Program-made: the position numbers and the translations under genes | Shown: positions 1 to 42,063 of the stretch, piece by piece | Position numbering within the stretch: the first letter of the stretch is position 1 | How the letters are laid out: the number at the start of each line of letters is the position of its first letter | NCBI GenBank assembly: GCA_018823905.1 | Contig: JAHJHL010000107.1 | Location: 1 to 42,063 of the forward strand | Direction: 5' to 3' | Length of the DNA stretch: 42,063 nt | Source: Alphaproteobacteria bacterium | GTDB lineage: Bacteria; Pseudomonadota; Alphaproteobacteria; Sphingomonadales; Sphingomonadaceae | The notes under the pieces: model-generated | The model's input: the letters and a program-made list of their open reading frames with translations, nothing else | Told to the model about the DNA's origin: nothing | The model's database searches: none

Positions 1-18
1 GCCTGCGGCGACGGTCCC

Positions 19-45
19 CCTCCCCATGGCTTCGCCACAGGGAGG
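19..45 (-). terminator. Hairpin downstream of moxR-like gene
   Basis: A short imperfect palindrome pairs CCTCCC with GGGAGG and TGGC with GCCA around a TTC loop, with a CA/CA mismatch between the two stems. It lies about 20 bp past the stop codon of the leftward MoxR gene. There is no clear T-run, so it may be an intrinsic terminator or one of the hairpin repeats common between sphingomonad genes. Bases 1-63 show no gene. Confidence 0.35.
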
Positions 46-63
46 ATAGAGTGAAAATCCCGA

Positions 64-1032
64 TCACCGCGGCACTTCCTCGCGGTCGAGCAGCGCCGCG
101 ACGACCTGTTCGACGCTGCGCCCTTCGATCTCGGCCGCCGCCGACAGGATGACGCGGTGACGCAGCACCCCCGATGCGAGCCGCTGGACGTCGTCGGGGA
201 TCACATAATCGCGCCCGTCGAGCGCCGCCGCGGCACATGCCGCGCGCGCCAGCAACGTCGCGGCGCGCGGGCTCGCGCCGCACTCCAGATCGGCACTTTC
301 GCGCGTCGCGCGGACGAGGCGGACGATATAATCGACGATCTCGTCGGCCAGCCGCACCGTCGCGATCGTGTCGATCGCAGCCTCGATGGTCGCCGCGTTG
401 GCAACCTCGGTCACCCCGAAATCAGCGACTGCGGGACTTTTGAAGCGCCCGCCATGATCGGCGACGATGCGCCGCTCCTCGTCGGCGGCGGGATAATCGA
501 CCACCAGCTTGAACAGGAAACGGTCGAGCTGCGCCTCGGGCAGCGGATAGACGCCCTGCTGTTCGATCGGGTTCTGCGTCGCCAGCACGGTGAAACGCGG
601 GCTCATCACATGCGCCTCGCCGTTGATCGTCACGCGGCGCTCCTGCATCGCTTCGAGCAGTGCGGCCTGCGTCTTGGGTGGGGTGCGGTTGATTTCGTCG
701 GCGAGCAGCAGCTCGGTAAAGATCGGCCCCTTGGTCAGGGTGAAGCTCGACGTCTGGAAATTGAACAGGTTCGACCCCAAAATGTCGCCCGGCATCAGAT
801 CGGGGGTGAACTGGATGCGTCCGAACGCAAGGCCCGTGGCGCGCGCGAACGTCTGCGCCAGCAAGGTCTTGGCGGTTCCGGGCGGGCCTTCGAGCAGGAC
901 ATGCCCGCCCGCGAGCAGCGCGATCGTCACCATGCGGGTCAGCGGTCCCTGCCCGAACACGACCTTGGCGACCTCGGCCTCGATCGCGGCGCCGAGCGCC
1001 TGAACGCTCGCGATGTCATTATTGGCTGTCAC
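64..1032 (-). CDS. MoxR-family AAA+ ATPase
   Basis: This is a 322-residue AAA+ ATPase of the MoxR group, cytoplasmic chaperone-like ATPases that usually work with DUF58/VWA-type partners in metalloenzyme maturation or envelope stress. Walker A GPPGTAKT lies near residues 49-56, Walker B LLLADE near 108-113, and a sensor-1 motif TVLATQNP follows; length fits the family. I chose the GTG at 1032 because AGGAAGGA lies just upstream and homology begins there; an ATG far upstream would add about 70 unrelated residues. The start overlaps the DUF4350 gene by 14 bp, implying translational coupling. The usual order DUF4129-DUF4350-MoxR-DUF58 suggests a DUF58 gene just left of the window (inference). 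Confidence 0.93.
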
Positions 1033-2251
1033 GCAGTAAATCCTTCCTGATGTCGTGCAGCGCCTGCGCGTCTGCCAAAAATTCATGGGTGTTGCGCGCG
1101 AGCGGCAGGCGCCGTGCGAGCGCGGAAAATGTTTCGCTGCCGCCGTGCAGATGCTTGTCGATCCAGCGGTCAGTCGCGGCGTCGTCGAGACCACCGGGGG
1201 CGTGCAGCCGCCGTGCGATGGCGCTACGCTGGCTGCGGACATAGGCATCGGCGCCGTCGAGCTCGCGCCGCGCCTGCTTGATCAGGTCGGCGCTGTTGGC
1301 GATCAGCGCCGCCTTCGACACCGCAATCGCGCGCGCCGGTTTTAGCGCCGGGCCAAAGCGCATCCACGCCTGCCATAGCGCGAGCAGCCCGGCGGCGATC
1401 AGGCACAGGGTGATGCCGATGAACGGCGGCACAAAGGCAAAGCGCAGCAGCGATCGCTGACTGCCGAAGCCGTTCAGCGTCACGTCGAACGCGACGCTAT
1501 ACGCCCCGGCATCCTCGGCCACCGCATCGACCAGCAGCGCCGCCGTGCGGGCCCGATCGCGGCTCGCAAAGGCCAGGTTGTTGACGAAATCGGGGTCGGA
1601 CAGGATGTAAATCGGCGCATCGGGCTGCTTCGCCAGCACCGCACCGCCGTGCGGAAAGGCGATCAGCGTCTCCAGATCGGGCGCGTTCACCACTTGGGTG
1701 CGCAGGTTCGGCAGCGTCAGCGCAATCGGATAGCCGCCCAGATAGCCCCTTGCCTGCGCGCCGCGCGCGTTGGGCTCGCTGCCGATTTTTTCGATGCGTC
1801 CGGCGGCGGGCGGCAGCATCTTGGGCGACGGCGGCGAGGCAAAGCCGCCCGCTGCCCAGCCCGCTTTCGACGGGTGGCGGCCGGTGCGCCATTTCGGCAA
1901 AATGATCAGCACCGGACCGCCGCGCTGTTCGCTGATCAGGCGGGCGAGGTCGTCGGGCTTGGTCGTATGGCCGGGGGTAAGGATCAGCAGTTTGGGATCC
2001 TCCAGCGCAGGCGCCTCTTCGCGGCGGCGCAGGTCCACCACCGCGTCGCTGCGTTCGAGCAGGTCAACGATCCCGGCATAGCCCGGCGCCGCCTTTGATA
2101 ATGCGTGGCCGCCGCCGTCATTGCCGCTGCTCAGCTGCGGGCCGAGCGCGATCAGCGCCCATAGCGCGATGAAGGCGATCACCCCGATCGCCACGACGCC
2201 CGCGATCAGCCGCGGGTTGAAGCCGCCGTCGCTGTTCGGTCGCTCGCTCAC
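1019..2251 (-). CDS. DUF4350 domain-containing membrane protein
   Basis: This 410-residue protein has an N-terminal membrane segment at about residues 15-40 and a second near 270-295, with a soluble DUF4350-like region between them (for example the stretch [19 protein letters not shown]). The family has no established biochemical role. It recurs between DUF4129 and MoxR genes, and its fold resembles the GATase-like domains of gliding/ABC accessory proteins. I chose the GTG at 2251 because it overlaps the stop of the DUF4129 gene as GTGA; upstream in-frame codons would run back into that gene. It is probably a membrane partner of the MoxR ATPase (inference from synteny). Confidence 0.85.
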
Positions 2252-2952
2252 GTCCGCGCCCAATTCTTCGGCACCGTCAGCTCGGCATAGGCGGCGCGGC
2301 ATTGTTGCCAGGCACCGGCATCGATCGATCGCCCGCCGAACAGGCTGATCTCGACCGCGCGCGCGATGCGGCTGAACGCGTCGCGAGCGACACCCGGCAA
2401 GTCGCGAGCCTCGGCAAGGTCGCGGGAGGTCATCGCGGGCTTGACCAGCCCGGGACGGCGGCCGTCGATATCCTCGACGCTGCGATAGAGCAGCAGGTGG
2501 ACCGCTTCCGCAAAGCGGCCCTCGGCCGCCAGCGCATCAGCCTCGCTCAGCAGCGCCCGCGCCGCGCCCGCTTCGGCCAGCCCGACATCGTCCGCCTCCT
2601 CGTCATCGCTCGCCTTGCGCCGGAACGGCAGATTATCGACCCAGCGGGCAAAGGCGGGGACAAAATGATAGAGCAGGAACAACGCCACCAGCACGACGCC
2701 GATCCACAGCAACGGCTTGGCGGCGGGCTCGCTCCACTGGAAAAAGCTGCCGATCATGTCGAACAGCGATTTCAGCCATTCGGGGGTCGGCGGCGGCGGG
2801 GGCGGCGGCGGCGGAAATACCGTCTGGATTTCGCCGCCCGCGATGGTCTGGCTATAGGCGGGATCGACGAGTTCGGGATCGATCAGCCACCCGCTGCCAG
2901 CACTCGGTGCGTCGGCGGCCGCCGACGCCTGGGCGATCCACAGCGACATCAT
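2248..2952 (-). CDS. DUF4129 domain-containing membrane protein with polyproline run
   Basis: This is the first gene of the MoxR operon. From the ATG at 2952 it encodes 234 residues: a short hydrophobic N-terminus resembling a signal peptide (ending around IAQASAAA), a run of nine consecutive prolines coded by 2788-2814, one membrane helix (LLWIGVVLVALFLLYHFV), and a C-terminal DUF4129 domain with the typical helical region after an acidic linker. The start is uncertain: an in-frame TTG 15 bp upstream would give a more normal signal-peptide n-region, and neither candidate has a strong ribosome-binding site. The function of DUF4129 is unknown; it is often fused to transglutaminase-like proteins or sits beside MoxR/DUF58. 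The run of prolines would make translation dependent on EF-P. Confidence 0.8.
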   Translation of the reverse strand: MMSLWIAQASAAADAPSAGSGWLIDPELVDPAYSQTIAGGEIQTVFPPPPPPPPPTPEWLKSLFDMIGSFFQWSEPAAKPLLWIGVVLVALFLLYHFVPAFARWVDNLPFRRKASDDEEADDVGLAEAGAARALLSEADALAAEGRFAEAVHLLLYRSVEDIDGRRPGLVKPAMTSRDLAEARDLPGVARDAFSRIARAVEISLFGGRSIDAGAWQQCRAAYAELTVPKNWART

Positions 2953-3124
2953 GCCCAAAAGACTGTTCCGCCGTGCATTGTCATCGCGCCAAGGCGTAGC
3001 GCGATGCGGCGCGCCAAGGCAAGAGATGCTTGCGTACCGGTCTGCCCCGTTATAGCGCGCTGCCGCATGGGTCCGATGGTTGCGCGCGTAACCAGCCGCC
3101 AGAAAGGCAGGACCGAACGGGAGG

Positions 3125-5332
3125 ATGTTGGTGGACGCGGCGCAGGCAGTACATGAAAAATTTCTCTCTGCGCTCGCGGGTGGTCGCTTGCCGGACCGCG
3201 CCGATGCGCCCGATCCGGCGACCGCGGGCCTGTCGCGCGCCGACGCGACCGATATTTTCCTGTCGCAGCTGACCAGCCGCCAGATGGACCGGCTGTCGCG
3301 CACGTTGCAGGCACGCGGCGAAGGGTTCTACACGATCGGGTCGTCGGGGCATGAAGGGAACGCCGCAGTCGCCGCGGCGCTGCGCGTCACCGACATGGCG
3401 TTCCTCCACTATCGCTCGAACGCGTTCCAGCTCCACCGCGCGCGGCAGGTGCCGGGGCAGACCCCGACCTGGGACATGCTGCTGAGCTTTGCGGCGTCGA
3501 GCGAGGATCCGATTTCGGGCGGGCGGCACAAGGTCATCGGGTCGAAACCGCTCAATATCCCGCCGCAAACCTCGACGATCGCCTCGCATCTGCCGAAAGC
3601 GGTCGGCGCCGCCTTTTCGATCGGTATCGCGCGCCGCCTTGGCATGACCGGGCTGCCGCTGCCCGATGATGCGGTGGTGCTGACCAGCTTCGGCGACGCC
3701 TCGGCAAACCATTCGACCGCGCAGGGTGCGTTCAACACCGCGGGCTGGGCGGCGTTCCAGGGTTCGCCGATGCCGCTGATCTTCCTGTGCGAAGACAATG
3801 GCATCGGCATTTCGACCCGCACCCCGACCGGCTGGATCGAGGCGCAATTCCGCCACCGCGCCGGGCTGCATTATATCCAGTGCGACGGCAGCGATCTCGC
3901 CTCCGCCTATGCCGGGGCGTGCGAAGCCGCCGATTATGCGCGGCGCTATCGCAAGCCGGTGTTCCTGCATATGGCGACGGTGCGGCTCTATGGTCACGCC
4001 GGGTCCGACGTGCAGGGCGCCTATCTGCCCAAGGCGCTGATCGAGGCCGACGAGGCGCGCGATCCGCTGCTCGCCGGGGCAGCGCTGATGGCGCAGCAAG
4101 GCTGGATGACCCCCGCCGAGATCGCCGACGCCTATGAGGATATCGGCGCCACGCTGGCGCGGCAGGCCGAGGCGGCAATCCTGCGCCCCAAGATCACCAC
4201 CCCGGCGCATGTGATGAAAAGCATCGTCCCGCCCAAACGCGACATCGCGCGCGTCGACACCCCCTCGGCCGAAGACCGCAAGGCGATGTTCGGCAGCGAC
4301 GCGGGCGCTATGGACAAACCGCAGCATATGGCGCGGCTCCTCAGCTGGGCGCTCGCCGATCTGATGCTCGCCCACCCGGAAATCGCCGTCATGGGCGAAG
4401 ATGTCGGGCCAAAGGGCGGCGTCTATAACGTCACCGCCAAGCTGCATCAGCGTTTCGGATCGGCGCGCGTCGTCAACACCTTACTCGACGAACAGGCGAT
4501 CCTCGGGCTCGCGATCGGCATGGCGCACAACGGCTTTCTGCCGATGCCCGAAATCCAGTTTCTCGCCTATGTTCACAATGCCGAGGACCAGATCCGCGGC
4601 GAGGCCGCGACGCTCAGCTTCTTCTCCGACGGGCAATATACCAACCCGATGGTGCTCCGCATCGCGGGGCTCGGTTATCAGAAGGGCTTCGGCGGCCATT
4701 TTCACAACGACAACAGCCTCGCGGTGTTCCGCGACATTCCCGGCGTGATCCTCGCGGTGCCGTCGAACGGGCGCGACGCGGTGGCGATGCTGCGCGAATG
4801 CGTGCGGCTGGCGCGCGAGGAGCAGCGGGTGGTCGTGTTCGTCGAACCGATCGCGCTCTATATGACCCGCGACCTGCACGACGAAGGCGACGGCCTGTGG
4901 ACGAGCACCTATGAAGCGCCGGGCGACGGCGTGCCGATCCGTTTCGGCGACGTCGGCGTGCATGGCGACGGCACCGACCTCGCGCTCGTTACCTATGGCA
5001 ATGGCTATTATCTGTCGCGGCAGGCCGAGAAATTACTCGCCGCCGATGGCGTCAAGGCGCGCGTGATCGACCTGCGCTGGCTCGGCCCGGTCGACGAGGA
5101 GAAACTCGTTGCGGCGGTTGGTGATGCGAAGCGCATCCTGATCGTCGACGAATGCCGAATCACCGGATCGCAGAGCGAGGCGCTGATGGCGTTGTTCGTC
5201 GAGCAGACGCCGGGCAAAAAGCTCGCGCGCATCGCCGCCGACGACAGCTTCATTCCCCTGGGAAGGGCGGCGACGCTGACCTTGCCGAGCCGCGATTCGA
5301 TCTATGCTGCTGCGAAGGAGCTGCTGGTATGA
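3125..5332 (+). CDS. Fused E1 alpha/beta thiamine-diphosphate 2-oxoacid dehydrogenase
   Basis: A 735-residue protein joins both halves of a branched-chain-type 2-oxoacid dehydrogenase E1. The N-terminal half carries the thiamine-diphosphate/Mg motif, GDASAN at about residue 190 and CEDNGIGIS at about 221. The C-terminal half, from about residue 400, is the E1-beta/transketolase pyrimidine and C-terminal domains (GEDVGPKGGVYN, QFLAYVHNAEDQ, LRWLGPVDEE). Such enzymes decarboxylate 2-oxoacids and pass the acyl group to an E2 lipoyl protein; no E2 or E3 gene is nearby. The start is ambiguous: GGGAGG abuts the ATG at 3125, while the GTG at 3131 is better spaced. The 172-bp gap to the divergent DUF4129 gene must hold promoters for both. 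Confidence 0.9.
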   Translation: MLVDAAQAVHEKFLSALAGGRLPDRADAPDPATAGLSRADATDIFLSQLTSRQMDRLSRTLQARGEGFYTIGSSGHEGNAAVAAALRVTDMAFLHYRSNAFQLHRARQVPGQTPTWDMLLSFAASSEDPISGGRHKVIGSKPLNIPPQTSTIASHLPKAVGAAFSIGIARRLGMTGLPLPDDAVVLTSFGDASANHSTAQGAFNTAGWAAFQGSPMPLIFLCEDNGIGISTRTPTGWIEAQFRHRAGLHYIQCDGSDLASAYAGACEAADYARRYRKPVFLHMATVRLYGHAGSDVQGAYLPKALIEADEARDPLLAGAALMAQQGWMTPAEIADAYEDIGATLARQAEAAILRPKITTPAHVMKSIVPPKRDIARVDTPSAEDRKAMFGSDAGAMDKPQHMARLLSWALADLMLAHPEIAVMGEDVGPKGGVYNVTAKLHQRFGSARVVNTLLDEQAILGLAIGMAHNGFLPMPEIQFLAYVHNAEDQIRGEAATLSFFSDGQYTNPMVLRIAGLGYQKGFGGHFHNDNSLAVFRDIPGVILAVPSNGRDAVAMLRECVRLAREEQRVVVFVEPIALYMTRDLHDEGDGLWTSTYEAPGDGVPIRFGDVGVHGDGTDLALVTYGNGYYLSRQAEKLLAADGVKARVIDLRWLGPVDEEKLVAAVGDAKRILIVDECRITGSQSEALMALFVEQTPGKKLARIAADDSFIPLGRAATLTLPSRDSIYAAAKELLV

Positions 5333-5343
5333 GTTTGGAACCA

Positions 5344-5454
5344 GCCGTGCCCCTGCGAAGGCAGGGGCCCATCACCGATGCCATCCTTCTCCGCAGCCGG
5401 TCGTATAAGGCTGCGACTGCGGGAGATGGGCCCCTGCCTTCGCAGGGGCACGGC
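5344..5454. repeat. Perfect 29-bp inverted repeat, REP-like element
   Basis: Bases 5344-5372 and 5426-5454 are exact reverse complements over 29 bp, separated by 53 bp that contain weaker internal dyads. Each arm is itself a small hairpin built on CCCCTGC-GAAG-GCAGGGG. The type of unit resembles dispersed extragenic palindromes of sphingomonads. It nearly fills the gap between the E1 gene and the malonyltransferase-like gene, and an mRNA spanning both would fold strongly here. Confidence 0.85.
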
Positions 5455-5471
5455 GGCTTTTTGGCGAGGGC

Positions 5472-6533
5472 ATGGTGATGGTCGGCACCCGCAAGACCGC
5501 GCTTGTCGTCGCGCCCGGCCGCGGCACCTATGGCAAGGGCGAGCTTGGCAGCATCGCGCGGCTTCACGGCGCGCGCTTCGCCGACCTCATCGCCCACTTC
5601 GATGCCCAGCGCCGTGACCGCGGTCAGCCGACGGTGAGCGAACTCGACGGTGCCGAGCGTTTCAGCGTCGCCACCCATATGCGCGGCGATGTCGCGGCGC
5701 CGCTGATCTACACTGCGACCGCCCTCGATTTTCTCAGCATTGATCGTGAGCAATATGACATTGTCGCGGTCGCGGGCAATTCGATGGGCTGGTACAGCGC
5801 GCTGGCGCTCGGCGGTGCGGTGTCGGTCGAGGATGGCTTCCGTATCAGCAACGCGATGGGCCTCAACAGCCAGACGCACGGCCCCGGCGGGCAGATCCTC
5901 CTGCAAGTTGTCGATGAGGACTGGCGCCCGGTCCCCGGCCTGCGCGAGCAGCTGCTGGGCCTCGTCGCCGCCATCGCCGCGCGCCCCGACCACGCGCTCG
6001 CGCTGTCGATCGACCTCGCCGGGATGCTCGTGTTCGCGGGCAATGAGGCAGGCCTCGCCGCCTTGCTCGCCGAAGCGCCGCCGACCCCCGGGCGCGACCC
6101 ACTCCGACTCGCGGGCCACGGTCCGTTCCACACCCCGCTGATGTTCGGCAGCGCGGACAAGGCCAAGGCCGAATTACCCGCCTCGCTGTTCGGGCCTCCG
6201 GCAATCCCGCTGGTCGATGGTCGCGGCCATATCTGGCGCTGCTTCGCCAGCGACCCCGCCGCCGTCTGGGATTACACCTTCGGTCACCAGATTCTCGCGC
6301 CCTATGACTTCGCGCGCTCGTTACAGGTCGCGGTCAGGGAATATGCCCCCGACGTCCTCATCCTGCCCGGTCCCGGCGACACGCTCGGCGGCGCGATTGC
6401 GCAGGCGCTGATCGGCATTGAGTGGCAAGGGATCCGTAGCAAGGCCGACTTCGCCGCGCGGCAGGCGGCCGATCCCGTCCTGCTCGCGATGGGGCGCGCC
6501 GAGCAGCGCGCGCTGGTGACCGGACGCGAATAG
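5472..6533 (+). CDS. Malonyltransferase-like (FabD-type) acyltransferase
   Basis: This 353-residue protein resembles ACP S-malonyltransferase/acyltransferase-fold enzymes. The nucleophile-elbow GNSMGW is near residue 110, and a catalytic-histidine segment GHGPFHTPLM lies near residues 217-226, as expected for the Ser-His dyad of FabD. The usual FabD N-terminal FPGQG is replaced by VVAPGRGTYG, so the substrate may not be malonyl-CoA. It follows the fused E1 gene in the same direction after a 139-bp gap filled by an inverted repeat, and a hairpin follows its stop codon. A plausible role is handling acyl groups made by the E1 partner, but this is inference. The ATG at 5478 (MVGTRK) is an alternative start. 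Confidence 0.78.
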   Translation: MVMVGTRKTALVVAPGRGTYGKGELGSIARLHGARFADLIAHFDAQRRDRGQPTVSELDGAERFSVATHMRGDVAAPLIYTATALDFLSIDREQYDIVAVAGNSMGWYSALALGGAVSVEDGFRISNAMGLNSQTHGPGGQILLQVVDEDWRPVPGLREQLLGLVAAIAARPDHALALSIDLAGMLVFAGNEAGLAALLAEAPPTPGRDPLRLAGHGPFHTPLMFGSADKAKAELPASLFGPPAIPLVDGRGHIWRCFASDPAAVWDYTFGHQILAPYDFARSLQVAVREYAPDVLILPGPGDTLGGAIAQALIGIEWQGIRSKADFAARQAADPVLLAMGRAEQRALVTGRE

Positions 6534-6568
6534 GGTCGGCAAGGGAAGGAACTTTCCCCTGCCGACCC
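6533..6568 (+). terminator. Hairpin after malonyltransferase-like gene
   Basis: The stop codon is followed at once by a stem of about 14 bp (GGTCGGCAAGGGAA paired with TTCCCCTGCCGACC, one mismatch) closing a short loop. No T-run follows, so rho-independent activity is uncertain. Confidence 0.5.
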
Positions 6569-6609
6569 TGTCGGTCGCGCGCGATCAGGTGGGGTTGACC
6601 CCGCGCGGG

Positions 6610-6657
6610 TGAACGGCAGCGCCCATGGGGACCAACTCAAGGGCGGTGCGCCGTTCA
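6610..6657 (-). terminator. Inverted repeat downstream of FixJ-like gene
   Basis: TGAACGGC at 6610-6617 is an exact reverse complement of GCCGTTCA at 6650-6657, with further partial pairing inside. It lies about 50 bp past the stop of the leftward regulator gene in a convergent gap and may end transcription from that side. Confidence 0.3.
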
Positions 6658-6705
6658 TGATCCTAATAGGCAAAACGCGCCGATGTTGGCCGCTTGGCGC
6701 GGCGA

Positions 6706-7359
6706 TCATGCACCGAAATGGACCGGATTGATCGCCGTGTCGCGCGCCTGTTCGGCGATGAACCGCCAACGCAGCAGCTCGGCGACATTGCCCGCCCCGG
6801 CGCGGCGCATGATATTGGCGCGGTGAACCTCGACCGTGCGCGGGCTCAAATCCAGCTGCCGCGCGATCGCCTTGTTGTCGAGCCCCGCGGCGAGCGCGTC
6901 GAGGATGCTGCGCTCGCGCGGCGTCAGCGCCGCCAGCCGCGCCTCAGCCTCGCGGTGTCGGTCGAGCGCCCGCCGACGTTCGTGCCACTCGTCCAGCGCG
7001 GAATCGATGACGCGGCGAACCATGCGCGGGTCGAGCGGCGCGGGCAACAGGTCGCGCGCCCCGCCGCGCAGGATGGCGCCCGATTCGGCGATGCTCAGCT
7101 GCTCGGCAGCAACAAAGGCCGCAATATCGACGCGCCCCGCGATCCGCTCGAGCAACGCCGCGCCGCCGATCCGCCCGGGCTGGTGCCAGCGAAAGAGCAG
7201 GATCGCGCCGCCGCTATCGCCTTCGGCATCCAGCCAGTCGTCGGCGCTGGCAAAGCAACGGACGACGCGGTCGCCCCTCGCCGTCAGAGCGCGAAAGCAG
7301 GACGCGCGTTCGGTCGGGTCCGGCAGAATCAGATGGATATGGCCCGCAGCATCGGTCAC
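6706..7359 (-). CDS. LuxR/FixJ-type regulator with degenerate receiver domain
   Basis: From the GTG at 7359 this is a 217-residue protein with an N-terminal receiver-like domain and a C-terminal LuxR-type helix-turn-helix (LTPRERSILDALAAG, then NKAIARQLDLSPRTVEVHR). The layout and length match FixJ/NarL response regulators. The receiver is abnormal: the usual acidic pair becomes ILPDPTER, and the phosphoacceptor aspartate is replaced in GAILLFRWHQPG, where a phenylalanine (about residue 56) sits at the usual position. It probably does not take a phosphate in the standard way. No kinase is adjacent. A GTG at 7443 would add 28 residues without similarity; I prefer 7359, which has AGGA a few bases upstream. 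Confidence 0.8.
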   Translation of the reverse strand: MTDAAGHIHLILPDPTERASCFRALTARGDRVVRCFASADDWLDAEGDSGGAILLFRWHQPGRIGGAALLERIAGRVDIAAFVAAEQLSIAESGAILRGGARDLLPAPLDPRMVRRVIDSALDEWHERRRALDRHREAEARLAALTPRERSILDALAAGLDNKAIARQLDLSPRTVEVHRANIMRRAGAGNVAELLRWRFIAEQARDTAINPVHFGA

Positions 7360-7438
7360 CCGATCCTGCTGCCGCTGTCGCGCGCCTGCTGCCAGCGCCG
7401 ATGGCTCGGCGATGGTGCCGTTCCGGACGGATTTGATA

Positions 7439-7450
7439 TGCACCGGTGCA
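7439..7450. promoter_or_regulatory. Perfect 12-bp palindrome in a divergent gap
   Basis: TGCACCGGTGCA is a perfect 12-bp dyad about 80 bp upstream of the preferred start of the FixJ-like gene and 45 bp upstream of the divergent small secreted gene. The position suits an operator for a dimeric HTH protein, possibly the adjacent regulator. This rests on symmetry and position only. Confidence 0.3.
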
Positions 7451-7494
7451 CGGGACGCGATTGCGCCGCAGGACTGCGCCGGGGACGATGCACA

Positions 7495-7737
7495 ATGCTC
7501 ACACGTTCGGCCACTGCCTGTCTCGCCCTATGGATCGCCGCGCTGTCCGCTGCCCCCGTCGCAGCGGAAAGGCCGCCGCGCTACAGCGAGGAGAATATTC
7601 TCAACGGCACGACCATCGCCCTTGCCTCGCAGGAACTGTGCGGGTTTCGCGTCGATGAAAAGGCGATCCGCGCGCTGATCGCAGCAAAGTTTCCCGATCT
7701 GAGCCCCGACCTTATCGCGCTGCAACTGCGCGGCTAA
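7495..7737 (+). CDS. Small secreted hypothetical protein
   Basis: An 80-residue protein begins with a clear Sec signal peptide (hydrophobic core LALWIAALSAA, likely cleavage after PVAA). A mature part of about 56 residues follows, with one cysteine (ELCGFRVDEKAI). I do not recognise the family. It is divergent from the FixJ-like regulator. Its stop codon falls exactly where the opposing truncated ligase gene ends (overlap 7734-7737), so its own C-terminus could have been set by the same deletion. Confidence 0.55.
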   Translation: MLTRSATACLALWIAALSAAPVAAERPPRYSEENILNGTTIALASQELCGFRVDEKAIRALIAAKFPDLSPDLIALQLRG

Positions 7738-8102
7738 GCGACGCTTACCGGCGCGATTGCCGCGCCGCTGCGCTGGACGCCGATCGCCGCGATCCCATGT
7801 TCGATCGAGGGTTCGGAAAGATAGGAAACAACATCGCCAACCCCAATCCCATGATCGATCAGCCATTGCGCGAGGCCGCCGGCGGCGCGGCGCGCGTCAC
7901 CGTATGAGATGCTGCGCCAGCTGCCACCAATTTGGCGCTGGCGCATGAACACTGCGTCGGGTGCCCGCTCGGCCTGCGCGTCAAACACCTGCGCGAGCGA
8001 CTGCGGAACCTGGCCTAGAGGAAGCGGCGAACGCAGGATGATACTGCCATCGCCACGCCGCTCGAGCGTGACGCTAGGCGGAGGAGGGCTCGCAAATTCC
8101 AT
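7734..8102 (-). pseudogene. Truncated feruloyl-CoA-synthase-like acyl-CoA ligase (5' remnant)
   Basis: Only the first 122 residues of an AMP-forming acyl/aryl-CoA synthetase remain. The stretch from SLAQVFDAQAERAPDAVF through SISYGDARRAAGGLAQWL to SIEHGIAAIGV and IAPVS matches the N-terminal part of feruloyl-CoA synthase-type ligases, which run to about 600 residues. The frame ends right after IAPVS. The phosphate-binding loop, adenylate-binding motifs and the whole C-terminal domain are missing, so no ligase activity is possible. The ATG follows the stop of the SDR gene directly (TGAATG), showing it was the last gene of an ECH-SDR-ligase operon. The deletion endpoint is at about 7735-7745. 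Confidence 0.8.
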
Positions 8103-8960
8103 TCATGCCATCCTATACATTGTCCGGGGATCGCCAAGCGCGGCGCCGAGCGAGTCGGCGGTCGAGGCGGGCAGGTCGAATGCGTCGTCGAAGGCTGCAG
8201 CGCACGGTTCGCCCCCAGCGGCCCGTTGCCAGCGCAGCTGGGCGCCCCATCCACCGCCGCATTCGACGATCTTGCCGGTCGTGTTGGAAGCAGGGTCCAG
8301 CAGATCGATCAGATACCGCGAGATCTGGTCGGCGCGAAGCTTGTCCTTCATCCGGTCGGTGAAGACGCCGTCGGTCATCTCTGTAAGCGCCATCGGCGCG
8401 ATGGCGTTGGCGCGAATGCCGAGTTTGGCGCCCTCGATTGCAAGGGTTTTCATAAGGCCGATCATTCCACTCTTTGCTGCGGCGTAATTTGCCTGTCCGA
8501 ACGCGCCATGAAGGCCCGCGCCCGACGTCGTGAGCACGATCGAGCCCCGCTTCTGCTCGGACATCACCGGCCAGACGGCTTTGGCGCAGGCGAAGCTTCC
8601 GCCAAGATGCACGTCGATCACCTCCGACCATTCCCCGACGCTCATTTTCGCAAAGCTGCTGTCACGGACGATGCCGGCGTTGACGACGAGTCCGTCGATC
8701 GCACCATAGGCCGACAGGGCGGCATCGACGAACGGGGCTGGTTCGCGGATGTCGCACTGGACTGCCAGCACTGAACTGCCGCCGTGCTGGATTGCGTTGG
8801 CGACGGTCACCACATCCGCCCCCCGCCCCGTAAGCACGAGGTTGGCGCCGGCCTTGGCGAGATCGGTCGCATATTGCTGACCGATCCCTCGGCTGGCGCC
8901 AACGACCACAATGGTCGATCCTTGAAGATCGACGGGGACGAGAGGAGGCCGTTCCGTCAT
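8103..8960 (-). CDS. SDR-family 3-hydroxyacyl-CoA dehydrogenase-like oxidoreductase
   Basis: A complete 285-residue short-chain dehydrogenase/reductase. The nucleotide-binding GASRGIG is near residues 21-27, NAG follows in VVNAGIVRD, and the catalytic Ser and Tyr-x-x-x-Lys are in TTSGAG and YAAAKSG. The segments RDSSFAKM and FGQANYAAAKSG are typical of the SDR unit of type 2 multifunctional beta-oxidation enzymes (17-beta-HSD4-like), which oxidise (3R)-hydroxyacyl-CoA. It shares these segments with the SDR at 27263-28156, so the two are paralogues. The gene lies between two damaged neighbours: the hydratase remnant ends 8 bp before it and the ligase remnant starts directly after it. It may therefore be on the way to loss although its own frame is intact. 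Confidence 0.88.
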   Translation of the reverse strand: MTERPPLVPVDLQGSTIVVVGASRGIGQQYATDLAKAGANLVLTGRGADVVTVANAIQHGGSSVLAVQCDIREPAPFVDAALSAYGAIDGLVVNAGIVRDSSFAKMSVGEWSEVIDVHLGGSFACAKAVWPVMSEQKRGSIVLTTSGAGLHGAFGQANYAAAKSGMIGLMKTLAIEGAKLGIRANAIAPMALTEMTDGVFTDRMKDKLRADQISRYLIDLLDPASNTTGKIVECGGGWGAQLRWQRAAGGEPCAAAFDDAFDLPASTADSLGAALGDPRTMYRMA

Positions 8961-8968
8961 CGGTTTAG

Positions 8969-9530
8969 TCAGCGCGTGCCCGAGCCAACCTTGGCGCGCG
9001 CGGCAAGCATGCGGTCCGAGATTTCCGGATTCCAGTGGACGTCGCGGTACTGGACATGGCCGTAGACGTAAGCGGCCATCGGATCCATCGCCCAGCTGCG
9101 GCGGAGCATTTCGGTGGTGCGCACAACGGTCGGGACGGTGGTCGAGGCAATTTCCGCCGCCATGCCCTGAGCTGTCGCAAGCAATTTGCCTTCGGGCGCA
9201 ATCTCGTCGATCAGCCCGATGCGCAGTGCCTGCTCGGCATCAATGCGGCGACCGGTCAGCACGAGCAGCTTCGCCTGGCTCTGGCCGACGATGCGCTGCA
9301 GCGGATCAACGAAGGGCGTGAGGCCGAAACGGATCTGGGGGAAACCGAACCTGGCGTTCGGGCTCGAAATGCGGATATCGCAGAACACAGCGATGTCGCA
9401 ACCGCCGCCAAAGGTCGGACCGGCGACTGCTGCGATCGTCGGTTTGGGATAAGGGCGTTTACCCCGGCGTCGACGGTGACGATGCGCTGATCCTGACGGA
9501 AAAAGTCAAAGTCTAGCCAGTAAATCTCGC
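8969..9530 (-). pseudogene. Enoyl-CoA hydratase/isomerase, frameshifted and lacking a normal N-terminus
   Basis: The C-terminal two thirds of a crotonase-family protein are clear: KPTIAAVAGPTFGGGCDIA, the oxyanion-hole region, then CDIRISSPNARFGFP, FGLTPF and GRRIDAEQALRIGLIDE. Upstream this frame becomes non-coding, with a stop, but the next frame reads LDFDFFRQDQRIVTVDAGVNALIP. Adding one C to the three-C run at 9446-9448 (G-run on the plus strand) would fuse the frames as ALIP-KPTIAAV, the sequence expected before the crotonase signature. A one-base deletion is therefore likely. Further upstream no normal crotonase N-terminus is seen before the AraC gene ends at 9624. An internal GTG at about 9388 could at best start a 139-residue fragment. 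Confidence 0.7.
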
Positions 9531-9623
9531 TATCCCGTTGAGCGAGCTCTCCGGTTCTTCGTTGAACGTCCGCTCTCCTTGTTTGACACCCAATTGCGGA
9601 CAGTCTGCAACCGGCCATTATTC

Positions 9624-10694
9624 TTACCCCGCTCGGATTTCTCTGATCGTCTGGCCGGTCCACCGCCGGATCGCGCGCCGTAGGTTCGCGCTGTCGCTAA
9701 AGCCCACTTTCCAGGCCACGTCATCCACACTCATGCGGGTCGTCTGCAGATATTCAATCGCCAGCTTGCGGCGCACGTCGTCGACGATCTCGCCATAGCT
9801 GGTGTCCTCGACGGCGAGGCGACGACGCAGCGTTCGCTCCTGCAAGCCAAGTTGATCCGCAATCCCCTTCATCGATGGAAAATGGTTCGGGGCGAGCAAC
9901 AGGAGTTGATAGACCTCGCCGGACAGCCCCGACGAAATCCGCGACTGACCAATCAGACGATCGCACGTCTCTTCCAGCATCGTCCGTGTGAGCCGGTTGC
10001 CCAGTTCCGGCGTCTGCTCGAGAATACCGACCGGAAAATGAAGTTCGTTGGCCTCCTGGTCGTATAAACAGGGGCAGGACAGTTCGCGCTCATCATTGGC
10101 GCAATGAGCGTCTTCCGTCAGCGCGAACAGCGCGCGGACCGGCAGATTGTCCGATCCGGCGGTGTCGCGAATATGGGTGTACGTCATTTTCATCTGCTGG
10201 CGAACCAGAAAGGTCCGCACGTCGCTGCTCATGACGTCACGGTAGATTTCGCTGAATTGCCAGATTGCAACCTCGCCCTCGGTCCGCCAGCCGAGGCGCA
10301 CGGTGGGCGTGGCGAGTGGCTGGTATCGCACCGCGAAATCGAAGAAGTCGCGCATTGTCGGCGAGCACATCAATGCATAGCCGTACATGCCATAAGCCGA
10401 TAAATGGAGCCGTGAGCCGATCGCGAAGGCATCGCTGAACTCGGCGCCCGCGGCCACGATATTGTCGCAGGCGATCAGATATTGCCCGATCGAAGTCAGC
10501 GTGTGCGGATCGCGAACCTGGGCCAGCGTCAGTCCGGTGCGTTCGAGAACGGTCTCCGGCGCAATTCCGCGGCTCGCCACCGCGTCGATAACGGTCGCCA
10601 GTTTGAAAGGCGCAAAGATGCGCTGATTGAGCGAAGGGAAACCGGCCCGCGCACCGCGGTTCGCCAGCCCCGTCGGAACGTCATCGCCAGCCAC
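9624..10694 (-). CDS. AraC-family transcriptional regulator
   Basis: This 356-residue regulator has an N-terminal arabinose-binding-type ligand domain (PF12625-like) over roughly residues 20-210 and a C-terminal AraC double helix-turn-helix (IADQLGLQERTLRRRLAVE and VDDVAWKVGFSDSANLRRA) that ends within a few residues of the C-terminus. Regulators of this layout commonly activate catabolic genes for lipids, aromatics or steroids. I chose the GTG at 10694, preceded by AAGGGGCAGGA; a TTG at 10772 is possible but less likely. It is transcribed away from a TonB-receptor gene across a 163-bp gap that contains spaced direct repeats, so it probably controls that receptor and the genes that follow. 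Confidence 0.9.
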   Translation of the reverse strand: MAGDDVPTGLANRGARAGFPSLNQRIFAPFKLATVIDAVASRGIAPETVLERTGLTLAQVRDPHTLTSIGQYLIACDNIVAAGAEFSDAFAIGSRLHLSAYGMYGYALMCSPTMRDFFDFAVRYQPLATPTVRLGWRTEGEVAIWQFSEIYRDVMSSDVRTFLVRQQMKMTYTHIRDTAGSDNLPVRALFALTEDAHCANDERELSCPCLYDQEANELHFPVGILEQTPELGNRLTRTMLEETCDRLIGQSRISSGLSGEVYQLLLLAPNHFPSMKGIADQLGLQERTLRRRLAVEDTSYGEIVDDVRRKLAIEYLQTTRMSVDDVAWKVGFSDSANLRRAIRRWTGQTIREIRAG

Positions 10695-10717
10695 AATCCT
10701 GCCCCTTCGAAGTCCGG

Positions 10718-10746
10718 TGTCCGCTAAAGACACAGCTATGTCCGCT
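10718..10746 (+). promoter_or_regulatory. Direct repeats, candidate AraC operator
   Basis: TGTCCGCT occurs at 10718-10725 and 10739-10746, exactly 21 bp apart (two helical turns); the match extends to 10 of 12 bases. A third related copy, TGTCCGCG followed by AAAA, is at 10816-10823 close to the receptor start. Same-face direct repeats in a divergent araC gap fit AraC half-sites. No binding data are visible from sequence. Confidence 0.45.
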
Positions 10747-10857
10747 GATGCACTTATCAACGGGTCTGCCAAATCATAAGAGAGACATCAAGTCGGCAAA
10801 GTCCGGCAGCGGAGCTGTCCGCGAAAATGATAATTACAGGCAGGGAAGAGGATCATC

Positions 10858-13506
10858 ATGTCGATCAGAATCATTGGAGCGGGAAGCCGCGCGCGTATGC
10901 TGTGCGGATCCGCAATCTTGGCGGCCTTGCTCGGCACACCGGCCGCCACTTACGCCCAAAGCGCCGATACAAGCAGTCAGGCCAAAGAAAGCGCGACCCA
11001 GTCCGACAGCGAAATCGTTGTTACTGGGACGAGCATTCGCGGCATTCCGCCGACCGGATCGGGCCTCATCAGCGTATCGCGCGACGACGCCAAGCTGATC
11101 GGCGCGGCCAGCACGCCCGAACTGCTGGCGACCGTCCCGCAGCTCAACAGCTTCAACACCGCGCCGCGCACGAGCAATGGCGGACTCGGCTCCTTTGCCC
11201 CCGGCCTGCGCGGCCTGCCGGCGAGTGCCACGTTGCCGCTGATGAACGGGCACCGACTGATCTCGGGCAGCACCCAGCAGACCAACCCCGACTATCCGTT
11301 CCTTCCCGAACTCGCGATCGAGCGTGTCGAGATCGTCGCCGACGGCGCTTCGGCGATCTACGGTTCCGAAGCGGTCGCGGGCGTGGTCAACTTCATTACC
11401 CGCAAGCGCGTCTCGGGGTTCGAGGCCAATGTTCGATACGGCTTCGCGGACGACTATCACGCGTTCAATGCCGGCGGCATCTTCGGTCATGAATGGACCA
11501 GCGGCTCGGTCGTCGCGGCGTATCAATATGCGGAGAACAGCAATATCACGGGCGCCGACCGCCGCTATCGCTCGCTCGATTTCCGGGCCGCCGGCGGCCT
11601 CGATACGCGCTCGGCGGTGTGTCCGAACGCGAACGTCAACCTCTTCACCGGGACGATTTATGCCGCGCCCAGCCTGGCGCCCGGCCTCAACACCTGTGAC
11701 CCGCGCGGCCCGGTCGACCTGGTGCCCGAAAACCGCACGCACAGCGTTTTCGTCTCCGCGCGCCAGGAATTGTCGTCGAACATCACCCTGTGGGGTGACC
11801 TCCTTTATTCGGATCGCAGGGATGTCGTTCAGGCGGCCCTGCCGGGGCAGACCTTCGTTCTTTTGACCGCCGCCAATCCGTTCTTCCGGGCGCCGCCGGG
11901 AACCGGCGCGCTGTTCGAGTTCGTCGATTTTCGTCCCGATAATCTCGTCGGCGCCGATCATTTCGACCAGACCTTCAGGGTCCGGACGGGCAACGCCACC
12001 GCCGGAATCGACGTCAAATTGCCCGGCGATTTCAAGGCGAGCCTGTACGGCACCTATAATTGGTCGCGTAACGACACCTTCCAGCCGGGGATCAATACCA
12101 CGGCTTTGACCGCGGCGGCGGCCGGGACCACGGCCGCGACGGCCCTAGACCCCTTCGGCACGCGAACCAACCCTGCGGTTGTGGCCGCCATTCTCGACAA
12201 TCCGACCGATTTCACCAACCGTCAGCGCACCCGGATCGGGGCGGTCAAGATCGACGGGCCGCTGGCAAATCTGCCGGGCGGGGAGCTGAAAATCGCCGCC
12301 GGCGCCGAATATCGCCGCGAAACCTACCGGCAGCGCGGCTCCAGCGGCGGCGTCGGATTTCCCGAGGATCTCGAACGCGACGTCAAATCACTATATGGCG
12401 AATTGTTCGTGCCGATTTTCGGCGAAGGCAATGCCGCACCGATGGTCCGCAGCCTCGCGCTGTCGCTGTCGGGACGCTATGATCACTACAGCGATTTCGG
12501 TTCGACCACCAATCCGAAGGTCGGCATCACATGGGAGCCCGTGGAGGGGCTGAACCTTCGCGGAAGTTACGGCCGGTCCTTCCGGGCACCGGGGCTGCGC
12601 GATCTCGGTTCGACGGTCGGATCCTACTATGCGGCCGCGGCGCTGGTCGATGCTTTTGGCGCGCGCGATCCCCTGCGCGGCGCGGCGCAGGTCAACACGA
12701 TCCTGCTCTTTGGCGGCAATCAGAACCTGAAACCCGAAAAGGCGCGCACCTTTTCGCTTGGCGCCGATTTCCGCCCCAGCTTCGCCCCCGGGTTCAGCGC
12801 GGGTGCGACCTTCTACGACATCAAATATGATGATGTCATCGGGACGCCGTCGGGGCTCGGTGCGCTCATCTTTACCGACCCCACCTTCTCGCCGCTAGTT
12901 ACGCGCAACCCGAGCGCGGCGCAGGTGAGTAGCGCGATCGCGAACACGGTTCCGTTTTTCTACACCTTCGCCGCGGTGCCGACGATCGGCAACATCCTCG
13001 ACCTGCGCCAGGGCAACTTCGGCATTCGCAAGACCAACGGCATCGATTTCGACGTGCGCTATCGGCATACGGCTGGTTTCGGCACCGTCTTCGGCGGTAT
13101 CGCGGGCAATTACATCCTGAAATACCGGACGCAATTGTCGCCAACCTCGGCGGTCAGCAACTCGCTCGACGCCGGAATTCCGCGGACGACCCTGCGCACG
13201 ACCTTGGGTGTCACGGCGGGGCCGGTGACCTTCGTCAACTTCGTCAATCATCGCAGCGGCGTCACCGCGCCCTTCGCAACGCCGACCGGCACCAGCCTCT
13301 ACAAGGCCAAAGGCTACACCACCGTCGACCTGCGCCTGTCGCTGAGGCTGCCGGACCTCGGCTTTGCCAGGGGGGCCGAAGTCGGCATGCAGATCAACGA
13401 TCTGTTCGATGCGACACCGCCCTTTTTCCCCGGCACCGACGGCATCGGCGGATCGTACAACGCCATCGGCCGCTACGCTGCGATGAGCCTGCGCACGTCG
13501 TTTTGA
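10858..13506 (+). CDS. TonB-dependent outer-membrane receptor
   Basis: An 882-residue receptor has a signal peptide (cleavage near TYAQ|SADT), a TonB-box-like SEIVVTGTSI near residue 50, a plug domain with VEIVADGASAIYGSEAVAG, a 22-strand-type barrel, and a terminal aromatic residue (SLRTSF). Family members bring scarce or bulky substrates across the outer membrane using TonB-ExbBD energy. Length and the ASAIYGSEAVAGVVNFITRK segment match the large group of receptors that sphingomonads use for plant- or polymer-derived compounds. Its position next to the AraC gene and ahead of hydrolase genes suggests it imports the ester degraded by the downstream set. AGGAAGAGGA-type Shine-Dalgarno bases precede the ATG. 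Confidence 0.95.
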   Translation: MSIRIIGAGSRARMLCGSAILAALLGTPAATYAQSADTSSQAKESATQSDSEIVVTGTSIRGIPPTGSGLISVSRDDAKLIGAASTPELLATVPQLNSFNTAPRTSNGGLGSFAPGLRGLPASATLPLMNGHRLISGSTQQTNPDYPFLPELAIERVEIVADGASAIYGSEAVAGVVNFITRKRVSGFEANVRYGFADDYHAFNAGGIFGHEWTSGSVVAAYQYAENSNITGADRRYRSLDFRAAGGLDTRSAVCPNANVNLFTGTIYAAPSLAPGLNTCDPRGPVDLVPENRTHSVFVSARQELSSNITLWGDLLYSDRRDVVQAALPGQTFVLLTAANPFFRAPPGTGALFEFVDFRPDNLVGADHFDQTFRVRTGNATAGIDVKLPGDFKASLYGTYNWSRNDTFQPGINTTALTAAAAGTTAATALDPFGTRTNPAVVAAILDNPTDFTNRQRTRIGAVKIDGPLANLPGGELKIAAGAEYRRETYRQRGSSGGVGFPEDLERDVKSLYGELFVPIFGEGNAAPMVRSLALSLSGRYDHYSDFGSTTNPKVGITWEPVEGLNLRGSYGRSFRAPGLRDLGSTVGSYYAAAALVDAFGARDPLRGAAQVNTILLFGGNQNLKPEKARTFSLGADFRPSFAPGFSAGATFYDIKYDDVIGTPSGLGALIFTDPTFSPLVTRNPSAAQVSSAIANTVPFFYTFAAVPTIGNILDLRQGNFGIRKTNGIDFDVRYRHTAGFGTVFGGIAGNYILKYRTQLSPTSAVSNSLDAGIPRTTLRTTLGVTAGPVTFVNFVNHRSGVTAPFATPTGTSLYKAKGYTTVDLRLSLRLPDLGFARGAEVGMQINDLFDATPPFFPGTDGIGGSYNAIGRYAAMSLRTSF

Positions 13507-13512
13507 ACCGGG

Positions 13513-13538
13513 GCGGCGGCCTCGGAGGAGGTCGCCGC
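13513..13538 (+). terminator. Hairpin after TonB receptor gene
   Basis: GCGGCG-G-CCTC pairs with GAGG-T-CGCCGC around a four-base loop just after the receptor stop. There is no T-run, so it may only reduce read-through into the downstream operon. Confidence 0.4.
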
Positions 13539-13623
13539 CTGCCGCTCCCCGCGCCGTGGTCAAATCGCACGATCGATGCCGCGACCTCCGCCGACCACCT
13601 GATTGAGATAGGTTTGACGTTCG

Positions 13624-15666
13624 ATGAGTGATGCCGGTACCAGCGCGATCGTTTCCGGCCCCATCCCGCAGATTCGCCTGTTCACCGATTGGCTGGCTGC
13701 CAACCGGAACCTGCAGTTCGTCGACTATGAGGAGCTGTGGGCATGGTCGGTCGCGGAGCTCGATGCCTTCTGGCAGAGTGTCTGGAACTATTTCGAACTC
13801 CAATCGCCGACTGCCTTTGACACGGCGCTCGGCGAAGCGTCCATGCCGGGCGCACGCTGGTTCGCGGGCGCGCAGGTCAATTATGCGCAGCAGGTGTTTC
13901 GCCATGCCGATCTTGCGGATGCGGCGGGACAACCTGCGATCGTCGCGGAAAACGAACGCGGCGAAACCGTTGAACTCAGCTGGCCCGAGTTGCGCCGCCA
14001 ATCGGCTTCGCTGGCGCTCGAGCTGCGCCGGCATGGGATCGGACGGGGCGATCGCGTCGCGGCCTATCTTCCCAACATTCCCGCCGCCGTCGTCGGCTTG
14101 CTGGCGTGTGCGAGCCTAGGCGCGATCTGGACGCTATGTTCGCCCGACATGGGCACCAATGCCGTGCTCGACCGGCTGCGCCAGACCGAACCCAAGGCGC
14201 TGGTGGCGGTCGACGGCGTATTCTATGCCGGCAAGGCCATGGACCGCAGCGTGGCGGTGGCAGATATTCGGCGTCAGTTGCCGAGCATCGAGGCGTTGTT
14301 CCTCATCGCCAGCGGCTTCGGCGAAACCGACGTGCCGGGATCCATCGCTTTTGGCGACGCGACCGGACGCGACGACGCCGAGGTCGAGGCGTTCGAACCC
14401 GAATGGCTGGCGTTCGACCATCCGCTGTGGATTCTCTATTCGAGCGGCACCACCGGCCTTCCCAAGCCGATCGTGCACGGTCACGGCGGGATTATCCTCG
14501 CGACCTGCGCAGGCCAGCTCCATTTTGACTTGGGGGCAAGCTACAGCCCGAACAATTTCGGCGACCGCTTCCACTGGTACAGCGCCACTGGCTGGGTGAT
14601 GTGGAATGTTCAGGTCGGGGGACTGCTGAGCGGCACGACCATCTGCCTGTTCGACGGGTCGCCGAGTGGAATCAAAGCCGATCCCGACTGGTCCCGGCTA
14701 TGGGCCTTCGCGGCACGTAACGGCGTGACCTGGTTCGGTGCGGGCGCGGCCTTTTTCACCAGCTGCCAGAAGGCTGGCGTGGACCTCACCCGGATCGGTA
14801 ACCTCGGCAAAATTCGCGCGCTCGGCAGCACCGGATCGCCGCTTCCTCCCGACGTGCAGCGCTGGGGCACCGCGCAATTCGCAGCTCTCGGCCGGCCGGA
14901 TATCTGGTGGTGCAATGTGAGTGGCGGCACCGAAATCGCCGCCGCCTTCATGGCGGGCCATCCCGAGCTGGCCGACACGCCCGGACGGCTGCAATGCCGC
15001 CACCTTGGGGCGGCGATCGAGGCCTGGGACGAGCAGGGGCGGCCGATGATCGGCGAAGTCGGCGAACTGGTTTGCACGCGCCCATTTCCGAGCATGCCGC
15101 TCTATTTCTGGGGCGATGACGACGGCAGTCGCTATCGGGCGTCCTATTTCGCCGATTGGCCCGGCATCTGGCGCCACGGCGACTGGCTGACGATCGGCAC
15201 CGACGGCAGCTGTACGATTTCGGGTCGCAGCGACGCGACGATCAACCGGCATGGCCTCCGCATGGGGACGGCCGAAATCTATTCGGCGGTTGAGTGCCTG
15301 CCCGGTGTCGCGGACAGCATGATGATCGATGTCGAGGGCGAAGCGGGCGACAGCGCGTTGCTTCTGTTCGTTGTCCCTGCCGAGGGGCATAGTGTCGACG
15401 GCTCGATGGAAACGGCCGTCGCATCGGCCATCAGGGCCAGCCTGTCGCCGCGCTTCGTGCCCGATCGGCTGATCGCGGCCCCGGGCATTCCGTACACGCT
15501 GTCGGGCAAGAAACAGGAATTGCCGATCAAGCGGCTGTACGCCGGCTGGCCGGTGGCCAAGGTGATCAATGCCGACGCGATTGCCACGCCCGAAGTGCTG
15601 CCATGGTATATCGAGCAGGCGCGGCTGTGGCGATGCGAGGCGGCAGCAGAGGTAACGAGAGCTTGA
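13624..15666 (+). CDS. aacS: Acetoacetate-CoA ligase (acetoacetyl-CoA synthetase)
   Basis: A 680-residue AMP-forming ligase of the acetoacetyl-CoA synthetase type, which makes acetoacetyl-CoA from acetoacetate, ATP and CoA. Features include the N-terminal ACS-type region (VNYAQQVFRHAD), the phosphate-binding loop SSGTTGLPKPIVHGHGG at about residues 273-289, GWVMWN, the adenylate region VSGGTEIAAAF, the hinge GRSDATINRHGLRMG, and the C-terminal SGKKQELPIK with the catalytic lysine. Length fits the family. It heads a rightward operon with an MFS carrier and two hydrolases. It may activate a short beta-keto acid released by the pathway, though a different 3-oxoacid substrate is possible. No strong ribosome-binding site is visible before the ATG. 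Confidence 0.9.
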   Translation: MSDAGTSAIVSGPIPQIRLFTDWLAANRNLQFVDYEELWAWSVAELDAFWQSVWNYFELQSPTAFDTALGEASMPGARWFAGAQVNYAQQVFRHADLADAAGQPAIVAENERGETVELSWPELRRQSASLALELRRHGIGRGDRVAAYLPNIPAAVVGLLACASLGAIWTLCSPDMGTNAVLDRLRQTEPKALVAVDGVFYAGKAMDRSVAVADIRRQLPSIEALFLIASGFGETDVPGSIAFGDATGRDDAEVEAFEPEWLAFDHPLWILYSSGTTGLPKPIVHGHGGIILATCAGQLHFDLGASYSPNNFGDRFHWYSATGWVMWNVQVGGLLSGTTICLFDGSPSGIKADPDWSRLWAFAARNGVTWFGAGAAFFTSCQKAGVDLTRIGNLGKIRALGSTGSPLPPDVQRWGTAQFAALGRPDIWWCNVSGGTEIAAAFMAGHPELADTPGRLQCRHLGAAIEAWDEQGRPMIGEVGELVCTRPFPSMPLYFWGDDDGSRYRASYFADWPGIWRHGDWLTIGTDGSCTISGRSDATINRHGLRMGTAEIYSAVECLPGVADSMMIDVEGEAGDSALLLFVVPAEGHSVDGSMETAVASAIRASLSPRFVPDRLIAAPGIPYTLSGKKQELPIKRLYAGWPVAKVINADAIATPEVLPWYIEQARLWRCEAAAEVTRA

Positions 15667-15721
15667 CGCAGCGATGGCTGGATCGAGAAGAAAGCGGGAT
15701 TGGGATGGAAGGGCAGGGCAT

Positions 15722-17044
15722 ATGGCGATGAACGGGGCATTGGATCGACCGGCTGTTGCGGACGCGCGTCCACCGAGCAGACGCGGGCTGGTGCTCGGCA
15801 TGCTGTGTTTCGTCTATGTGCTGAACTTCCTCGACCGCCAGCTTGTCTCGATCCTTGCCAAACCGATCCAGGACAGCCTCCAGATCACCGACAGCGAACT
15901 CGGCCGGATCACCGGCTTCTATTTCGCTTTATTCTATTGTTTCATCGCCATTCCGGTCGGCTGGCTGGCCGACCGCACCAACCGGGTGAGAGTCCTGGCG
16001 ATCGCCTGCGGCTTGTGGAGCGCCGCGACCGCGGCCTGCGGCATGGCGGCAAACTATGGCCAGCTGGTGGTCGCGCGCATGGCGGTCGGCGTCGGCGAAG
16101 CGGGCGGCGTGCCGCCATCCTATGCGATCATCTCCGACAGTTTTCCGCGCGAGCAGCGCGGCACCGCGATGGGCATCTTTAACCTCGGCCCGCCGATCGG
16201 TTCAGCGCTGGGCGTGGCCTTCGGCGCGTCGCTGGCGGCCGCCTATGACTGGCGCGTCCCATTTTATGTTGTCGGCGCGATCGGCGTCATCACTGCGGTG
16301 ATTGTGTATCTCGTCATTCCCGAGCCCGCGCGCGGTCAGTTTGACCCGGCGCCGATTTCTTCTGATGCGGCCCAGCCCGTCGATAGTTTCGGACAGGCCA
16401 TCCGCAGCTTTTTCAGCAACAAAATCCTCGTTGTCGCCGCACTCGCCAGCGGGGCCGCCAATTTCATCACCTATGGCCTCAGCAATTTCGCGACGCTGTT
16501 TCTGATGCGCGAGAAGGGCATGGCGCTGGAGCAGGTCGCGATCTGGTACGCGCTCGCCGTCGGCCTCGGCATGGGGGCGGGAATTTTCGTTTCCGGCCGT
16601 CTCATCGATCGCTTCGGCGCCACGAACAAGATGGCCTATGCGACTATCCCGGCGCTCTCGCTGGTGCTGGCCTTGCCCTTCTTTCTCGGCTTCGCTGCCG
16701 CGGACCGGTGGGAGTTGGCGCTCGCCTTGCTGTGCGTGCCGCTGTTCCTCAACTCTTTCTTCCTCCCGGCAACGGTCACCTTTGTCCAGGGCGAAGTCGC
16801 ACCGGGCGCGCGGGTCATTTCGGGCGCCTTGCTGCTTCTCGTGATGAACATGATCGGCCTTGGCCTCGGGCCGACATTTGTCGGCATGGCGAGCGACTTC
16901 TTCCGTCCTGAATATGGCGAGCATGCGTTGCGGATGGCCTATTATGCCCTCGCGCCGATGTACGTCGTCGCGGCGCTTCTCTTCCTGTGGCTGGCCTTGC
17001 TCATCAAGCGATCATCCGGCGATGTGGCCGATACGCGCGGCTGA
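15722..17044 (+). CDS. MFS transporter, spinster-like
   Basis: This 440-residue protein has about twelve membrane helices. The first, LVLGMLCFVYVLNFLDRQ, ends in the NFLDRQ signature seen in spinster-like/hexuronate-like MFS carriers of proteobacteria. The conserved loop after TM2 reads GWLADRTNRVRVL. I chose the ATG at 15722 because AAGGGCAGGG lies just upstream; an ATG at 15674 would add 16 charged residues lacking similarity. It is 55 bp after aacS and 43 bp before the tannase-family gene, so all three are probably co-transcribed. It likely moves the pathway substrate or a product across the inner membrane (inference). Confidence 0.9.
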   Translation: MAMNGALDRPAVADARPPSRRGLVLGMLCFVYVLNFLDRQLVSILAKPIQDSLQITDSELGRITGFYFALFYCFIAIPVGWLADRTNRVRVLAIACGLWSAATAACGMAANYGQLVVARMAVGVGEAGGVPPSYAIISDSFPREQRGTAMGIFNLGPPIGSALGVAFGASLAAAYDWRVPFYVVGAIGVITAVIVYLVIPEPARGQFDPAPISSDAAQPVDSFGQAIRSFFSNKILVVAALASGAANFITYGLSNFATLFLMREKGMALEQVAIWYALAVGLGMGAGIFVSGRLIDRFGATNKMAYATIPALSLVLALPFFLGFAAADRWELALALLCVPLFLNSFFLPATVTFVQGEVAPGARVISGALLLLVMNMIGLGLGPTFVGMASDFFRPEYGEHALRMAYYALAPMYVVAALLFLWLALLIKRSSGDVADTRG

Positions 17045-17087
17045 AGCTGGGGAAGCGGTTTGGATGACAAGATTTGCGGAGACGATC

Positions 17088-18746
17088 ATGAAGCAGCGAG
17101 TTGCCTTTGCCGCGATAGTGGCCCTGACGATGGGAGCGATGGCGCCAACCGAAGCCGCGGCTTTTGTCCAAGCGGCTGTGCCCGAAGCGCCCGCCGCGCG
17201 GTGCAGCGCGCTCGGCGCGTTACGCCTTCCCGACACAAGCATCGTCAGCGCCACGCTCGTTCCGGCCAAAGTGGCCGAGACGAACGTCGGGGGCGCGGCG
17301 CCCGGCTATCGCAGCTTTTGCCGTGTCGTCGCACGCGTCCAGTCGGTACCCGATTCCGATATCGGCGTCGAGATATGGTTGCCTGTGGAGGGTTGGGCTG
17401 GGGTCTTTCACGGTAACGGCAGCGGGGGGTTCGCGGGGACCTTTACCACTGGCTATTCGGGTATGGTCGACGGATTGCGGCGCGGGTTTGCAACCGCAAC
17501 GACCGACGCTGGAACCGCGCCCGCGTCGCCGCTCGAAGGCGATGCGCTGATCGGCCAGCCGCGCAAATGGCGCGACTGGGGGCGGCTGTCGACGCACGTC
17601 ATGACGACCACCGGAAAGGCGATCACCAGGGCCTTCTACGGCCGCGATGCCAACCGCTCCTATTATACCGGCTGCTCGACCGGCGGCCAGCAAGGCCTCA
17701 TTGAATCCCTCTATTACCCCGCCGATTATGACGGCATCCTCGTGGGGGCGCCAGTTATCAACCGGACCTGGGGTCATGCGGCGGTGCTTTGGGACTATGC
17801 TGCGGCGCATAGCACACCCGGCAGCCGCCTTTCCGACGCCAAACTGAAATTGCTCAACAAGGCGGCGATCGCCACCTGCTGGCGGCAGGGGCATGGCCTT
17901 GCCGGCGATCGCTTCATTTCGGATCCGATGAGCTGCAAGTTCGACCCTGCCGTCCTGCAATGCACCGGCGCAGCGTCGGACAGCTGCCTTACCGAAGGCG
18001 AAGTCGCGACGGCGCGCTCATTCTATTCGGGACCAACGAACCGCGATGGCAAGGCGAGCTATTTCGGCTGGCTGCCGGGCAGCGAAATGCCCGACACGTT
18101 CGGCTGGTCCTTTCTGCAAACCCCGATCAAAGACCAGCCACCCTTTGGGGGGCTCTTCAAATGGGTATTCGGTGCCGATTGGGACTGGAAGGCCTTTGAT
18201 TTCGATCGCGACATGCCGGTGGTCCAGGCCCGCCTCGATCCGATCGTAAACGACGCCACGCGCGGTAGTCTCGGGGCGTTCGCCGCGCGCGGTGGCAAGC
18301 TGATCATCTATCATGGTCTCGCCGACACGCTGGTAGCGCCGGCTCAGTCGGTTGCCTTTTACGAACGGCACGCGGCGCAGCTTGGCGGCACCGAAAAGCT
18401 TGCGGACCATGCGCGCCTGTTTCTGGCGCCGGGCATGATGCATTGCGGCGGCGGTGCGGGTCCCGATGCCTTTAACGCGACCCTCGGCATTCCGCCGCGT
18501 CCGCCAGTCGATGACCAGCGGCACGACATTTTTTCCGCCTTGGTTGCATGGACCGACCGGGGTGACGCGCCGGACCACATCGTCGCGACGAAATTCTCGA
18601 GCGCGGATGCGAGCGAGATCGAAATGCAGCGGCCGATCTGTCCCTATCCGCAAAAAGCGGTATATCGCGGTACGGGTTCGACGCGGTCGGCCGCGAATTT
18701 TGTGTGCACCTCGCCGAGCTCGAATCGCAATGGACCGGATCGATAA
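17088..18746 (+). CDS. Tannase/feruloyl-esterase-family hydrolase
   Basis: A 552-residue secreted alpha/beta hydrolase of the tannase/feruloyl esterase family (PF07519), which cleaves aryl or aromatic-acid esters and includes MHET hydrolases. The nucleophile motif is GCSTGGQQG (Ser near 197), the acid is in HGLADTLVAP, and the histidine is in GMMHCGGG. A cysteine directly precedes the Ser and another directly follows the His, the CS-D-HC disulfide arrangement typical of this family. The signal peptide starts MKQRVAFAAIVAL and ends near TEAAAF, so action is periplasmic or extracellular. The ATG at 17064 is an alternative start. It sits between the MFS gene and a second hydrolase gene in the same operon. 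Confidence 0.9.
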   Translation: MKQRVAFAAIVALTMGAMAPTEAAAFVQAAVPEAPAARCSALGALRLPDTSIVSATLVPAKVAETNVGGAAPGYRSFCRVVARVQSVPDSDIGVEIWLPVEGWAGVFHGNGSGGFAGTFTTGYSGMVDGLRRGFATATTDAGTAPASPLEGDALIGQPRKWRDWGRLSTHVMTTTGKAITRAFYGRDANRSYYTGCSTGGQQGLIESLYYPADYDGILVGAPVINRTWGHAAVLWDYAAAHSTPGSRLSDAKLKLLNKAAIATCWRQGHGLAGDRFISDPMSCKFDPAVLQCTGAASDSCLTEGEVATARSFYSGPTNRDGKASYFGWLPGSEMPDTFGWSFLQTPIKDQPPFGGLFKWVFGADWDWKAFDFDRDMPVVQARLDPIVNDATRGSLGAFAARGGKLIIYHGLADTLVAPAQSVAFYERHAAQLGGTEKLADHARLFLAPGMMHCGGGAGPDAFNATLGIPPRPPVDDQRHDIFSALVAWTDRGDAPDHIVATKFSSADASEIEMQRPICPYPQKAVYRGTGSTRSAANFVCTSPSSNRNGPDR

Positions 18747-18806
18747 AGCGGACGTCGCAAATTGGTGGCCCGATCCATAGTCTGAGAAAATAACAGGGGA
18801 GACGAC

Positions 18807-19874
18807 ATGCGCCAATGGGCGGGGCTTGCAGCAGCGGCAATGGCAGTCGCGCTTACCGCATGTGCGCCCACCGGGGGCGGTGCGAAGACTTTGAGCCCAG
18901 CGACCGCGCAGAACAGCGCGATGCGCGATCTGCTCGATTATGCGCGCCGTCAGAACAGCACCGGGTTTGTTGTGGTCCGGGGAGGACGGACCATGGTAGA
19001 AGAAAATTGGCCAGCCCCCGAAGACCCGATGTTTGCGATTTTTCGCTATGGCCAGACAGGCAGCGGCGCATTGCTCGAGGACGTGGCGTCGCAGCAGAAA
19101 AGTTTCATCGCCATGCTGATGGCGGTGGCCGCCGACAAAGCGCTGATCAATATCGACAGACCGGTCAGCGACTATATCGGTGCGGGCTGGTCAAAAGCGA
19201 CCGCCGAGCAGGAAAAGCGGATCCGGGTGATCCATATCCTGCAGATGAATTCAGGCCTCGACGAAAGATTCGCCTACGCCGCTCCAGCGGGTACGCGATT
19301 CTTGTACAATACCCCCGTATATGCCGTCTCGAAACAAATTCTGATCAGCGCGAGCAAGCTATCGCTCGAGCAGCTCACGCATGACTGGCTGACCGCACCT
19401 GCGGGCATGACCGAAACCGATTGGCGTCAGCGACCTGCCGCACTTGCCGGTGTCGGCAACAATACGGCGCTGGTCACGTCGCCGCGGGACACAGCGCGCT
19501 TCGGACAGATGATCCTGAGTGGCGGCGTGGCGCCGAATGGGACGCGGATCGTTTCGGCCGACGGCCTGAAAGCTTTATTCGCTCCCTCGCCGACCAATGC
19601 CGCTTATGGGCGGCTGTGGTGGCTCAACGGCGGCGGGGAGTATGTCCGCGTAGATGGGCGGCGCGACAGTGGCCCTTTGATACCGGCGGCCCCCGCCGAC
19701 GTGGTTGCAGCGTTCGGTTTTCTCGACCGCCGCCTTTACGTTGTGCCCAGCCTTGATCTGGTGGTGGTGCGGACCGGCGCCGATGCACCGGACGCCGATT
19801 TCGACCAGCAGTTGTGGCTGCGCCTCAATCGGGCTCTGGACAGTGATCTCCGCGCCGCAGGAGAAACGCGATGA
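18807..19874 (+). CDS. Serine hydrolase, class C beta-lactamase/esterase family, lipoprotein
   Basis: A 355-residue protein of the beta-lactamase/penicillin-binding-like fold (PF00144 group, esterase EstB-like). The signal peptide ends in a lipobox, LTAC, so it is probably a lipoprotein. The catalytic SxxK is SQQK (near residue 95), followed by the tyrosine motif region FLYNTPVY in place of Y-x-N. The third motif is not obvious: a segment around AAFGFLDRRLYVV takes its place. Substrate is unknown; family members include D-aminopeptidases, esterases and 6-aminohexanoate-oligomer hydrolases. GGGGAGACGAC precedes the ATG. Its stop overlaps the start of the next gene by 4 bp (ATGA), indicating coupled translation. 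Confidence 0.87.
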   Translation: MRQWAGLAAAAMAVALTACAPTGGGAKTLSPATAQNSAMRDLLDYARRQNSTGFVVVRGGRTMVEENWPAPEDPMFAIFRYGQTGSGALLEDVASQQKSFIAMLMAVAADKALINIDRPVSDYIGAGWSKATAEQEKRIRVIHILQMNSGLDERFAYAAPAGTRFLYNTPVYAVSKQILISASKLSLEQLTHDWLTAPAGMTETDWRQRPAALAGVGNNTALVTSPRDTARFGQMILSGGVAPNGTRIVSADGLKALFAPSPTNAAYGRLWWLNGGGEYVRVDGRRDSGPLIPAAPADVVAAFGFLDRRLYVVPSLDLVVVRTGADAPDADFDQQLWLRLNRALDSDLRAAGETR

Positions 19875-20635
19875 CTGAGCTGATCGACCGGCGGTCATTT
19901 GCCGCCATGGGGCTGGCGGGTAGCGCAGCTTTGCTTTCGAGCGATGCGCGGGGCGAATCGCCAACTGAACGTACCGGAAGTCGTGGGGGCAAGACGACGC
20001 ATGTCACGATCATGTTGTATCCCGGCACGACCATGCTCGACTGGGTCGGCCCCTATGAGGCGCTGCATCGCGTCGAAGGCGTTGAACTCGTTCTGGCGGG
20101 CAAGACAACCGAGTGGATGAAGAGCGACAGCGGGATCGTCGATTACAAGGCCAATATCGCATTCGACGCAATCGATCGAACCGATGTGCTGATCGTGCCG
20201 GGCGGCGCCCAGGGCGTCATGGCGGCGGCGAATGATCCGATCACCGCCGACTGGTTGAGGCGGATCGATCGCACCGCGATCTACACCGTCGGTATTTGCA
20301 CCGGATCGTTGCTGCTCGCGCATCTTGGCCTGTTGAAGGACAAGCGGGCGACGACCTATTGGAAGTTCTCCAATATGCTGCGCGGCGCCGGAGCGACCTT
20401 TGTCCCCGAACGCTGGGTGCGCGACGGCAAATATTGGACGTCGGCCGGGGTCTCGGCGGGCATCGACGCGACCTTGGCGTTGATCGCCGATCTTTACGGC
20501 CCAAAACGCGCGATGATGGCGCAACTCGCCATCGAATATGATCCGCATCCGCCCTTCGATGCGGGCTCGGTGCGGACGGCTCCCTCCGAAGTGATCGAGG
20601 CACTTGGCGGGGTGCTGGCGCCCCGCCCGCAATAG
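19871..20635 (+). CDS. Tat-exported DJ-1/PfpI-family protein (isonitrile-hydratase-like)
   Basis: A 254-residue protein of the DJ-1/PfpI superfamily. The core motif GICTGSLLLAHLGLL places the nucleophile-elbow cysteine at residue 143, and PGGAQGVMAAANDP and SAGVSAGIDATLALI match isonitrile-hydratase-like (InhA) members and the ligand domain of some AraC regulators. Unlike cytosolic relatives it starts with a twin-arginine signal (DRRSFAAMGLAGSAALL), implying folded export to the periplasm. It is translationally coupled to the serine hydrolase gene and closes the operon. The reaction is unknown; hydration of an isonitrile or a glyoxalase/deglycase-like role are possibilities. Confidence 0.87.
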   Translation: MTELIDRRSFAAMGLAGSAALLSSDARGESPTERTGSRGGKTTHVTIMLYPGTTMLDWVGPYEALHRVEGVELVLAGKTTEWMKSDSGIVDYKANIAFDAIDRTDVLIVPGGAQGVMAAANDPITADWLRRIDRTAIYTVGICTGSLLLAHLGLLKDKRATTYWKFSNMLRGAGATFVPERWVRDGKYWTSAGVSAGIDATLALIADLYGPKRAMMAQLAIEYDPHPPFDAGSVRTAPSEVIEALGGVLAPRPQ

Positions 20636-20850
20636 GACATCGGCAGCGGCTACAGGTCGCGTAATTCGTCTGACCTGCAATCGCCGGATTGCTTCGGTGG
20701 TTGCGACCGGAGCCGCAGCGCGAGCAATGATCGCGGCCGAATTGCGGCGAATGCGGGCGAAGTCTCAGCGGAAAGTATGGAAGATCGCCCACGCGTTTCG
20801 GGTCTCGTGTATGGCTTCATAAAATACATTCACACGCGCGATAGTGAATA
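20636..20850. other. Intergenic stretch without recognised gene
   Basis: The gap after the DJ-1-like gene carries an open frame of about 70 codons (20604-20822) rich in Arg and Ala with no motif, signal peptide or ribosome-binding site; I do not count it as a gene. The last 80 bp of the gap hold the promoter and operator listed separately. Confidence 0.4.
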
Positions 20851-20878
20851 TTGACATTTGTATCTGACGCGGCATAAC
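20851..20878 (+). promoter_or_regulatory. Predicted sigma-70 promoter of the second TonB receptor
   Basis: A full-consensus -35 box TTGACA (20851-20856) is followed after 16 bp by CATAAC (20873-20878), a four-of-six match to the -10 box. The palindromic operator at 20877-20890 overlaps the end of the -10 box, a position suited to repression. Confidence 0.5.
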
Positions 20879-20890
20879 TCACCCTTGAGT
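20877..20890. promoter_or_regulatory. Palindromic operator, site 1 of a putative TetR regulon
   Basis: ACTCACCCTTGAGT lies within the dyad AACTCA-CCCT-TGAGTT. It matches the site at 27218-27231 at 12 of 14 bases. It is 38 bp upstream of the receptor start and overlaps the predicted -10 box. Confidence 0.6.
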
Positions 20891-20928
20891 TGGCGACGAA
20901 GAGCGCCGATCTGGAGGGAGAGTATTTT

Positions 20929-23208
20929 ATGAAGGCTCAGCTTTTTGCGTCCGCCTCGGCGGTCGCCTTGTTCGCGATGCCCGTTTCCGCGCAGGCCCAA
21001 TCGGCCGACGTTTCCCCATCCGCCGATGCGGATGCGCAGGATCAGAAACGCGATGCCAACGATATTGTCGTGACCGCCACACGTCGAACCGAGCGGCTTC
21101 AGGACGTGCCGCTCAGCGTCACCGCGTTCGGCCAGGAAGAGCTCGATGACCTCGGCATTGTCGGCTTTGAGGGCATCGCGCAAAATACGCCCGGCATCGT
21201 GGTCAACCGTCCGACCCAGAATTTCAACAATTTCACCGCGCGCGGTATCAATACCAACGGCTATTCGGCGGGGCTGCAAAGCGCTGTTGCCATCTATGTC
21301 GACGAACTCCCGATTTCGGCGAACGGCAATTCGACGATCCTCGACCCCAATCTTTATGACGTCGAGCGCGTCGAATTTCTGCGCGGACCGCAGGGGACGC
21401 TGTTCGGGTCGAACTCGCTCGCCGGGGCGATGCGCATTATCACGAAGAGCCCCGACCTCGACGATTTCGAGGCGTCGGCGAGCGTCGACATTGGCCTGAC
21501 GGGTTCAAGCTCGGTGCGCCAACGTTATAATGCGATGGTCAATGTCCCGATTATGAAGGATGAAATCGGGCTGCGCGTCACCGGCTATTATCGCAACGAA
21601 GATGGTTGGGTCGATAATATCGGTACCGGCGTCAAGGATGCGAACAGTCTCGAAGCCTATGGCGGCCGCGCTATCCTGCTGCTCCAGCCGAGCGACCGGA
21701 TGAAGGTGAAGCTGCTCGCATCTTATGAAAACAGCAAACCGGCGGATTCGGGGCTGACGAACCCGTTGCTCGGCAATTTCGTCCGTCGCTCCGATCGGCC
21801 CGATCTGTTCCAGGGCAAGCTGACCAACTTCAATGTCACCGTCAATTATGAGTTTGATTTTGCCGAACTGATCAGTTCGACGACGCTGTCGGACTATGAC
21901 GCGTCGTTCTACGTCGATCTGGCCGGCACCTTTGCGCAGGCCTTTCCCTTCGCGCTCGATGCCTATGGCTATGACGATCTGTTCGTGCAGGAAACGCGGC
22001 TCGTCTCACGCCATGATGGACCGTTCGAATGGGTCGCTGGCTTTTTCTATTACGACAAGCGCCGCACCGTCGATTTTGCCTATCGTTCGTCTCCGGAGTT
22101 TCTTGCAGCACGTCGTCTGACCGGGCTGCCCGACGAATATTATCAGCGTTTCAACAGCTATACCGACCAGACCGAAATCGCTGGCTTTGGCGAGGCCACG
22201 TTCCGCTTCAGCGATCGCTTCTGGGTCACGGGCGGGCTGCGCTATGGCAGTACCGAGGTGCAAAGCTTTACCCGCGGTGGCGGGTATAACAGCAATTATC
22301 TGACGGCGGCCTTGTTCGGCTTGTCGAACATTCCCCTCACCATCACCCCGATCAACTATGCCGCCGGCCTGAAGGTCAAGGACGATCGCATGTCGTGGAA
22401 GGGCAGCGTCTCTTTCAAGCCGAGCGACAGCCTGACCACCTATGCGACGATCTCGACCGGTTTCCGTACCCCGGTCGTCAACGCGCGGGCGGGGCTGGCC
22501 AGCACGATCAATCCCAATGATATCATCATTCCAGAGGGCGCAAAATCGGACAGCGTCACCAACTATGAATTTGGTCTCAAGGGGCGCTGGCTGAATGGCG
22601 ACCTGACCGCCAATTTCGCCGCCTATTACATCGACTGGAAAGACATTCAGGTTCAGGCCAACCGGGTGTCGGATTCGATCCAGTTCGCGACGAACATCGG
22701 CGGCGCGGAAAGCTATGGTCTGGAATATGAAATCATTGCCCGACCAGTGCAGGGGCTCAGCCTCGCGCTCAACGGGTCGTTCAACCGGGCCAAGGTGACC
22801 GATCTGTCTCCGATCGAAGCGGCGATCTCGGGCGCCGAGATCGGCACGCGTTTGGCATCGCCGAAGTTCCAGGGGTCGGGCACGCTGCGCTACGACTTCG
22901 GAATCGGCGAGGGCAAGACGGCCTATGCGGCGGTCAATGTGTCGCACGCCGGTTCCTTTCCGAACCAGTTCCCCAATGTGCCGGGCAACCCCAATGCGAA
23001 CAGCCCGACCTATGATTTTACCGAGGCATGGACCAATGTGAACCTCTACGTCGGGGCAAAGCTCGGCGCGATCGATCTGGGCGCCTATGTCGAAAATGTC
23101 TTTAACGACAAGTCGATCACTTATGTTCACCCGGAGGCGTTCCTCGACGGACGTTATGCCCGGTTGCGTCCGCGCACGGTCGGCGTCCGCGCCAATTATC
23201 GTTTCTGA
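20929..23208 (+). CDS. TonB-dependent outer-membrane receptor
   Basis: A 759-residue receptor has a signal peptide (cleavage near SAQAQ), a TonB-box-like NDIVVTATRR followed by the common TERLQDVPLSVTAF, a plug domain with RGINTNGYSAGLQ and VEFLRGPQGTLFGSN, and a barrel ending in VGVRANYRF. Its type (short N-terminus, LQDVPLSV) is the abundant sphingomonad group linked to hydrophobic or aromatic substrates. GGAGGGAG is well placed before the ATG at 20929. It starts the run receptor, carboxylesterase, acyl-CoA ligase, TetR with gaps of 28 bp or less, so it is very probably the uptake part of that pathway and under the palindromic operator just upstream. Confidence 0.95.
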   Translation: MKAQLFASASAVALFAMPVSAQAQSADVSPSADADAQDQKRDANDIVVTATRRTERLQDVPLSVTAFGQEELDDLGIVGFEGIAQNTPGIVVNRPTQNFNNFTARGINTNGYSAGLQSAVAIYVDELPISANGNSTILDPNLYDVERVEFLRGPQGTLFGSNSLAGAMRIITKSPDLDDFEASASVDIGLTGSSSVRQRYNAMVNVPIMKDEIGLRVTGYYRNEDGWVDNIGTGVKDANSLEAYGGRAILLLQPSDRMKVKLLASYENSKPADSGLTNPLLGNFVRRSDRPDLFQGKLTNFNVTVNYEFDFAELISSTTLSDYDASFYVDLAGTFAQAFPFALDAYGYDDLFVQETRLVSRHDGPFEWVAGFFYYDKRRTVDFAYRSSPEFLAARRLTGLPDEYYQRFNSYTDQTEIAGFGEATFRFSDRFWVTGGLRYGSTEVQSFTRGGGYNSNYLTAALFGLSNIPLTITPINYAAGLKVKDDRMSWKGSVSFKPSDSLTTYATISTGFRTPVVNARAGLASTINPNDIIIPEGAKSDSVTNYEFGLKGRWLNGDLTANFAAYYIDWKDIQVQANRVSDSIQFATNIGGAESYGLEYEIIARPVQGLSLALNGSFNRAKVTDLSPIEAAISGAEIGTRLASPKFQGSGTLRYDFGIGEGKTAYAAVNVSHAGSFPNQFPNVPGNPNANSPTYDFTEAWTNVNLYVGAKLGAIDLGAYVENVFNDKSITYVHPEAFLDGRYARLRPRTVGVRANYRF

Positions 23209-23236
23209 TGAGCGGCATGGTTGAAAGGGCGAGGGG

Positions 23237-24874
23237 ATGATCCGGCGCTGGAAATATATTGCCCTAGCCCTGGCCATGGTCGCGCCCGCACCAGCGCTCG
23301 CGAACGATGATATGGTGGTCGAGGCACCGGCCGGGAGTCTGCGTGGCAGCGACGATCGCGGCGTGCGGGTCTTCAAAGGCATTCCCTATGCCGCGCCTCC
23401 CGTCGGCGAGCGCCGTTGGCGTCCGCCGGCGGAGCCCGCGGCGTGGGATGGCGTGCGCGACGCGACGAAGTTCGGCGCGGCGTGCATGCAGCCCAAGCCC
23501 CGCGTCGGCAATATCTATGCCGGGGATATGCCGACGATGAGCGAGGATTGCCTTTCGCTCAATATCTGGGCGCCGAAGGATGCGCGCGGCGCGCCGGTGT
23601 TCCTGTGGATCCACGGCGGCTCGCTGACCGCCGGATCGGGCGCGGAGCCGCTCTATGACGGAAGCGCGCTGGCAAAGCGCGGGCTGGTCGTCGTTTCGAT
23701 CAACTATCGTCTCGGCGCGCTGGGCTATCTGGCGCACCCCGAGCTGAGCGCGGAATCGCCCGATCGCGTGTCGGGCAACTACGGGCTGCTCGACCAGATC
23801 GCGGCGCTCGAGTGGGTCAAACGCAACATCGGTGCCTTTGGCGGCGATGACGGCAATGTCACCATCGCCGGGGAATCGGCGGGCGCGCTCAGCGTCATGT
23901 ATCTGATGGCAGCGCCGAAGGCGCGCGGGCTGTTCCACAAGGCGATCGCGCAGAGCGCCTATATGGTATCGGCATCCGGATTGAGTGCCGCGATCAACGG
24001 CATGGTCCCCGCCGAGGAGCAGGGCAAGGGTCTGGCCGCGAAGCTTGGCGCGACCGACCTCGCGGCGCTGCGCGCGATGCCGGCGGAAGAAATCGCATCC
24101 AAGGCGCCGGCAACGGGCTTTTTCCCGTTCCCGACCATCGACGGAAAGGTCGTGCCGCGTCAGCTGGTCGAGACGTTCGACAAGGGCGAGCAGGCGCCCG
24201 TCCCGATCCTCGCGGGATTTAACAGCGGAGAAATTCGTTCGCTGCGGTTCCTGCTCCCCAAGGCGCCTGCCGATGCCGCGGCCTATGAGGCGGCGATCCG
24301 CGCCGGTTATGGCGAATTCGCCAACCTGTTTCTCGCGCGCTATCCGGCGAAGACGATCGACGAAAGCATGCTCGCCGCGACCCGCGACGCGATGTACGGC
24401 TGGACGTCGGAGCGGCTGGTGTCGAACCAGTCGGCGCTGGGTCAGCGATCCTATTATTATCTGTTCGACCATGGTTATCCGGCGACGCAGGAATGGAATC
24501 TTCACGCCTTTCACGCTGCCGAGCTTCCTTATGTCTTTGGAACCGCGACGCGCACGCCGCCGCTCTGGCCAAAGATCCCCGACACACTAGCCGAAAAGAA
24601 ATTGTCGGATGCGATGACGGATTATTGGGCGAGCTTCGCGGCGACGGGATCCCCGCGCGCCAAGGACCAGCCTGACTGGCCCGACTATGCCGACAAGCGG
24701 GGCGTCATGCGTTTCGCCGGTGAGCCGCGGGCAGGGCACAATCTGTTCCCTGGCGTGTCGGCGCTGCACGAAGCGGTGGTCTGCCGCCGCCGCGCTGCGG
24801 GTGACATTCCGTGGAACTGGAATATTGGCGTCATATCGCCCCCGCTGCCGCCGAAAGTCGCGGGATGCCAATGA
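23237..24874 (+). CDS. Secreted type B carboxylesterase
   Basis: A 545-residue carboxylesterase of the COesterase family (PF00135). The signal peptide ends at APALA, so the enzyme is probably periplasmic. FKGIPYAAPPVGERRW near the N-terminus, DCLSLNIW and the oxyanion loop IHGGSLTAGSG are typical. The nucleophile is in GESAGALS (near residue 213), the acid probably Glu in FNSGEIRS (near 331), and the histidine in FHAAELPYVFG (near 425). It hydrolyses carboxylic esters to acid and alcohol; the acid could feed the ligase encoded next. Its stop overlaps the ligase start by 4 bp (ATGA), tying the two products together. Confidence 0.93.
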   Translation: MIRRWKYIALALAMVAPAPALANDDMVVEAPAGSLRGSDDRGVRVFKGIPYAAPPVGERRWRPPAEPAAWDGVRDATKFGAACMQPKPRVGNIYAGDMPTMSEDCLSLNIWAPKDARGAPVFLWIHGGSLTAGSGAEPLYDGSALAKRGLVVVSINYRLGALGYLAHPELSAESPDRVSGNYGLLDQIAALEWVKRNIGAFGGDDGNVTIAGESAGALSVMYLMAAPKARGLFHKAIAQSAYMVSASGLSAAINGMVPAEEQGKGLAAKLGATDLAALRAMPAEEIASKAPATGFFPFPTIDGKVVPRQLVETFDKGEQAPVPILAGFNSGEIRSLRFLLPKAPADAAAYEAAIRAGYGEFANLFLARYPAKTIDESMLAATRDAMYGWTSERLVSNQSALGQRSYYYLFDHGYPATQEWNLHAFHAAELPYVFGTATRTPPLWPKIPDTLAEKKLSDAMTDYWASFAATGSPRAKDQPDWPDYADKRGVMRFAGEPRAGHNLFPGVSALHEAVVCRRRAAGDIPWNWNIGVISPPLPPKVAGCQ

Positions 24875-26430
24875 TCGACGGATCGATGCAGACCTATGCG
24901 TTGACGCTCGACAAATTCCTCTCCCACGCCGCGAAATGGCATTCCGACGCCGAAGTGGTGTCGGCGGGAGCGGACGGGGCGATCCGGCGCATCGGCTATG
25001 CCGCGCTGCGCGAGCGCTCGCTGCGCGTCTCGGGCGTGCTGGCGCGTCTCGGGATCGCACAGGGCGACCGTGTCGCGACACTCGCCTGGAATACGCAGGG
25101 CCATGTCGAGGCGTGGTACGGGATCATGGGCATGGGGGCGATCTGCCACACGCTCAACCCGCGCCTGACACCTGCGCAGCTCGGCTCGATGCTGTCGCAG
25201 TCCGAAGCCGCGGTTCTGCTCGTCAGCCCCGACCTGTTGCCGCTGGCCGAGGACGCGGCGCGCAATCTTGCTTCGGTTCGCCACATCCTGCTGCTCGACG
25301 CCGAGGACGAAAAACAGGCGCTCGATCGGCTCATCGCGTCGTCTGAAGCCGATGCGGTCTGGGGCCAGTTCGACGAGGTGAGCCCATCGGGACTCTGTTT
25401 CACTTCGGGCAGTACCGGGGCGCCGAAGGGGGTCACCTATACGCATCGCGGCTGCTTCCTGCACACCATGCGCCAGTTGCAGGCCGATGTGCTCGGCATC
25501 ACCGCGCGCGATGCGGTGATGCCCGTCGTCCCGATGTTTCACGCCAATGCGTGGGGCATTCCCTTCACCGCGCCAGCGGTCGGGGCGAAGCTGGTGCTTC
25601 CCGGCCGCCAAAGTGACGGCGCGCATCTGGCGCGGCTGATCCGCAGCGAAGGGGTGACCGCCGCGGTCGGGGTTCCGACCGTCTGGCTGGGCCTTGTCGA
25701 ACATCTGGAGGCTGAAGGCGGTGAGGTGCCGTCGCTCGAACGCATCCTCGTCGGCGGATCGTCGATGCCGCCGGCGTTGATGGACCGGATCGAGAAGCGG
25801 CTGGGGGTCGAGGTACAGACGAGCTGGGGCATGACCGAATTGTCGCCGCTCGGCACCGCGGCGCTCCCGGGCGATCCGGCGCGCAAACCTTCGCTGTCCG
25901 GACGCCCCGCGATGGGGATCGACTTGTTGCTGACCGATGCCGACGGCGCGGCGCTTGCCGAACAGCGCGGCGGGGAAGGGCATTTGCGTGTGCGCGGCGG
26001 CTCCGTCGTCGAGCGCTATTTCGGGCAGGCGGAGCCCGCGACCGACGCCGATGGCTGGTTCGATACCGGTGACCTCGCGCGGATCGACAGGTCGGGCAAT
26101 CTGACGATCACGGGCCGCGCCAAGGATCTGATCAAATCGGGCGGTGAGTGGATCAATCCGGCCGAGATCGAAGCGATCGTCGGCGCCTTGCCGCAAGTGT
26201 CGCTCGCCGCGGTGATCGGGCGATCGGATCCCAAATGGGGCGAGCGCCCGATCCTCCTAGTCGAAGCCTGCGATCCGTCGGTCAGCGACGCCGAATTGCT
26301 CGCGCCGCTCAGCGGCAGGGTGGCGTCCTGGTGGGTTCCCGATGCGATCGTTCGCCTCGACGTCATGCCACTGGCGCCCACCGGCAAGATCGACAAATTG
26401 CAATTGCGGGCCGAATACGGACAGGTGTAG
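24871..26430 (+). CDS. AMP-forming acyl-CoA ligase (fatty/aryl acid type)
   Basis: A 519-residue ANL-superfamily ligase: phosphate loop TSGSTGAPKGVTYTHRG at about residues 178-194, MFHANAWGIPF, adenylate region SWGMTELSPLG, WFDTGDLARID, GRAKDLIKSGGEWINPAEIE and the C-terminal lysine in PTGKIDKLQLR. These features are those of medium/long-chain fatty acid ligases (FadD3/AlkK-like). It would turn the free acid from the esterase into a CoA thioester in the cytoplasm. The ATG at 24871 overlaps the esterase stop; an ATG at 24865 is possible. The TetR gene begins 5 bp after its stop, so all four genes form one operon. Confidence 0.93.
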   Translation: MIDGSMQTYALTLDKFLSHAAKWHSDAEVVSAGADGAIRRIGYAALRERSLRVSGVLARLGIAQGDRVATLAWNTQGHVEAWYGIMGMGAICHTLNPRLTPAQLGSMLSQSEAAVLLVSPDLLPLAEDAARNLASVRHILLLDAEDEKQALDRLIASSEADAVWGQFDEVSPSGLCFTSGSTGAPKGVTYTHRGCFLHTMRQLQADVLGITARDAVMPVVPMFHANAWGIPFTAPAVGAKLVLPGRQSDGAHLARLIRSEGVTAAVGVPTVWLGLVEHLEAEGGEVPSLERILVGGSSMPPALMDRIEKRLGVEVQTSWGMTELSPLGTAALPGDPARKPSLSGRPAMGIDLLLTDADGAALAEQRGGEGHLRVRGGSVVERYFGQAEPATDADGWFDTGDLARIDRSGNLTITGRAKDLIKSGGEWINPAEIEAIVGALPQVSLAAVIGRSDPKWGERPILLVEACDPSVSDAELLAPLSGRVASWWVPDAIVRLDVMPLAPTGKIDKLQLRAEYGQV

Positions 26431-26435
26431 GCCAA

Positions 26436-27176
26436 ATGCGGGTCGCGGCGGCAGAAACGATCGATCAGAAGGAAGCGAATTTGGCGTCGAAGGCGAAGAC
26501 TTTAGCGAAGCGGCCGACCAAGGCGGAACAGCGCGCCGAGATGATGGAGCAGATTCTCGACACGGCCGAGTTGCTGTTCTCGCAGCATGGCTTCCACGGC
26601 GTGACGCTGAAGGACGTCGCCAAGCAGGTCGGCGTCCATCACACGTTGCTCAACTATTATTTCGACGACAAGCGAACGCTGTTCGACGCGGTCTTTGCGC
26701 GCCGCGCCGTGGTGACGATCGACAAGCGGATGCAGGCGCTCGACGATTATGAGCGTGCGGCGGGTGACAATCCGACCGTAGAGGGAGCGCTGCACGCTTT
26801 CCTCGATACCGACCTCGATCTCTATATCCAGGGCGGCGAGGGCTGGAAAAATTATGGCGCGTTCGGCGCGCAGGCGTCGAACAGTCCCGAAGGCGCCGAA
26901 TTCATGGACAAATATTTCGATCCCGTCGTGCTCCGCCTGATCGCGATATTGAAGAAGGCGCTGCCCGATGCCGCAGAAGAGGATATTTTCTGGGGCTATC
27001 ATTTCGTCACCGGGGCGCTGATGCTGACGCTGGCCCGCACCGGACGCATCGACAAATTGTCCCACGGACTCTGCCGGTCGGACGATTATGAAGCGGTGAA
27101 GGCGCGCATGGCGCGCTTCATGGCCGCGGGCTTTCGCGACATCTGCAATCAGCGCCGACAAGATCGCGACGGCTGA
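26436..27176 (+). CDS. TetR-family transcriptional regulator
   Basis: A 246-residue TetR-type repressor. The N-terminal helix-turn-helix region (ILDTAELLFSQHGFHGVTL, then VAKQVGVHHTLLNYYFDDKR) lies at about residues 40-87, and the C-terminal ligand domain follows. A basic 30-residue N-terminal tail precedes the HTH. It is the last gene of the receptor-esterase-ligase operon, 5 bp after the ligase, and 86 bp ahead of the SDR gene whose promoter region carries a TetR-style palindrome. I infer that it represses its own operon and the SDR/transporter operon, with a pathway acid or acyl-CoA as inducer, as for many TetR regulators of acyl-CoA pathways. Confidence 0.93.
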   Translation: MRVAAAETIDQKEANLASKAKTLAKRPTKAEQRAEMMEQILDTAELLFSQHGFHGVTLKDVAKQVGVHHTLLNYYFDDKRTLFDAVFARRAVVTIDKRMQALDDYERAAGDNPTVEGALHAFLDTDLDLYIQGGEGWKNYGAFGAQASNSPEGAEFMDKYFDPVVLRLIAILKKALPDAAEEDIFWGYHFVTGALMLTLARTGRIDKLSHGLCRSDDYEAVKARMARFMAAGFRDICNQRRQDRDG

Positions 27177-27217
27177 ATTCGCCGCGACAAAGCGGCATCG
27201 GGTCAATCATTTAATTC

Positions 27218-27231
27218 ACTCACCAGTGAGT
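27218..27231. promoter_or_regulatory. Palindromic operator, site 2 of a putative TetR regulon
   Basis: ACTCAC-CA-GTGAGT is a perfect 6-2-6 dyad set in an AT-rich stretch (TTAATTC on the left, TATTAATA on the right). It lies 32 bp before the SDR start codon and 42 bp after the TetR stop. A site of the same sequence type precedes the TonB receptor operon. Confidence 0.65.
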
Positions 27232-27262
27232 TATTAATATTTAAGTCGAGGAGACGACGGGA

Positions 27263-28156
27263 ATGGATTTATCGGGACGGGTTGCGATCGTCACGGGGGC
27301 CGGCGGGGGACTGGGCCGGTCGCATGCCTTGTTGCTAGCGCGCCATGGCGTGCGGGTGATGGTCAACGACATGCAGGGCGCGGCGGCCGAAGCCGTCGCT
27401 GAAGAGATTGTCGCGGCGGGCGGCGATGCGCTCGCCGCAGCGGCGTCGGTCACCGACGAGGCAGCGGTCGCTAAGATGGTCGATGCGGCGACCCGCGCAT
27501 GGGGCGGGGTCGACATCCTGATCAACAACGCGGGCATTCTGCGCGACAAGAGCTTTGCGAAGATGGATCTTGCCGACTTCCGCCTCGTCGTCGATGTCCA
27601 TCTGATGGGCGCCGCGGTCTGTTCGAAGGCGGTGTGGGACCAGATGCGCGCGCGGCGTTTCGGCCGGATCGTGATGACCACATCGTCATCGGGGCTCTAC
27701 GGCAATTTCGGACAGGCCAATTATGGCGCGGCGAAGATGGCACTCGTCGGGTTGATGCAGACGCTCGCGATCGAAGGCGAAAAGCACAATGTCCGCGTCA
27801 ATTGCCTGGCCCCGACCGCGGCAACCGCAATGACCGAAGGCGTGCTTGCCCCCGACGCGCTGGCCGAGCTCGCGCCCGACGCCGTGAGTCCCGGGCTGCT
27901 CGCGCTGGTCGGCGACGATGCGCCGACGCGCGCGATCCTTTGTGCCGGCGCCGGCCATTTCGCCGTGGCCAATATCACGCTGACCGAAGGCGCCTTCATC
28001 GGGCGCGGCGACGATGCGGGCGCGCGCGTCGCGGCCGAATGGGAGCGCGTGACCGACCGCCGCGACGAGATCGTTCCCGCCTATGGCTTCACGCAGGCCG
28101 AACGCGAGCTCGCGAACGCCGGCTTCACCGCGCCGACGATGGCGGTCGCACACTGA
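27263..28156 (+). CDS. SDR-family (3R)-hydroxyacyl-CoA dehydrogenase-like oxidoreductase
   Basis: A 297-residue short-chain dehydrogenase with VTGAGGGLGRSHALLLARHG at the N-terminus, NNAGILRDKSFAKM, the catalytic Ser in TTSSSGLYGNFGQ and Tyr/Lys in YGAAKMA. The pattern (GAGxGLGRxHA, LRDKSF, FGQANY) is that of the dehydrogenase unit of type 2 peroxisomal multifunctional enzyme (17-beta-HSD4 group), which oxidises 3-hydroxyacyl-CoA in beta-oxidation. It also carries a C-terminal tail of about 60 residues beyond the core. GAGGAGACGACGGGA precedes the ATG. It would act downstream of the acyl-CoA ligase of the neighbouring operon. The SDR at 8103-8960 is a paralogue. Confidence 0.92.
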   Translation: MDLSGRVAIVTGAGGGLGRSHALLLARHGVRVMVNDMQGAAAEAVAEEIVAAGGDALAAAASVTDEAAVAKMVDAATRAWGGVDILINNAGILRDKSFAKMDLADFRLVVDVHLMGAAVCSKAVWDQMRARRFGRIVMTTSSSGLYGNFGQANYGAAKMALVGLMQTLAIEGEKHNVRVNCLAPTAATAMTEGVLAPDALAELAPDAVSPGLLALVGDDAPTRAILCAGAGHFAVANITLTEGAFIGRGDDAGARVAAEWERVTDRRDEIVPAYGFTQAERELANAGFTAPTMAVAH

Positions 28157-28228
28157 ATTCCCCCGGGGCGTGGCGGACGGGCCGGACAAGAGCCCGCCGC
28201 CGCTGCCGGGTCATCATGGGAGAGAGAC

Positions 28229-29896
28229 ATGGCTAGTGAAACAGATGCCTCGCCGACGGCGGCGGAGAAGCGAAAGACCGAACGGCGCGTAATTATCGGC
28301 TCATCGCTGGGCACGGTGTTCGAATGGTATGATTTCTATCTCTATGGTCTGCTCGCCAGCGCGCTGTCGCTTCACTTCTTTTCGGGGGTGAACGAGACCA
28401 CCGGGTTCATCTTGGCGCTGATGGCCTTTGCCGCCGGGTTCGCCATACGCCCTTTCGGGGCGCTGGTGTTCGGGCGGATCGGCGACATCGTCGGGCGGAA
28501 GAACACTTTCCTCGTCACCATGGCGATCATGGGCCTGTCGACCTTCGCCGTCGGTTTCCTGCCCGGATATGACAGCATCGGGATTGCGGCGCCGATCATC
28601 CTCATGGCCCTGCGTTTGCTGCAGGGTCTGGCGATTGGCGGCGAATATGGCGGCGCGGCAGTTTATGTCGCCGAACATGCCCCGCCCGGAAAACGCGGTT
28701 TCTATACCAGCTTTATCCAGACCACGGCGATGCTGGGCCTGATCCTCGCCTCGTCGCTCGTCGTCGGGCTCCGCACGGTGATGGATGCCGAAACCTTTCT
28801 TGCCTGGGGCTGGCGCATTCCCTTCATCTTCTCGATCGTGCTGCTCACGGTCACGCTGTGGATCCGCTTCCAGCTGGAAGAAAGCCCGGTTTTTCAGCGG
28901 ATGAAGTCGCAGGGCGCGACGTCGAAAGCACCGCTGACCGAAGCGTTCGGCGAGTGGAAAAATCTGAAGATCGTGCTGATCGCGCTCTTTGGCGCGGTGG
29001 CGGGGCAGGCGGTGATCGGCTTTGCCGCGCATCTCTATCCGCTCTTTTTTCTCGAACGCATCGCGCGCGTCGACGGCGCGACCGCAAACTTCCTTGTCGC
29101 CACCGCGCTGATGTTGATCATCCCCTGCTTTGTCTTCTTCGGCTGGCTCAGCGACAAGATCGGGCGCAAGCCGATCATGATGACCGCCTGCGTCATCGCG
29201 CTCTTCGTCTATTTCCCGCTCTACAAGGCACTGGTCGGCGCCGCGAACCCGGCAATGGCCGCGGCGGTCGAGCGCGCACCGGTCACGGTCGTCGCGCATG
29301 GCGGCGAATGCTCGTTCCAGTTCGATCCCATCGGCAAAAACACGTTCGACCGGACGAGCTGCGATATTGCCAAATCCTATCTGGCAAAAGCCGGGGTCAA
29401 CTATGCCAACATCGACGCGCCGGCAGGAACGGCGGCGTCGGTACAAATTGGAGACACCGTGCTGCCCGTTCCGGACCCGTCGGGGCTAGGCGCGGAAGGT
29501 CGAGCTGCGGCAGTCGCGGGGTTCGCGGCGGCGGCAAAGACCGAACTCGACGCGGCGGGTTATCCCGACAAGGCCGACCCGGCACAGGTGAACAAGGTCA
29601 AGGTGATCATGATCCTCTGCGTCTTCGGCGTGCTGGCAACGATGGTCTATGGCCCGCTCGCGGCGCTGCTCGTCGAACTGTTTCCAGCGCGCATCCGCTA
29701 CACCTCGCTGTCGCTGCCCTACCATATCGGCAATGGCTGGATCGGCGGTTTCATGCCCACGATCGGCTTTGCGATGGTCGCGGCGACGGGTAATATCTAT
29801 CAGGGGCTGTGGTATGCGGTGGTGATCGCGGGGATCACCGCCGTTGTGGGCATCCTCTTCCTGCCCGAAACCTACAAGCGGGACATCGAAGCCTGA
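28229..29896 (+). CDS. MHS-type MFS transporter with large periplasmic insert
   Basis: A 555-residue carrier of the metabolite:H+ symporter group (ProP/ShiA/KgtP-like). It shows SSLGTVFEWYDFYLYG in TM1, RPFGALVFGRIGDIVGRK in the loop after TM2, and GWLSDKIGRKPIMM in the loop between TM8 and TM9. MHS carriers are usually near 430-450 residues. The excess is one block at about residues 340-452, between TM9 (ACVIALFVYFPLYKAL) and TM10 (VIMILCVFGVLATMV). By topology this loop faces the periplasm; it contains two cysteines (GECSFQF and TSCDIAK). It is co-directional with the SDR gene 72 bp upstream and probably imports an acid substrate of the pathway. Confidence 0.9.
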   Translation: MASETDASPTAAEKRKTERRVIIGSSLGTVFEWYDFYLYGLLASALSLHFFSGVNETTGFILALMAFAAGFAIRPFGALVFGRIGDIVGRKNTFLVTMAIMGLSTFAVGFLPGYDSIGIAAPIILMALRLLQGLAIGGEYGGAAVYVAEHAPPGKRGFYTSFIQTTAMLGLILASSLVVGLRTVMDAETFLAWGWRIPFIFSIVLLTVTLWIRFQLEESPVFQRMKSQGATSKAPLTEAFGEWKNLKIVLIALFGAVAGQAVIGFAAHLYPLFFLERIARVDGATANFLVATALMLIIPCFVFFGWLSDKIGRKPIMMTACVIALFVYFPLYKALVGAANPAMAAAVERAPVTVVAHGGECSFQFDPIGKNTFDRTSCDIAKSYLAKAGVNYANIDAPAGTAASVQIGDTVLPVPDPSGLGAEGRAAAVAGFAAAAKTELDAAGYPDKADPAQVNKVKVIMILCVFGVLATMVYGPLAALLVELFPARIRYTSLSLPYHIGNGWIGGFMPTIGFAMVAATGNIYQGLWYAVVIAGITAVVGILFLPETYKRDIEA

Positions 29897-29933
29897 TTGC
29901 TATGGTGAACGGCCGCCGCGCGTTGATCCGAAT

Positions 29934-31217
29934 CTAGCGCGCGGCGACGATCAGCAATTCGCGGAACGCTGCCGTTGTAGTGGCAACGGCGGCGGCGTCG
30001 ATGCAGCGCGCGTCATCACCCTCGACATGGTGGAAGCGATGAACGCCAAAGATGCCCGCGACCGAAGGATAGCCGGCAGCAATGATCGCGGTGAGCTCAC
30101 CCGCCGATAATTTGTCGCTGGGGTAGGGCGTCTCGAGCCCCGCGAGGCCTGCAAACAGGCGGCGTGCGATCGGAAGCAATGGCGGGCTGACGACCAGATA
30201 GCGTTGCGAATCGGTTCCACCGATCGGAGACAGCCCGAATAGCCCCTCATGCCAGTCGCGCGCCGCGAGATTGGCGCCGAGGTGGAGCCAGAAATGCGTC
30301 TGGGCAGGCTTCGGCGCGACCGCCTTCAACGCCTCTTCGGCGCCGAGATTCTCATATTCATGTCCGCTGTTGCACAGGAAGGCGAGGTCGTGATCGGGAA
30401 ACAGCTTTGGCGCTTCGCGCGCGAGGTGGAGCCACGCCGCGATCCCGCCGCCGCGCTCGCCGGCACAATCAGTCCAGCCTGATCGCGGCGTCGAGACGAC
30501 GAGCCACCGGCCTTTGCTGCGGTCGATTCGGCCGATGACGTTAAAGGCGGGTCGTTGTCCACCGCGTCCCGCGAGTGTGACGGTTGTGAGGGCGTGCTGC
30601 ATCGCGGCGTCGAGAAATGGGGCAGCATCGGCGGGCGCGAGCAATCCCACCGGTCCTGCAAACATCGGCGCCCGACCGTCAGCGTTCAGCGCGATGATCT
30701 GGCCGGTCGGGCCATTGGTGATGATGATCGCGGCCTTTGCGCCTGCCGCAAAAGCGGCATCGACCGGACCGCGGACGGGCTTCGCCAACGCGGAAGACCA
30801 GCGGCTATAGGGTAGGTCGATGAGCGCAATGGCGCCCGAAAGTGGCGCGTCGGCGCTGCCGTGGGCGTCGATACGCACCAGCGGCCCACTGACATCGTGC
30901 GCCGGAATGATGATCGGTTGCGGCGCTAGCGGCGCGCGTGCGGTACCCAAAATAATCGTGCAATCGTCGGCATCGAACCAGGGGACCGAGATCGCAGGTT
31001 TATCGACGTCATAGCCAGCGCGCGAGAGCTCATTGGCCAGCCAATGACCGCAGCCATTGTCGCCCGCGCCTCCCGACCTCTTGTTGCCAAAGCTGATATA
31101 GGTTGCAAGATCGGCCGCAATCGTGCCGCTGGACTCCGCTCCACGCCCCGATGCCGCCGCGGCAATTGGCAACGCGGTCGCCCCGGCCAGAAAACCGCGC
31201 CTGCTGGGTCGTGCCAT
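29934..31217 (-). CDS. Tat-exported M28-family peptidase-like protein
   Basis: A 427-residue protein begins with a twin-arginine signal (SRRGFLAGATALPIAAAASG) after the ATG at 31217, which has GAGGAGAC upstream. The rest resembles M28 zinc aminopeptidases with a PA-like insert (about residues 95-220). The metal-site motifs are not standard: the HxDS strand reads STPRSGW, the GADDNASG motif reads CAGERGGG, and the EE motif is replaced by NSGHEYENLG; GTDS and a late His (FHHVEGD) remain. It may bind metal differently or be inactive. It converges on the MHS gene and has a copy of the putative TetR operator about 70 bp upstream, tying it to the ester pathway. Confidence 0.78.
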   Translation of the reverse strand: MARPSRRGFLAGATALPIAAAASGRGAESSGTIAADLATYISFGNKRSGGAGDNGCGHWLANELSRAGYDVDKPAISVPWFDADDCTIILGTARAPLAPQPIIIPAHDVSGPLVRIDAHGSADAPLSGAIALIDLPYSRWSSALAKPVRGPVDAAFAAGAKAAIIITNGPTGQIIALNADGRAPMFAGPVGLLAPADAAPFLDAAMQHALTTVTLAGRGGQRPAFNVIGRIDRSKGRWLVVSTPRSGWTDCAGERGGGIAAWLHLAREAPKLFPDHDLAFLCNSGHEYENLGAEEALKAVAPKPAQTHFWLHLGANLAARDWHEGLFGLSPIGGTDSQRYLVVSPPLLPIARRLFAGLAGLETPYPSDKLSAGELTAIIAAGYPSVAGIFGVHRFHHVEGDDARCIDAAAVATTTAAFRELLIVAAR

Positions 31218-31285
31218 GATGTCTCCTCTCACGTGATCGCGGCCTCCCGCTCCATCTAGGTAATGCGCCGAGGTCCATTTTGCTC

Positions 31286-31299
31286 ACTCACAAGAGAGG
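31286..31299. promoter_or_regulatory. Operator-like site 3, upstream of the M28-like gene
   Basis: ACTCACAAGAGAGG matches the perfect dyad at 27218-27231 at 11 of 14 bases. One half-site (ACTCAC) is exact and the other is degenerate. It lies 69 bp before the start codon of the leftward M28-like gene. Weaker than sites 1 and 2. Confidence 0.4.
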
Positions 31300-31524
31300 G
31301 TAAAACTGTCGCGAAACAATGGCAAGCGAGGTGGCAGAGAAATTTGGCGGCAATGCGCCTCAATTCGGTCGTTCAGCCCTCTCGCTAATGAGCCTGAAAG
31401 CCGTCGTTCTTTCAGCCGCCGGTTGTCGAGACTTCCCGCTTAGTCAGACCGGCTACAAGCAATTCTTCTACGAACTCCGATATAGCTGCAACCTACCGCT
31501 TGCGGGGTTTCGCTGCGCGCTCAC
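31300..31524. other. Intergenic stretch without recognised gene
   Basis: No gene is recognised between the M28-like promoter region and the ATPase remnant. A 7-bp dyad (CTGAAAG at 31394-31400, CTTTCAG at 31409-31415) could be a weak hairpin downstream of the remnant. Base composition is slightly less GC-rich than the flanks. This stretch may be part of the same rearranged segment. Confidence 0.4.
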
Positions 31525-31989
31525 TCAATACACCGTCTGCAGTCGGACACCTGTCCGGCCATTGCCATCGAGTTCGATAACCCGCAGCGGCGCGACGCGG
31601 CCGCCGGGGGTCTCGACCGGTCCCACCCGGCCGAACTTTTCGATTAGGTGGCGCGCGAGAGGCTTGCTGGCGGTAGTAACTACCAAGTTGAGCGACATGC
31701 TGTTCTCAAGCACTGTTGCCCGGAAGATATCGAGCAGCCCGACGCGATTGAGGTCGTCGAGATGCGTTACCGGCTCGTCAAGGAAGAATGTTCCACGAAG
31801 ACTTCGCGCTCGCGCCAGAAATAAGGCTAGGGCCAAATCCTGGCGCTGCCCTTGGCTGAAGTCCTTGCCCGGGTTCAACTCCTGACCGCCGACATCCGCC
31901 AGCCACCGCAGCGGATCGTCGACCTGGCCGAGCTTGATTCTATCAAAGACCGGATTGGCGTGCATGCGTGCGAACAGTGGGTTCACCAC
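31525..31989 (-). pseudogene. 3' remnant of an ABC/SMC-type ATPase gene
   Basis: The 154 residues are the C-terminal end of an SMC/RecF/SbcC-like ATPase. They include the ABC signature-like FSQGQRQDLALALFLARA, a Walker B FFLDEPVTHLDDLNR and a switch-like LNLVVTTASKPLARHL. The Walker A part and the coiled-coil arms are absent. The frame runs to about 31990, where it meets a DUF3422 remnant on the other strand, and no upstream exon-like continuation is seen. Isolated GTG codons at 31984-31989 could start translation, but a lone C-terminal ATPase lobe would not be functional. What the complete protein did cannot be told from this part. Confidence 0.72.
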
Positions 31990-31997
31990 TCGGCCGA

Positions 31998-32669
31998 GAT
32001 CGCAACCTGGCGCTCCTCGGTTTGCAGCTCGTCCAGCAAAAGGCCGGCGAGCTTACCATGCTCGAAAGTGAACTTGCCGCCGCGACCCTGGCGATGCGCG
32101 ATTCCAATGCTGCGCCGGCATTGCTCGACCAGTTGATAGAGCTGGCGAGTCAAGTCACCGCGCTTTCGGCAGCGACCGCCTTTCGCCTCGGTGCAACGGC
32201 GGCCTACGCCGATATCGCGATGCAGCGGCTCGATGCGCTTGCCGAGGCACCGATACCTGGCTTTCAGTCGCTCGCAGATTTTACCGAGCGGCGGCTAGTT
32301 CCGGCTGCGCGCACCTGTCGCTCCTTCGCGGCCCGCATCGAGCATTTGGCCGAACGCATCGAGCGCGCGACGGCGCAATTGCGCACGCGCATTGACCTGG
32401 AAATCCAGCAGCAGAACAGCGCGATGCTTGTATCGATGGAACGCAGCGCGGCGCGCCAGCTCCATTTGCAGCATGTCGTCGAGGGATTGTCGGTCGTCGC
32501 GGTCAGCTATTATTCGGTCGGGCTATTTTCGTACCTTGCGAAAGGCACTAGCCATTTGGGCCTATCGTTCGATCCCATATTCCTGACAGCGACCGCCACG
32601 CTGCCGATTGCCGCGCTCGTCTGGCTGTATCTGCGGCACAAGACGAAGGGCGCGCCTCCAGAAAAATGA
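31998..32669 (+). pseudogene. 3' remnant of a DUF3422 membrane-protein gene
   Basis: About 223 residues from DRNLALL to the stop match the C-terminal half of DUF3422 proteins: the coiled-coil-like ESELAAATLAM, PGFQSLADFTERRLVPA, ARTCRSFAARIEHLAERIER, LLVSMERSAARQLHLQ-like helix, and two terminal membrane segments (SVVAVSYYSVGLFSYLAKG and PIFLTATATLPIAALVWLYL). Full-length family members are around 420-440 residues, so roughly the first half is missing. Homology begins abruptly near 31998, next to the start of the oppositely oriented ATPase remnant. A downstream ATG could still give a short membrane protein, but I treat it as broken. Confidence 0.75.
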
Positions 32670-32672
32670 GCC

Positions 32673-32783
32673 CTAAAGCGTCGCGTCTTCGTCGGCGGGC
32701 GAATGGAATTCGTGCCACACACCATTCAAAATGCCGAAGCCAACCGCGAGACCGAGTCCCAGAACCCACGTAAAATACCACAT
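32673..32783 (-). CDS. cydX: Cytochrome bd oxidase small subunit CydX
   Basis: A 36-residue protein starting MWYFTWVLGLGLAVGFGI and continuing through NGVWHEF to an acidic tail (PADEDATL). It is a single membrane helix with the MWYF-W-LG-x-A start and the helix-end W-x-E typical of CydX/CbdX (YbgT), which stabilises haem in the CydAB oxidase. GGAGG lies 8 bp before the ATG, and the gene starts 15 bp after the cydB stop, the canonical cydABX order. Its stop lies 3 bp from the stop of the convergent DUF3422 remnant. At this length it is easily missed by gene callers. Confidence 0.93.
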   Translation of the reverse strand: MWYFTWVLGLGLAVGFGILNGVWHEFHSPADEDATL

Positions 32784-32798
32784 TGCGTCTGCCTCCGG

Positions 32799-33947
32799 TC
32801 AGTAAAAATCAGGGTTCGAACGGACATCGGCGAGCGTCACGCGGCCGAACAGTATCTTGAGCACCCAAGCGGTGTAAGCGAGGATGATGGGTAGGAAGAT
32901 CAGCGTGACGACGAGCATGATCCACAGAGTAAGATGGCTTGACGACGCGTTCCAGACCGTCAGGCTCGATTGGGCGTCGATCGAGCTGGGCAGGATATAG
33001 GGGAACATCGACAGTCCGACGGTCGCGACAATCCCGACGGTCGCCATCGCCGATCCCGCAAAAAGCAGCGCCTGTTTGCGGCGGGCGATTGCAACATAAG
33101 CAAGCGCTGGCCCCGCGAAGCCGAGGATCGGTGCAAGCAGCATCCACGGATAACGCGCATAATTGTCCAGCCAGGCGCCCGTGGCAGGCACGCTCGTCGA
33201 CCAGAGCGGGTTCGATGGCCCGGCCGTATCGATCACCCCCGCCAGTCGGTAGCCAATCGGCATCGTTGCGACCATGATCCCACCGATGGCGAAGAGAAGG
33301 ATGGCCGCGATCGCGGCAAACCTGCCCCAGCGCCGCGCGCGTTCCATGACTGCGCCTTCTTCGATCTTCAGCGCCAGCCAGCCAGCGCCGTGCAGCACCA
33401 GCATCGCCACCGACAGCAGGCCGGTGAGCAGCGTGAACGGCGAAAAGAGGCCGAGCAGCGAGCCTTCGTAAAAGGCACGCAGGTCGCTATCGAGGCGGAA
33501 CGGCGCGCCGATGAGGACATTGCCGACCGCGACCCCGAAAACCAGCGCGGGAACGAAGCCGCCGACGAACAGCGCCCAGTCCCAACGGGTGCGCCAGGCG
33601 GCATCGTCGTGCTTCGAGCGATATTTGAACGCCACCGGTCGCACGATCAGCGCCGCGAGGACCAGGAATATCGCGAGATAGAAGCCCGAAAAGCTGATCG
33701 CATAGACATAGGGCCAGGCCGCAAAGATCGCGCCACCGCCGAGGATGAGCCAGACTTGGTGGCCCTCCCACGTCGGTGCGATGCTGTTGATCGCAAGCCG
33801 CCGTTCCTCGTCGTTCCGCGCGATAAAGGGCAGCAGCGCCGCCACCCCGAGGTCGAAGCCGTCGGTGAGGGCGAAGCCGATCAACAGCACGCCCATCAGC
33901 AGCCACCAGATCAGGCGGAGGCTTTCATAGTCGAAGGGTATCGCCAT
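32799..33947 (-). CDS. cydB: Cytochrome bd ubiquinol oxidase subunit II
   Basis: A 382-residue polytopic protein with the CydB start (SLRLIWWLLMGVLLIGFALT followed by DGFDLG) and the conserved NSIAPTWEGHQVWLILGGG and FSGFYLAIFLVL. The C-terminal half carries FPYILPSSIDAQSSLTVWNA and SSHLTLW, both standard for CydB. It pairs with CydA to form the quinol-oxidising, oxygen-reducing bd complex in the inner membrane. AAGGAGGA lies just before the ATG. It follows cydA after 11 bp and precedes cydX by 15 bp, so the three are one operon. Confidence 0.97.
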   Translation of the reverse strand: MAIPFDYESLRLIWWLLMGVLLIGFALTDGFDLGVAALLPFIARNDEERRLAINSIAPTWEGHQVWLILGGGAIFAAWPYVYAISFSGFYLAIFLVLAALIVRPVAFKYRSKHDDAAWRTRWDWALFVGGFVPALVFGVAVGNVLIGAPFRLDSDLRAFYEGSLLGLFSPFTLLTGLLSVAMLVLHGAGWLALKIEEGAVMERARRWGRFAAIAAILLFAIGGIMVATMPIGYRLAGVIDTAGPSNPLWSTSVPATGAWLDNYARYPWMLLAPILGFAGPALAYVAIARRKQALLFAGSAMATVGIVATVGLSMFPYILPSSIDAQSSLTVWNASSSHLTLWIMLVVTLIFLPIILAYTAWVLKILFGRVTLADVRSNPDFY

Positions 33948-33958
33948 TTCGGTCCTCC

Positions 33959-35539
33959 TTATTCGGCGGGCAGCGGGGTATAGCCCGCGCCTGATTTTGC
34001 TTCGTTAGTGGCGCCTGCCGCCGCGCGGCGGGGCTCGGGACCTTTGCGGATGCTCGCGAGCATCAGGCGCACTTCGATGAAGGCGAGGGCGCTGTAGAGC
34101 AGGGTGAAGGCGGCGATCGTCGTCCAGACCTGCGCCACGGTCAGGCTCGATGCGCCGAGGAAGGTCGGCAGCACGCCCTCGATCGCCCATGGCTGACGGC
34201 CATATTCGGCAAGCACCCAACCCATTTCGGCGGCCAGCCAAGGCAGGGGGATGATCAGAACGGCGGTGCGCAGGAACCATTTGACGTCGAACCGCCGCAC
34301 GGTGGCGAAATAAAAGGCGAGCGCGAAAAAGCCGATGAAGAAGAAGCCGAGGCCCGCCATGAAGCGGAACAGCCAGAAGGTCACGGGGACGTTCGGGACC
34401 GTGTCCCACGCGGCCGTCATCACCTGGTCGTGGCTCGCTGTCTGCGGGTCGGTCACATAGCGTTTGAGAAGCATCGCATAGCCCAGGTCGGCACGATGCT
34501 CTTCGAAAATTGCGCGCGCGGCGTCGTTGGTGCGGTCGACCTTCAAATCCTCAAGCGCGCCATAGGCAAGTTTGCCGCTCTCGATGCGTTCCTGGGCGTG
34601 CAGGACCAACTCGTTGATCCCCTGCACCTGCCCGGTCAGGCTGCGCGTCGAGATGAGACCGAGCGCATAGGGGATCTTGATCTCGTAGTGAGTCGTGCGA
34701 TCCTTGACCGATGGAAAGCCGATCAATGTCAGGCCAGCAGGCGCTTTTTCCGTGTGCCACATAGCTTCGATCGCGGCGAGTTTCATTTTTTGGTTGTCGG
34801 TCAGCGCATAGCCCGATTCGTCGCCAAGCACGACGACCGAGAGCGAAGAAGCGAGGCCGAAGGCGGCGGCGACGGTCATCGACCGCTTCGCCAGTGCCGT
34901 GAAGCGCCCGCGCAGCAGGTACCAGGCCGAGATGCCGAGAACGAAAACCGATGCGGTGACATAACCAGCGCTGACGGTATGAACGAATTTTGCCTGGGCA
35001 ACGGGGTTGAACAGCACCGAATAGAAATCGACGACCTCCATCCGCATCGTGTCGGTATTGAAGCGCGATCCGATCGGGTTCTGCATCCAGCCGTTCGCGA
35101 TCAGGATCCACAGCGCGGAAAGGTTGGAGCCCAAGGCGACGAGGAAGGTGACAAGCAGATGCCCCTGTTTGGACAATTTGTCCCAGCCGAAGAACATCAG
35201 GCCGACGAAGGTCGCCTCGAGGAAGAAGGCCATCAGGCCCTCGATCGCCAGCGGCGCACCGAAAATGTCGCCGACATAATGCGAATAATAGGACCAGTTC
35301 ATTCCGAACTCGAACTCCATCGTCAGGCCGGTCGCCACCCCGAGGACGAAGTTGATGCCGAACAGCTTGGCCCAGAAGCGCGTGATCGTGCGCCATATCT
35401 CGCGTTCGGTAATGACATAGATGCTCTCCATGATCACCAGCATGAACGACAGGCCCAGCGTCAGCGGCACGAAAAGAAAATGATACATCGCCGTCAGCGC
35501 GAATTGCAGACGGGAAAGCTCGACAACGGCGAGATCCAT
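33959..35539 (-). CDS. cydA: Cytochrome bd ubiquinol oxidase subunit I
   Basis: A 526-residue subunit I carrying the haems of the bd oxidase. The low-spin/high-spin haem ligands are recognisable: His20 in TAMYHFLFVPL, a later His in the FVHTVSAGYV region, and Met in AAEMGWVLAEYGRQPW. The quinol-binding Q-loop lies between about residues 255 and 340 and looks like the long type (with a stretch from DQKMKLAAIEAMW-like sequence onward). Bd oxidase gives high oxygen affinity and resistance to sulfide and nitric oxide in other bacteria. AGGAGTGA precedes the ATG. It is divergent from cydD across a 77-bp gap. Confidence 0.97.
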   Translation of the reverse strand: MDLAVVELSRLQFALTAMYHFLFVPLTLGLSFMLVIMESIYVITEREIWRTITRFWAKLFGINFVLGVATGLTMEFEFGMNWSYYSHYVGDIFGAPLAIEGLMAFFLEATFVGLMFFGWDKLSKQGHLLVTFLVALGSNLSALWILIANGWMQNPIGSRFNTDTMRMEVVDFYSVLFNPVAQAKFVHTVSAGYVTASVFVLGISAWYLLRGRFTALAKRSMTVAAAFGLASSLSVVVLGDESGYALTDNQKMKLAAIEAMWHTEKAPAGLTLIGFPSVKDRTTHYEIKIPYALGLISTRSLTGQVQGINELVLHAQERIESGKLAYGALEDLKVDRTNDAARAIFEEHRADLGYAMLLKRYVTDPQTASHDQVMTAAWDTVPNVPVTFWLFRFMAGLGFFFIGFFALAFYFATVRRFDVKWFLRTAVLIIPLPWLAAEMGWVLAEYGRQPWAIEGVLPTFLGASSLTVAQVWTTIAAFTLLYSALAFIEVRLMLASIRKGPEPRRAAAGATNEAKSGAGYTPLPAE

Positions 35540-35602
35540 AGCGTCACTCCTGGAACAGCGACTCGGCGGCGCACCGCTTGGCTTGCGGCTACGTCAATTA
35601 CT

Positions 35603-35626
35603 GAATATAGGAATGTATGAATATTA
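35603..35626 (+). repeat. Three 8-bp phased GAAT repeats at the cydD start
   Basis: GAATATAG, GAATGTAT and GAATATTA follow each other at 35603, 35611 and 35619. They lie in the short cydA/cydD divergent gap and overlap the most upstream cydD start codon (35617). They could be a binding site for a regulator controlling both cyd operons. The 8-bp period is seen directly; the function is a guess. Confidence 0.4.
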
Positions 35627-37254
35627 GAGAAATGTCAACTATGGATCGTTCGTCGTCTCCCGTCGTTTCTGCCAGCCCTTCCGCCGTGGCGGCATGGGTG
35701 TGCGACGCGCTGGCGGCTGTTCTCTTTGCGCTGGCACTGGCGCAGCTTTTGTCGCTTCAAATCAGCCGCGAAATCGGCGGTGATGGCGAAACCGGATGGG
35801 GCTGGGGGCTGCTTCTGATTGCCTCGGCCCTGCTGCGCGGCGGCGCACAGGGCGCCGCAGCACTGTTCGGCCAGCGCGCGGCGGCGGTGGCCACCGCCGC
35901 CCTCCGCGCCCGCGTAGCGCCGGCCTTGATGACGAGCGCGACAGCGCGGGGGCGAATCGTCGGTGAAGACGCCGAGCTTGCGATCGCCGGGATCGACCGC
36001 ATCGAGCCCTATCTCGCGCGCTTCCTGCCCCTGCGCCGCGCGGCGATGCTGTCGCCGCTGCTGATCGCGCTTGCGGCCTTTTTCGCCAGCTGGGTGTCCG
36101 CGGCGATCCTGCTTGCCACACTGATCCCGTTTGGGTTTGGCATGGCGCTCGCGGGCGGTGCCGCGCGCAAGGCGAGCGATGATCAGTTCGGCGCGCTTGC
36201 GCGCCTCTGTGGCCTGTTCGTCGATCGCGTTCGGGCCTTGCCGTTGATTCTTTCCTTTGGTGCGGAAGAGCGCGTCGCGCGGCATATCGGAGCCGCGGCG
36301 AGCGATCTGGCGGAGCGAACGCTCGGCGTGCTCCGGATCGCATTCCTGTCGAGCGCGATTCTGGAGTTTTTCAGCGCGCTGGCGGTCGCCCTCGTCGCCG
36401 TCTATTGCGGCTTCGCCTTGCTGGGGCTTTTGCCGTTTGCGCCGCCCGAACGGCTCGATTTCGTCCGCGCCTTCTTTGTCCTCGCGCTGGCGCCTGAATA
36501 TTATATGGGGATGCGCCGACTCGCCGCCGCATATCATGACAAGCAGCAGGGAGAAGCTGCTCTCGCCGCGCTGGCGCAAGAAGAACGGAAAATTTCCGAA
36601 CGTATCGAGAACCCGCCGAGGAAAAAGGTGACGACGCTGGCGCTCGCGGATCTCGTCGTGCGCCATCCGGGCGGGGTCGCGATCGGTTCCGTCGACGCGG
36701 CCTGGCCGGCGACCGGTCTCCATGTCATGACCGGCCCCAGCGGGGCCGGAAAAACCAGCCTGCTCCGTGCGCTGATCGGGCAGGTGCCGATCGAGCGTGG
36801 ACAGATCCGCCTCGACACCGTCGAGGTCGACCCGTGTGCGCTGGCGGCGACCTGTGGCTGGTCTGGGCAGCGCGCATTGCTTCTGCCAGCGACGCTGCGT
36901 GCCAACCTGCTCCTGTCCCGTTGGGGCGTAGCCGATGCAGACGCGCTCGATCTTCTCGATGCGGTGGGACTTGGCGGGCTGATCGCGGATCGTGGCGCAG
37001 GCCTCGACTGGTCGATAAACGACCGTGGCAGCGGGCTGTCGGGGGGCGAGCGGCGGCGCATCGGTCTGGTGCGCGCGCTTCTTGCGCCGCGCCCGATCCT
37101 CTTGCTCGACGAGCCGACGGCCGATCTCGATCGCGCCGCGGCAGAATCGATTGTCGCGCTGCTCGTCCGGACGGGGCGGGACAGGCTGATCGTCGCGGCG
37201 ACGCATGACCCGCTGCTCGTCGCCGCCGCGGACAGCCGGATCGCCCTGCCATGA
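35617..37254 (+). CDS. cydD: Thiol exporter / bd-assembly ABC transporter subunit CydD
   Basis: A 545-residue half-transporter: N-terminal six-helix ABC membrane domain (residues about 25-310) and C-terminal ATPase with Walker A GPSGAGKTSLLRAL, signature LSGGERRRIGLVRALLA and Walker B PILLLDEPTADLD. CydDC exports cysteine and glutathione to the periplasm and is needed for bd oxidase assembly. It overlaps cydC by 4 bp (ATGA) and is divergent from cydABX. Start choice is uncertain among ATG codons at 35617, 35632 and 35641; the first overlaps a tandem GAAT repeat, which favours one of the later two if that repeat is an operator. Confidence 0.93.
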   Translation: MNIREMSTMDRSSSPVVSASPSAVAAWVCDALAAVLFALALAQLLSLQISREIGGDGETGWGWGLLLIASALLRGGAQGAAALFGQRAAAVATAALRARVAPALMTSATARGRIVGEDAELAIAGIDRIEPYLARFLPLRRAAMLSPLLIALAAFFASWVSAAILLATLIPFGFGMALAGGAARKASDDQFGALARLCGLFVDRVRALPLILSFGAEERVARHIGAAASDLAERTLGVLRIAFLSSAILEFFSALAVALVAVYCGFALLGLLPFAPPERLDFVRAFFVLALAPEYYMGMRRLAAAYHDKQQGEAALAALAQEERKISERIENPPRKKVTTLALADLVVRHPGGVAIGSVDAAWPATGLHVMTGPSGAGKTSLLRALIGQVPIERGQIRLDTVEVDPCALAATCGWSGQRALLLPATLRANLLLSRWGVADADALDLLDAVGLGGLIADRGAGLDWSINDRGSGLSGGERRRIGLVRALLAPRPILLLDEPTADLDRAAAESIVALLVRTGRDRLIVAATHDPLLVAAADSRIALP

Positions 37255-38831
37255 TCGAAGACATGATCCGTACAGCGCGCGCGCGGCAACGCCGCGCCGT
37301 TGCGTCGGGCATGATCGCCGCCGCGGTCGCCGCGCTGTCGGCGATCGGGCTGCTCGCGGTTTCGGGCTGGTTCCTGACCGGCGCGGCGCTGGCCGGATTG
37401 GGTGGCGTGGCCGCGGTCCAGGCGTTCAACTATCTGATTCCCAGCGCCGCAATCCGCGGCCTTGCCATCCTCCGCACCCTGTCGCGCTATGGCGAACGCC
37501 TGTTCAGCCACCGGGCGATGCTGTTCGCGCTCGCCGATGTCCGTACCCGGCTGTTTGCGCGGCTGGTCGCCGCGCCGCCTGCTGCGGCGCTCCGGTTCAA
37601 TCGTGGCGAGGTGGCGGCGCGGCTCGGGAGCGACGTCGAAGCGCTCGAGGAGGCGCTGCTGCGCACGACGCTGGCGCCCTCGGGTATCGCGACACTGATC
37701 GGCGCGCTGGCGCTCGCGGCGTTCGCGGGAATCATCGCCGTTCTGGCCCTGTGCGCCGCCGCCGCGACGAGCCTGCTCCTGGCGCGATGGATCGGTGCGC
37801 GGTGGCTGGCGCCCGCGCTCGACGCCGAGCGAGACGCGACGGGGCAATTGATCCGGCAATATGTCGATCTTGCCACCGGGGGCGACGACATTCTGGTTTA
37901 TGCGCTCGACGATGACGTGCGCGCCGCGCTCGGCGATGCCCAGGATGGGCTGCACCAGGCGCGCGTCGCGATGGTACGGGCCGATGCGGCGCTCGGAACC
38001 GGTCATTGGCTGGCGACCGGAATGGTCGTGGCGGCGATTGTACTGTTCAGTGCGGCGCCGGCGCCGCTGGTCGCGCTGTCGTCGCTCGCCGCAGCGGCGT
38101 CGATGGAAATTGTCGGCGCGCTTGTCCGGCTCGATCTCCAGCGCTGGAAAAGTCGGGGCGCACGTGAACGGCTGGATGTCATGTTCCCGGTGCCGTCCGC
38201 GCCGGTGCCGCCGCCGCCGGTCGACTTATCGGCTGCGATCGTGATCGACGGGCATCGTATCGCGCGAGGCGACCGCTTTGCAGTGACCGGCGCGTCGGGC
38301 AGCGGCAAGACGCGGCTCATCGAAACGCTCGCGGGGCTGCGAAACGACGCGCCTCAATCGATCGAAATAGCGAGGGTGCCAGTCGCAGATTTGCCGCTGT
38401 CCGACCGTCGGTCGCTATTCGCGCTGGCGGCGCAGGATGCGTCGATGATTGCCGGGACGGTTGCCGACAATCTTGCTCTTGCGCGCCCCGGCATTACCCG
38501 CGCCGCCATGGCCGAGGCGTTGTTCAGCGCCGGACTCGACGACGTCGTGGCCACCCTCCCGGGCGGCCTAGACTGCTGGCTCGGTGATGACGGCGCGCGG
38601 CTTTCGGGCGGGCAGCGCAGACGCCTCTCGCTCGCGCGTGCGCTCCTCGCCGATCGACCTTTCCTGCTGCTCGACGAGCCGAGCGAAGGCCTTGATCTCG
38701 ACACCGAGGCATTGCTGGTCGCACGATTGCGCGGCTGGCTCGATGCGACGGGCACGGGACTGATTATCGTCAGCCACAGGCTGGCGATGCTTGAACTGGC
38801 GGACCGCCGGATGGCGTTACAGAGCGATTAA
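37251..38831 (+). CDS. cydC: Thiol exporter / bd-assembly ABC transporter subunit CydC
   Basis: A 526-residue half-transporter that pairs with CydD. An N-terminal membrane domain (LAVSGWFLTGAALAGLGG and NYLIPSAAIRGLAILRTLSR) is typical of CydC. The ATPase domain has Walker A GASGSGKTRLIETL, signature LSGGQRRRLSLARALLA, Walker B PFLLLDEPSEGLDLD and the H-loop IVSHR. Together the two proteins export reduced thiols and support cytochrome bd assembly. The stop codon overlaps the stop of the convergent ArsR gene by 4 bp (38828-38831), leaving no room for a separate terminator between them. Confidence 0.95.
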   Translation: MIEDMIRTARARQRRAVASGMIAAAVAALSAIGLLAVSGWFLTGAALAGLGGVAAVQAFNYLIPSAAIRGLAILRTLSRYGERLFSHRAMLFALADVRTRLFARLVAAPPAAALRFNRGEVAARLGSDVEALEEALLRTTLAPSGIATLIGALALAAFAGIIAVLALCAAAATSLLLARWIGARWLAPALDAERDATGQLIRQYVDLATGGDDILVYALDDDVRAALGDAQDGLHQARVAMVRADAALGTGHWLATGMVVAAIVLFSAAPAPLVALSSLAAAASMEIVGALVRLDLQRWKSRGARERLDVMFPVPSAPVPPPPVDLSAAIVIDGHRIARGDRFAVTGASGSGKTRLIETLAGLRNDAPQSIEIARVPVADLPLSDRRSLFALAAQDASMIAGTVADNLALARPGITRAAMAEALFSAGLDDVVATLPGGLDCWLGDDGARLSGGQRRRLSLARALLADRPFLLLDEPSEGLDLDTEALLVARLRGWLDATGTGLIIVSHRLAMLELADRRMALQSD

Positions 38832-39193
38832 CGGAGAACCCGCGCAAAGTGGGCGGCGCTGTCGGCGCCGCCGTGCTGGCCCATTGGGCTTGCGGTGCGC
38901 GGGTCGAACTGGTCGGCGAGTGCGCGGATTGGTACGAGCGCGTCAGATTTAAGGCGATAAAATATCTGCTTGGCGTCGCGGCGCGTTTCGACGATCCGGG
39001 CGTTGCGCAGCACGCCGAGCTGTTGGCTGAGCAACGGCTGGCCGACGCCGGTGGCGCTTTCGATCTGGCCGACGGCGAGTTCGGTGTCGCGGATCGCGAA
39101 AATCAGCTTCAAGCGGACCGGGTGGGCGAGCACGCGGAGCAGATCGACGAGGTCATCGTCGATGACCGGTACCTCGGGCGAGACGGGCGTCAT
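38828..39193 (-). CDS. ArsR-family regulator lacking cysteines
   Basis: A 121-residue winged-helix regulator of the ArsR/SmtB family, with DLLRVLAHPVRLKLIFAIRD, the recognition region TGVGQPLLSQQLGVLRNARI and the wing TRRDAKQIFYRL. The closest pattern is the BigR/SqrR/YgaV group that senses persulfides through two cysteines, but this protein contains none, so it must sense by another route or act as a constitutive or co-regulated repressor. The ATG at 39193 overlaps the peroxiredoxin stop (ATGA), so it is the last gene of the reactive-sulfur/peroxide operon and a likely autoregulator of it. Longer in-frame extensions upstream run back into the peroxiredoxin gene. Confidence 0.9.
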   Translation of the reverse strand: MTPVSPEVPVIDDDLVDLLRVLAHPVRLKLIFAIRDTELAVGQIESATGVGQPLLSQQLGVLRNARIVETRRDAKQIFYRLKSDALVPIRALADQFDPRTASPMGQHGGADSAAHFARVLR

Positions 39194-39843
39194 TCGGGCT
39201 CGTCGGGAGTCAGCCGGTAGAACCAGCGCGTCGCGGTTTTGCCGCTCAACGCGTCGCGGGCGAGCAGGCCGGGCGGAGCGAGGATGTCCGCGCCGGGACT
39301 CCATCCTTCGGGCGTCATGGCCAATCCGTCGCTGGTGCGCTGGAGCGCAGCGACGGTACGTAACATTTCCTCGACCGAGCGGCCGACGCTGAGCGGATAG
39401 GCGGTCAGCGCGCGGACGACACCCTCCGGATCGATGAAATAGGACGCGCGCACGGCAGCGGCGCTGCGCGAATCCTGATCCACCATGCCAAAGGCCGTCG
39501 CTATCTCCAGCGACGGATCCTCGATGATCGGAAAGGTTACCGTGACTCCTAGGTCGTCGTGTATCGCGCGGACCCATGCGAGATGCGAGAAGAGGCTGTC
39601 GACCGAATGGGCCACGAGTTCGCAGCCCAGCGCCGCGAAACGGTCTGCCGCGCGCGCGAGCGCGACAAACTCACTGGTGCAGACCGGCGTGAAGTCGCCG
39701 GGGTGCGAGAAGAGCAGCAGCCATTTCCCGCGATAGTCGCTGAGCCGCAGCGGACCAGTCGTGCTGCGCGCGATGAAATCGGGCGCAGCGTCGCCGATGC
39801 GGAGCGGTCGATGGAGCGGGCGTGGAGTGAGATCTTCGGGCAT
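39190..39843 (-). CDS. 1-Cys (Prx6-type) peroxiredoxin
   Basis: A 217-residue peroxiredoxin with the peroxidatic cysteine, about residue 55, in HPGDFTPVCTSE. The length and the C-terminal extension (WSPGADILAPPGLLARDAL, then TRWFYRL) match the Prx6/1-Cys group, which reduces peroxides and can act on persulfide-type oxidants. AAAAGGA precedes the ATG at 39843. It is coupled to the ArsR gene by a 4-bp overlap. A 55-bp gap separates it from the TauE/SafE gene upstream, wide enough for an additional promoter. Confidence 0.93.
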   Translation of the reverse strand: MPEDLTPRPLHRPLRIGDAAPDFIARSTTGPLRLSDYRGKWLLLFSHPGDFTPVCTSEFVALARAADRFAALGCELVAHSVDSLFSHLAWVRAIHDDLGVTVTFPIIEDPSLEIATAFGMVDQDSRSAAAVRASYFIDPEGVVRALTAYPLSVGRSVEEMLRTVAALQRTSDGLAMTPEGWSPGADILAPPGLLARDALSGKTATRWFYRLTPDEPE

Positions 39844-39898
39844 CGGAATCCTTTTCCCACACCTTTCTACACACTTCTCTATATCATGTAAATGACAA

Positions 39899-40705
39899 CT
39901 ATGATACCCAGCCAAAGCTGCTCGCGCTCTGATATAGCATATAGGTAGCCACTGCGAGCACCAGCAGTGCGAACAGGCTGTTGAGACGTCCGGTCGTCGC
40001 CGACAGCCGCTGTGCCCCCTTCATGCCCAACCAGCTGCCGAGCGCACCGCCCGCGACGAACAGGCCGGCGAGCGGCCAGTCGATCAGACCCGACCACGCA
40101 TAGTTCGCGGCAGTGGTCAGGCCGAAGGCGGTGACCGCGACGAGGGACGTGCCGACGGCATTGATCATCGGCATGCCCGTCGCGGCGACTATGCCCGGGA
40201 CGATCAGAAAGCCGCCGCCGATTCCGAAAAATCCGCTGAACGCACCGCTGCCGAGCCCGTAGCCGAGCAGACGCGGTGCATTTTCACGGCTGATACGTAC
40301 TGCAGGATCGCCCGCTTGTCCGCGCCGGAGAAGCATGACGCCCGCGATCATGACCATCAGTAGCGCGAAGAGGAAGAGTAGCTTATCGCCGTCGAAACTC
40401 TTGCCGAGCGTCGATCCGGCCAGCGCGCCGACGACCCCGGCGGCGGCGAATGTGGCGCCACACGGCCAGCGGACATTGCCCGCGCGGGCATGATTGGCAA
40501 GGCCGACCGCCGCGTTGGCGGCAACGGCGAGCGCCGCGGTGCCGATCGCGACATGCGGCTGCGGCACGCCGACGAGATAGACCATCAGCGGCACGGCAAG
40601 GATCGACCCGCCGCCGCCGACGAGCCCGAGCGTGAAGCCGACAAGCACCCCCGACAGCGCGCCGAGAATCATCTGTACAAGATCGAGCGTGGTGGGATCG
40701 GGCAT
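39899..40705 (-). CDS. TauE/SafE-family sulfur-compound exporter
   Basis: A 268-residue membrane protein with about eight helices in two related halves, each starting with a glycine-rich motif (GLVGGGGSILAVPLMVYL near the N-terminus; FFGIGGGFLIVPGI near residue 160). This is the TauE/SafE family (PF01925), linked to export of sulfite, sulfonates or other small sulfur anions. It begins 11 bp after the stop of the persulfide-dioxygenase-like gene, so the pair are co-transcribed: the first would produce sulfite from persulfide and this protein would remove it. The Shine-Dalgarno is weak. Confidence 0.92.
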   Translation of the reverse strand: MPDPTTLDLVQMILGALSGVLVGFTLGLVGGGGSILAVPLMVYLVGVPQPHVAIGTAALAVAANAAVGLANHARAGNVRWPCGATFAAAGVVGALAGSTLGKSFDGDKLLFLFALLMVMIAGVMLLRRGQAGDPAVRISRENAPRLLGYGLGSGAFSGFFGIGGGFLIVPGIVAATGMPMINAVGTSLVAVTAFGLTTAANYAWSGLIDWPLAGLFVAGGALGSWLGMKGAQRLSATTGRLNSLFALLVLAVATYMLYQSASSFGWVS

Positions 40706-40716
40706 CGCGCCGGCGC

Positions 40717-41640
40717 TTAGAGAATGTCGAGCGGGAGCTTGAGGTAGCGCGCGCCGTTACTCTCGGGTTCGGGCAGGCGGCCGCCGCGCATGTTGACCTG
40801 CACCGACGGCAGGATCAGCTTCGGCATCGCCAGCGTCTTGTCACGCGCCTCGCGCATCGCGACGAATTCGTCTTCGCTCACACCTTCATGGACATGCACG
40901 TTCGAGGTGCGTTCGGACGCAATCGTTGTTTCCCAAGCGTAGGTGTCGCGACCCGGCGCCTTATAGTCATGGCAGAGGAATACGCGCGTTTCGCCCGGAA
41001 GCGCGAGTAGCCGGTGGATCGACCGATAGAGCGTGCGCGCGTCGCCACCGGGAAAGTCGGCGCGCGCGGTGCCATAGTCGGGCATGAACAAAGTGTCGCC
41101 GGTGAACAGGGCATCGCCGATGATCCACACCATGCACGCGGGTGTATGTCCCGGGGTGTGGAGGACGATGCCGTCGAGTTCGCCGAGGCGAAACGTGTCG
41201 CCGTCGGCCATCAGCCGGTCGAACTGCGACCCGTCGCGCCGGAACCGCGCGTCCTCGTTAAAGATCTCACCGAACACCGTCTGCACCGTCTTGATATGCC
41301 GTCCGATGACGATCTGGCCGCCCAGCTTGTCTTGCAGATAGGGCGCGGCCGACAGGTGATCGGCATGGGCGTGGGTTTCGATCTGCCATTCGACGGTCAA
41401 GCCTTCGGTGCGAACATAGTCGATGATGGCATCGGCCGAGGCATGGCTCGTACGGCCAGACGGCTGGTCGAAATCGAGCACGCTGTCGATGATCGCCGCC
41501 TTGCCCGTCGCCGGGTCGTGGACGACGTGCGTCGCGGTGAAGGTCGCTTCGTCGAAAAAGGTCTTCACGATGGGAACCTTGCCCGTCGCGCGCGCCGTGC
41601 CAATCATGTCGGCGGCGGTATCTCGGTGAGGGTCGGTCAT
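40717..41640 (-). CDS. Metallo-beta-lactamase-fold persulfide dioxygenase-like protein
   Basis: A 307-residue protein of the ETHE1/Blh type of the metallo-beta-lactamase superfamily. The metal motif THAHADHLSA gives His90, His92, Asp94 and His95; the later His is in TPGHTPACM, the bridging Asp in FTGDTLFMPDYGTARADFPGG-like sequence, and a terminal His in FLCHDY. The DYGTARADFPGGDA region is typical of persulfide dioxygenases and their relatives, which use iron to oxidise glutathione persulfide to sulfite. The ATG at 41640 has GGAAAGA upstream; an ATG at 41649 is possible. It heads the operon with TauE/SafE, peroxiredoxin and ArsR. A dyad lies just upstream. Confidence 0.92.
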   Translation of the reverse strand: MTDPHRDTAADMIGTARATGKVPIVKTFFDEATFTATHVVHDPATGKAAIIDSVLDFDQPSGRTSHASADAIIDYVRTEGLTVEWQIETHAHADHLSAAPYLQDKLGGQIVIGRHIKTVQTVFGEIFNEDARFRRDGSQFDRLMADGDTFRLGELDGIVLHTPGHTPACMVWIIGDALFTGDTLFMPDYGTARADFPGGDARTLYRSIHRLLALPGETRVFLCHDYKAPGRDTYAWETTIASERTSNVHVHEGVSEDEFVAMREARDKTLAMPKLILPSVQVNMRGGRLPEPESNGARYLKLPLDIL

Positions 41641-41662
41641 GGGGATCATTCTTTCCAAAGTA

Positions 41663-41680
41663 TATTAGGTCATACTAATA
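41663..41680. promoter_or_regulatory. Perfect dyad upstream of the persulfide dioxygenase-like gene
   Basis: TATTAG-GTCATA-CTAATA is a perfect 6-6-6 inverted repeat about 23 bp upstream of the start codon at 41640, in an AT-rich pocket of an otherwise GC-rich sequence. It is a good candidate operator for the ArsR-family gene at the operon's end. Confidence 0.5.
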
Positions 41681-41733
41681 CAAAATGATTGCAATCGATG
41701 TCCAGTTGCGGGCGGCGATCAGTCTGATCGATA

Positions 41734-42063
41734 TTATTCGATGCCGCAAAGCAGGCGGAGTCGCCACGCGGCAGTCTGGACCATGGCCTGCGCTTCGGCC
41801 AGTCGCGCCGTTGCGGCGATGGCCTCGCGCTCGGCATCGAGTTCGGCCAGCGGCGGCTTGGCGCCCGAACGAACCTCAAGCCGCGTACCGCGCAGCGCCT
41901 CGCGCGCTGCCGCGTCGCCGTCGCGCGCCGCGACCAGGCTGCGTTCGGCGCTGTCGAGACCCGACCACGCCTCGATCACGCTGCTGGCGACACGCGACTT
42001 CCAGAACATCTTCGCCTTCTCGGGCGATCCCGAGCTGGTGCGGGCGGTTCGTCGAGCGTGGCC
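41734..42063 (-). CDS. TolC-family outer-membrane efflux protein, C-terminal part (runs off window)
   Basis: The visible residues form the last part of an outer-membrane efflux protein: a long alpha-helical segment (VIEAWSGLDSAERSLVAARDGD), then ALRGTRLEVRSGAKPPLAELDA, matching the TolC/CzcC pattern x-G-x-K/P-x-x-D-L-x-D near the C-terminus, and a final helix (AEAQAMVQTAAWRLRLLCG). The reading frame is open to the window edge, so the start is not seen. The first codons near the edge (around 42010-42063) do not look clearly TolC-like, so a disruption just beyond position 42009 cannot be ruled out. It is co-directional with the sulfur operon, with a 93-bp gap. Confidence 0.7.
   Translation of the reverse strand, partial: GHARRTARTSSGSPEKAKMFWKSRVASSVIEAWSGLDSAERSLVAARDGDAAAREALRGTRLEVRSGAKPPLAELDAEREAIAATARLAEAQAMVQTAAWRLRLLCGIE

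What the first reader, a model, noticed from the sequence alone, without database searches (positions are those of the whole stretch)
20877..31299. A single palindrome marks three promoters: a previously unlisted TetR regulon for an ester pathway
ACTCACCAGTGAGT (27218-27231) before the SDR gene and ACTCACCCTTGAGT (20877-20890) before the TonB receptor match at 12 of 14 bases; a third copy (31286-31299) before the M28-like gene matches at 11 of 14. The first overlaps a predicted -10 box. A TetR gene lies at 26436-27176 among them. This ties receptor, esterase, ligase, SDR, MHS carrier and the exported M28-like protein into one control unit of at least seven genes that carries its own regulator.
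Basis: partly seen in the sequence, partly recalled or inferred. Interest (0 to 1): 0.78.

Follow-up and report, generated by a model that had tools for sequence, protein, structure and literature searches.

The report
TetR regulon for ester uptake
A small DNA palindrome, conserved across many bacteria, very probably lets one regulator protein switch on a set of genes that take up and break down some still unidentified ester; it looks like an undescribed local genetic switch of a familiar type.

Summary
The idea is largely right; the evidence given for it is partly wrong. Loci of TetR relatives (Sphingopyxis, Sphingomonas, Phenylobacterium, Nitrospirillum, Luteimonas, Alloalcanivorax and others) share a 22-bp operator, ATTMACTMNCNNGNKAGTKAAT: directly behind TetR in 60 of 100 loci, 0 of 100 inside TetR. 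The third site (31282-31303) is weak, but 14 of 17 distinct relatives with the M28-like gene have a good operator there. At up to 3 mismatches the motif occurs in this genome only at the first two places. In 199 family genomes it tracks the TetR: 13 of 16 with a close TetR, 8 of 183 others. Best reading: an autoregulated local repressor of TonB-EST-LIG-TetR, SDR-MHS and the M28-like gene, for uptake, hydrolysis and CoA activation of an ester-bound acid. New observation: receptor-side operators are conserved as imperfect (purine at position 7) and fixed 1 nt from TTGAC. No binding is shown; the substrate is unknown.

The parts
20828..20849 (+).
   Evidence: Matrix score 21.6, 23.3 with a matrix from distant relatives only. 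An operator exactly 1 nt from TTGAC is found in 72 of 97 relatives' loci. One of two 22-mer sites in the genome at up to 3 mismatches.
20851..20856 (+). TTGACA, probable -35 box of the receptor promoter, 1 nt after operator A
   Evidence: Sequence; spacing of exactly 1 nt in 71 of the 74 relatives' sites with TTGAC within 6 nt. A consensus scan found no complete sigma-70 promoter.
20877..20890 (+).
   Evidence: Score 4.8, 2.2; 3 or more mismatches at this place in all 17 relatives tested.
20930..23208 (+). TonB-dependent receptor
   Evidence: Pfam barrel 4.5e-34, plug 3.1e-18; the start MKAQLFASAS is shared with several relatives (DNA).
23237..24874 (+). Type-B carboxylesterase (EST), apparent signal peptide by eye
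   Evidence: Pfam COesterase 1.6e-106; PDB best 8wdm 1.1e-85, fumonisin B1 esterase 8s6d 1.7e-78.
24811..26430 (+). Acyl-CoA ligase (LIG)
   Evidence: AMP-binding 1.3e-68; PDB 6ihk 1.5e-132.
26436..27176 (+). TetR-family regulator (TetR_C_30), last gene of the receptor operon
   Evidence: relatives; recognition region VHHTLLNYYF strongly conserved in 97 hits of at least 65% identity.
27214..27235 (+).
   Evidence: Score 32.3, 28.8; such a site lies behind TetR in 60 of 100 loci.
27263..28156 (+). SDR, resembling the (3R)-hydroxyacyl-CoA dehydrogenase part of MFE-2
   Evidence: PDB 2et6 1.1e-110; adh_short 1.7e-48.
28229..29896 (+). MFS carrier of the metabolite:H+ symporter type (MHS)
   Evidence: TIGR00883 343 bits, below its 443-bit cut-off; Pfam Sugar_tr, MFS_1.
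29934..31217 (-). M28-like protein with apparent Tat signal (MARPSRRGFLAG)
   Evidence: Pfam M28 E 0.018, below cut-off; PA domain 1.9e-4, also below cut-off; relatives in 18 of 100 loci, 17 distinct.
31282..31303 (-).
   Evidence: Score 10.0, 11.5; chance gives 0.23 per 42 kb at 10 or more, 0.13 at 12 or more. 14 of 17 distinct loci with the M28-like gene have a site of 17 or more before it, one has 11.1, two have none.

Best explanation
The TetR protein (26436-27176) binds a 22-bp palindrome, ATTMACTMNCNNGNKAGTKAAT, in the promoters of its own operon (TonB-EST-LIG-TetR, operator 20828-20849), of SDR-MHS (27214-27235) and, weakly, of the exported M28-like gene (31282-31303). It most likely works as a local repressor released by a product of the pathway (free acid or its CoA thioester). 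The genes suggest a route: the receptor imports an ester, the type-B carboxylesterase splits it, the MFS carrier brings in the acid, the ligase makes its CoA ester, and the SDR oxidises it as a (3R)-3-hydroxyacyl-CoA-like substrate before general thiolysis. The receptor operator is conserved as a weakened palindrome, which would leave basal receptor and repressor expression (autoregulation) while the SDR operon is held more tightly. Shown: site conservation, position, specificity, co-occurrence with the TetR. Inferred: binding, sign of regulation, ligand, pathway order, affinity difference.
For: Site behind TetR in 60 of 100 loci at 14 or more of 20 positions; 0 of 100 for an equal stretch inside TetR; 8 of 100 in the stretch before TetR, where some loci have a divergent promoter. 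175 sites of score 15 or more in 100 loci, against a mean of 1.3 (max 14) for 100 column-permuted matrices. In 97 non-duplicate loci all 167 such sites lie within 350 bp before the start of a gene of the cluster's families (TonB receptor, SDR, EST, M28-like, MHS, MFS, Liv-type binding protein, thiolase, TetR). A matrix from 76 distant loci scores the two window operators 28.8 and 23.3; no place in 8 Mb of simulated sequence reached 20. Own genome: 2 sites at up to 3 mismatches, control 0. 19 genomes of relatives: 37 sites at up to 2 mismatches, control 1; 36 inside the ranges fetched and one about 0.7 kb outside. 13 of 16 family genomes with a close TetR have a site, 8 of 183 others (Fisher 1.2e-12). 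A 28-base operator-plus-TTGAC element is found in 3 of 385 genomes of the class, one copy each, control 0; all three have a close TetR relative. Recognition region conserved in relatives, different in six paralogous hits. The operator also stands before Liv-type ABC transporter genes in 7 loci.
Against: No binding or expression data. 3 of 16 family genomes with a close TetR (G184, G062, G006) lack a site at 2 mismatches; 10 of 100 loci have no site of score 15, four of them low-identity paralogues (L065-L068). The third window site is weak. The receptor operator lies upstream of the -35 box at a fixed distance, which also fits an activator. Three loci (L117, L134, L142) show TetR, operator and ABC transporter but no similarity to the esterase, ligase or SDR, so the regulator is not always tied to an ester pathway. 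Acyl-CoA dehydrogenase-family genes recur in 6 loci and enoyl-CoA hydratase-family genes in 5, against a pure 3-hydroxyacyl route.
Confidence: 0.8

Rival explanations
1. The TetR is an activator, or both activator and repressor: at the receptor promoter it sits just upstream of the -35 box and helps polymerase; at the SDR promoter it represses.
For: Operators linked to TTGAC are at exactly 1 nt in 71 of 74 cases, across several orders; SDR-side operators have no such link.
Against: Most TetR proteins are repressors (recalled). A fixed spacing also follows if all receptor promoters descend from one ancestor.
Confidence: 0.15
2. The shared 14-mers are chance or common promoter sequence, with no regulon.
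Against: Conservation and specificity of the 22-mer.
Confidence: 0.03
3. The regulon is real, but the M28-like gene is no longer under it in this genome: operator C has decayed with the loss of the divergent second esterase.
For: Score 10.0-11.5 here against 17-25 in 14 of 17 distinct relatives; no gene like the second esterase found in the window's incomplete genome beyond EST itself at 57% and hits of 44, 45 and 36% on other contigs.
Against: It is still the third-best distinct site of the window. The close relative L069 keeps a 17.2 site although no second esterase was found in its locus either.
Confidence: 0.45

Closest known systems
PsrA / TetR_C_30 regulators (PsrA, NicR)
   Same: PsrA model and NicR structures are the nearest named relatives found; repressors of acyl or aromatic acid catabolism (recalled).
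   Different: PsrA model 69.8 bits against a cut-off of 300; NicR E 1.9e-18. The PsrA motif as I recall it (GAAAC-N-GTTTC type) is not this one; not compared by a tool.
Regulons of FadP, LiuQ, RutR, FabR, PsrA in Proteobacteria (PMC5343134, 2016; 12 of 15 passages seen)
   Same: TetR regulons reconstructed by comparing genomes.
   Different: The passages seen list no TetR regulon for a receptor-esterase-ligase-SDR cluster.
AtuR of acyclic terpene use (recalled, not tested)
   Same: TetR repressor of a catabolic cluster with ligase and SDR genes.
   Different: Motif and genes not compared here.
Fumonisin (fum) cluster of Sphingopyxis (recalled)
   Same: TonB receptor, permease and a type-B carboxylesterase; structure 8s6d, fumonisin B1 esterase, is the third PDB hit of EST.
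   Different: Recalled to have a LysR regulator and an aminotransferase; I did not search for these.

Membership tests
TetR family | N-terminal TetR HTH domain | tested here: met
   TetR_N 1e-13, 51.2 bits, cut-off 24
TetR family | Palindromic operator near its own gene | tested here: met
   Operator-like sites before its operon and directly behind it; binding itself not tested
TetR family | DNA binding relieved by a small ligand | not testable with these tools
   Needs biochemistry
PsrA regulators | Equivalog model score at or above cut-off | tested here: not met
   69.8 against 300 bits
Local TetR regulon | Few sites, confined to neighbouring genes | tested here: met
   2 sites in own genome at up to 3 mismatches; 36 of 37 sites in 19 genomes inside the fetched cluster, one about 0.7 kb outside. 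Exceptions: G110 has two sites (20.5, 19.0) beside an unlinked TonB receptor, and G160 one unlinked site
Peptidase M28 | Match above Pfam gathering score | tested here: not met
   15.2 against 21.3 bits
Peptidase M28 | Metal-binding residues of M28 | tested here: inconclusive
   Where an M28 aminopeptidase is weakly aligned (E 0.011) this family has STPRSGW..CAGERGGG and HEY; the structure job failed
MFE-2 (3R)-hydroxyacyl-CoA dehydrogenase | Sequence similarity to the dehydrogenase domain | tested here: met
   2et6 1.1e-110, best stretch residues 2-274
MFE-2 (3R)-hydroxyacyl-CoA dehydrogenase | Activity on (3R)-hydroxyacyl-CoA | not testable with these tools
   Needs enzyme assay

The most novel reading that the evidence does not exclude
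A widely transferred, self-regulating cassette for eating esters of (R)-3-hydroxy acids (for instance oligomeric or lipid-bound 3-hydroxyalkanoates): esterase, ligase and (3R)-hydroxyacyl-CoA dehydrogenase, in some loci with a thiolase nearby, and mostly without recurrent acyl-CoA dehydrogenase or hydratase genes. It is run by one TetR with two conserved operator grades: an imperfect one locked to the receptor -35 box, perhaps activating, and a stronger one for the enzymes, so that uptake is induced first.
Probability: 0.22. Interest if true: 0.62.

Novelty: new member of a known kind. Interest (0 to 1): 0.48.

Why it matters
It gives a precise operator, a target list and a regulator for a gene cluster found in many environmental Alpha- and Gammaproteobacteria whose substrate is unknown. 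The TetR and its operator could serve as a reporter to find the natural substrate. The conserved weakening of the receptor operator at one position, fixed against the -35 box in many genera, is a clean case for testing how operator imperfection is selected.

Tried and rejected
The 14-mer as unit of search: at chance level in the window, 60 match rows in the genome at 2 mismatches against 28 for the control; replaced by the 22-mer. Other near-matches of the 14-mer in the genome: of six looked at (L003-L006, L012, L013) one, L003, scores 13.9, the others below zero. Sigma-70 promoter scan: nothing at the receptor or SDR promoter. Paper searches: six returned no paper; the others gave listings judged by title and start of abstract (15 of 22 listed); only passages of PMC5343134 were read. 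One search asked for one PDB code and for fumonisin esterase, so they bear little on the motif. Structure of the M28-like protein: job interrupted.

Limits: searches used all 100 loci, of which three (L050, L052, L054) duplicate L092, L118 and L135; these were left out and in the site counts. One search kept the best 80 of 220 relatives. Related strains are not independent. The 20 receptor promoters and 14 M28-side sites were picked because they had a matrix hit; one search counts all M28 loci. The matrix was trained on sites behind TetR, so its lower score for receptor sites is partly built in; the position-7 difference is a plain count. G390 proved 92% identical in DNA to locus L109, so it is not an independent test; genomes with the TetR but without the element were not looked for.
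Full report
Observation. As 14-mers they prove little: ACTCACCNNTGAGT at up to 3 mismatches occurs 15 times in the window against 16.6 expected.

Relatives. The TetR (246 aa; TetR_N plus TetR_C_30) has many relatives in genome contigs; the best 80 of 220 were kept, at 69-95% identity (Sphingopyxis, Sphingomonas, Phenylobacterium, Caulobacter, Nitrospirillum, Reyranella, Luteimonas, Xanthomonas, Stenotrophomonas, Alloalcanivorax and others). In these 100 loci the perfect arms ACTCA-N4-TGAGT occur 19 times, against a mean of 0.31 (max 3) for 29 permuted half-sites. Directly behind TetR, 60 of 100 loci have a 22-bp site matching at least 14 of 20 positions of ATTCACTCACNNGTGAGTGAAT; in an equal stretch inside TetR none of 100 do (best 12), and in the stretch before TetR 8 of 100 do.

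Window operators. Rebuilt from 76 distant loci (35 distinct sites) it gives 28.8, 23.3, 11.5 and 2.2; the next non-overlapping window score is 3.3, and simulated sequence gives 0.23 hits per 42 kb at 10 or more and 0.13 at 12 or more. Receptor promoters of 20 relatives with a matrix hit were written under each other; nothing like the 20877 palindrome is found at that place in the 17 tested. Of 17 distinct loci with the M28-like gene, 14 have a site of 17 or more before it, L080 has 11.1, L056 and L064 have none. In many relatives a second esterase is divergent from it; it is missing in the window, and the genome's best match to a relative's copy is the operon's own EST at 57%, then 44, 45 and 36% on other contigs (the assembly is 95.6% complete).

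Specificity. At up to 3 mismatches the degenerate 22-mer occurs in the window's genome only at 20828 and 27214 (control 0). In 19 genomes of relatives there are 37 sites at up to 2 mismatches (control 1), 36 inside the ranges fetched and one about 0.7 kb outside. In 199 family genomes 13 of 16 with a close TetR (E up to 1e-90) have a site, against 8 of 183 others (Fisher 1.2e-12); the misses are G184, G062 and G006. Unlinked sites also exist in two of the 16: two beside a TonB receptor in G110, one in G160. A longer element, receptor operator plus TTGAC, occurs once in each of 3 of 385 genomes of the class, control 0: the window's own, G014, and G390, which has a 75%-identical TetR about 7 kb away, seemingly interrupted or shortened. 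G390 is a 92% relative of locus L109, so this is not an independent case.

Targets. In 97 non-duplicate loci all 167 sites of score 15 or more lie within 350 bp before the start of a gene of the cluster's families: a TonB receptor alone 71, SDR 55, EST and/or M28-like 15, Liv-type binding protein 7, MHS 6, the rest MFS, TetR, thiolase or two-gene cases.

Two operator grades. Of the 167 sites, 74 have TTGAC within 6 nt, 71 of them at exactly 1 nt. Sites at exactly 1 nt (74 at score 12 or more, in 72 of 97 loci, 56 distinct) stand before a TonB receptor in 68 cases, an MFS gene in 5, nothing recognised in 1. They carry a purine at position 7 in 54 of 56, whereas sites behind TetR (51 distinct) have T in 51 of 51; position 16 is A in all of both. 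The receptor palindrome is thus conserved as imperfect. Matrix scores average 21.9 and 29.4, and the site behind TetR scores higher in 47 of 53 loci with both, though the matrix was trained on that class. I infer a weaker, autoregulated operator on the operon that includes tetR. In 60 loci where SDR follows TetR, 52 have the second operator (median gap 86 nt); the 8 without have gaps of 25-56 nt (median 52), as if read through from TetR; 33 loci have no adjacent SDR.

Regulator. In the recognition region VHHTLLNYYF nine of ten positions are kept in 95-97 of 97 hits of at least 65% identity and one in 78; six lower-identity hits have IHPALIHYYF, VSSTLIHYHF and the like. The loci of four of those (L065-L068) have no site at score 10 or more.

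Pathway. EST is a type-B carboxylesterase; LIG is closest in the PDB to 6ihk, deposited as AMP-binding domain protein (recalled to be a methylthiopropionate-type CoA ligase); SDR resembles the MFE-2 (3R)-hydroxyacyl-CoA dehydrogenase. A protein family found near the cluster in 13 loci is thiolase in the four members tested, and L131 also has one. Acyl-CoA dehydrogenase-like genes recur in 6 loci and enoyl-CoA hydratase-like genes in 5 (one of each confirmed); this clustering is not a full annotation. The simplest, unproven reading is an ester of a 3-hydroxy acid. A GH1 glycosidase family occurs in 8 loci (two confirmed), so a glycoside ester is also possible. In 7 loci the operator stands before a Liv-type ABC transporter (domains checked for L131 and L134); those loci showed no TonB receptor, and three of them (L117, L134, L142) no esterase, ligase or SDR either. 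Regulator and operator stay while the transport genes change.

Verdict. It is a new member of a known kind. I saw no description of it in the open library, within the limits told in Tried and rejected.

Noticed in passing
window 29934-31217 (-); 12-sequence alignment A1: The M28-like protein is a distinct family: where M28 metal motifs would be expected it has STPRSGW..CAGERGGG (invariant in A1; L072 has CGGERGGG) and CN[ST][GA]HEY, with an apparent Tat signal; found in 17 distinct loci.
   Followed up: partly
window 30887-32669: The divergent second esterase of relatives is missing; DNA similarity to the close relative L069 ends near 30887 (window 29001-36000 compared), and a DUF3422 gene matching only profile positions 199-413 of 418 follows.
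   Followed up: partly
window 10858-20632: A second ester-type cluster lies upstream: TonB receptor, acetyl-CoA-synthetase-like ligase, MFS carrier, tannase/feruloyl esterase, beta-lactamase-like hydrolase, DJ-1; no operator of score 6 or more there.
   Followed up: no
L188:3792-3813 and 3989-4010 (genome G110): Two operator-like sites (20.5 and 19.0) stand beside another TonB-like receptor far from the tetR gene: a possible unlinked regulon member.
   Followed up: partly
L190:10161-10182 (own genome, contig C199): A weak site (13.9), ATTGACTCACCTATGAGTGCAG, lies just before a 278-aa ORF; about what chance could give in a whole genome.
   Followed up: partly
L085:13502-14791, L075:13457-14782: A GH1 glycosidase gene follows MHS in some Sphingopyxis clusters, hinting at a glycosylated substrate.
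   Followed up: no
L091, L094, L102, L105, L122, L143: Luteimonas, Xanthomonas, Stenotrophomonas and Pseudoxanthomonas loci carry the TetR at 71-80% identity to the window, suggesting transfer between classes; no tree was built.
   Followed up: no
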